Assembly: GCA_003158475.1 (NCBI GenBank)
Contig: PMJR01000094.1
Location: 1 to 37,526, forward strand
DNA from: Ignavibacteriota bacterium
GTDB taxonomy: Bacteria > Bacteroidota > Ignavibacteria > UBA10030 > UBA6906
Direction of reading: 5' to 3'
DNA: 37,526 bases
The notes under the pieces are model-generated. The model did no database searches. It was not told the DNA's origin and was given only the letters and a program-made list of their open reading frames with translations. Below, in pieces: positions 1 to 37,526 of the stretch. Each line of letters begins with the position of its first letter. Position 1 is the first letter of the stretch. A program made the translations under genes and the position numbers.

Positions 1-16
1 TCGGGTATGTTCAGCC

Positions 17-532
17 ATGCGATTCGCGCGGCTCACGTATGCGGTGATACTCTCGGGCGCGGCAGCCTGGTGCGGACTCATCGTGCTGGCGCCGGGGGCA
101 GCTTCCTCGGCGGGATTCGTGCCGTTAGGCCGCATCCTGTACGCATTCTTCAGCCCGCTCTGCCATCAGTTGGGCGCCCGGTCGTTTCATCTCTTCGGAT
201 GGCCGCTTGCAGTGTGCGGCAGGTGCTCTGCCGTTTACTTCGGATTTCTTTTCGGCACAATCGCGTACCCCTTTGCGAGGAATCTCCTCCGCGGGGCACG
301 GCCGGGGAGGATGTTCATCGTCGTTGCGGTCGCGCCGATGGTTCTCGATGTCATTCTCGAGGCGACCGGCGTTCATGAATCCACGAACGCCGTGCGTGCG
401 GTCACGGGAGCATGGTTCGGCGTCCTCCTTCCCTTCCTCATCATCCCGGGCGCCGTCGAAGGAATCAGCCTGTTGTTCACCCAACCCAATCCACGTTCGG
501 TCCAATCAGAGAAAGGACTCATCGATGCCTGA
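17..532 (+). CDS. DUF2085 family integral membrane protein
   Basis: This 171-residue protein is almost entirely hydrophobic, with about four membrane segments. It carries the DUF2085 signature: a Cys-His-Gln motif (SPLCHQLGARSFHLFG) followed by a CGRCSAVY motif at about residues 65-75. DUF2085 proteins are small membrane proteins of unknown biochemical function. The conserved His and Cys residues suggest metal or redox chemistry at the membrane, but that is inference. The reading frame stays open to the left edge of the window, so the true start may lie outside; the ATG at 17 has no clear ribosome-binding site. Its 3' end overlaps the start of the next gene by 8 nt, so the two are probably translationally coupled. 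The family call is solid; the role is unknown. Confidence 0.8.
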   Translation: MRFARLTYAVILSGAAAWCGLIVLAPGAASSAGFVPLGRILYAFFSPLCHQLGARSFHLFGWPLAVCGRCSAVYFGFLFGTIAYPFARNLLRGARPGRMFIVVAVAPMVLDVILEATGVHESTNAVRAVTGAWFGVLLPFLIIPGAVEGISLLFTQPNPRSVQSEKGLIDA

Positions 533-1040
533 CAAACCGGGGAAACTTATGCCTGCTCTCTATGGCGGCGTGATCATGGGAGTGATCTCCGGCATACCGT
601 TTCTGAGCCTTGTCAACTGCTTCTGTTGCGCGGGGATCATGCTGGGGGGGTTCATGGCCGTCTTCTTTTACAAGAAGGATCTGACGGAGTCCAGTCCTCC
701 TCTCACCAACGGTGACGGTCTCGGCCTCGGGGCGCTCGCCGGAGTTGTCGGGGCGGTCGTGACAATGATATTGACTGCGCTGTTCCACCTCGTGTTCGGC
801 ATGGCGATGGGGGGGGGGATGCAAAAGCTGCAGGACATGGGACTCGGGAATCAGATCCCACCTGAAACAATGAAGATGATACAGGGACTGATGAGCGATC
901 GGGGGCTCGTCGGCATTACGTTCGTATTCCACCTCATCATCGATCCGCTTTTCGGTCTGATCGGCGGACTCATCGGCTATGCGGTCTTCAAGTCGAAGAC
1001 CCCCGCGGTAACAGTGCCGCCGCCCATGCCTCCGCGGTAA
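525..1040 (+). CDS. Small unknown membrane protein with a poly-G tract
   Basis: This 171-residue protein begins at ATG 525, inside the end of the preceding gene, with a purine-rich GAGAAAGGA about 8 nt upstream. A longer open frame extends further left, but the overlap, the binding site and the membrane-like composition support this start. It shows about four glycine-rich hydrophobic segments, a Cys-Phe-Cys-Cys motif near residue 28 (LVNCFCCAGIMLGG), a basic YKKD turn and a Pro-rich C terminus. I do not recognise a named family. The architecture resembles small DUF4190-like or glycine-zipper membrane proteins, but no function can be assigned. A run of ten G bases at 809-818 encodes Met-Gly-Gly-Gly-Met in the middle of the gene and could be an indel hotspot. 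Confidence 0.75.
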   Translation: MPDKPGKLMPALYGGVIMGVISGIPFLSLVNCFCCAGIMLGGFMAVFFYKKDLTESSPPLTNGDGLGLGALAGVVGAVVTMILTALFHLVFGMAMGGGMQKLQDMGLGNQIPPETMKMIQGLMSDRGLVGITFVFHLIIDPLFGLIGGLIGYAVFKSKTPAVTVPPPMPPR

Positions 1041-1076
1041 GGCTGCGGGAGGGATGCGCGGTTCAGTCTTTTTCAT

Positions 1077-1105
1077 GAACGGGCGACGATCGCTGTCGCC
1101 CGTTC
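1077..1105. terminator. Hairpin between convergent genes, probable terminator
   Basis: A perfect 11-bp inverted repeat (GAACGGGCGAC, 7-nt loop, GTCGCCCGTTC) lies between two convergent genes ending at 1040 (+) and 1116 (-). The right arm is followed by a short pyrimidine run (TTCTTCTCC), not a true T-tract. It would therefore act best as a bidirectional or weak intrinsic terminator. Confidence 0.55.
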
Positions 1106-1115
1106 TTCTCCGATC

Positions 1116-4100
1116 TCAGAACGGAATTCTCTTCACAGTTTCCTTCTTCAACTCCCGCAGTGCTCCTCGTTTCCAGTCGCTCCCGAGCACTTCCTCGGCG
1201 ACCCGGACGATAAGCGATTTCCCCGAGATCTGCCTGCCGTTCCATTGCTTGGAGAGCCCGGCGACGCAGCTCGGGCACGTCGTCAGGATTTCATGTTCCC
1301 CGTCTGCCGATACCGCCTTCAGGGATCCCGCTTTTCGGCGCCGGAGCACACAGGATATGTCCGGCCGCGAGAGGCTGAGTGTCCCCGCCTCGCCGCAGCA
1401 CTCCGGGACCAGGACGGGCGGGGCGCCGAGGAGAGCCCTGACGGTGGCGTCGAAGCCGAGCGATTTCAGGGGTGTGTGGCAGGGTTCGTGATAGAGGAGA
1501 TTCCCCTTTGCCGGCCGGTCTGCCCGGTCAGGTCTGACAAGGTCCCTCACTACCAGGAATTCATTGATGTCCAGGAGTGGCGCATTCCGGAAGACCTTCC
1601 CAAGGTCGTATTGCTCGAGCATTTCGCGGCATGTCCCGCAGGAGACAAGCACCGCGTCGATCTCTGAGGAGCCGATGCTGTCCGCCATGCGATGGAAAAC
1701 GACCCGGTTTTCAAAGCTCTTCAGTGAGGCCCGCTCGTTCTCGGCGTTGGCGAGAAACGGGTATCCGCAGCAGGTGAATTCCGGCGGCAGAAACGCGCGG
1801 ACCCCGGAATGGTGGAGCAGGGCCAGCGCGGCGAGGCTGATCTCCGGGTAAAGACGCTCCGACCCGCAGCCGGGGAAATAAACGACGTTCATTTTGACGG
1901 GGACGGACCGGTTGGTCAGGCTGTAGAAGCAATCCCGTCCCCTGAGCCCGAGACGCTCCCGTACCGAGGCGTCTCCCCGGGCACTTATTCTTCCTTCCAG
2001 CAGCGCGCTGAGTCGCGGCGCGATGCGGGAAGCTGCCCCGCCGCTCGCTTTGTACAGCCTGTGGCCGAGTCGCTGGAGCCCGAAACCGGGACGCAGCACC
2101 AGTCTTCGAATGGCGGCATTCGCGGCATACCCGTGCCGCCACAGATACGAGAGGGTGAAGCGGACCGCCGGTCCGCGACGCACCTTGGTTCGCCGGGCCT
2201 CGAGCTCGCGCATCCCGAGCGTGACTTTCCCGAAATCGATCTTGACGGGGCACGGCACACGGCATTTGTGACAGGCGGTGCAGTGATCCGAGATCTCCTT
2301 CAACTTGCGGAAATGCTTGAACGAGCGCATCTCCATGGTTTGCGCATAATACAGGACCGCCTCCGTGATCTGGCCGACGGCGAGGATCTTGTTGCGCGGA
2401 TTGTACAGCATTCCCTCGCGGGGGATCTGCGTGCAGCAGACCGCCTTGCACCTGCCGCACCGGACGCACGAGGCGATCTGTTCGGAGAGCCGCTCCAGGT
2501 CGGTCGCTTCGAGGATATACGCTTCGAGCTCCAGCAGGCTGAACGAGGGGGTGTAGATAAGATGGAGGGGGAATCCCCGTTCGAGCTTGCCCGGGTTGAA
2601 CATCCCCTCCGGGTCATGCGCGCGCTTGTAGGCTCCGTATGCGTCAAGGACCTCGTCCTCGATGAAGGGGAGCTTCGTCAGCCCGATCCCGTGTTCTCCG
2701 GATACCACCCCGCCGAGTCGCACAGCTTCACGCATCGCTCGCGCCGCGGTCTCCTGCGCCTCGAGCATCATCGGGTAATCGCCGGAGTGCACGGGGATAT
2801 TCACGTGGACGTTTCCGTCCCCCGCGTGCATGTGCGTGGCGATGATGATCATGCGCCGCCGTTCATCAGCCGCGATCCGCTCGATATCGGCCGCGAGTTC
2901 CTCGTAGCCGTGAAACGTCGACCGGAGGGGAGTCAGGATGTCGGCCTCCGCTTCAAAGTGCACGGCGCCTTCCCTGAAAAGTTCGAAGAGTGTGGGCCCC
3001 GCGGGAGGGGCGGGAGTCGCGCCGTGAGACGACTCATGAAGAAGGATCCTGTAATCGGACAGTTGTGTCCCGACACGTTCAAGCTCGGTGAGCGAATCCG
3101 CAAGCCGGGAAGTGAGAGGCTCATCCCCGCGAGCGGGAGGGAGTCCGCGGAGATGTTCGGCGATGCGCCTGGCGGTGGTGGCTGCGGTGGAAAGCTCCTT
3201 GTCGAGGTTCAGCCGCTCAATGAAATCGGCGAACTCGGCGAGCGCCTCGAGCGGGATGACGATATCCTCGTTCAGTTTGAAGGCATTGGTATGCCTGGCG
3301 ATCGCGCCGAGATTTTTTCTGTCCCCCCAGAAGACGTTCCCTTCGCTCTCGTCCCGTGCGAGGATAGCCTCGGTGTCGTACTGAGAGACCATTGCGGCGA
3401 TTTCCGTTGCCGCGGCATCCGCGGCCGCGGGATCATTGCTCTCGACGTCCACGAGGAGGACCGCCTGGGGGATGTCTGTCCGCGCCGACCTGTTCCTGTA
3501 GTTGATTGCCCGGACATAGCGGATGTCAAAATGCTCGAGGGCCGTGAGAAACGCGGGACCGCTTCCGTCAAAGGCCCGGCGGATCTCCAGTATCGCCTTC
3601 GATGCCCTGGTCATCGTCGATCCGAAAAACTCGAGGCAGAGCGTGCGGCGGTGGGCGAAGGGGCGGTAGAGGACAAACCGGGCCGAGGCGATGATCCCGT
3701 CGCCACCTTCCTTTTGAACCCCCGGGAGGCCGTTCAGGGCCTTGTTCGTGATATCCTTGCCGAGCCCCTTTTTGCGGATGTCCGTCGCGCGAAGCTCGAT
3801 GGATCGGACCAATTTCCCGGACCCCTGGCTGTGGACGTCGAAGATGACGATATCCCCGGGCACGATTTTTCTGTACGGGTGGTCGCGCCGCCGGACTTCA
3901 ACGGTGTCGCCGTCGGCGGTAACGATCCGCCAGGCGTAGAGGTTGTCGATTGCGGTTCCCCATTGGACGCACTTCTTCCCCCCCGCATTCTCGGCAATGT
4001 TGCCCCCGATCGTTGACGCCCAGGCGGAGGTGGGATCGGTGGCGAAGATATAGCCCCGGCGCCTGCAATACTCAATAACGTCTTCGGTGACGGCTCCCGC

Positions 4101-4823
4101 ATCGACTTCGACGATCGGGATGCTGCCTCCGGAAACTGACTCCATCGTAATCCCGTGGATCGTGTTGAGCTTCTCGGTGTTGACGACGATCGTGTGCCGG
4201 TTGACCGGGACCGCGCCGGCTGTGAGACCCGTGCCGCCCCCCCGCGGGATGATCGACAGGCCCAGCGTCCGCGCGGCCCCGATGATGCGGGGAAGTTCCT
4301 GGACGGAATCGGGGTACACGACGGCCACCGGATGCTCAACGCGCCAGTCGGTTGCATCGGTGGAATGTGCGACGCGATCGAACGGATCGAACCTGATGTT
4401 CTCCTGTGACGTTGCCTCCATGAGCGAGAAGAGCACCTGTTTCCGGAGACGTCTGACCCCGCGCACCCTCTCGAAGAATTCCGCGTCGACCTTCCGAAGG
4501 CGACCCAGAAGCTCCAACGCCTCCGTGTTCCCGCGTGCCGCATTCTCGACCGCCGACATCCGCTGCTGATGGATGCGCATGAGCTGGGGGAGTTTCCCGG
4601 GATCCTGCACGAAATCCTCGAGGACATACGGGTTGCGGTCGAGCATGAAAATATCGCCGATGATCTCGGCGATCATCCGTGCGCTCCGGCCGGTGATCCG
4701 CTGGCCCCGGAGCCGGTCGATGAGGGAGAGCGTCTCCTCATCGAAGTACCTGAGGATGATCTCCCGGTCGGAGAGCGAGGTGTAATCGTACGGTATTTCC
4801 CTGTAACGCGGTTGGGTGGTCAT
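1116..4823 (-). CDS. DUF3683-type fused FAD-binding/iron-sulfur oxidoreductase
   Basis: This 1235-residue multidomain flavoprotein has five recognisable parts. Residues 1-130 match the DUF3683 N-terminal region (REIPYDYTSLSDREI, TGRSARMIAEIIGDI). Residues 165-400 are a PCMH-type FAD-binding domain (PRGGGTGLTAGA near 194, TIGGNIAENAGG near 271). A FAD-oxidase C-terminal domain follows, including a GDGNVHVN motif. Two 4Fe-4S motifs use C786/C789/C792/C796 and C848/C851/C854/C858. Two CCG domains use C986, C1018-C1019, C1062/C1065 and C1115, C1142-C1143, C1183/C1186. The layout is that of 2-hydroxyacid dehydrogenases such as D-lactate, glycolate or D-2-hydroxyglutarate oxidases fused to a GlpC-like electron-transfer module. 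The substrate cannot be read from sequence. Electrons probably pass from FAD through the Fe-S centres to quinone or a CCG-linked acceptor. It is monocistronic and divergent from the phosphatase gene. The start ATG has AGGA about 8 nt upstream. Confidence 0.9.
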   Translation of the reverse strand: MTTQPRYREIPYDYTSLSDREIILRYFDEETLSLIDRLRGQRITGRSARMIAEIIGDIFMLDRNPYVLEDFVQDPGKLPQLMRIHQQRMSAVENAARGNTEALELLGRLRKVDAEFFERVRGVRRLRKQVLFSLMEATSQENIRFDPFDRVAHSTDATDWRVEHPVAVVYPDSVQELPRIIGAARTLGLSIIPRGGGTGLTAGAVPVNRHTIVVNTEKLNTIHGITMESVSGGSIPIVEVDAGAVTEDVIEYCRRRGYIFATDPTSAWASTIGGNIAENAGGKKCVQWGTAIDNLYAWRIVTADGDTVEVRRRDHPYRKIVPGDIVIFDVHSQGSGKLVRSIELRATDIRKKGLGKDITNKALNGLPGVQKEGGDGIIASARFVLYRPFAHRRTLCLEFFGSTMTRASKAILEIRRAFDGSGPAFLTALEHFDIRYVRAINYRNRSARTDIPQAVLLVDVESNDPAAADAAATEIAAMVSQYDTEAILARDESEGNVFWGDRKNLGAIARHTNAFKLNEDIVIPLEALAEFADFIERLNLDKELSTAATTARRIAEHLRGLPPARGDEPLTSRLADSLTELERVGTQLSDYRILLHESSHGATPAPPAGPTLFELFREGAVHFEAEADILTPLRSTFHGYEELAADIERIAADERRRMIIIATHMHAGDGNVHVNIPVHSGDYPMMLEAQETAARAMREAVRLGGVVSGEHGIGLTKLPFIEDEVLDAYGAYKRAHDPEGMFNPGKLERGFPLHLIYTPSFSLLELEAYILEATDLERLSEQIASCVRCGRCKAVCCTQIPREGMLYNPRNKILAVGQITEAVLYYAQTMEMRSFKHFRKLKEISDHCTACHKCRVPCPVKIDFGKVTLGMRELEARRTKVRRGPAVRFTLSYLWRHGYAANAAIRRLVLRPGFGLQRLGHRLYKASGGAASRIAPRLSALLEGRISARGDASVRERLGLRGRDCFYSLTNRSVPVKMNVVYFPGCGSERLYPEISLAALALLHHSGVRAFLPPEFTCCGYPFLANAENERASLKSFENRVVFHRMADSIGSSEIDAVLVSCGTCREMLEQYDLGKVFRNAPLLDINEFLVVRDLVRPDRADRPAKGNLLYHEPCHTPLKSLGFDATVRALLGAPPVLVPECCGEAGTLSLSRPDISCVLRRRKAGSLKAVSADGEHEILTTCPSCVAGLSKQWNGRQISGKSLIVRVAEEVLGSDWKRGALRELKKETVKRIPF

Positions 4824-5029
4824 CTGATATCCTGGTACCTACCGGCAACAAATACCGGGCCCGAAAACCCGGCAGCGGGCTATGGGGATAAACCATCAAA
4901 GATGGGGTCGGCGGTCGCCCGGGGGAGAGGGTGGTTCCCGTTTCTAGGAATGCGGATCCGGAATTTGTTTTCAACCGGTATAAATCCGGCGCCGAGAGTC
5001 GGCTCGGGCCGGATTGCACCCCTTGCTTT

Positions 5030-5056
5030 TTGACCCATCGTTTCCGTACTTTTAAA
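5030..5056 (+). promoter_or_regulatory. Possible sigma-70-like promoter for the phosphatase operon
   Basis: In the divergent gap between the oxidoreductase and phosphatase genes, TTGACC (5030-5035) is followed after 15 nt by TTTAAA (5051-5056). Spacing is short and the -10 element is imperfect, so this is a weak prediction. The phosphatase start at 5090 has no evident Shine-Dalgarno sequence. Nothing else was recognised in 4824-5089. Confidence 0.3.
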
Positions 5057-5089
5057 GCAATTTTCTCTTTTCATTTCACGTTCATCCCC

Positions 5090-6388
5090 ATGGCTCCCCA
5101 GGACGCTCCAGGCACAGGTGGACTATCTCAGCAAGAGGAAAACCGCAGGCTGAAGAGGGCGGTCGAAGAGCTGTCGATTCTTAATGACCTCGCCCGGGCC
5201 ATCGGGGCCTCGGTGAACCTGCAGGACATAATGCGGACAATCATTCACCGGTCGATCCGCGCGATCCGGGCCGAGCAGGGGGTTATCACGCTCGTCGACC
5301 ACCGCTCGCAGGACGTGATGAAGACACTCGTCCGCACGATGGCCAGTTCCCTGGAGTCCCCCCAGTACCATTTCAGCCAGAGCCTCCTCGGTTGGATGCA
5401 CCTCAACAAGAAGCCTCTTACAATCAATGATCCCCGGACCGATGAACGTTTCCGTGGGGTCCAGTGGGATGAATCGATCCGCTCGCTCCTGTGCGTCCCG
5501 ATGATGGTCAAATCGACGCTGGTGGGTGTCCTCACCGTCTACAACAAGAGGGATGGGGCGTCATTCACGGACGAAGATCAACGCCTCCTGGCGATCATCG
5601 CGGGGCAATCCGCGCAGATCGTGGAGAATGCGCGACTGTATGAAGACGAACGGGCCCTGCAGAAGATGAAAGAGGAGGTCCGTCTTGCGTCGACGATACA
5701 GATGGACCTCCTCCCGAAGACCCCCCCCGTTGTCCCCGGGTACGACATTGCGGGAGTAAGCATCCCGGCCCAGCTCGTGGGGGGTGATGCCTACGACTTT
5801 ATCCCGGTTGACGACACGCACCTCGCGGTCTGCCTCGCGGACGTTTCGGGGAAGGGGCTCCCTGCCTCACTCCTGATGGCGAACGTTCAGGCGACTCTCC
5901 GGGGGCAGACGCTCGCGAGTCCCACCGCCGCCGTCTGCGTGCAGCGGGCAAATAGGCTCCTTCACCAGAGCACGAGTTCCGACAAGTTCGTCACACTCTT
6001 CTACAGCCGGCTGGACATGAGCAATCACACCCTGACCTACTGCAACGCCGGGCATGACAACCCGTTCCACTTCTCCGGAACAGGGGCACCACGGCGTCTG
6101 GCGACGGGCGGGCTCGTCCTGAGCATCATGGAAGATTTTCCCTACCAGGAAGAGGTGATACAGCTCTCCCCCGGCGACGTCGTCGTCCTCTATTCTGACG
6201 GCATCACGGAGGCGGTGAATCCCGCCCAGGTGCAATTCGGCGACAAGCAAATTGAATCCATTGTCTCTTCGCGCACGTCTCTGGGCGCGGCCGGGATCAT
6301 CGACAGCATCATCGGTGCGGTGCGTGAACATGCGGGGACAGCTCCGCAGGCGGACGATATGACCATCGTCGTCATCAAGCGCTTATAA
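5090..6388 (+). CDS. GAF domain, SpoIIE/RsbU-type PP2C serine phosphatase
   Basis: This 432-residue protein starts with a short coiled-coil-like segment (residues 10-30), then a GAF sensor domain (about 25-180), a second helical linker (EDERALQKMKEEVRLASTIQ) and a PP2C-type phosphatase domain (about 210-430). Metal-binding acidic residues are visible: D233 in GGDAYDF, D251 in DVSGKG, D370 in SDGITEA, and D422-D423 in DDMTIV. RsbU/SpoIIE phosphatases dephosphorylate STAS anti-sigma antagonists in partner-switching pathways, and the next two genes encode the kinase and the antagonist. The frame is open further upstream, but the domain boundary and loss of coding character favour ATG 5090. The ligand of the GAF domain is unknown. 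The coding sequence contains a run of eight C bases at 5721-5728. Confidence 0.93.
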   Translation: MAPQDAPGTGGLSQQEENRRLKRAVEELSILNDLARAIGASVNLQDIMRTIIHRSIRAIRAEQGVITLVDHRSQDVMKTLVRTMASSLESPQYHFSQSLLGWMHLNKKPLTINDPRTDERFRGVQWDESIRSLLCVPMMVKSTLVGVLTVYNKRDGASFTDEDQRLLAIIAGQSAQIVENARLYEDERALQKMKEEVRLASTIQMDLLPKTPPVVPGYDIAGVSIPAQLVGGDAYDFIPVDDTHLAVCLADVSGKGLPASLLMANVQATLRGQTLASPTAAVCVQRANRLLHQSTSSDKFVTLFYSRLDMSNHTLTYCNAGHDNPFHFSGTGAPRRLATGGLVLSIMEDFPYQEEVIQLSPGDVVVLYSDGITEAVNPAQVQFGDKQIESIVSSRTSLGAAGIIDSIIGAVREHAGTAPQADDMTIVVIKRL

Positions 6389-6417
6389 CAAGACGGGGGC
6401 GGCCCAGTGCCCGGCCG

Positions 6418-6831
6418 GTGAGGATGATGCGCCAGCAATTCGACAAGGACATTCGATCGCTCGATGCGGTCTTCAGCTTTCTTCGCAGGTTTGCAGAAGC
6501 GGAGCGCCTTGATCAGCGGGCCTCCTACGTTCTCGACCTGGCCGTGGAGGAGTTCTTCACCAACATCGTGAAGTACGGCCGGGGGACCGGCAACGACGTT
6601 CACCTCGAAGCGATCCGCAGCGGGCGGACGGTCACAGTCCGGCTCGAAGAACAGACTCCCGTGCCGTTTGATGTCACCCGCCCGACGCAGACCCAGTTTG
6701 ACACCCCGTTCGCCGAGCGGAAGCCGGGCGGACTGGGTATTCACATAGCCCGGGAGATGCTCGACGGCCTGACATATGATTACGTTGACGGCACGAGCAG
6801 AATCACACTGACCAAACACCTGGAGACGTAG
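6418..6831 (+). CDS. RsbW/SpoIIAB-like anti-sigma serine kinase (HATPase)
   Basis: This protein of about 137 residues is a GHKL ATPase of the small stand-alone RsbW type. The N-box is clear (LDLAVEEFFTNIVKYG), and the G2 box GGLGIHIAREM lies near the C terminus. The usual DDGxPFDP segment appears as EEQTPVPFDV: the PFD core remains but the preceding acidic-glycine residues are replaced. Nucleotide binding could therefore be altered, or this may be a lineage variant. Proteins of this type either bind a sigma factor or phosphorylate a STAS antagonist. It lies 29 nt after the PP2C gene and one base before the STAS gene. The start could be GTG 6418, ATG 6424 or ATG 6427; GGTGAGG at 6417-6423 could serve the last. 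Confidence 0.88.
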   Translation: MRMMRQQFDKDIRSLDAVFSFLRRFAEAERLDQRASYVLDLAVEEFFTNIVKYGRGTGNDVHLEAIRSGRTVTVRLEEQTPVPFDVTRPTQTQFDTPFAERKPGGLGIHIAREMLDGLTYDYVDGTSRITLTKHLET

Positions 6832-6832
6832 C

Positions 6833-7117
6833 ATGTTCAGCATTTCCGTCAACGATAAAGGGATCATAGTCTTAACAGGGAGATTAGACGCCGCGCAGGT
6901 CGACAAAGCCAGGGAAGTTCTTTCAGGATTGGATGCTTCCGCGGTGGTGGATTTCAAGGACCTGGACTACATTTCCAGCGCAGGGCTGGGAGTTCTGCTT
7001 GCGACCCAGCAGCGACTGAAGAAGGGGGGAAAGGCCATAAAGCTCGTCAACATGAACCGTATGGTACGGGATGTCTTCAGAATAGCCCGTTTTGACCTGA
7101 TTTTTGAGATCGAATAA
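6833..7117 (+). CDS. STAS-domain anti-sigma factor antagonist (RsbV/SpoIIAA-like)
   Basis: This 94-residue single STAS domain contains the regulatory segment DYISSAGLGVLLA, whose serine is the conserved phosphorylation site in SpoIIAA/RsbV proteins. It starts one base after the kinase stop codon, with a GGAGACG ribosome-binding site overlapping the kinase end. This indicates tight co-translation with its presumed kinase partner. The phosphatase two genes upstream would reactivate the phosphorylated form. No classical sigma-B-type factor lies nearby; the next gene is an ECF sigma factor instead, so the real target of the module is uncertain. Confidence 0.93.
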   Translation: MFSISVNDKGIIVLTGRLDAAQVDKAREVLSGLDASAVVDFKDLDYISSAGLGVLLATQQRLKKGGKAIKLVNMNRMVRDVFRIARFDLIFEIE

Positions 7118-7147
7118 CACCAACTTTTTTGACGACGGACTGTATTT

Positions 7148-7711
7148 ATGACAGAGCAGAGTGACGAAGATCTCGTTCGCCAATGCCGGGCGGGTGAAAT
7201 CAAATCCTTCGATTTGCTCGTAGAGAGACACCAGCGGATAATCTTCAATCTCGCTCTCCGAATGATGAGAAATTCTGACGATGCGGCAGACGTTTCGCAG
7301 TCCGTTTTCGTCAAGGCATACGAGAATCTGGAACGGTTTGACCCGCAGTTCAAGTTTTTCAGCTGGCTCTACCGTATCGCGGTCAATGAGTCCCTCAATG
7401 CCCTGGAGCAGAAAAAGCGGTTCGAAGGTCTCGAGGGGAACGATCTGGCAGCAGACACGGCCGACGAAAAAGACGACGACACGGTCAGGGAAGAGCGGCG
7501 GATACAGGATGGGCTGATGATGCTCAGCGTGGACCAGCGGGCGGTCATCGTGCTCAAACACATGCAGGGGCTGTCGTACCGCGAAATTGCCCAGGTTCTT
7601 GATCTCCCGGAGAAGACGATAAAATCGCGGCTCTTCAGTGCACGGCAGACGTTCAAGGATATTCTGAAGAAGAAAGGGGTGCGGAGGAATGACCGGAGAA
7701 CAGCTTCGTGA
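7148..7711 (+). CDS. ECF-family RNA polymerase sigma factor (RpoE-like)
   Basis: This 187-residue protein has the two domains of ECF sigma factors. Region 2 (about residues 20-90) contains FNLALRMMRNSDDAADVSQS and FSWLYRIAVNESLNAL. Region 4 (about 120-175) has the helix-turn-helix LSYREIAQVLDLPEKTIKSR. An acidic linker (DTADEKDDD) joins them. It directs RNA polymerase to a specific regulon, usually an envelope or oxidative stress response. It lies 30 nt after the STAS gene, and its last 23 nt overlap the anti-sigma gene, the usual layout for a co-translated sigma/anti-sigma pair. Confidence 0.95.
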   Translation: MTEQSDEDLVRQCRAGEIKSFDLLVERHQRIIFNLALRMMRNSDDAADVSQSVFVKAYENLERFDPQFKFFSWLYRIAVNESLNALEQKKRFEGLEGNDLAADTADEKDDDTVREERRIQDGLMMLSVDQRAVIVLKHMQGLSYREIAQVLDLPEKTIKSRLFSARQTFKDILKKKGVRRNDRRTAS

Positions 7712-8438
7712 ATTGATACACAGGGATGTGGATGGAGATCTCTCTCCCTCCGAGCGGCGAGAGCTCGCCGGGGCGCTCCGGCGCAACGCGTCGGCCCGCA
7801 AACTCCACGCCGAAATCAAGGCTCTCGGGACAACGCTCTCCTCGGTACGACAGGTCGAACCTCCGGCGAACCTGGGGAACAGGATCAGGGCGGAGGTCCG
7901 TTCCAGGATCAGCACGCCCACCCCCCGGCGGACGTGGGTCGAATCCTTCCGTGCGCTCCTCGAGACTCCCTCAGTGCTCCGCTACGGTACCGTTTTCACT
8001 GGCGGCCTCGTCACCGGGGCTCTCCTCTTCATGTTCGTGATTCATCCCCAGCCCTCCGCAAACCTCTCCGGTGATGTGGCCACAGGCACGCTCCTGACTC
8101 ACTCCGAGACATTCCCGGTCGACGTCAACGGGGCGAAAGGGACGCTCACTGCGATCCCGACCGAAACCGGGAAGGAGCTGACATTCCGCCTCACGTGCGG
8201 CACATCGACAACGACAAAGATCACGTATGACCCGTCGAGGGTGAAACTCGAGAACGTCCGCGAAGTACAATCCGCGGGGGGCCCCGTCGTCGTCAATGAA
8301 GGCGTTGTCGAAATGACCGGAACCGGACCGCAGAGGTGTACGCTCGCCTTCACCGCCGCATACCGTGATTCCAGGGTCACGGTACAGATTGCATCTGCAG
8401 AAGGAGGGAAGTTCAACAAAGACATTCAGGTTCGTTGA
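7689..8438 (+). CDS. Membrane-anchored anti-sigma factor
   Basis: This 249-residue protein has a short helical cytoplasmic domain (about 1-90; DVDGDLSPSERRELAGAL is typical of anti-sigma N termini), one membrane segment (about 98-120, TVFTGGLVTGALLFMFVIH) and an exported beta-rich domain without recognised family. The HxxxCxxC zinc motif of ZAS-type anti-sigma factors is absent. It overlaps the sigma gene by 23 nt, with GGAGG just before its ATG. Release of the sigma factor would normally need proteolysis of this membrane protein. A PrsW-type protease is encoded about 4 kb downstream, which makes it a candidate, though that is inference only. Confidence 0.8.
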   Translation: MTGEQLRELIHRDVDGDLSPSERRELAGALRRNASARKLHAEIKALGTTLSSVRQVEPPANLGNRIRAEVRSRISTPTPRRTWVESFRALLETPSVLRYGTVFTGGLVTGALLFMFVIHPQPSANLSGDVATGTLLTHSETFPVDVNGAKGTLTAIPTETGKELTFRLTCGTSTTTKITYDPSRVKLENVREVQSAGGPVVVNEGVVEMTGTGPQRCTLAFTAAYRDSRVTVQIASAEGGKFNKDIQVR

Positions 8439-8503
8439 TACAGGATTTTCACGTTCGTTGATATGTAGAACCCAGGTTCGGAGTCTCAATCACCATCCCC
8501 CCC

Positions 8504-8509
8504 AGGAGG
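8504..8509 (+). promoter_or_regulatory. Strong Shine-Dalgarno site for the repeat protein
   Basis: AGGAGG sits 6 nt before ATG 8516, a near-ideal ribosome-binding site. Most neighbouring genes have weak or no such site, so this gene may be translated at a high level. Confidence 0.7.
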
Positions 8510-8515
8510 AAAAGA

Positions 8516-9607
8516 ATGGATAACGCACCGGCAACACCCCCGAAGAAATCGAAGCGCCCCTTATGGATCGGCGTGGGAGTAGTGGCAGCATGCTTCGTGA
8601 TTTATATAGCGTTTCACGGTTGGCCCCCGATCGACAACGCGTCAGGGACGATCGGGGCGGCGAATAAGTACCGCGCCGGCCAGATGAGCGAGAAGGATGT
8701 CCGCCTGCAGAATCCCGAAGTGCAGAAGATCCTGCAAAACGACAAGATACAGGCGATCATCAACAACGACGGATTCAAATCGGCACTTGCCACGCCGGCA
8801 TTCACGGCCGCAATGTCAAGCCCGGCGTTTACGGCCGCGCTTGCCACTCCCCAGCTTGCCTCCGCGCTTGCACAGCCGGGCCTCGCAGCTGCGCTGGCGA
8901 CGCCCGCTCTTGCTGCCGCCATGGCTTCTCCGGCGTTCACGACTGCGCTGGCAACGCCCCAGCTGGCTTCTGCGCTTTCAGCCCCGGCATTCACTGCGGC
9001 GCTCTCATCGCCTGCATTTACCGCTGCGCTGGCATCCCCGGCGTTCACGTCGGCTCTCAGCCAGGGTCACCTGACGGCTGCATTGACGGCTGCGAACCTG
9101 ACGAGCCCCGCCCTGAAGGCGGAACTTAAGGCGACGCTCGCCTCTCCCGCACTTCAATCTGCGCTCAAAACCCCCGAACTGCAGGCAGCTCTGTCATCCC
9201 CTGCGCTCTCTGCCGCGATGCAGAGTCCGGCTCTTCAGTCGGCTTTGCAGGCCCCGTCACTTCAGGCATCATTGAAGTCGCCGGAACTCCAGTCGGCGCT
9301 GAGTGCACCCGCACTTCAGGCGGCACTACAGACACCGGCTCTCCAGTCGGCCCTGCAGGCCCCTGCGCTTCAGTCGGCGCTGAGTGCACCCGCACTTCAG
9401 GCGGCACTCCAGACACCGGCGCTCCAATCGGCACTTCAGGCCCCGGCGCTTCAGGCGGCGCTGAGCGCACCTGCCCTCCAGGCGGCACTGCAGACACCGG
9501 CTCTCCAGTCGGCGCTCACGAGCCCCGAGCTCCAGGCGGCACTCACAAGTGCGGCGTTCACATCCGCGCTCACCAGCGGCGCATTTGGAGCCCAGGCCCC
9601 GCAATAA
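8516..9607 (+). CDS. Membrane-anchored protein of 33 nine-residue repeats
   Basis: This 363-residue protein has a basic N terminus, one membrane segment (about 18-34) and a short linker. Residues 66-362 then form 33 consecutive nonapeptides with no register loss. The consensus is S/T/A-P-A/E-L/F-Q/T-S/A-A-L-x. The first units (NPEVQKILQ, NDKIQAIIN) are divergent and resemble the NP/DP-rich helices of STI1 chaperone-binding motifs; later units are nearly pure. Each unit looks like a short helix capped by Ser/Thr-Pro-Glu, so the array may be a string of two-turn helices outside the membrane. I do not recognise a characterised family. It follows the sigma/anti-sigma pair with a strong ribosome-binding site and ends at a terminator, so it is probably part of that regulon. 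Expansion by slippage is likely, since units share long DNA identity. Confidence 0.85.
   Translation: MDNAPATPPKKSKRPLWIGVGVVAACFVIYIAFHGWPPIDNASGTIGAANKYRAGQMSEKDVRLQNPEVQKILQNDKIQAIINNDGFKSALATPAFTAAMSSPAFTAALATPQLASALAQPGLAAALATPALAAAMASPAFTTALATPQLASALSAPAFTAALSSPAFTAALASPAFTSALSQGHLTAALTAANLTSPALKAELKATLASPALQSALKTPELQAALSSPALSAAMQSPALQSALQAPSLQASLKSPELQSALSAPALQAALQTPALQSALQAPALQSALSAPALQAALQTPALQSALQAPALQAALSAPALQAALQTPALQSALTSPELQAALTSAAFTSALTSGAFGAQAPQ
8711..9601 (+). repeat. Array of 33 in-frame 27-bp (9-codon) repeats
   Basis: The coding DNA for residues 66-362 has a strict 27-bp period. The 5' half is divergent, with PAFTAAL-type units. The 3' half is homogeneous, with PALQSAL-type units. 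One irregular stretch (QGHLTAALT, AANLTSPAL, KAELKATLA) keeps the 9-residue register although its proline is displaced. Confidence 0.9.
9296..9538 (+). repeat. Three tandem 81-bp higher-order repeats
   Basis: Copies at 9296-9376, 9377-9457 and 9458-9538 each begin GCGCTGAG(T/C)GCACC and encode three nonapeptides. They differ at a limited number of positions, mostly synonymous. This is a recent triplication of a 27-residue block inside the nonapeptide array. Confidence 0.88.
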
Positions 9608-9643
9608 GCTCGCGTGCCTGTGCGGGATTTGCGGTCAAACTGC

Positions 9644-9687
9644 AGGAGGCGTTCTTCTTGATTGAGAAGAACGCCTCCTCTTTTTTT
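9644..9687 (+). terminator. Intrinsic terminator after the repeat-protein gene
   Basis: A perfect 15-bp inverted repeat (AGGAGGCGTTCTTCT at 9644-9658, AGAAGAACGCCTCCT at 9665-9679) with a 6-nt loop is followed by seven T bases (9681-9687). It closes the sigma/anti-sigma/repeat-protein transcript. Confidence 0.95.
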
Positions 9688-9788
9688 GATCTGAGCGATG
9701 AAGCCGGCCCGGGTCTTGCTTTTTGTGCCTGAAAGCCTGATAATCTCCCCAGTTCTGTCTCATCTTCCCTCCACAGCCGGCACGCCCC

Positions 9789-12700
9789 TTGCGCCTCGTG
9801 TCTCAATCCGTTCATCCGCATCGAGTTCGCCGTGCTTGTTCCGCTCTCCGGGTGCACTACCCGCTCCGGGCGCTCCTCTTGAGTCTCTTGATCGCCGCGT
9901 TGTCCCCTTCCGGACTTTACGGACAGCTTTTCGAGCGGGAGACGGACAACCTCCGCCTCGTTTACTACTCCAAAGCCCACGAGTACCTGGTCCCTCACAT
10001 CGTCGGCTGCTTCGAGAACGCATTCCGTTTCGAGAGCCGCCTTTTCGACTACAGGCCGGCAGAAAAGGTCAACGTTCTCCTCCAGGATTTCGGGGACTAC
10101 GCCTCCGGAGCGGCAAACACCGTCCCTTTCGATTTCATGAGTATCGGGATCGCCCCGTTCAGCTACGTCTACGAGACAATGCCCGCGGAGGAAAGATTCA
10201 ATCTCATGATGATGCACGAGCTCGTGCACGTCATGACGATGGACAAGCCCTCCCCCAGGGACAGCTTTTTCCGATCGATGTTCCTGGGAAAGGTCGCACC
10301 GATTCCTGAGCAGCCCCTCTCCATGCTTTACGCATACTTCACCGGCCCCCGCTGGTATGCACCCCGGTGGTACGTCGAATCGATAGCGGTGTTCATGGAA
10401 ACGTGGATGGCGGGGGGACTCGGGCGTGCGCTCGGCGCGTACGACGAGATGGTCTTCCGCACGATGGTGAGGGACTCGAGCTACATATTTGACGTGGTGG
10501 GCCTGGAGGCGGAAGGGACGAAAGTCGATTTCCAGGTCGGGGCGGCGTCCTATCTCTACGGGACGCGGTTCATAAGCTACCTGGCCCTCCAGCACGGCCC
10601 CGGCCCCCTTCTCCAGTGGTTCATACAGTCTCCCGGCTGCAGCGCCGGATATTCCGCCCAGTTTGAAGAAGTCTACCACGCATCGCTGGACGATGAGTGG
10701 CAGCGGTGGATCGGCTGGGAGAAACGCTGGCAACAGGCGAACCTCGATTCCCTCCGACGATACCCCATCACGCCGTACCGCAATGTCACCCGTGGCGCGA
10801 TGGGATCGGTCTCCCGGTCATTTCTCGATCAAGGGGCAAACCGGACGTACGTTGCAGTCAACTTCCCGGGACAGACGCCCCACATCGCCTCGATCGATGT
10901 TACCACGGGATCGGTCGAAAATCTCCACGAAGTGCGGGGCGGCGCGCTCTTTTATGTCACGTCCCTCACGTACGATCCGGCGAGTCGGACCCTCTTCTAC
11001 ACGGCAGACAACAACCACTGGCGGGACCTGTATTCGTACGAAGTCCCGACAGGCACGTCTCGACTGCTCATGAAGGATGTCAGGACGGGTGACTTCGCGT
11101 TCAACAGGGGGGACCGCTCCCTCTGGGGGGTCCGTCACTTCAACGGGATCTCCACACTGGTGAGGATCCCTTACCCGTACAACGAGTGGAACCAGGTCCT
11201 CTCGTTCGACTACGGGAAGGACATATTCGATATCGACATCTCGCCTGACGGCTCGCAGCTTATCGGTGCCCTGACGCATGTCGACGGGAAGCAGTTCCTG
11301 ATCCGCATGAAGACCTCCGCGCTCCTTGCGGGGGACGCGTCCTTCGACACGCTGTACGATTTCGTCAACAGCACGCCGGCCAATTTTGTCTTCTCGGAAG
11401 ACGGAACCAGGCTTTACGGCAGCTCCTACTACAGCGGCGTCTCGAACATCGTCCGGTATGACATCGCAAAGCGTGCCATGGAGTGGGTGACCAACGGCGA
11501 AACGGGATTCTTCAGGCCGTTGCCCCTCTCCCGGGATTCCCTCCTGGCGTATCATTTCACCGGCAGGGGCTTTGAACCGGTCGTGATCGCGGACCGGACC
11601 GTGACGGACGTGAACCCCGTCGGCTATCTCGGCCAGGCCGTTGTCGACAGCTTCCCGGTGCTGAAGACATGGGCTCTTCCTCCCCCCTCGGCGATCAACG
11701 CAGACTCCGTGACGACATCCGCAGGCGTATACAGCCCGATGGGGAACATCCGACTGGCGTCGGTCTATCCGATCGTGGAAGGTTACAAGGTCTATCCGGG
11801 GTACGGCCTCCGGTTCAATTTCTCCGACCCCCTCTTTCTCCACCGGATCGATCTGAGCGCCTCCTACACACCCAACCGGTCAGTCCCCGGGGACGAGAGG
11901 CTTCACGCCGCTTTCAACTATAACTTCTGGGAATGGGGACTCAACGGCGCATGGAACGGCGCGGATTTCTATGACATATTCGGCCCGACGCGCGTGAGCC
12001 GGAAGGGATCGTCGCTGGGGCTCAACTACAGGAACTACCTGACGTTCGAAGAGCCGGAAAGCCTGGAATTCTCCGGCGACCTCGCGGGGTACTGGGGGCT
12101 CGAGCGCCTCCCCGAATATCAGAACATCGCCGTGACATTCGGTAGGTTCTATTCATTCAACGCGGCAGTGAAATACTCGCTCCTGACACGGTCACTCGGG
12201 GCGGTGGAGGAAGAGAACGGCATCCGCTGGGAGCTCTCCTCGCTCAATGACGAAGTGAACGGCGTGGTCTACCCCCGAGTCTACGGTTCGCTCGAGAGCG
12301 GGACGCTCCTCCCTATCGACCATTCTTCCGTCTGGCTCCGTGCGGCGGCAGGTTATTCCCCCGGGAACCGGGCGGAACCGTTTTCGAATTTCTATTTCGG
12401 AGGCTTCGGCAACAACTGGGTGGATCACGGCGTGATACGCCGCTACCGCGAGTACTATGCATTCCCCGGAGCCACGCTGAACTCCATCGGCGGCACGAAC
12501 TTCGGCAAACTCCTTCTCGAATGGGTGCTCCCACCGCTCCGGTTCAGGCGGGCCGGAGGCGAATCCGCCTATTGCACCTGGGCGCAGCTTGCGCTCTTCT
12601 CCGGCGGGATCGCCACGAACATGGACGACCCCGCGCTCGCTCAGACGGTCGGCGACATCGGAGCACAACTCGATTTCCGGTTTGTGTTCTTCTCGGCTCT

Positions 12701-12794
12701 CGAATCGACGCTCTCATTCGGCTACGCGACCGCCGTGGAGAAACGGGAGAAGATGACGCAGGAGGTCATGGTGTCGCTCAAGATACTGCGCTGA
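9789..12794 (+). CDS. Exported peptidase MA-like metalloprotease with propeller and barrel domains
   Basis: This protein of up to 1001 residues has a signal peptide, a gluzincin-type peptidase domain, TolB/WD40-like propeller blades (about 340-620; SPDGSQLIGAL and SEDGTRLYGSSYYSG are typical) and a C-terminal region (about 690-1001) rich in alternating aromatic and polar residues that looks like an outer-membrane beta-barrel. The peptidase shows HELVH (H143, E144, H147) and a downstream glutamate in WYVESIA (E197) as the third zinc ligand. It probably sits in the outer membrane with the propeller and protease in the periplasm or outside. The substrate is unknown. The longest frame starts at TTG 9789; GTG 9852 would place the signal peptide (RALLLSLLIAALSPSGLYG) right at the N terminus and may be the true start. 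No good ribosome-binding site decides this. Confidence 0.85.
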   Translation: MRLVSQSVHPHRVRRACSALRVHYPLRALLLSLLIAALSPSGLYGQLFERETDNLRLVYYSKAHEYLVPHIVGCFENAFRFESRLFDYRPAEKVNVLLQDFGDYASGAANTVPFDFMSIGIAPFSYVYETMPAEERFNLMMMHELVHVMTMDKPSPRDSFFRSMFLGKVAPIPEQPLSMLYAYFTGPRWYAPRWYVESIAVFMETWMAGGLGRALGAYDEMVFRTMVRDSSYIFDVVGLEAEGTKVDFQVGAASYLYGTRFISYLALQHGPGPLLQWFIQSPGCSAGYSAQFEEVYHASLDDEWQRWIGWEKRWQQANLDSLRRYPITPYRNVTRGAMGSVSRSFLDQGANRTYVAVNFPGQTPHIASIDVTTGSVENLHEVRGGALFYVTSLTYDPASRTLFYTADNNHWRDLYSYEVPTGTSRLLMKDVRTGDFAFNRGDRSLWGVRHFNGISTLVRIPYPYNEWNQVLSFDYGKDIFDIDISPDGSQLIGALTHVDGKQFLIRMKTSALLAGDASFDTLYDFVNSTPANFVFSEDGTRLYGSSYYSGVSNIVRYDIAKRAMEWVTNGETGFFRPLPLSRDSLLAYHFTGRGFEPVVIADRTVTDVNPVGYLGQAVVDSFPVLKTWALPPPSAINADSVTTSAGVYSPMGNIRLASVYPIVEGYKVYPGYGLRFNFSDPLFLHRIDLSASYTPNRSVPGDERLHAAFNYNFWEWGLNGAWNGADFYDIFGPTRVSRKGSSLGLNYRNYLTFEEPESLEFSGDLAGYWGLERLPEYQNIAVTFGRFYSFNAAVKYSLLTRSLGAVEEENGIRWELSSLNDEVNGVVYPRVYGSLESGTLLPIDHSSVWLRAAAGYSPGNRAEPFSNFYFGGFGNNWVDHGVIRRYREYYAFPGATLNSIGGTNFGKLLLEWVLPPLRFRRAGGESAYCTWAQLALFSGGIATNMDDPALAQTVGDIGAQLDFRFVFFSALESTLSFGYATAVEKREKMTQEVMVSLKILR

Positions 12795-12803
12795 GATCAA
12801 ACA

Positions 12804-13793
12804 ATGCAATTCCTGCTCGGCCTCGTTCCCGTCTGCGTCTTTCTTGCGGCGCTTTTCCTGTTTGACAGCTACAAGCTCGTTCCCCCGCGGTCACTCTTTG
12901 TCGCGCTCGCGGCCGGTTGTGTCGCCGCCGGCATTGCCTATCCTGTGAACGCCTTCCTCCTGGATTCAAGCGGCATCGGGCTCACCGGCTTCAGCCGCTA
13001 CGTCTCGCCGCTCGTGGAGGAATCTCTCAAAGCGGCATTTCTCGTCTACCTGTTGGCGACAAGGAAGACCGGCTTCCTCGTGGACACCGCCATACAGGGG
13101 TTTGCGGTAGGCGCCGGGTTCGCGCTGATCGAGAACGTCTCCTACGTCGCATTGCTCGGGTCGCAGAGTGCCGTCCTCTGGCTCGTTCGCGGGTTCGGCA
13201 CGGCGATGATGCACGGGGCGGCAACGTCGATCGCGGGGCTCGTGGGAAAGGTGTTGTCCGACCGTGCCGGGGATGCGCGTGCGGGAACGCTCCTTCCCGG
13301 GATTCTCCTTGCAGTCATCCTTCACTCGGCATTTAATCACTTCTTCCTTCCGGCCGTCGCCTCCACGATGCTCATCGTGCTGCTCCTTCCGGTGCTGATG
13401 TCGGTCGTCTTTGCGAGGAGCGAAGTCGCCACCCGGCGGTGGCTCGGGGTCGGGTTCGACACGGACCGCGAACTTCTGGAGATGATCTCCAGCGGACGGC
13501 TCGACGAGACCCGCATAGGATTGTACCTCCAGGCGCTCCAGGCCCGTTTTCCCGGGGAGATCCTTGCCGACATGCTCTGCTTGCTCCGCCTCCGGCTTGA
13601 ACTTGCAATCCAGGCAAAAGGACTCCTCCTCATGAGGGAGATGGGATTCGAGATCCCCCCCGACCCTGAGGTCGGTGGGAAATTCGCCGAACTTCGCTAC
13701 CTGCGGAAAACGATCGGTCCTACGGGGATGCTCGTGCTCCAGCCGTTTCTGCACACCCCCGAGGAACAGCTCCGCCGGATCCTGAGGGTCTGA
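12804..13793 (+). CDS. PrsW-family intramembrane metalloprotease
   Basis: This 329-residue polytopic membrane protein carries all the PrsW motifs: VEESLKA (E72, E73), GAGFALIENVSY (E110, N111), FGTAMMHG (H137) and HSAFNHF (H174, N178, H179). PrsW of Bacillus subtilis performs site-1 cleavage of the anti-sigma factor RsiW; related enzymes act on other membrane substrates. A soluble C-terminal extension of about 110 residues (after about residue 215) resembles a helical regulatory tail. The gene starts 9 nt after the metallopeptidase stop codon, so they are probably co-transcribed. A membrane anti-sigma factor is encoded at 7689-8438 and is a candidate substrate by proximity only. Confidence 0.93.
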   Translation: MQFLLGLVPVCVFLAALFLFDSYKLVPPRSLFVALAAGCVAAGIAYPVNAFLLDSSGIGLTGFSRYVSPLVEESLKAAFLVYLLATRKTGFLVDTAIQGFAVGAGFALIENVSYVALLGSQSAVLWLVRGFGTAMMHGAATSIAGLVGKVLSDRAGDARAGTLLPGILLAVILHSAFNHFFLPAVASTMLIVLLLPVLMSVVFARSEVATRRWLGVGFDTDRELLEMISSGRLDETRIGLYLQALQARFPGEILADMLCLLRLRLELAIQAKGLLLMREMGFEIPPDPEVGGKFAELRYLRKTIGPTGMLVLQPFLHTPEEQLRRILRV

Positions 13794-13883
13794 TCTGTTG
13801 CTTTTCCCAGGCGACTTCTTGATCTTATTCATGACGAGCGTCTGCGGTTCGACTCACCTGTTCTCACCAATAGGGCTCGCGCC

Positions 13884-14645
13884 ATGTTCATGCGCACCGT
13901 ACATCACAGGCTTGATCCCAATCGCATTCTGGAGCTCCTCCAGAAGTATCCCCCGATAATCATCGCCGAGCTCTCACACACTCCCGGCTGTCTGTACTGG
14001 GGCCTCCTGCAGAGCGACGATAACCCTGAGAACGGCATATCTCTCACGCTCTGGAATTCGGCGGCGGATGCCGAGTCGTACGAGAGGACCGGAACATACC
14101 GCAAGCTCCAGGATCAGTTCAGACCATTTCTGGCCGAATCACCGGAATGGACCGTCCACATGAGCGACGACATGCAGCTCGAATATGCGCCGGTGGTGCA
14201 GGAGCCGCCCGTCTCCCGGTATGAATCAACCGGCAAGACCGACCCGTCGATGTTCGCTGCGACGGGAAAGGGGAGACTCTATCTCCGGATCGTCTCACTC
14301 CATGTCCGGCGCGGCATGCTGGAGGAGTTCAAATCGCTCTACAGGGAGGAGATCATCCCGGGTCTCCGGCGCATCCCGGGATGCCGCTTCGCATTCCTGT
14401 CGGGAGGGAGCGACGACAGTCATGAACTGATCTCCGTCACGATATGGAATTCAAAGCCTGATGCGGAGCAGTACGAAAAAAGCGGCGGGTTCGACGCATT
14501 GACCGAGCGCGTCAGCCATACACTGGAGGACTCCACACGCTGGAAGGCGGATGAGCAGGGGGTGGAACGCGCGCTGGGGAGTGATGACATGACTGTCTCG
14601 GGGTACACGCTTATCGTTGGACAGGTTTTTGATGCCGGCCGTTGA
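13884..14645 (+). CDS. Tandem antibiotic-biosynthesis-monooxygenase-fold protein
   Basis: This 253-residue protein contains two copies of a dimeric alpha+beta barrel domain (ABM/DUF1330-like), at about residues 1-100 and 128-225. The shared pattern is visible in both halves: a glutamate-rich helix, a PGC segment (SHTPGCLYWGLL, RIPGCRFAFLS), a strand ending LWNS or IWNS, then a DAE(S/Q)YE helix. Such domains act as small monooxygenases, haem-degrading enzymes or stress proteins, often without cofactor; the specific activity cannot be inferred. AGGG lies 8 nt before ATG 13884; a second ATG two codons later is possible. It lies 28 nt before the M16 protease genes. Confidence 0.8.
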   Translation: MFMRTVHHRLDPNRILELLQKYPPIIIAELSHTPGCLYWGLLQSDDNPENGISLTLWNSAADAESYERTGTYRKLQDQFRPFLAESPEWTVHMSDDMQLEYAPVVQEPPVSRYESTGKTDPSMFAATGKGRLYLRIVSLHVRRGMLEEFKSLYREEIIPGLRRIPGCRFAFLSGGSDDSHELISVTIWNSKPDAEQYEKSGGFDALTERVSHTLEDSTRWKADEQGVERALGSDDMTVSGYTLIVGQVFDAGR

Positions 14646-14673
14646 CGGGCACAGGTGTGTCGAAGGAGGATGG

Positions 14674-16026
14674 ATGCGGCGATTGTCCGTGCTCATGGTG
14701 ATTGCCTTCTCGCTCGCACGGGCGGGCGAGCCGCGGATTTCCGTTTCGTATACCCGCTTCACGCTGCCTAACGGACTGGACGTGATACTGCATGAGGACC
14801 ACACGGTCCCTCTGGTCGCAGTAAACCTGTGTTACCGTGTGGGGTCCGCCAACGAGAAGCCGGGGCGGACCGGCTTTGCTCATCTTTTCGAGCACATCAT
14901 GTTCATGGGCTCGAAGGACGTCCCCGTGGGGAAATTCGACCAATGGCTCGAAGCGGCAGGAGGGGACAACAATGCCAGCACCACCGATGACCGGACCGAT
15001 TACTACGAAGATGCCCCCAGCAATGCGCTTGCCCTGCCACTTTTCCTGGAGTCTGACCGCATGGGTTTTCTTCTCGACTCCATGACGGAGGCGAAGGTGA
15101 ACGCCCAACGCGATGTCGTCAAGAATGAGCGCCGGGAGACCATTGAGAATGTCCCGTACGGGCTCGCCCCGATACTGATAGACGAGAATCTCTACCCGCC
15201 TGACCATCCCTATCACTGGCCCACCATAGGCTCGATGGCGGACCTCTCTGCCGCCAGCTACAGCGATGTGGTGCAGTTTTTCAGGACATACTATGTCCCC
15301 GGTAACGCGAGTTTGGTCATCGCAGGCGATATCGATCCGGTGCAGGCCAAAGCCGCAGTCCAGTACTGGTTCAGCGATGTAGGGAGGGGAGCCCCCGTGC
15401 CGCCGCAACCGGTGCCGGTAGCGCACCTCACGGCCGAGAAGCGTGTCGTGCACGAAGACCGGGTCGAGCTCCCGCGGCTCTACATGGCGTGGAACACGCC
15501 CGCGGAGTTCACACCCGGCGACGCGGAGCTTGACCTGCTCGCCATCGTTCTCGCCGGCGGGAAAACCTCGCGCCTCTACAGGCGCCTGGTCTATGATCTG
15601 CAGATCGCGCAGGATGTTTCCGCAGCCCAGGTCTCAGCCCGCATGGGGTCGGAGTTCTGGATCGTGGTGACTGCACGGAGCGGTCACACGCTCACCGAGA
15701 TTGCACACATCGTTCAGGAGGAACTCAACAAAGTCAAGAATGACCCGCCTTCACGCAGAGAACTCGAACGGGCGGTAAATCAGTATGAAGCGTCCTTCCT
15801 CGACCGCCTGGAAAACATCGGCACTACGGCGAATCTGCTCAATACTTATTTCAGGCTCACGGGGAATCCCGACTACTTCAACGAGGATCTCGCGCGGTAC
15901 AAAGCCGTTGACCCGTGCGACGTACAGGCCATGGCAGGAACCTGGCTCCCGGACGACTCCCGTGTGGTGCTGAGCGTCGTGCCGAACGGGAAAAGGGACC
16001 TTGCCGCGGCAAAGGAAGCACGCTGA
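14674..16026 (+). CDS. M16 family zinc peptidase, catalytic subunit
   Basis: This 450-residue exported peptidase has a signal peptide (about 1-17, RRLSVLMVIAFSLARA). The inverted zinc motif HxxEH is intact (H70, E73, H74 in GFAHLFEHIMFMGS), with the downstream glutamate in VVKNERRETIEN (E152 or E155). A second M16 half-domain follows. M16B enzymes degrade peptides in the periplasm, often as dimers with an inactive partner. The partner is the next gene, overlapping by one base (TGATG). A TTG extends the frame to 14617, but ATG 14674 has AAGGAGGA just upstream and starts directly at the signal peptide. Confidence 0.93.
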   Translation: MRRLSVLMVIAFSLARAGEPRISVSYTRFTLPNGLDVILHEDHTVPLVAVNLCYRVGSANEKPGRTGFAHLFEHIMFMGSKDVPVGKFDQWLEAAGGDNNASTTDDRTDYYEDAPSNALALPLFLESDRMGFLLDSMTEAKVNAQRDVVKNERRETIENVPYGLAPILIDENLYPPDHPYHWPTIGSMADLSAASYSDVVQFFRTYYVPGNASLVIAGDIDPVQAKAAVQYWFSDVGRGAPVPPQPVPVAHLTAEKRVVHEDRVELPRLYMAWNTPAEFTPGDAELDLLAIVLAGGKTSRLYRRLVYDLQIAQDVSAAQVSARMGSEFWIVVTARSGHTLTEIAHIVQEELNKVKNDPPSRRELERAVNQYEASFLDRLENIGTTANLLNTYFRLTGNPDYFNEDLARYKAVDPCDVQAMAGTWLPDDSRVVLSVVPNGKRDLAAAKEAR

Positions 16027-17507
16027 TGGTTGAAAAGCGCAGCAGGACACCGCACCGGCCATGCTCGCATTCTCTCCTGATTCTGGCGGCGCTTGCCACG
16101 CTCCTCGCGCCGGTCCTGCGGGCGCAACCTGACCGGACGGCTCCTCCCCGGCCGGGTCCTCCCCCGGCGCTGAGACTTCCCCCCATACAGCATTACAGGC
16201 TTTCCAACGGGACAAACGTCGTGCTCCTGGAAAGGCACAGCGTCCCGATCGTGCAGATCAATCTCCTTGTCAGGGCGGGGACATCGATGGATCCGGCGGG
16301 AAAAGGGGGACTGGCGAGCATCACTGCTGCCATGCTGACCGAGGGTGCGGGACCACGGGGCGCCCTGGAGTTTGCAGACGCTGTCGACTACCTCGGCGCC
16401 CAGATCGCCGCTTCCGCAGGCCTGTATACCACAACCGTCGCCCTCCATGCACCCTTGTCGAAGCTCGATTCCGGCCTGGTCCTCCTCGCGGATCTGGTCC
16501 GCAGGCCGACCTTTCTTGCCGGCGAACTCGCGAGAGTCCGGAACGAGCGCCTGACAACCATTCTGCAATTCCGGGACGACCCGGATATCCTCGCATCACT
16601 GATATTCAAGCGCACGCTGTACGGTGAGCACCCGTACGGAGCACCGTCCATGGGTGATGCCGCATCGCTTGCCTCCATGACGGTGGATGATCTGAGGATT
16701 TTCCACGCAGCCTATTTCGTCCCTGCCAATACGACGATCATTGTCGTCGGGGATATCACCGGCGGGGAATTCATGCCGAAACTCGAGAAAGCCTTCGGTG
16801 AATGGGGCGGGGAAGCAGTTTCTCCCCCTCCTGTCCCCCCCGTCCCGCAGAAGAGGGAGAAGACGCTCGTTCTCGTTGACAGACCCGGTGCCGCGCAATC
16901 CGTCATCAGGATAGGGCGCATCGCTGCAGCGCGTCTGACGGACGACTACTACGCAATCGTCGTGATGAATGCGCTCCTTGGCGGCCCATTTACATCCCGG
17001 CTGAACATGAACCTGAGGGAGGCACACGGCTACTCCTACGGCGCCAGCTCCCAGTTTGATTTTCTTCCCCTTCCGGGGCCTTTCGTCGCAGCGGCATCGG
17101 TCCAGACTCTGGTCACGGATAAGGCGCTCACAGAATTCGTGAATGAGCTCAGGGGGATACTGGACCCTGTTCCCGATGCAGACCTCGAGCGCGTGAAGAA
17201 CTATCTCGCCCTCGGATACACCGGTGGGTTCCAGTCCGTGGCCCAGATCGCCTCTCAGCTTGAGGAGCTTGCCATCTACGGCCTTCCCGACGACTATTTC
17301 AACGGGTACATCGGCCGCATACTTGCAGTCACAAAATCTGATGTCGAACGGGTGGCCCACCGATATATCAACACCGATGATCTGGCGTTCATCGTTGTCG
17401 GGGACAGGAAGGAAATAGGGGACCGTGTAACGGCATTGAACCTGGCCCCCGCGAAGTTCCTCACGATAGACGACGTTCTCGGACTGGCTCCGGAAGGGGG
17501 GAAGTAA
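16026..17507 (+). CDS. M16 family peptidase, non-catalytic partner
   Basis: This 493-residue protein has a signal-peptide-like N terminus (HSLLILAALATLLAPVLRAQ), a proline-rich spacer and two M16 domains. The position of HxxEH is occupied by GGLASITAAMLTEGA, so the zinc ligands and catalytic glutamate are missing. The substrate-binding half (LNMNLREAHGYSYGASS, the M16 R/Y motif) is well conserved. This matches two-subunit M16B proteases in which one chain carries the zinc site and the other the arginine/tyrosine substrate-contact motif. It starts within the stop codon of the catalytic partner, implying equimolar production. Confidence 0.93.
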   Translation: MVEKRSRTPHRPCSHSLLILAALATLLAPVLRAQPDRTAPPRPGPPPALRLPPIQHYRLSNGTNVVLLERHSVPIVQINLLVRAGTSMDPAGKGGLASITAAMLTEGAGPRGALEFADAVDYLGAQIAASAGLYTTTVALHAPLSKLDSGLVLLADLVRRPTFLAGELARVRNERLTTILQFRDDPDILASLIFKRTLYGEHPYGAPSMGDAASLASMTVDDLRIFHAAYFVPANTTIIVVGDITGGEFMPKLEKAFGEWGGEAVSPPPVPPVPQKREKTLVLVDRPGAAQSVIRIGRIAAARLTDDYYAIVVMNALLGGPFTSRLNMNLREAHGYSYGASSQFDFLPLPGPFVAAASVQTLVTDKALTEFVNELRGILDPVPDADLERVKNYLALGYTGGFQSVAQIASQLEELAIYGLPDDYFNGYIGRILAVTKSDVERVAHRYINTDDLAFIVVGDRKEIGDRVTALNLAPAKFLTIDDVLGLAPEGGK

Positions 17508-17511
17508 GCCT

Positions 17512-18216
17512 GTGGCGGCGGGCGGATTCGTCACGCTCCGGCGCGAGGTGATCGCTTGCCGCCTCTGTCCGCGACTCGTGAGCTGGCGTGAGGAGACTGC
17601 GCGCAGCAAGGTTCGCCGCTTTGCCGAACATGAATACTGGGGAAAGCCGATCCCCGGATTTGGAGACCCGGATGCCCGGCTCCTCCTGGTCGGCCTGGCC
17701 CCGGCGGCGCACGGAGGGAACCGCACGGGGCGCATGTTCACCGGCGACGAGAGCGGCAACTGGCTTTTCCGGGCGCTCCACAGGGCGGGGTTTGCGAGCC
17801 AGCCCGAATCCGTCGGCACCTCCGACGGGCTCTCGCTCACCGACTGCTATATCACCGCGACGTGCCGCTGCGCCCCTCCGCAGAACAAGCTCCTCCCCCT
17901 CGAGATCCGGAACTGCCGCCCGTTCCTTCACCGTGAGATCGCGTTGCTCGGGAACGTGCGGGTCGTTGTCGGCCTCGGCCGTATCGGATTCGACGCCGCC
18001 CTCACCGCATTCCGGGAGATGTCCCTGATCGACTACAGGAAGAGGCCCCTCTTCGCTCACGGCGCCCGCTACAGATTCGGCCGGTTCACGTTCATCGCCT
18101 CATTCCATCCGAGCCAGCAGAACACATTCACCGGGCGGCTCACCATGCCGATGCTCGACCGGATATTCCGCACCGCCCGCGCCGCCGTCGCCGTAACGCG
18201 ACAAGGCTGTCATTGA
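17512..18216 (+). CDS. Family 5 uracil-DNA glycosylase (UDGb)
   Basis: This 234-residue DNA repair enzyme removes uracil and other deaminated bases from DNA. Motif 1 is GLAPAAHGGNRTGR (residues 61-74), where family 5 enzymes lack the usual polar catalytic residue; motif 2 is HPSQQNTFTGRL. Four cysteines for a 4Fe-4S cluster are present: C16 and C19 (CRLC), one in TCRCAPPQ (C118 or C120), and C135. It starts at GTG 17512, 4 nt after the M16 gene, with GGAAGGGGGGAAG as a strong ribosome-binding site. Its last 7 nt overlap the end of the convergent acsV gene. Confidence 0.93.
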   Translation: MAAGGFVTLRREVIACRLCPRLVSWREETARSKVRRFAEHEYWGKPIPGFGDPDARLLLVGLAPAAHGGNRTGRMFTGDESGNWLFRALHRAGFASQPESVGTSDGLSLTDCYITATCRCAPPQNKLLPLEIRNCRPFLHREIALLGNVRVVVGLGRIGFDAALTAFREMSLIDYRKRPLFAHGARYRFGRFTFIASFHPSQQNTFTGRLTMPMLDRIFRTARAAVAVTRQGCH

Positions 18217-20126
18217 CGATGCACGACGGGAGCCGTTTTGACGGTTGGGAAGAGGGTGCTATCGGTGTGGGGAAGGAACAAGGCGCTTGTATACTGGTCC
18301 ATATACGCAGGATTCGTGTTCAACTCAACATATGTCATGCTCCGGGCCAGCTTTGACATTCGCTCCCTATACTCTCTTGAAACGAGCGACTTCGATGCCC
18401 CGGCAAGAGACGAGTTCCCGAGGTAGCTGAACCTGCTTCGCGGCAGATCGGGGATCAGCCCTATGGTAATGGCGTCCTCCAGATTCAAGAACCTTCCAAA
18501 ACCGCCGGCGATGTAGACACGGTCGATCTCGCCGATTCCGATGCCGGCGTGGGTAAGCAGAAGCCCGATTGCAGAATACACCGCTGCCTTCGCCCTCATG
18601 ATGTTCTCAATGTCCGCTTCGCTGACCGAGATTGCCGCCTCCGTCCCGTCTTCTCCTCCAGGGACGACCATGTAGGTTCCCCGCCTGCCGTCTATCGCAA
18701 TGGCTGGAGATTGCCTCTCGCGCCTGAACTTTCCGGCCGGGTCGATCCACCCGGTCCGGTACAAGCCGGCCAGAAGGGAAATCATTCCCGAGCCACAGAT
18801 TCCCACCGGTCTGGTATCGCCGATTGTCCAGCACTTTGCGGAGCCGGTCTCGGGATCAATTTCGACGCGCTCGATCGCCCCCGCGGCCGCACGCATTCCC
18901 TGCCCGATCCCCCCCCCCTCGAACGCCGGTCCGGCCGAGCAGGCGCACGTGAGCAGGAAATCGCGGTTGCCGACGACCAATTCGCCGTTCGTGCCGATGT
19001 CCATAAAAAGGCTCACGGAGCCGGAATCCCCGGTCAACCCTGCGCAGAGCAACCCTGCGGTGATGTCGCCGCCGACATAACTCCCGACTCCCGGACAGAA
19101 GAAAAGCCGGGATTGTGCGTGGATATGGATGCCGACTTCACCCGCCGTGTACCGGGAAGCTTCAAGCAGCGTTGGCGTGTACGGAGCCAGCCTGATGTGC
19201 TCCGGGTCGAGTCCCAGAAGCAGATGCATCATCGTCGTGTTGCCGGCGATCACCGCGCCGGTGATCTCCTCCGGCGGAAGGTCACAGCGCCGGGCGACTT
19301 TCCGGATCAGGTTATTGATGGTACCCAGGACGCGGATGCGTAGTTCCTCCCTGCGCACCGGGTCGCGGGCATAGTGGATCCTGCTGATGACATCCAATCC
19401 GCAGGCAATCTGTCCATTGTAGTCGGTCCGCGTCGCCACAGCCCGCGCGGTCTCCAGACAGACAAGCTGAACAGCCACGGTCGTTGTCCCGACATCGACC
19501 GCAACGCCGTACGTGGACGGCGGCCGATCTCCCGGCCTGACGTCGATCACCGCGCATGAGCCCCGGGAAGGCATGAGGGTCACACTGACCGCCCCGTTGT
19601 CATTCCTCAATGCATCCGCCAGTGTGCGAACCACAGGGAGAGGATACTCGGGCTCCTCAATCCCGTTTTCTTTCCGTAGTACACGGGAGAGCCGCTCCAG
19701 ATCTGAAAGACCATCTTCGAGTTGAGGCTCCGGCACGTGAAGGAGCATCGTCCGGACCAGGGGGTCGATCTTCGACTGTTCCACCAGCGGTTGGCTGTCG
19801 TCCGGCCAGGAGTCGTCCCCGTCTTCAATGAACTTCCCTCCGGTGCGCCCCGCGAGCTCCGGCACATCGACTGTCAATTCGGAATCGAGGACCGTCGTTC
19901 TGCAGGCGAGGACATATCCTTCGTCGACCGCCTGCTGCGGAAGGATCCCCAGGCTGTCCGCGTTCGTGCGACCGGCAGTCACGCGGACGATGCATCTTCC
20001 ACAGACCCCTTCGCCTCCGCAGGGAGCATCGATATCGACTCCCGCCCCGCGAGCGGCTTCCAGCAGCTGCGTCCCTCGAGCAGCGTCGGTGCTTCTGGAG
20101 GAAGGTGTGAAGACGACCCGTGTCAT
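18210..20126 (-). CDS. acsV: Reductive activator of corrinoid iron-sulfur protein (RACo)
   Basis: This 638-residue protein re-reduces the corrinoid protein when its cobalt oxidises to Co(II), using ATP hydrolysis. The N-terminal 2Fe-2S domain has C36, C42, C45 and C75 (APCGGEGVCGRC, ACRT). A linker domain is followed by an ASKHA-type ATPase core (DUF4445) with VAVDVGTTTVAVQL, IAGNTTMMHLLLGL, MDIGTNGELV and YIAGGFGRFLNLEDA. The start ATG overlaps the acsC stop by one base (TGATG); a longer frame exists but lacks family similarity in its extra 24 residues. It is the last gene of the CODH/ACS operon, next to its corrinoid protein substrate. No terminator was seen after it; it converges on the uracil-DNA glycosylase gene. 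Confidence 0.93.
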   Translation of the reverse strand: MTRVVFTPSSRSTDAARGTQLLEAARGAGVDIDAPCGGEGVCGRCIVRVTAGRTNADSLGILPQQAVDEGYVLACRTTVLDSELTVDVPELAGRTGGKFIEDGDDSWPDDSQPLVEQSKIDPLVRTMLLHVPEPQLEDGLSDLERLSRVLRKENGIEEPEYPLPVVRTLADALRNDNGAVSVTLMPSRGSCAVIDVRPGDRPPSTYGVAVDVGTTTVAVQLVCLETARAVATRTDYNGQIACGLDVISRIHYARDPVRREELRIRVLGTINNLIRKVARRCDLPPEEITGAVIAGNTTMMHLLLGLDPEHIRLAPYTPTLLEASRYTAGEVGIHIHAQSRLFFCPGVGSYVGGDITAGLLCAGLTGDSGSVSLFMDIGTNGELVVGNRDFLLTCACSAGPAFEGGGIGQGMRAAAGAIERVEIDPETGSAKCWTIGDTRPVGICGSGMISLLAGLYRTGWIDPAGKFRRERQSPAIAIDGRRGTYMVVPGGEDGTEAAISVSEADIENIMRAKAAVYSAIGLLLTHAGIGIGEIDRVYIAGGFGRFLNLEDAITIGLIPDLPRSRFSYLGNSSLAGASKSLVSREYRERMSKLARSMTYVELNTNPAYMDQYTSALFLPHTDSTLFPTVKTAPVVHRQ

Positions 20127-21466
20127 CAGGAATGCAGTCTCGCTTTCACGAATCCTTCGAGATCGCCGGCTTCCTGGGGTCCGACCGTCACCTTCCAACC
20201 CGGAAGATTCTCCTCCAATTCCCCGCTGATCTGGGCGACATAGCCGGGGATGATGATCTCCCGGGAGGAGACGGTCTTTTCCAGACCGATGTCCCGTATG
20301 AACTTCCCGATGGAGTTACCCGTGAACTTTCCTGCAGCCCAGGCGGTCAGAACGCTCATTCCCTCGCACTCCGGGACGACGAGCCAGGCGCTGATGTTGC
20401 TGTTCTCAATCTCGCCCGAGACTATGAAATAGGTCAATGAAAAATTGGTGGTGACGAACACGGGAGAATCGGGGCCGGGTTCCCCTATTTCATACACCCT
20501 GGGCTCCACCTGAATGGGCTTTTGCGGGTCCGTATAAATGTTCAGGCGGAGCGTCATGAGCGATGCAATCTGCGCGGCATTGAAGGAAGGGAGGACGCAG
20601 ATCCCGCCGTATTTTGTTATTTCCGTCACAGCACCGACCGTCTCATCCAGCGGGTGTCCCCGGTCGACGAATTTCAAAGCGGGATACCCAAGCGGCCTGA
20701 AATTGTCTTTCAACGCCCCCCTCCGTGCGATGGAGTTGGTCTGAAAATGTTCCGCCGGCGAAAGGGTTTCGAAATGCAGAATGATGTCGTTGACGCCTTC
20801 GCCCCGCAACCGGGCTGTAAGCGCCGCCAGGCCGTTCAGATCGGGCGCCGTCACGGCGAGCGCGTGCCCATTGTCCCGTGCTGAGGCGGAAAGCACCCCG
20901 GCGGTCTGCTCCGTGGCGAACGCCAGGACGCCCCGCGCTCCTTTCGTGGCCGCGGCGGCGGAGACCAATGCACCCGGATCCGCGCTCCGCATCACCAGGG
21001 GGCGGTGCGTTACGTCCTGCGCCCTCGTGCAGAGGGAGACAAACCGGGCGGGGTCGCCCCCCCGCTGCGTGACGGCAATCATATCCACCTGCAGCTTTTC
21101 CCCGACGCGCTCCAGCTCATACTCCCGCACCAGCCTGAGCGTGCGCTCGAGCTCCTCGGGGGAGTCCGTGTCGCTGACGTTCACGGCGATTGCGGTCTGA
21201 TGAACGAACGTTTTTTCGTGGCGGTAGAGCTCGGTCTCCCCACCCACTCTCAGGGAACGGTCCGTCCCGAGCTCGATGCACCGGACCGGAGGTTCGCTTG
21301 CTGCGCCCAGTACCTGCTTCGCCTCGTCCGAGGCGTACGGGCACTGCGAGAGGTCGGCCTTTTTCGCGGCCAGTTTCATCGCAAACGCCAGGCACGTGTT
21401 GGAACCGCACTCCTTGCAGTTGGTTTTCGGCAGCAGCTTCTGAATCTGTAATCCCGTGAGCGCCAT
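20126..21466 (-). CDS. acsC: Corrinoid iron-sulfur protein large subunit (CFeSP gamma)
   Basis: This 446-residue subunit carries the 4Fe-4S cluster and helps bind the cobamide that shuttles the methyl group to acetyl-CoA synthase. The cluster motif at the N terminus has C17, C20, C25 and C42, the spacing expected in AcsC/CdhE. A TIM-barrel domain follows, then the C-terminal cobalamin-binding domain with TTNFSLTYFIVSGEIE and TGNSIGKFIRDIGLE. Its usual dimer partner, the small subunit AcsD, is not a separate gene here but is the C-terminal part of the preceding gene. Only 3 nt separate the two genes, and GGAGG lies about 9 nt before the ATG. Confidence 0.95.
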   Translation of the reverse strand: MALTGLQIQKLLPKTNCKECGSNTCLAFAMKLAAKKADLSQCPYASDEAKQVLGAASEPPVRCIELGTDRSLRVGGETELYRHEKTFVHQTAIAVNVSDTDSPEELERTLRLVREYELERVGEKLQVDMIAVTQRGGDPARFVSLCTRAQDVTHRPLVMRSADPGALVSAAAATKGARGVLAFATEQTAGVLSASARDNGHALAVTAPDLNGLAALTARLRGEGVNDIILHFETLSPAEHFQTNSIARRGALKDNFRPLGYPALKFVDRGHPLDETVGAVTEITKYGGICVLPSFNAAQIASLMTLRLNIYTDPQKPIQVEPRVYEIGEPGPDSPVFVTTNFSLTYFIVSGEIENSNISAWLVVPECEGMSVLTAWAAGKFTGNSIGKFIRDIGLEKTVSSREIIIPGYVAQISGELEENLPGWKVTVGPQEAGDLEGFVKARLHS

Positions 21467-21469
21467 GGC

Positions 21470-24400
21470 CTATTCCCTCCCGTCCAGCAACTGGAAAATT
21501 GTCCTCTTCAGCGCCATCGCGGCTTCGGGGTGGTACATAATGAAGAGGTCCGCGCCCGCGTAGAGGAGGCTGACCGCTGTCGACAGTTCCCAGAGGGAGG
21601 CGCGCTCGTGCAATGCCCCCCAGGCGGGGAAGGCGTCCTCCGTTGCCTTCAGCTCCTTGAGTTTCGCGCACTCCTGTCCCGGCGTCACGATCATCGGGCC
21701 TGCCAGCATCCTGTCTCCATTCAGGGCGGTCATCCGGATACGCTCCATGACCGAGTACGTGTACTCGATCCCGTACCCCGTTGCCCCTGTCATGGGATCC
21801 ATCACGATGCGTTCAGGCTTCACGTCCATGTTCATGAGCAGGATGTTGAGCTGCTTGCCGATGTTCACGTCGATCGGGCTCTGGGCCACAAGCGTGTGCC
21901 CGTAGGCGAGGGCGGATCCCGCGATGGTCCGATAGTTGTCCTGTTCCACCCAGTTCAGGAGCAGATTCTCACCGGCACATGCCTGGGCGACAGCTTTCAT
22001 CACCTCGTTGTTCTTCTGAAAATGGTTGTGGCCCGTAACGATAAGCGGCACATCCACAGCCCGGAGCACGTTGCGGACAACTTCGACCGCCTCCCCGGGC
22101 GAACGATCTCCTTTTTCGGGATGCGTTCCTTCCAGCCGGACGCTTATCATGTCGGCGCCGTATTTCTCCACGCAGACGCGGGCCATCTCAGCCGGGTTGT
22201 CGAGGAGGCCGCCGTAGACCTCGCGCAGCACCGGTGGGTATTTATCGCTGGTGACGTCAAACACCTCCATTGCCACCAGGGGCCGAAATGGCATCTCTCC
22301 CTCGAACAGATGAAACGGCATACAGCTCTCCCCCCCGATCGTGTACGACCTGCCCCGGGTTCCCCCTTCTTTCGCCGTGGCGCCCAGTTGAACCTTCCAG
22401 ACAGGAACTTCGCATTTCTCTTTTCGGACCGTAAATGCCGTCACCTGCGCAAGGCGCTCTGATGCGCTCTGTGTGCGGGGGCGAGGGGCCGCCGGCACGC
22501 CGGCCGGTTCTTTCGTTTCCGGCGGGCCTGCCGGTGACGGAGGAGTAGCCCCGGCGGGCGTCGACCCGGGAGAAGCGGACGTCGCGTGAGAGACTGACGA
22601 TTCGACAAGTGCGCTCATGTCATCCATTGCAAGGGCCGGATGTCCCGCCCGTTCCATGAAGGCGCGGACTGCATGCGCGTCCGTTGCTGCAACTTCGTCC
22701 GCGATCTGATCGAGAAGACCGGGGACGCCTTCCTCGTCAAACCGCTTTTCGAGATCCTCCTTCAACAACTCCTTCAACGCCTTTGGCATCCACACAAGCC
22801 GCCTGTGTCCCCCTTCGCCACGGAGAAATTTCTTCGAGGAAACAAAAATCTTGCCGCAACCCATGAACCCCGGGGTCTGCTGGCCTCCGCCGACGGTCCC
22901 GGCAAGCGCTGAGAATGTCATGCCGACGGGGGTCTCTCCCTGAAACTCACGGTTGACCACCATCACCCCGTTGCATTCCGGGACGTACGCGCAGATCACC
23001 TCGAAACAGCCGCAGCTTGTCATCGGCCGGTCCATGATCGAATACGCGCAAAAACTCGCAACGGTCTTGTGGCTGTTGATGTAGACGAAATCGTCAACCC
23101 CCTTCCAGACTCCCTTGACGGGATCCAGGCAGGCGCCTTTCTTGACCGGCTGATTGGGACCGGTCTCGTCGATTTCGAACGCCGCCTTCCCATCCAGCCA
23201 GTTGTACGCCCCGCAGAGGCCGAGCCTTTCGGGCGTGATCATGCAGACGTGGTTGGGGGCGAATGACTGGCACAGCAGGCAGGAATAAAACGTGTCCACT
23301 GATTCATCCGTCATGGTTTCAAGACGCCGGTTCCGCTCGTCGTACACTCCGCGGGCGATCGCAAGCCTCTTGTCGACTTCCTGCTGGTCCGTGATGAGTG
23401 TGACGTTCACCTTGTCGACGATCGCGGGATAGTTCGAAAGGAGCTTAGCATGGAGGATCTCGCCGTAATGCTTCAGGCGCAGTCCCCTGGCGAAACCGGC
23501 CTTCGATACGCGCGTCCATACGATGTCGCGCTGCCCCATGTGCCAGATCCCTTCGGCGCCGTTCAGCAGATGGTGAACCTGCCGCTCGAGAATCGGCTCG
23601 AAATCGGTCTGCATTTTCCGCCCCGCGACCTGAACCCAGATGCCCAGGGGGAGCGCCCCCCCTTCTGCCACCGCGTCGATATCCGGGCCGATCACCCTGA
23701 TCTCCCCGTCGTTGATCTCGCCGAGCTCTGCCGAGGTGACGAATTCAAATGCTGTGGTGATGTTCCCGCCGAATTCGACATGCATGTCCGCCTTCCGCAC
23801 GCGTTCGCCTTCGAAGGCCGGACCGTACGGCACCGGAATGGGCACTTTCGTGATCTTCACCTTGCAGCCCCGGACTTCGAGCGCCTTCTCCACCATGACG
23901 TCATAGGAGACCGGGGACACGACATGCTCATAGAGGCAGAGGCCCGAAGGGAGGATTTGGTCGATGTCGGTCTCCGCAATCGTGGGGAAGCCGAAATTGA
24001 TCGCACCCGCGGCCTGTGCGTGCTTCTCGTCGTCGACCGGGCCCAGGGCAAGGACAAACGCAAACACCCGGTTCTTGTTGTAGTTCAATACCCTCCCGTA
24101 ATCGCCGCTTTTGGCTCCGCCGAAGGAGAGAGCCGCGCGTGTCGCAAAACCCAGGGCGTGAACGCAGGCCGTGACATCGTCTCCGAAAGGAACGAGCCGG
24201 GTATCCCACCCCAATTGGACCCCCTCCTCATGCAGCTGCCGGGCCATGGACTTTCCGTCCGTGCCGGCCGCAAGGAAGACGTAGAGGTTTTTCTCCTGTA
24301 ACTCGCGGGCAATCTTCACCGCGATTGCATTGGTCGGGCAATAGCCGACGCAGGCGGCGAAACCGGGTGCCGTGCCGTCCACGAACTCGATTCCGCGCTC

Positions 24401-24814
24401 CCTCATGATCACGTCGTTGGCTGCCCCCAGCCAGATGGATCCGTTGTCCGGATTGGACTTCGTCAGGTAGGGAAGGGGAACCCGGGTGTACTTGATCCCT
24501 TCGATGATTTCGTCCGCGAAAAGGGACGCCATGCCGGCATCGAGCGCATGCCCGAGATAGGGGAGCCAGAGACGATCGCCCGGCAGGGGGGGGAGGAGCC
24601 GTTTTGCCTCCTCCAGCAGCCTGCTCAGGCCGCCGAGCGTGTCGATCTTCAGTCCGAGTATGCCGTAGGAGATCGGGAGATAGTAGGCGGTGTTCGGGAA
24701 TTCGACCCTTGTATCGGCGCTCTTCTCCTCAAGCGCCTGCGTGAGTTCCCTCTCCGCGCGGGCCACCAGTTGGTGCGCGCCACGTATCGCTCTCGTGACG
24801 ATCAGTTTTGACAT
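21470..24814 (-). CDS. Fused acetyl-CoA synthase and CFeSP small subunit (AcsB-AcsD)
   Basis: This 1114-residue chain joins two complete enzymes. Residues 1 to about 738 are acetyl-CoA synthase, which makes acetyl-CoA from CO, a methyl group and CoA. All A-cluster ligands are present: C512, C515, C524, C534 for the 4Fe-4S cubane and the C601-G602-C603 motif for the distal nickel. As I recall the Moorella numbering (506, 509, 518, 528, 595, 597), each is offset by exactly six. Residues 739-782 form a Pro/Ala/Ser/Thr-rich linker. Residues from about 790 to 1114 are the corrinoid protein small subunit AcsD, a TIM barrel (KVQLGATAKEGGTRGRSYTI, DPMTGATGYGIEYTYSVMER). AcsD normally dimerises with AcsC, the next gene. 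No stop or frame change interrupts the junction, and both halves are full length. The fusion may hold the methyl donor close to its acceptor site. Confidence 0.94.
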   Translation of the reverse strand: MSKLIVTRAIRGAHQLVARAERELTQALEEKSADTRVEFPNTAYYLPISYGILGLKIDTLGGLSRLLEEAKRLLPPLPGDRLWLPYLGHALDAGMASLFADEIIEGIKYTRVPLPYLTKSNPDNGSIWLGAANDVIMRERGIEFVDGTAPGFAACVGYCPTNAIAVKIARELQEKNLYVFLAAGTDGKSMARQLHEEGVQLGWDTRLVPFGDDVTACVHALGFATRAALSFGGAKSGDYGRVLNYNKNRVFAFVLALGPVDDEKHAQAAGAINFGFPTIAETDIDQILPSGLCLYEHVVSPVSYDVMVEKALEVRGCKVKITKVPIPVPYGPAFEGERVRKADMHVEFGGNITTAFEFVTSAELGEINDGEIRVIGPDIDAVAEGGALPLGIWVQVAGRKMQTDFEPILERQVHHLLNGAEGIWHMGQRDIVWTRVSKAGFARGLRLKHYGEILHAKLLSNYPAIVDKVNVTLITDQQEVDKRLAIARGVYDERNRRLETMTDESVDTFYSCLLCQSFAPNHVCMITPERLGLCGAYNWLDGKAAFEIDETGPNQPVKKGACLDPVKGVWKGVDDFVYINSHKTVASFCAYSIMDRPMTSCGCFEVICAYVPECNGVMVVNREFQGETPVGMTFSALAGTVGGGQQTPGFMGCGKIFVSSKKFLRGEGGHRRLVWMPKALKELLKEDLEKRFDEEGVPGLLDQIADEVAATDAHAVRAFMERAGHPALAMDDMSALVESSVSHATSASPGSTPAGATPPSPAGPPETKEPAGVPAAPRPRTQSASERLAQVTAFTVRKEKCEVPVWKVQLGATAKEGGTRGRSYTIGGESCMPFHLFEGEMPFRPLVAMEVFDVTSDKYPPVLREVYGGLLDNPAEMARVCVEKYGADMISVRLEGTHPEKGDRSPGEAVEVVRNVLRAVDVPLIVTGHNHFQKNNEVMKAVAQACAGENLLLNWVEQDNYRTIAGSALAYGHTLVAQSPIDVNIGKQLNILLMNMDVKPERIVMDPMTGATGYGIEYTYSVMERIRMTALNGDRMLAGPMIVTPGQECAKLKELKATEDAFPAWGALHERASLWELSTAVSLLYAGADLFIMYHPEAAMALKRTIFQLLDGRE

Positions 24815-24846
24815 GCCCCGGCCTTTCTCGTGGAAGACGTCCTCTG

Positions 24847-26781
24847 TCAGACGGCCAATTCTCTTCGCATTCCCATGTCGTACAGAACCCGTTCCTTGCC
24901 TTTGTCGATCCCCAACGCCTTCCGTTTGAGATCGATGTGGTCGATCATGAGCGCCGCCATCCGGTGGATGTCCGGCTCGACCGCCCAGCTCCCGCCCAGC
25001 ATCTTCTCATGTTCCGCGGAAAGATGACGATAAAACGCCTCGCTCCCCTTGACAGGCAGACCGATGCCGAAGACGGTGAAAACACCGGAAGCCACGAAGT
25101 ACTGGCCGATGGCGATGGCTTTCTCGCTCATCCATTCCGGCGCGGCGCCGGCAACGGGGAGATCCGCGATGTCTTTGCCCAGGCCGCCGGCCCTGACCAT
25201 CTCGGACAGGGCGACAAGGATCCGGCTGTTGTCCACGCAGGAGCCCGCGTGAAGCACCGGCGGCATGCCCACCGTGCGGCAGACCTCCGCCAGGCCTTTC
25301 CCGGCATACTCCGCGGCGGATTCGGGGGTCATCAATCCCGCCTTCGCGCAGGCGATCGCCGAGCACCCCGTCTGAATGACGAGGACATCGTTTGCGATCA
25401 ATTCCCTGACCAGCTCCACATGCCCCTGGTCGTGGACAACCTTCGGGTTGCAGCATCCCACCACCCCCGCAACTCCCCTGATTCGACCGTTAATGATATT
25501 GCTGTTGAGTGGAAGATACGACCCGCGGAAGCTTCCGCCCAGCATGGAGAGGATCGCTTCATGGCTGAAACCGGCGATGAGATCCATCTTCTCCCGCGGA
25601 ATGTCGACCCGCCTCCGGTTCGGGAAATTCATAATCGCTTCCTGAACGATCGCCCGGGCCGAAGGGAGGGCGTTCTCTTCCGAAAAGGGGCGGTGGAGTG
25701 CCCCCGTCATTCTCCCTTTCGCAGAAGTGGTGATCAGGCGTGTATGGTAGCATCTGCAGAGATCCGGCAGCGACGGCATAACGCACTGCACGTCGACGAT
25801 CATCGCCTCAACGGCTCCCGTAATGACGGCCAGCTCCTGCTGGAGGACGTTGCCCGCGACCGGCAACCCGTGGCGCATCAGGATCTCGTTCGCCGTGCAG
25901 CACATCCCCACCAGATTGATCCCTCCCGCTCCCTGGGACTTCGCCATGTTCACCATCTCTTCCTCACGGGAAGCGACGACGAGCATCTCGGAGAGAACGG
26001 GCTCGTGTCCATGGAGCACGATGTTGACATCGCGTTCCGAAAGGACGCCCAGATTCACCTCCCCCCGGAGGGGGGAGGGAGTGCCAAAGAGGATGTCCTG
26101 GAGTTCCGTGGCGATCATCGAGCCCCCCCAGCCGTCGGACAATGCCGTCCTGGTTCCCTGAAGCATGATGTTCCGGTGGTCCTGGTCTGTCCCCATGGTC
26201 GTGCGGTGCAGCATCTCGACGATCTCCCTGTCGATGCCCCGGGGGACAACGTTCAAGCGGCGCCAGAGAGCCTGCCGCGGCTCTGGTGCACGCCGGATGA
26301 AGGGGATCTCCCCTTCCTGTTGCCCGAAAATCTCCAGCGCTTTTTCCGCCACATCAATGGCGATCTCCTGCGTGGACCGGTTCTCCACCGTGACATCCAG
26401 CATGGCGGCGACCTTTTTGAGCTTGAAGGCGTCCCTGACGGCATATCCGGAATCCGGGTGCCGTGCAGCCAGCAGCAGTGCGTTGGCGACGTCGCGCCCG
26501 TGGTCGGAATGTGCGGCGGCTCCCGCCGCAATCATCCTCGCGAAATTCCTTGCCACGATCACTTCAGCGGACGCGCCGCATACCCCCGTGCGGGGGCCTT
26601 CGCCAAACGGATCGATGCGGCAGGGACCCATATTGCACGTCCGGCAGCAGATCCCCAGTTCGCCGAAACCGCACCGGGGTTCCTGATTCTCCGAGCGGTG
26701 CCATACTGTTTCGATCTCCTCCTGGCCGACCTTTTCAAGCAGGTACGTCACGGATGCGTCAACGCTTTTTCCTGTTATCAT
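24847..26781 (-). CDS. acsA: Nickel carbon monoxide dehydrogenase catalytic subunit
   Basis: This 644-residue Ni-Fe enzyme interconverts CO and CO2. The N terminus has C37 and C45 for the intersubunit D-cluster and C46, C49, C54 and C68 for the B-cluster (CGFGELGICCRTCNMGPC), the spacing of CooS/AcsA. C-cluster ligand motifs are all present: HGHEPVLSEM, GMCCTANEIL, VDVQCVMPSL, VVGCCNPK, IQTGCSAIACAK and HAGSCVDNSR. The length matches bacterial CODH, and it is not the larger archaeal CdhA type. It sits 32 nt before the ACS fusion gene, and the CooC and CooF genes upstream provide nickel insertion and electron transfer. GAGGGGGT lies just before the start. It could also be labelled cooS; the context with ACS favours acsA. 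Confidence 0.96.
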   Translation of the reverse strand: MITGKSVDASVTYLLEKVGQEEIETVWHRSENQEPRCGFGELGICCRTCNMGPCRIDPFGEGPRTGVCGASAEVIVARNFARMIAAGAAAHSDHGRDVANALLLAARHPDSGYAVRDAFKLKKVAAMLDVTVENRSTQEIAIDVAEKALEIFGQQEGEIPFIRRAPEPRQALWRRLNVVPRGIDREIVEMLHRTTMGTDQDHRNIMLQGTRTALSDGWGGSMIATELQDILFGTPSPLRGEVNLGVLSERDVNIVLHGHEPVLSEMLVVASREEEMVNMAKSQGAGGINLVGMCCTANEILMRHGLPVAGNVLQQELAVITGAVEAMIVDVQCVMPSLPDLCRCYHTRLITTSAKGRMTGALHRPFSEENALPSARAIVQEAIMNFPNRRRVDIPREKMDLIAGFSHEAILSMLGGSFRGSYLPLNSNIINGRIRGVAGVVGCCNPKVVHDQGHVELVRELIANDVLVIQTGCSAIACAKAGLMTPESAAEYAGKGLAEVCRTVGMPPVLHAGSCVDNSRILVALSEMVRAGGLGKDIADLPVAGAAPEWMSEKAIAIGQYFVASGVFTVFGIGLPVKGSEAFYRHLSAEHEKMLGGSWAVEPDIHRMAALMIDHIDLKRKALGIDKGKERVLYDMGMRRELAV

Positions 26782-26804
26782 ACCCCCTCGGATTTTGGCA
26801 CTCG

Positions 26805-28076
26805 CTAGGATGACTGATATGCATCGATGACCGTCTTTCCGACGTTGCGCAGGAGGCCTGCGAAATTAAACTGACTGCTCATCAACTCCTCTTCGAACGC
26901 TGAGACATCCGTTCTCTGCCGGATGAGCGACAGGAGCACGCCCGCATCGTCGATCCGTCCGAGAAGGATGATTCCCCGTATCCGGTGATCCTTCAGGACG
27001 ATCTTTCTGTACAGCGCGCTCTCCCGCTTCCCGTGAATAAGCACGCGACACCCGGACTCTTCCCGGGGATTTGTCATGCCGTAGGCGATGAGGGGAATGC
27101 CGCCGATATTCAGGGCATTCATTCCGACTGCACCGTCGTAGGAGGCTTTCCGGCCGATCATGTTCAGCCCTGCGACACGTCCCTGCTGCACCGCGCAGGT
27201 CCAGAGGGCGTTCACCGCATACTCCTCCCTGGCGATATCGTATGTTTCTGCCACGTCGCCGGCGGCAAATATGTTCTCCTGGGTTGTCTGCATGGTGGCA
27301 CTTGTCACGATGCCCGAGCGTACCGCAATACCGGTCCCTTCCGCCAGCGAGACGTTCGGCCGGACACCTTTCGCAACAATCAGCAGCTCACACGGGATCG
27401 TCCGTCCCTGATCGGTCACGACGGCGACAAGCCTCCCTTCCCGGTGGTGGATGCCGGAACAATCGGACCCCTCCAGCACCCCGACCTTCCGAGTGCGCAA
27501 CCTCCCGGTAATGATCCGCGATGCTTCCCTGTCGATCATCTGCGAGAGGACACGGTCCGACTTCATCACCACTGTCGTCTCCATGCCGGACTCGCCCAGG
27601 GCACATGCCGTCTTCAATCCGATGAGTCCGCCTCCCAGAACGACCGCTCCTCCGGCGCGTACGGCGCACTCCCTGATGGCCTCCGCATCGGCACGTGTGC
27701 GCAGTGTGCAGACACCGCCGATGTCGCCCGGGATATTGTCAGGCAACTTTGCGGAGGAGCCGGTCGCAATCAGGAGTCTGTCGAAAGGATAGATGCTCCC
27801 GTCGTTGCAGACGACGTGCTGGCTCTGTGCGTTGAGCCGGACCGCGCGCTTCCCCTCATGCAGGGTCACCTGCATGTCGCGGTGGAAACTGGCGTCCCGG
27901 TACCGGAGTCCTTCCTCTGCGATCGCGCCTGAAAGCCAGTATGGCAACAGGCATCGCGAGTAGAGGGGATCACGCTCGTCCGACAGTTGAACGATGGAGC
28001 TCTTCCAGTCGTATGTCCTGACGGCTTCGATGGCCGCCGTGCCGGCTGCGCTGCACCCGACGATCAGAATGTTCAT
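26805..28076 (-). CDS. FAD-dependent NAD(P)H oxidoreductase linked to CODH
   Basis: This 423-residue flavoprotein belongs to the pyridine nucleotide-disulfide oxidoreductase family. The FAD motif is at residues 7-12 (VGCSAAGTAA), an NAD-binding motif lies near 145 (VVLGGGLIGLKTA), and the second FAD contact is AAGDVAE. Cys42 in SRCLLPYW aligns with the redox cysteine of NADH oxidases. Flavoproteins of this kind next to CODH and CooF are thought to pass electrons between ferredoxin and NAD(P). The gene overlaps the CooF-like gene by 4 nt and lies 23 nt before acsA. The exact electron partner (NADH or NADPH) cannot be read from sequence. Confidence 0.88.
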   Translation of the reverse strand: MNILIVGCSAAGTAAIEAVRTYDWKSSIVQLSDERDPLYSRCLLPYWLSGAIAEEGLRYRDASFHRDMQVTLHEGKRAVRLNAQSQHVVCNDGSIYPFDRLLIATGSSAKLPDNIPGDIGGVCTLRTRADAEAIRECAVRAGGAVVLGGGLIGLKTACALGESGMETTVVMKSDRVLSQMIDREASRIITGRLRTRKVGVLEGSDCSGIHHREGRLVAVVTDQGRTIPCELLIVAKGVRPNVSLAEGTGIAVRSGIVTSATMQTTQENIFAAGDVAETYDIAREEYAVNALWTCAVQQGRVAGLNMIGRKASYDGAVGMNALNIGGIPLIAYGMTNPREESGCRVLIHGKRESALYRKIVLKDHRIRGIILLGRIDDAGVLLSLIRQRTDVSAFEEELMSSQFNFAGLLRNVGKTVIDAYQSS

Positions 28077-28558
28077 GTGCGAGAGGCACGTGCCTGAATT
28101 TCATCCCTTTCACAGTAGACCAGAGCACGCGTCGGGCACGCGTCAACGCATGCCGGCGAAGGGCGGCCGGCGCAGTGATCGCATTTCATGGCACGGCCGA
28201 TCCCTTCGTGCCTTACGATCGCTCCGAAAGGGCACACCATGACGCAGGACCAGCAGCCGACGCATTTTTCCGGATCGATCCGGACCTCCCCGGTCTTCAC
28301 ATCTCTGCGTATCCCCCCGGAAATGCACGCCTGGACGCACACGGGCTCCTCGCAATGCCTGCACTGCAGCGCAAGCGTCCGGGAACGGTATAGTATCCCG
28401 CTCCCATCGATACGTTCGACGCGAATGCGCCGGGTGGGCGGCACCGGTTCGAGCAGCGCCCCGGAAATTGTTCCGGACTCCGAATGCTGAGCGGCACATG
28501 CCAGCTCGCACGACCGGCACCCAAGGCATTTTTCGATGCGGCAAATCACATGTTTCAT
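28073..28558 (-). CDS. cooF: CooF-like polyferredoxin
   Basis: This 161-residue electron-transfer protein of the HycB/CooF family has about four 4Fe-4S motifs. The first uses C11, C14, C17 and C21 (CLGCRSCELAC). A central pair includes CRHCEEPVC, CVGCWSCVMVCPFGAI and KCDHCAGRPSPACVDACP. CooF accepts electrons from the CODH B-cluster; here it probably connects CODH with the flavoprotein encoded next. It overlaps both neighbours by 4 nt (ATGA), so three genes are translated as a coupled set. Confidence 0.9.
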   Translation of the reverse strand: MKHVICRIEKCLGCRSCELACAAQHSESGTISGALLEPVPPTRRIRVERIDGSGILYRSRTLALQCRHCEEPVCVQACISGGIRRDVKTGEVRIDPEKCVGCWSCVMVCPFGAIVRHEGIGRAMKCDHCAGRPSPACVDACPTRALVYCERDEIQARASRT

Positions 28559-29343
28559 AAAGGGACTTCCCCCGATCCTCCGTGAATCCCCGCCTCACTC
28601 AGGAATTGACCGAGCAGTTTGTTGACCGGATTGTCCGCCGTGACGGGCCAGATGCCTTCGCCGTTTCTTCCGAGTCCGGCAATTTCTGCATCTTCCGGAA
28701 GGCTCATCACCCAGTCAGCCCCGGTCGCCTCTCTTAGCTCATCGATCTGCGAACCGGACAGCGTTCCCTGAACGCGATTGACGATCACTGCAAGCTTTCC
28801 GTACCGGACATTCATCTCCCGCGCCAGATCATACAACCTTTTCACTGTCAGGAGTCCCTGCTGCGATGAATCGGCGACAAAGACGAGCAGATCGACATTC
28901 TGGAGGATCCTCCGGGAGAGGTTTTCCAGGCCGGCCTCATTGTCCAGAATCACGAAAGGGTACCGGGAGGATGTCCGGGAGAGGACGTCCCTCAGAACAT
29001 TGTTCGCATAGCAGTAGCATCCCGGTCCCTCCGGGCGCCCCATGGCAATCAGGTCGAAATCGTCGGCTTCCACAAGACATTCTGCAATCTTCATCTCGAG
29101 CAATTGTTGCTTGGACACGCCGGCGCCGATCCCCCTGGAGGCAAGCTCCCGGGTCTGTTCCCTCGCACGCCCCAGTGTCTGTCCGGCAGTCACATGCAGC
29201 GCCGCATCCAGGCAGGTATTGGGATCGGCATCGACCGCGAGGACCGGCTTGCAGCCGCGCCCGATAAGGTGTTTGACAAGCAAGGCTGCAAGGGTCGTCT
29301 TTCCGGTCCCCCCTTTTCCCGTTATGGCGACGACATAGCTCAT
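28555..29343 (-). CDS. CooC/AcsF-type nickel-insertion ATPase, second copy
   Basis: This 262-residue MinD-type P-loop ATPase has GKGGTGKTT at residues 9-17 and a CxC metal-binding motif at C109/C111 (GPGCYCYANN). CooC proteins bind nickel through such a CxC pair in a dimer and load it into CODH; the related AcsF assists acetyl-CoA synthase. It is clearly distinct from the CooC encoded just upstream, which carries GGCACPE. One copy may serve CODH and the other ACS, but which is which is not determinable. A GTG nine bases upstream (29352) would add three residues; ATG 29343 better matches the family N terminus. Confidence 0.88.
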   Translation of the reverse strand: MSYVVAITGKGGTGKTTLAALLVKHLIGRGCKPVLAVDADPNTCLDAALHVTAGQTLGRAREQTRELASRGIGAGVSKQQLLEMKIAECLVEADDFDLIAMGRPEGPGCYCYANNVLRDVLSRTSSRYPFVILDNEAGLENLSRRILQNVDLLVFVADSSQQGLLTVKRLYDLAREMNVRYGKLAVIVNRVQGTLSGSQIDELREATGADWVMSLPEDAEIAGLGRNGEGIWPVTADNPVNKLLGQFLSEAGIHGGSGEVPL

Positions 29344-29370
29344 CTGCTCCACCCGTGTGTCATGTGCGCT

Positions 29371-30141
29371 TCATTGCTGAAGTCTTTCCAGGATTGAAAC
29401 GAAGTGTTTGAGCATCTCTTCGCTCAGTCCCTCCAGAACGGACCTCCCGGTTCTATCCGCCAGCCGGATCTCCTCCGAGTACGGGATCATACCCAGCAGC
29501 CGGTCATCCGGAAACGCCCGCCGGATGAACATAGCATCTCCTTCGCCGGTGATCTTGTTGGCAACAAATTGAACTTTTTTCATATGCAGCTCTTCTGCCA
29601 TGCGGACCACACGGTGCGCCGTCTCTACCGACCGTTGGCCCGGTTCCAGGACGACGATCATCGTATCCACCCCGCTCGCCGTTCCCCGGCCAAGGTGCTC
29701 CACGCCCGCCTCCATGTCCATGATCAGACATTCGCTCTTCCCCAGCACAAGGTCGCTCACCAATGCCCTGATCAGGACGCTCTCCGGGCACGCGCAACCG
29801 CCACCCCCCCGTTCGACGGCTCCCAGCACCAGGAGCGCGACACCCTCGTGCATGAGCGCATAGCGGTCCGCGATGTCTGATACCTCGGGATTGAGCTTGA
29901 ATATCTGGCCGTACTGTTTGACCTTGGCGCCAGTTCTCTCTTCGATGAGAGCAACCTGTCGTGCAATCGGAACGATTGATTGCCGTCTCTCCTTCGTGAG
30001 GCCGAGACATGCGGCAAGGTTCGCGTCGGGGTCCGCGTCAAGTGCGAGCACTTTCTGCCCGCGCCGGGCCATGAGCAGGGCAAGTCCCGCCGCCAGCGTG
30101 GATTTGCCGACGCCCCCCTTCCCCGTCACCGCAACTTTCAT
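29371..30141 (-). CDS. cooC: CooC-type nickel-insertion ATPase, first copy
   Basis: This 256-residue P-loop ATPase has GKGGVGKST at residues 7-15, a DADPDANLA switch and the CxC metal site C116/C118 within GGGGCACPE. That motif is typical of CooC1, which delivers nickel to the CODH C-cluster in an ATP-dependent way. It lies 39 nt after the methionine-synthase-like gene and 27 nt before the second CooC-type gene. GAAGGGAGG is found upstream of the ATG. Confidence 0.92.
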   Translation of the reverse strand: MKVAVTGKGGVGKSTLAAGLALLMARRGQKVLALDADPDANLAACLGLTKERRQSIVPIARQVALIEERTGAKVKQYGQIFKLNPEVSDIADRYALMHEGVALLVLGAVERGGGGCACPESVLIRALVSDLVLGKSECLIMDMEAGVEHLGRGTASGVDTMIVVLEPGQRSVETAHRVVRMAEELHMKKVQFVANKITGEGDAMFIRRAFPDDRLLGMIPYSEEIRLADRTGRSVLEGLSEEMLKHFVSILERLQQ

Positions 30142-30180
30142 CGTCCTCTCAGCCTCCCTTCCGCAGTTGTGTCCGGACGA

Positions 30181-31269
30181 TCAGGGCGAGACGCCCGCAA
30201 AGCCGTACTTGTCCCTCATCGTGCGGGAGAGGGATTCCGTCATGGCGAATACTTTTTCCGCGTCGGCCGGTTCCATCGAACCAGTGCCGCAGGATGGGGT
30301 AAGGAGGGACTGATCGATGATCAACTGCCTGTCGATCCCCTGCGATGCGAGATGGTCGATCAATCTCTCGAGAAGGGAGACCAGCATCCCGACCGTCTGT
30401 TCGCGGATCGACACCGAGGTGGGCACCACACCCCAGGCGAGCGCGCCTCCGCCGAGGAGGTGCTTGCGGACGGCGTCGGGGTACATCGCGATCGTCTCGC
30501 CGTACCCGAATGCATCAAAATTGATGATGTCCGCGCCCGCGTCGGTCAGAATGCTCCACTCTGTGTTCCCGCAGCAGTGAACGCCCGCCAGGGCATCCTC
30601 CCGATGAATCGCTTCAACAATCTCGTGCAGGGCGGCGACGACGTCTCCCCTCTTTACGGAGACGTACGTCGAGCTGCCGAACGCGGAAAGGATCGGCTCG
30701 TCGACGAAACAGATCACCCGCTCTGCGAACGGGCGGAACTTCTGAATCTGCCACCGGCATTTCATCGCGAGTGCTTTGGCGATCACATCACGAAACGCCT
30801 CATTATAGTAGATCGCCCGCTTGTTTTCGTCGACAATCGAAAGCGCAAAGCTGCAAGGGCCGGTTGTCTGAACCTTCACAAAGGGGAGTCGCCCCGACGC
30901 CGCCCGAAGCCTCTTCTCCATTGCATAGATCCCCCCGGAGAACTCCGGACTGATGGCCATGGCGGAACAATCCCCATCCCCTTCAGAAGGATCCATCGCC
31001 TTCATATACATCTCGTAAAAACCGGCCAGGGCCTCTGAACAGTCGCCCGACGTGTCAAAGAAAATGCGGCTCTTCGGGCGGTCGATGGTGATGCAGGGGA
31101 TCCCTTCCGAATACTGAATCTCCATCTGCTCGTTCAGCCCCGCTTTGGGCAGCTGTGGCCAGAACGGGGCTTCGGACATCCGCGTCAGAGAGATCTCCAC
31201 CGCCCGATCGGGGTCCGTGAATGGCATGCTTCCTATCCCCGTTGCAAGAAACCTGGGCCGCAATAGCAT
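30181..31269 (-). CDS. Core MetE-like methionine synthase, candidate MesB
   Basis: This 362-residue protein belongs to the UROD/MetE superfamily but has only the catalytic barrel; the N-terminal folate-binding half of MetE is absent. Zinc-ligand positions are visible: H231 and C233 (GVHCCGN) and C327 (LTPSCGTGS). The N terminus LATGIGSMPFTDP and APFWPQLPK are typical of the core-MetE group. Core synthases accept a methyl group from a corrinoid protein and make methionine from homocysteine; the MesB family occurs in anaerobes with the Wood-Ljungdahl pathway. Its place as first gene of the CODH/ACS operon fits that role. A longer frame begins at 31359, but ATG 31269 has AAGGAA about 7 nt upstream. 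A corrinoid methyltransferase of the MtaA/UROD type is the alternative. Confidence 0.8.
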   Translation of the reverse strand: MLLRPRFLATGIGSMPFTDPDRAVEISLTRMSEAPFWPQLPKAGLNEQMEIQYSEGIPCITIDRPKSRIFFDTSGDCSEALAGFYEMYMKAMDPSEGDGDCSAMAISPEFSGGIYAMEKRLRAASGRLPFVKVQTTGPCSFALSIVDENKRAIYYNEAFRDVIAKALAMKCRWQIQKFRPFAERVICFVDEPILSAFGSSTYVSVKRGDVVAALHEIVEAIHREDALAGVHCCGNTEWSILTDAGADIINFDAFGYGETIAMYPDAVRKHLLGGGALAWGVVPTSVSIREQTVGMLVSLLERLIDHLASQGIDRQLIIDQSLLTPSCGTGSMEPADAEKVFAMTESLSRTMRDKYGFAGVSP

Positions 31270-31326
31270 GTCGCGATTCCTTTGCCTTCTCCTCTCCGCC
31301 TGGAGTGGCAGGGTAGGAGCTGATAC

Positions 31327-31368
31327 AAAAAAAAACCTCTTTCGCCGAACCATGGCCAAAAGAGGTTT
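31327..31368 (-). terminator. Leader terminator or attenuator upstream of CODH/ACS operon
   Basis: On the minus strand, AAACCTCTTT (31368-31359), a 16-nt loop and AAAGAGGTTT (31342-31333) form a 10-bp hairpin followed directly by a run of T (31335-31327). No minus-strand gene ends to its right; the nearest is the first gene of the operon, 58 nt downstream. It therefore most likely acts in the leader of the CODH/ACS transcript, or ends a short RNA. Confidence 0.7.
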
Positions 31369-31395
31369 CTTCGCAATGAACTATGCCGTTCCTAC

Positions 31396-31424
31396 AATCT
31401 ATGTGTTCGGGCGGAAAGATACAA
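31396..31424 (-). promoter_or_regulatory. Possible promoter of the CODH/ACS operon
   Basis: On the minus strand TTGTAT (31424-31419), a 17-nt spacer and TAGATT (31401-31396) give a modest sigma-70-like match. Transcription would begin near 31389, about 20 nt before the terminator-like hairpin, giving a leader of about 120 nt. The match is weak. Confidence 0.3.
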
Positions 31425-31433
31425 GTCGCCTCG

Positions 31434-31462
31434 TTGAATCAATCTCCCCAATTTTGTATATT
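31434..31462 (+). promoter_or_regulatory. Probable promoter of the patatin gene
   Basis: TTGAAT (31434-31439) and TATATT (31457-31462) are separated by 17 nt, close to the sigma-70 consensus. The start of transcription would fall near 31469, leaving a leader of about 38 nt before the GTG start at 31507. It overlaps the divergent leader region of the CODH/ACS operon. Confidence 0.5.
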
Positions 31463-31506
31463 TTCACCTCATCCTTTCCGATCCACTCTGATACGCTGGC
31501 CGCATC

Positions 31507-32601
31507 GTGGGAAAAATTGCAGTTGTCCTCTCCGGGGGGGGCGCCCGGGGCGCTTTCCAGGCGGGTGCTCTGATCGAGCTGCTCGGTTATTTTGAAAAAA
31601 CCGGGAAGCGGATCAACATACTCTCCGGCACATCCGTCGGTGCGCTGAACGGCATGAGCATCGCCCAGGCGCCCGATCTCCGTGCGGCGGCGCTCGACAT
31701 CGAGCAACAGTGGACGCATCTGACAAACCCCGACGTATACAAAATCCGCGGATGGGAGATTTTTGGGCTCATACTGAAGTTTGTCACGACGCGGATGGAC
31801 CGGTGGCCCATGGTCCCGGGTGCCGACTCACTGTTCGATAACACGCCGCTCTACAACAAGTATATCACGGGGTACTTCCGCCATGACATGGTGAAGGCGC
31901 GGAGGACCGTGGACCAGTTCTACGTGTCGCTCAGCTCCCTCAACACCGGCGCGGCCTATGTCCGGTCGATTACGGACGAACCGGACACGAACAAGGCCAT
32001 GGAGTACATCATGGCATCCACGATCACGACGGTGGCGTATTCCCCGGTACGGACGATCGTCGAGGATCCGCGGATCCCCGTGCCCCTGCGGGGGATCAGG
32101 CAGTTGTACGCCGACGGCGGGATCTCCAACAAGACGCCACTTAAGAGTGTGCTCCAGTTCGGCAGTGTGAGCGAACTGTACGTCGTCAACACCTATCCCT
32201 CGTACCCCAACATCACCGAGCCCAGCATCCGGGCGGTCTTCCCGAACGTGTTTTCGATGCTCATACGGACCGCCGTGGAGCTTCTCCCGAACCTCTATTT
32301 CCTGAGGGACATGCAGACGGTGAAGGACGTCAACAACGACCTGCGCACGTATGAGGACCTCAAAACGGGGGTCCTGGCAGCGTCAAGGGGAGAGGCGAGT
32401 GTGGAAATCGAGAAGATTTTTCAGACAATGGAGGAGAGATTCTCGTTCAAAGAGGGGGGGAAGCAGGTGATCACTCCGGTCATCATCGCGCCCGACGAAG
32501 AGCTTCCGGTCCAGGACACCGAATTTGTCCAGCCCAAGCTGGGTGATACACTTGAGATGGGGAGGGCCAAAGCCCGCAGCGTCCTCTCCGCCCTGTCATA
32601 G
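31507..32601 (+). CDS. Patatin-like phospholipase
   Basis: This 364-residue acyl hydrolase has the patatin motifs: oxyanion GGGARGAF (residues 10-17), nucleophile elbow GTSVG (S43) and the catalytic aspartate in YADGGISN (D203), giving the Ser-Asp dyad. Such enzymes cleave acyl chains from phospholipids or neutral lipids. There is no signal peptide, so action at the inner face of the membrane or in the cytosol is likely. A C-terminal region of about 120 residues has no recognised domain. It begins at GTG 31507, directly in front of the family N terminus (GKIAVVLSGGG), without a clear Shine-Dalgarno site. The gene stands alone and converges on the histidine kinase gene 23 nt away. Confidence 0.92.
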   Translation: MGKIAVVLSGGGARGAFQAGALIELLGYFEKTGKRINILSGTSVGALNGMSIAQAPDLRAAALDIEQQWTHLTNPDVYKIRGWEIFGLILKFVTTRMDRWPMVPGADSLFDNTPLYNKYITGYFRHDMVKARRTVDQFYVSLSSLNTGAAYVRSITDEPDTNKAMEYIMASTITTVAYSPVRTIVEDPRIPVPLRGIRQLYADGGISNKTPLKSVLQFGSVSELYVVNTYPSYPNITEPSIRAVFPNVFSMLIRTAVELLPNLYFLRDMQTVKDVNNDLRTYEDLKTGVLAASRGEASVEIEKIFQTMEERFSFKEGGKQVITPVIIAPDEELPVQDTEFVQPKLGDTLEMGRAKARSVLSALS

Positions 32602-32624
32602 CCGGGGCACCCTCTGGCGCCATT

Positions 32625-33830
32625 TCAACCCAGCCTGATCCTGAACGTCGTCCCCGCCCCCGGCGCACTCTGCTTCACGAACAGCTTCCCCTTGTGGTAA
32701 TCCTCTATGATCCTCTTGGAAAGGCTGAGGCCCAGTCCCCACCCGCGCTTCTTCGTGCTGTAGCCCGGCCTGAACACTTCCTTGTGGAATTTCGGATCTA
32801 TCCCCTTCCCCGTGTCGATCACATCGATCGTCGTCTTTCCCACCACTTGTGACATCCGGAACGTGATCTTGCCGGCGGCCCCTTCCATGGCGTCGAGAGC
32901 GTTCTTCATCAGGTTTTCGATAACCCACTCGAACAGCTCCCTGTTGATGTCGGCCAGGAACTCCCCCGAGGTTTCGATCTGGAGGTCAACCTTTTTCCCG
33001 GAACGGGGAATGCGCTTGGCGATATAGGTGATCACGCCCTGAATCACCTCGCTCACGTTCTCCTCCTTCAGCTCGCTGCGCGAGCCGATCTTGGAGAAGC
33101 GGGCGGCCACTTTGTTGAGCCGCACGACGTCCTGCTCCATCTCCCCCAGGCTCTCGATCAGCCCCGGCATTCCCGCCCCCTCGGTCTTCGCCCGTTCCAG
33201 CCAGCCGATCATGCTCGACAGGGGAGTCCCGAGCTGGTGCGCCGTTTCCCTGGCCATACCCACCCAGATATTGCTCTGCTCGGTCCGCTTGACATAGCTG
33301 AACCCGACGTACGCGACGATGATGAACATCGCGGCGAGTATGATTTCCAGCACGGGGAGCCAGCGGAGCTGTGCGACAAGTTCCGACTCGCCATAGTGCA
33401 CGTAGTTCAGGACCACGGAATCGTACGGGGCGACCTTGATCGGAGTGTTCTCTTCGTCCATCTTTCGCAGGAGCTTCGACGCGTACGCAAGCTGTTGCTC
33501 ACTGCTCAGCGTGCTATCCATGCTGATGTTCTTCCAGTATCCCTGGATGGGCACGTTTGCCGAATCGGTGAGTATGACGGGGAAATCGACAGTCCTGATC
33601 ACCTCTTCGAAGAGAAACGTGAAATCCCCCGAGGAAGATCGGGGGCTCGAGATGTACTCGTACGATTTGGCGTAGAGCCCCACCACCTGCCGCTCCCGTT
33701 CGAGAAGGTGATGCGTGATCCGCTGGGAGTAGAAGAGCGTCCCCAGCACGAAGAGGGAGGCGAACGCCAGGAGAGCGATCTTGAATTTCCCCGCCTGGCC
33801 GAGGGGGAGTCCGGAGAAGGGGTTCTTCAT
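32625..33830 (-). CDS. Membrane sensor histidine kinase
   Basis: This 401-residue kinase has two membrane segments (about 16-35 and 157-178) flanking an extracytoplasmic sensor of about 120 residues without recognised family. A HisKA-like helix follows (ARETAHQLGTPLSSMIGWLE, phospho-acceptor His near 196) and then a HATPase domain with an N-box ENLMKNALDAM, G1 DTGKGID and G2 GWGLGLSLSKRI. No response regulator lies next to it, so it is an orphan in this window. It starts 9 nt after purA and is probably transcribed with it. The H-box with Gln-Leu-Gly-Thr-Pro is a known variant. Confidence 0.93.
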   Translation of the reverse strand: MKNPFSGLPLGQAGKFKIALLAFASLFVLGTLFYSQRITHHLLERERQVVGLYAKSYEYISSPRSSSGDFTFLFEEVIRTVDFPVILTDSANVPIQGYWKNISMDSTLSSEQQLAYASKLLRKMDEENTPIKVAPYDSVVLNYVHYGESELVAQLRWLPVLEIILAAMFIIVAYVGFSYVKRTEQSNIWVGMARETAHQLGTPLSSMIGWLERAKTEGAGMPGLIESLGEMEQDVVRLNKVAARFSKIGSRSELKEENVSEVIQGVITYIAKRIPRSGKKVDLQIETSGEFLADINRELFEWVIENLMKNALDAMEGAAGKITFRMSQVVGKTTIDVIDTGKGIDPKFHKEVFRPGYSTKKRGWGLGLSLSKRIIEDYHKGKLFVKQSAPGAGTTFRIRLG

Positions 33831-33839
33831 AATGCCGTG

Positions 33840-35111
33840 TCAGGAGAGCATGATCGTCTGGTCGCGTCGCGGGCCGACGGACACAAGCCAGACCTTTGTT
33901 CCCGTAATGCGCCCGAGCGTCTCAATATAGGCGCGTGCGTTCGGAGGAAGATCGCCGTGCGTCACGGCACCGGCGATGTCCGAGCGCCACCCCGGGAGCG
34001 TTTCGTACACAGGGTGCACGCTCTCGAGCGTCTTGGCATCAGTCGGGAATGAGCGGAGCCGCTTTCCGGACGACTCGTAGGCGACGCACACCTTGATCTC
34101 GTCGAAGTCGTCGAGCACGTCCAGTTTTGTAACGGCGATGCGCGTAATGCCGTTGACCATCGCGGAGTACTTCAGCGCCACGGCATCGAACCATCCGCAA
34201 CGCCGCGGTCGTCCCGTGGTGGCGCCGAACTCGTGCCCGAGGGCGCGAAGGCGTTCGCCGGTCGCGTCCCCGAGCTCGGTGGGGAAGGGTCCGTTCCCGA
34301 CGCGCGTGGAGTACGCCTTGACGACACCGGCGATGTCGTTGATCGACGTCGGAGGTATCCCGAGACCTGTGCACGCCCCCCCCGAAGTCGGGTTCGACGA
34401 CGTGACGTAGGGATAGGTCCCGTGATCGACATCCAGCAGTGCCCCCTGTGCCCCCTCGGCGATAATGCGTTTTCCGGCGGCAATTGCAGTGTTCAGGTAC
34501 ACCGATGTGTCGGTGATATACTCGTCGATCTGCTCGTCAAACTCCTGGTATTCCGCGATGATCGCCTCGATGTCGAGCTTTGATTCGCCGTAGATCTTTG
34601 TCAGGATCTGGTTCTTCTCGTTGATGTTGGCGGTGAGCTTCCGGGCAAGCTCGTCCCGGTCGAGAAGATCCACGATCCGTATGCCTGACCGCATCGCCTT
34701 GTCGATGTAGGCCGGACCGATCCCGCGCCCCGTGGTGCCGATCCTGTCGGACGTCTGTTCCCTGACCGAATCCAGCAATTTGTGGTACGGCATGATGAGG
34801 TGTGCGTTGTGGCTGACGAGCAGCCTGCCCGTGACGCTGACCCCCGCCTGCCGGAGCTGAGCGATCTCGCTCATGAGCGCCACCGGATCGATCACCACGC
34901 CATTGCCGATCACGCAGGTGATGTTCTCGTGGAACATCCCCGAGGGGATCAAGTGAAGCACGTATTGCTTGTCGCCGATACAGACGGTGTGGCCCGCGTT
35001 GGCTCCTCCCTGATAGCGGGCGACGATGTCCGCCCGCTCCGAGAGCAGGTCCACGATTTTCCCTTTTCCTTCATCGCCCCACTGGGCGCCGACGATGATC
35101 TGGACTGGCAT
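33840..35111 (-). CDS. purA: Adenylosuccinate synthetase
   Basis: This 423-residue enzyme catalyses the GTP-dependent condensation of IMP and aspartate, the first committed step to AMP. Family signatures are complete: GAQWGDEGKGKIVD with catalytic Asp13, NAGHT with His41, GTTGRGIGPAY, a VTSSNPTSGGAC loop, TTGRPRRCGWFD and the C-terminal SVGPRRDQTI. The length matches bacterial PurA. It has no clear Shine-Dalgarno site, and a terminator-like hairpin lies only 38 nt upstream. Its transcription may therefore depend on read-through or attenuation. Confidence 0.97.
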   Translation of the reverse strand: MPVQIIVGAQWGDEGKGKIVDLLSERADIVARYQGGANAGHTVCIGDKQYVLHLIPSGMFHENITCVIGNGVVIDPVALMSEIAQLRQAGVSVTGRLLVSHNAHLIMPYHKLLDSVREQTSDRIGTTGRGIGPAYIDKAMRSGIRIVDLLDRDELARKLTANINEKNQILTKIYGESKLDIEAIIAEYQEFDEQIDEYITDTSVYLNTAIAAGKRIIAEGAQGALLDVDHGTYPYVTSSNPTSGGACTGLGIPPTSINDIAGVVKAYSTRVGNGPFPTELGDATGERLRALGHEFGATTGRPRRCGWFDAVALKYSAMVNGITRIAVTKLDVLDDFDEIKVCVAYESSGKRLRSFPTDAKTLESVHPVYETLPGWRSDIAGAVTHGDLPPNARAYIETLGRITGTKVWLVSVGPRRDQTIMLS

Positions 35112-35149
35112 GTCGTTTCAGACGTGCTGTGGAACATCGGTACGGGCAC

Positions 35150-35191
35150 AAAAAATCCCCGGCCTTTCCCGGAGGGAAGGTGGGGGATTTT
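35150..35191 (-). terminator. Terminator between the sec-STAS genes and purA
   Basis: On the minus strand AAAATCCCC (35191-35183) and GGGGATTTT (35160-35152) pair, with inner CCTTCCC/GGGAAAGG pairing, followed by two more T bases (six in total). It ends the SecD-SecF-STAS transcript 14 nt after the STAS stop codon. Because purA starts only 38 nt further on, the same hairpin could act as an attenuator for purA. Confidence 0.8.
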
Positions 35192-35205
35192 CCGGCCGGA
35201 AGCAA

Positions 35206-35547
35206 TTACTGCGGAAAACTTGCCACCGCCGCGTCGATCGTCGGGTAGGTCACGAGCACTTTCCCCAGCCGTGTGACGGTGATCAGCGCCAGGATCTTCT
35301 CGGAGGCCCCGGCGATCGCCAGGCCCCCGCCGGCGGTCCTCAGCGTGCTCGCGCCCCCGATGAGTATCCCGAGTCCCGAGCTGTTCATGAATTGCACGTC
35401 GCGAAGGTCGAGGACGACCCTGGTGTTCCCCTTTCCGACAAGTTCATGCAGTGTGCTGTTGAGGGCCGTTGCGTCCGGTCCCCCCATGAGGTTCCCCTGG
35501 AGTCCGATGACGGTGACTGCGCCGCGTTGTGCTGTCGTGAAGTTCAT
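35206..35547 (-). CDS. STAS-domain anti-sigma antagonist, second copy
   Basis: This 113-residue STAS protein has the conserved segment VQFMNSSGLGILIGG with the serine that is phosphorylated in the RsbV/SpoIIAA family. It is not closely similar to the STAS protein encoded at 6833-7117. It lies 6 nt after secF and ends at a terminator, so it appears to be the last gene of the secDF operon. Its cognate kinase and phosphatase are not adjacent. The phosphatase/kinase pair at 5-7 kb could act on it, but that is speculative. Confidence 0.92.
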   Translation of the reverse strand: MNFTTAQRGAVTVIGLQGNLMGGPDATALNSTLHELVGKGNTRVVLDLRDVQFMNSSGLGILIGGASTLRTAGGGLAIAGASEKILALITVTRLGKVLVTYPTIDAAVASFPQ

Positions 35548-35553
35548 GGCCGG

Positions 35554-36480
35554 TCAATCGATCAGTTTGCCCTGTGATTTCGTCTTTGTGACCACCTCGA
35601 CGACAAGGGCGCTGGCGATGTAGATGGAGGAATACGTCCCGGTCACGATCCCGACGAGCGACGCGAAGGCGAAGCCGCGTATCACCTCGCCGCCGAACAC
35701 GAGGAGGACCGCAAGGACCACGAAAACGGTTCCGGAGGTGATGATGGTCCTGCTCAGCACCTGGTTGACGCTCATATTGATGAGTGCCACCAGGTCCATG
35801 CTCTTGAAGAGTTTCTGGTTCTCACGGATACGGTCGAAGATGACAACGGTGTCGTTGTTGGAGAGCCCGACGAGCGTCAGGAATGCCGCCACCATCGTCT
35901 GATTGAACTCCAGGTTCAGGTGAGGGATCAGCCCGTCGAAAATGGACACGAGTCCGAGCGTCAGGAGCACGTCATGGAAAAGCGCGGTCACCGCACCGGC
36001 CGCCCAGAGGAACTTGAACCGGAACCCCAGGTACAAAAGGATCGCTGCGAGGGAGGCGAGCACGGCGTAGATCGCGTCCCGCCTGAGTTCGGCGCCGATC
36101 TTCGGACCGATCTTGTCTTCCTTCTGGACGATGAACGGGTTCGTTGGGAACTGGGTCTGGAGGCCTGAGCGTATCCGCTCTCCGACCAGGTTCCCTTCCC
36201 CCTGCTCGGGCGTCCGGATCAGGATATCCCTGTCGCTGCCGAACGTATTGATCTCCGCCTTCGTGAAACCGGACTTGTCCATCGCGGTCCGGATATCGCC
36301 CACGTCGACGCCGTTCTGGAAGCGGACCACGATCTCCGTCCCCCCCAGGAAGTCAATCCCGTAATTCACCCCTTTGACGAGAAGAGAAAGCATCCCCAGT
36401 CCTATCACCGTCGCCGAAACGACATACCAGATACGCCGTTTCCCCATGAAATCAATGCTGGTTTTTCCGAAGAACCTCAT
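35554..36480 (-). CDS. secF: Protein translocase subunit SecF
   Basis: This 308-residue membrane protein works with SecD to pull exported proteins across the inner membrane using the proton gradient. It has the N-terminal NYGIDFLGGTEI motif, a periplasmic P4 domain and a C-terminal block of five membrane segments with VGLSNNDTVVIFDRIREN and the ENQKLFKSMD loop. In most SecF proteins the motif reads VGYSINDTVV; Asn replaces Ile here. AAAGGGA lies about 9 nt before the ATG, 21 nt after secD. Confidence 0.97.
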   Translation of the reverse strand: MRFFGKTSIDFMGKRRIWYVVSATVIGLGMLSLLVKGVNYGIDFLGGTEIVVRFQNGVDVGDIRTAMDKSGFTKAEINTFGSDRDILIRTPEQGEGNLVGERIRSGLQTQFPTNPFIVQKEDKIGPKIGAELRRDAIYAVLASLAAILLYLGFRFKFLWAAGAVTALFHDVLLTLGLVSIFDGLIPHLNLEFNQTMVAAFLTLVGLSNNDTVVIFDRIRENQKLFKSMDLVALINMSVNQVLSRTIITSGTVFVVLAVLLVFGGEVIRGFAFASLVGIVTGTYSSIYIASALVVEVVTKTKSQGKLID

Positions 36481-36501
36481 GTGCTGAATCCCTTTTGCGA
36501 G

Positions 36502-37526
36502 TTAGCCGAAGTTGACGGCGATGCCTGAGCGGTCGACCATCATGTCGAACACCACGCGCGTGATGACGATGGCGCTGAAAAGACTGACAACAATCCCGAT
36601 CATCAGCGTCAGCGCGAATCCCTGCACCGGCCCGGTGCCGAACTGGTAGAGGATCACACCGGTGATGAGCGTCGTCAGGTTGGAATCAAAAATGGCCGTG
36701 AACGCCTTGCTGTATCCGGCGTCGATGGCGGCCCGGGGCGTTTTGCCCCCCGCGGTCTCCTCTCGTATGCGCTCGTATATCAGCACGTTCGCATCGACCG
36801 CCACGGCGAGCGTCAGGATGATCCCCGCGATGCCCGGCATGGTCAGTGTTCCCTGAAACGCCGCAAGGACGGCCAGCAGGAATATCACTGTGAACACGAG
36901 CGCGAAGTCCGCTATGGCGCCTCCTGTCCGGTAGTAGACAGCCATGAACAGTACCGTAAGCCCGATCGCAATCGCCGACGAGGTGACGCCGGCGCGGATC
37001 GAGTCTTCCCCCAGTGACGGTCCGACGGACCGTTGCTCGATGATGTCGACGGGGGCGGGGAGGGCGCCGGCCTTCAGCACGATCTCCAGGAGCCTTGCCT
37101 CCGACTCGCTCTCCATTCCTTCGATCTGAGAATGGCCCCCCGTGATCTTGTTGATGACATTGGGGGCGGAGAAGACGGTGTTGTCAAGGACGATCGCGAT
37201 CCGTTTGTTGATGTTGGCGCCGGTGATCCGGGCCCATTCGCGCGCACCCTCGTTGTTCATCTCCATCGTGACGATCGGCCGGTTGTAGTTCGGGTCGATC
37301 TGCCATTTCGCGTTCACGATCACCCCGCCGGTGAGCTCGGCGTTCCTCTTGACGGGGTACAGCGTGAAGAATCTCTTCTCCTGCCCCCGTTCGCCGAGGA
37401 GCTGTGTCTTCGCGCTCCAGATGAACTCCATGTCATTCGGTATCACTTTCTGGACGTCTTCCCGGTCCAGCAGGCGCCGCACCCTCTCTTTGTTGTCTTC
37501 GACGACAAGGAACACCCCCTTGAACT
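36502..37526 (-). CDS. secD: Protein translocase subunit SecD (partial, N terminus missing)
   Basis: This is the C-terminal 340 or so residues of SecD; the frame remains open through the right edge, so the N terminus lies outside the window. The end of the periplasmic P1 head region is present (TGANINKRIAIVLDN, SAPNVINKITGGHSQIEG), followed by the membrane core with VGPSLGEDSIRAG, AVAVDANVLIYERIREE and FDSNLTTLITGVILY. SecD pairs with SecF, encoded next. A GTG at 37515 could be mistaken for a start, but in-frame codons continue to the left of it in the protein. Confidence 0.96.
   Translation of the reverse strand, partial: FKGVFLVVEDNKERVRRLLDREDVQKVIPNDMEFIWSAKTQLLGERGQEKRFFTLYPVKRNAELTGGVIVNAKWQIDPNYNRPIVTMEMNNEGAREWARITGANINKRIAIVLDNTVFSAPNVINKITGGHSQIEGMESESEARLLEIVLKAGALPAPVDIIEQRSVGPSLGEDSIRAGVTSSAIAIGLTVLFMAVYYRTGGAIADFALVFTVIFLLAVLAAFQGTLTMPGIAGIILTLAVAVDANVLIYERIREETAGGKTPRAAIDAGYSKAFTAIFDSNLTTLITGVILYQFGTGPVQGFALTLMIGIVVSLFSAIVITRVVFDMMVDRSGIAVNFG

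Follow-up and report, generated by a model that had tools for sequence, protein, structure and literature searches.

A single-chain fusion of acetyl-CoA synthase with the corrinoid protein small subunit in an Ignavibacteriota operon and its relatives

CODH/ACS is among the oldest carbon-fixing enzymes, and of all its steps the encounter of the acetyl-CoA synthase (ACS) with the methyl carrier is the least understood. In the systems of Moorella, Carboxydothermus and Clostridium autoethanogenum the ACS (AcsB) and the small subunit of the corrinoid iron-sulfur protein (AcsD) are separate proteins. There the corrinoid protein (CFeSP) stands alone and can methylate acetogenic ACS only once the latter has opened, while in methanogens ACS and CFeSP associate stably in a complex of 2.2 MDa (PMC11474084). 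As of 2024 there was no structure of ACS with CFeSP (PMC11474084); Protein Data Bank entries of 2025 (9fzy and others) show one, from C. autoethanogenum. Dehalococcoides has AcsB and AcsCD without AcsE; for its MesB protein a role has been proposed in which the corrinoid protein supplies the methyl groups and the methyl of acetyl-CoA ends up on homocysteine (PMC7005905, PMC7857596). In termite Treponema a study of cooS genes found ACS and the small and large corrinoid protein subunits as separate genes (PMC3082573).

Here we describe an operon in which AcsB and AcsD are encoded as one chain. The fusion is real, widespread and uncharacterised, and in most relatives its linker contains a conserved helical element, lost from the copy studied here, that an earlier reading of the same DNA from sequence only (the sequence-only reading) did not report. 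We found no description of an AcsB-AcsD fusion in the literature searched, and that reading's statement that no characterised enzyme has this layout holds to the same extent, with a possible prior mention in Adam et al. 2018 PNAS set aside. Chains of this kind are almost certainly present in sequence databases already.

The fused gene and its operon

The window, meaning the whole stretch of 37,526 nucleotides that was analysed, contains the following features. The sequence-only reading gave no strand; the whole operon lies on the minus strand.

18210-20198, minus strand: AcsV/RACo-type reductive activator of corrinoid protein (NF040756, 647 bits, below the cut-off of 800; RACo Pfam domains)
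20126-21466, minus strand: AcsC, 446 aa (NF003195, 500 bits over residues 1-443; Fe-S domain PF04060 at 12-44)
21470-24814, minus strand: AcsB-AcsD single-chain fusion, 1114 aa (uninterrupted ORF; Pfam and NCBIfam domains of both proteins)
21473-22444, minus strand: corrinoid iron-sulfur protein small subunit part of the fusion (AcsD, residues 791-1114; NF003376, 4djd_D)
22445-22615, minus strand: linker, residues 734-790, rich in Pro/Ala/Ser/Thr, predicted disordered and without the helical hairpin (pLDDT, composition, relatives)
22616-24814, minus strand: acetyl-CoA synthase part of the fusion (AcsB, residues 1-733, domains A1-A2-A3; NF040764, ACS structures)
23006-23014, minus strand: Cys-Gly-Cys (C601, C603), A-cluster nickel ligands (alignment of fused relatives)
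23213-23281, minus strand: A-cluster cubane cysteines C512, C515, C524 and C534 (alignment of fused relatives)
24847-26781, minus strand: Ni-CO dehydrogenase AcsA/CooS, 644 aa (TIGR01702, 647 bits, cut-off 478)
26805-28076, minus strand: FAD/NAD(P)H-type oxidoreductase (Pyr_redox_2, Rubredoxin_C)
28073-28558, minus strand: 4Fe-4S ferredoxin-like protein (Fer4_11 and related Pfam matches)
28555-29352, minus strand: CooC-like ATPase 2, nickel-insertion type by context (CbiA/AAA_31; kept in fused operons)
29371-30141, minus strand: CooC-like ATPase 1 (CbiA; kept in fused operons)
30181-31359, minus strand: MetE/MesB-like zinc methyltransferase candidate (weak NF002119 match; HCC...TPSCG motif)

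The fused frame reads from 24814 to 21470 with an ATG start, 1114 codons and no internal stop, in agreement with the sequence-only reading, and Pfam places CODH_A_N at residues 21-109, CdhC at 326-480, ACS_CODH_B_C at 491-733 and CdhD at 808-1047. The NCBIfam model of the ACS alpha/beta subunit (NF040764) covers residues 10-733 with 1025 bits (cut-off 800). The same part aligns over residues 9-733 with the solved Carboxydothermus and Moorella ACS structures, its predicted fold matches 3git and 6ytt, and its identity to ACS structures of this bacterial type (Moorella, Carboxydothermus, C. autoethanogenum) is approximately 45%. The A1 domain, which binds CODH and carries the CO channel, is present (CODH_A_N), whereas archaeal ACS is without it. 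The six A-cluster cysteines are invariant in 71 aligned fused relatives, and since all six are offset by +6 from those of Moorella (C506, C509, C518, C528, C595 and C597), the spacing is exact. A full-length ACS with its ligands at family spacing, as the sequence-only reading had described it, is therefore confirmed.

The remainder of the chain is a complete AcsD, again as had been claimed: the NCBIfam delta subunit model NF003376 matches residues 794-1110 with 380 bits (cut-off 280) over model positions 3-312 of 313, and in the AlphaFold model this part has a TM-score of 0.93 to the Moorella CFeSP small subunit (4djd_D). AcsD is thus not a polypeptide separate from ACS but lies inside the single 1114-codon frame. 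AcsC begins 3 nt past the fusion stop, which also bears out the earlier reading. The domains, the A-cluster ligands, the A1 domain and the presence of CODH, AcsC and AcsV alongside are shared with Moorella, Carboxydothermus and C. autoethanogenum; what differs is the joining of AcsB and AcsD. By BLAST, the order MesB-like protein, CooC1, CooC2, CODH, AcsBD, AcsC, AcsV is conserved in most related loci, while the pair of ferredoxin and oxidoreductase occurs among related operons only in L030, L031 and L037.

Distribution and origin of the fusion

Scanning genome contigs gave 356 related loci, of which the best 80 were kept, a sample biased towards query-like sequences; in about 75 of these 80, AcsB and AcsD lie in one open frame. 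By label, the fused loci belong to Ignavibacteriota, Planctomycetota, Acidobacteriota, Aminicenantes, Lentisphaerota, Verrucomicrobiota, Spirochaetota, Thermodesulfobacteriota, Myxococcota, Fibrobacterota, Sumerlaeota, Hydrogenedentota, KSB1, Bdellovibrionota, Bacillota, Actinomycetota, Synergistota and others, more than 15 phyla in all, although the labels come from the titles of records that are mostly MAGs and some may be wrong. The sequence-only reading had implied that the fusion is rare, and this does not stand, because dozens of lineages carry it and in Lentisphaeria it is the usual form (in the class of L006, about 17 of the 21 genomes with an ACS). The search that it had suggested, for single chains with both domains and for their taxonomy, shows them to be widespread; the literature searched gave no lineage in which the fusion is described as standard. 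Elsewhere the fusion is sparse, with 1 of 20 genomes with an ACS in the class of L016 (a termite Treponema) and 1 of 22 in Clostridia (the class of L043). Such chains may be mis-handled in gene surveys where AcsB and AcsD are tallied as two proteins.

Among the loci that depart from the fused state, L071 and L072 run off their contig ends, and an apparent secondary split in the Hydrogenedentota locus L077 was rejected as the break is a run of N in the contig, within the linker. In the Aminicenantes locus L080 acsB and acsD are genuinely separate genes, and a CooC gene lies between them. Open frames of more than 1000 aa in genomes G566, G824 and G880 were considered as independent second fusions, and ORF inspection resolved each into separate AcsB and AcsD frames. 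A single ACS was found in a plasmid collection, unrelated and unfused.

A tree of 113 AcsB sequences, comprising 82 fused rows (L071, L072 and L077 counted as fused) and 31 unfused rows, places all the fused rows in one clade with support 100 and a single state change, a number as low as this being reached in 0 of 500 label shuffles. The fused clade has L080 as its sister here, and in the AcsD tree the fused rows group at support 97 with L080 next. This nearest unfused relative has the MesB-like gene and two CooC genes, and its identities to the locus studied here are 73% for CODH, 67% for AcsB and 55% for AcsD; it differs in that acsB and acsD are separate. Of the assemblies sampled from within the clade, every intact one has retained the fused state.

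Within the fused clade, the window's group, which includes L030, L031 and L037, is placed close to the base and next to L002 and L036. The window's own genome is a 3.7 Mb draft of 153 contigs and 97.85% completeness. Three further genomes of its family carry the fusion, L030 and L031 whole and L085 in part (the linker helix and AcsD in one frame). As 5 of 21 genomes in the family match, and the window's genome alone among 296 sampled from the phylum, the operon is patchy and was probably acquired horizontally. We favour the reading, with a probability of about three in four for all of its parts together, that a single event in a CODH-ACS-corrinoid operon gave rise to the fusion, that it has since travelled from phylum to phylum together with this operon and that it encodes a functional tethered enzyme. 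Its single origin and spread make it a marker for transfer of the whole operon.

Linker and helical hairpin

Measured by its BLAST edges the linker comprises 57 residues (734-790), of which 37 are alanine (11), proline (11), serine (10) or threonine (5), and in the AlphaFold model of the fusion pLDDT falls below 50 over residues 739-779. The sequence-only reading had given a Pro/Ala/Ser/Thr linker of 44 residues (739-782); the disordered linker stands and the low-pLDDT stretch comes close to those limits. In most fused relatives the linker is 100-140 residues long (median 116, full range 56-243), and the short linker of the window's copy is an exception among them.

What the longer linkers contain is a conserved block resembling LKxEIxxEVxxxLKxxITREIVxDIIxTLSxKFLG, present in 67 of 71 aligned fused proteins, with a mean pairwise identity of 36% against 17% and 12% in its flanks. 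AlphaFold predicts two helices here in L036, at residues 786-807 and 810-825, with pLDDT of about 50-70; the hairpin that they form sits between disordered arms. Since the basal rows have the block, and so do members of the window's family (L030, L031 and L085), it is ancestral and was lost in the window's lineage. A second, separate loss is seen in the Syntrophaceae group of L004, L005, L040 and L042.

Profile searches of Pfam, NCBIfam and PDB gave no convincing match that would make the hairpin a known domain; the VASP tetramerisation domain was matched weakly by 4 of 25 members (best 5e-5). The idea that the hairpin is a leftover N-terminal extension of AcsD was rejected, as the long AcsD frames in G587, G589 and G630 are untranslated sequence upstream of the ATG, although the NCBIfam delta model NF003375 does reach into the linker of helix-bearing relatives, from profile position 27-45. 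No partner element lost together with the hairpin was found in AcsC, CODH, AcsV or the MesB-like protein, and the columns that co-vary with its loss in CooC1 (four) and CooC2 (one) were taken as noise.

Proposed methyl transfer in the fused enzyme

Judging from its sequence, the enzyme is most likely a CODH/ACS of the ordinary kind whose corrinoid protein, being tethered to ACS, serves as a mobile methyl carrier. In the fused chain the N-terminal A1 domain would be the contact to CODH and the AcsD part the contact to AcsC, so that the AcsCD dimer, which carries the methyl group, would hang by a tether from the C-terminal end of the A3 domain. While ACS opens and closes, being carbonylated by CODH and methylated by the corrinoid protein in turn, the flexible linker would keep the methyl-cobalt centre near the A-cluster. 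As a rough estimate for a random coil, a linker of 57 residues would have an end-to-end distance of approximately 60 angstrom and give a local concentration in the millimolar range. A disordered linker need not impose one geometry, which fits its varying length, and with lengths of 56-243 residues no precise geometry can be required. The AlphaFold model (pTM 0.48) is of the single chain alone.

The architecture predicts a tether between methyl carrier and acceptor and one AcsD per ACS, both as the sequence-only reading had proposed. ACS and the corrinoid protein would thus stay together in 1:1 number as they do in the archaeal ACDS (CdhABCDE), where the association is non-covalent, so that in the fusion a covalent link would take the place of association in holding AcsCD within reach of the A-cluster. 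Such a natural fusion offers a defined 1:1 object for structural and kinetic work.

Other explanations of the joined frame bear on different parts of this reading. That it is an artefact of assembly or binning is hardly credible: the window's genome is indeed a draft in many contigs, but the same fusion with a homologous junction recurs in the roughly 75 independent assemblies found among the best 80 of 356 loci, same-family relatives included, and there is no repeat at the junction. The transcript or protein might also be processed into two proteins, and a linker that is exposed and disordered by prediction would be open to a cut after translation that yields separate AcsB and AcsD. We consider such a cut improbable, because no conserved cleavage motif was seen in the linkers and a conserved helical element would be odd in a piece that is discarded.

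The fusion could also be real and near neutral, coupling expression and stoichiometry only and leaving methyl transfer unchanged by the tether. The spread of linker lengths and the low identity of the flanks are consistent with this, as are the retention of the operon after at least two losses of the helical element and the fact that unfused ACS and AcsD function in characterised acetogens. We think it rather unlikely, since no intact assembly sampled within a clade of more than 15 labelled phyla has given the fusion up (the L077 break being a gap of N) and since the conservation of the helical element, well above that of its flanks, suggests more than a spacer. A further reading makes the hairpin a docking or oligomerisation module, with the ancestral fused enzyme forming a larger assembly of which the window's copy is a reduced version. 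The near-universal conservation of the hairpin, the two helices predicted in L036 and the weak VASP tetramerisation matches speak for it; the lack of a convincing database match, the modest pLDDT of the helices and the lack of a co-lost partner element speak against it, and we treat it as tentative. In its fullest form, which is speculative to a similar degree, the fused enzymes would be a separate CODH/ACS class of single origin in which the hairpin serves for docking or oligomerisation of the complex and the corrinoid domain may be a methyl arm that swings from one to another of A-cluster, activator and methyl donor, like the lipoyl arms of pyruvate dehydrogenase, with the hairpin dispensable in the window's lineage.

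For the tethered methyl carrier that we prefer, the source or destination of the methyl group in this organism can be narrowed from gene content. Fhs (PF01268) is absent from the window's genome, at 97.85% completeness, and from the genome of L030. No stand-alone AcsE is found in the window's genome, where the only two Pterin_bind genes are FolP-like and a MetH-like frame of 1188 aa; MetF is present, in a frame of 636 aa. With neither Fhs nor AcsE found, the reductive Wood-Ljungdahl pathway via formate appears to be incomplete in its methyl branch. The complex may thus work towards cleavage of acetyl-CoA or use a methyl source other than formate, and both acetyl-CoA cleavage feeding methionine and synthesis with methyl groups from elsewhere are plausible.

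The MesB-like protein is a candidate methyl-transfer partner, and its assignment is the weakest step of the explanation. It scores 22 bits (7e-5) against the methionine synthase model NF002119, where the cut-off is 258, and has no Pfam or PDB match, while the zinc motif HxC...C of MetE-type methyltransferases is conserved, as HCCGN...TPSCG, across 54 operon neighbours. For MesB the core methionine synthase score threshold against DET0516 is 130-173 bits (PMC7857596). The operon resembles the Dehalococcoides system in combining ACS, corrinoid protein and a MetE-like protein with no AcsE (PMC7005905, PMC7857596). It differs in that Dehalococcoides is without CODH and MetF, whereas here CODH, MetF and MetH are present and the MesB-like protein matches the methionine synthase model no more than weakly. 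Other fused operons, for example in Syntrophaceae, lie beside Fhs or in Fhs-bearing genomes, and the fusion is therefore not tied to one direction.

CODH relationships and the L037 fused gene

The Ni-CO dehydrogenase (CODH) of the window (24847-26781, minus strand) is 73-84% identical to those of the fused loci L002, L030, L031, L036 and L037 and of the unfused Aminicenantes operon L080, while in the other fused operons the CODH is only about 50% identical to it, and therefore the CODH gene has probably been swapped for another in the larger fused group.

The mosaic gene of L037

At 6890-10513 in L037 (Phycisphaerales fen_1342) lies a fused gene of mixed affinity: the AcsB part and the upstream genes resemble those of the window (82%), while the AcsD part and AcsC resemble those of Planctomycetota L027, which suggests recombination inside the fused gene, in or near the linker.

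The linker hairpin

The conserved helical hairpin predicted in the linker of most fused relatives is gone from the gene of the window (22445-22615, minus strand), yet is kept in L030, L031 and L085 of its own family. The Syntrophaceae loci L004, L005, L040 and L042 show a loss independent of that in the window.

The operon head and other genes

The first gene of the operon in most fused loci encodes a MesB/MetE-like methyltransferase candidate (window 30181-31359, minus strand), which carries a conserved HCCGN...TPSCG motif and has no match among Pfam families. Upstream of it many fused operons have a homocysteine S-methyltransferase gene (PF02574; L008:287-1192 and 21 other loci) that the window operon lacks, and a DUF3786 protein gene lies near many fused operons (L054:16591-17205 and 15 other loci). 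Elsewhere in the window, a 1001-aa ORF without any Pfam match (9789-12794, plus strand) adjoins a PrsW-type protease gene. The whole genome, G000 (97.85% complete), contains CODH/ACS genes without Fhs or a stand-alone AcsE; both MetF and MetH were found.
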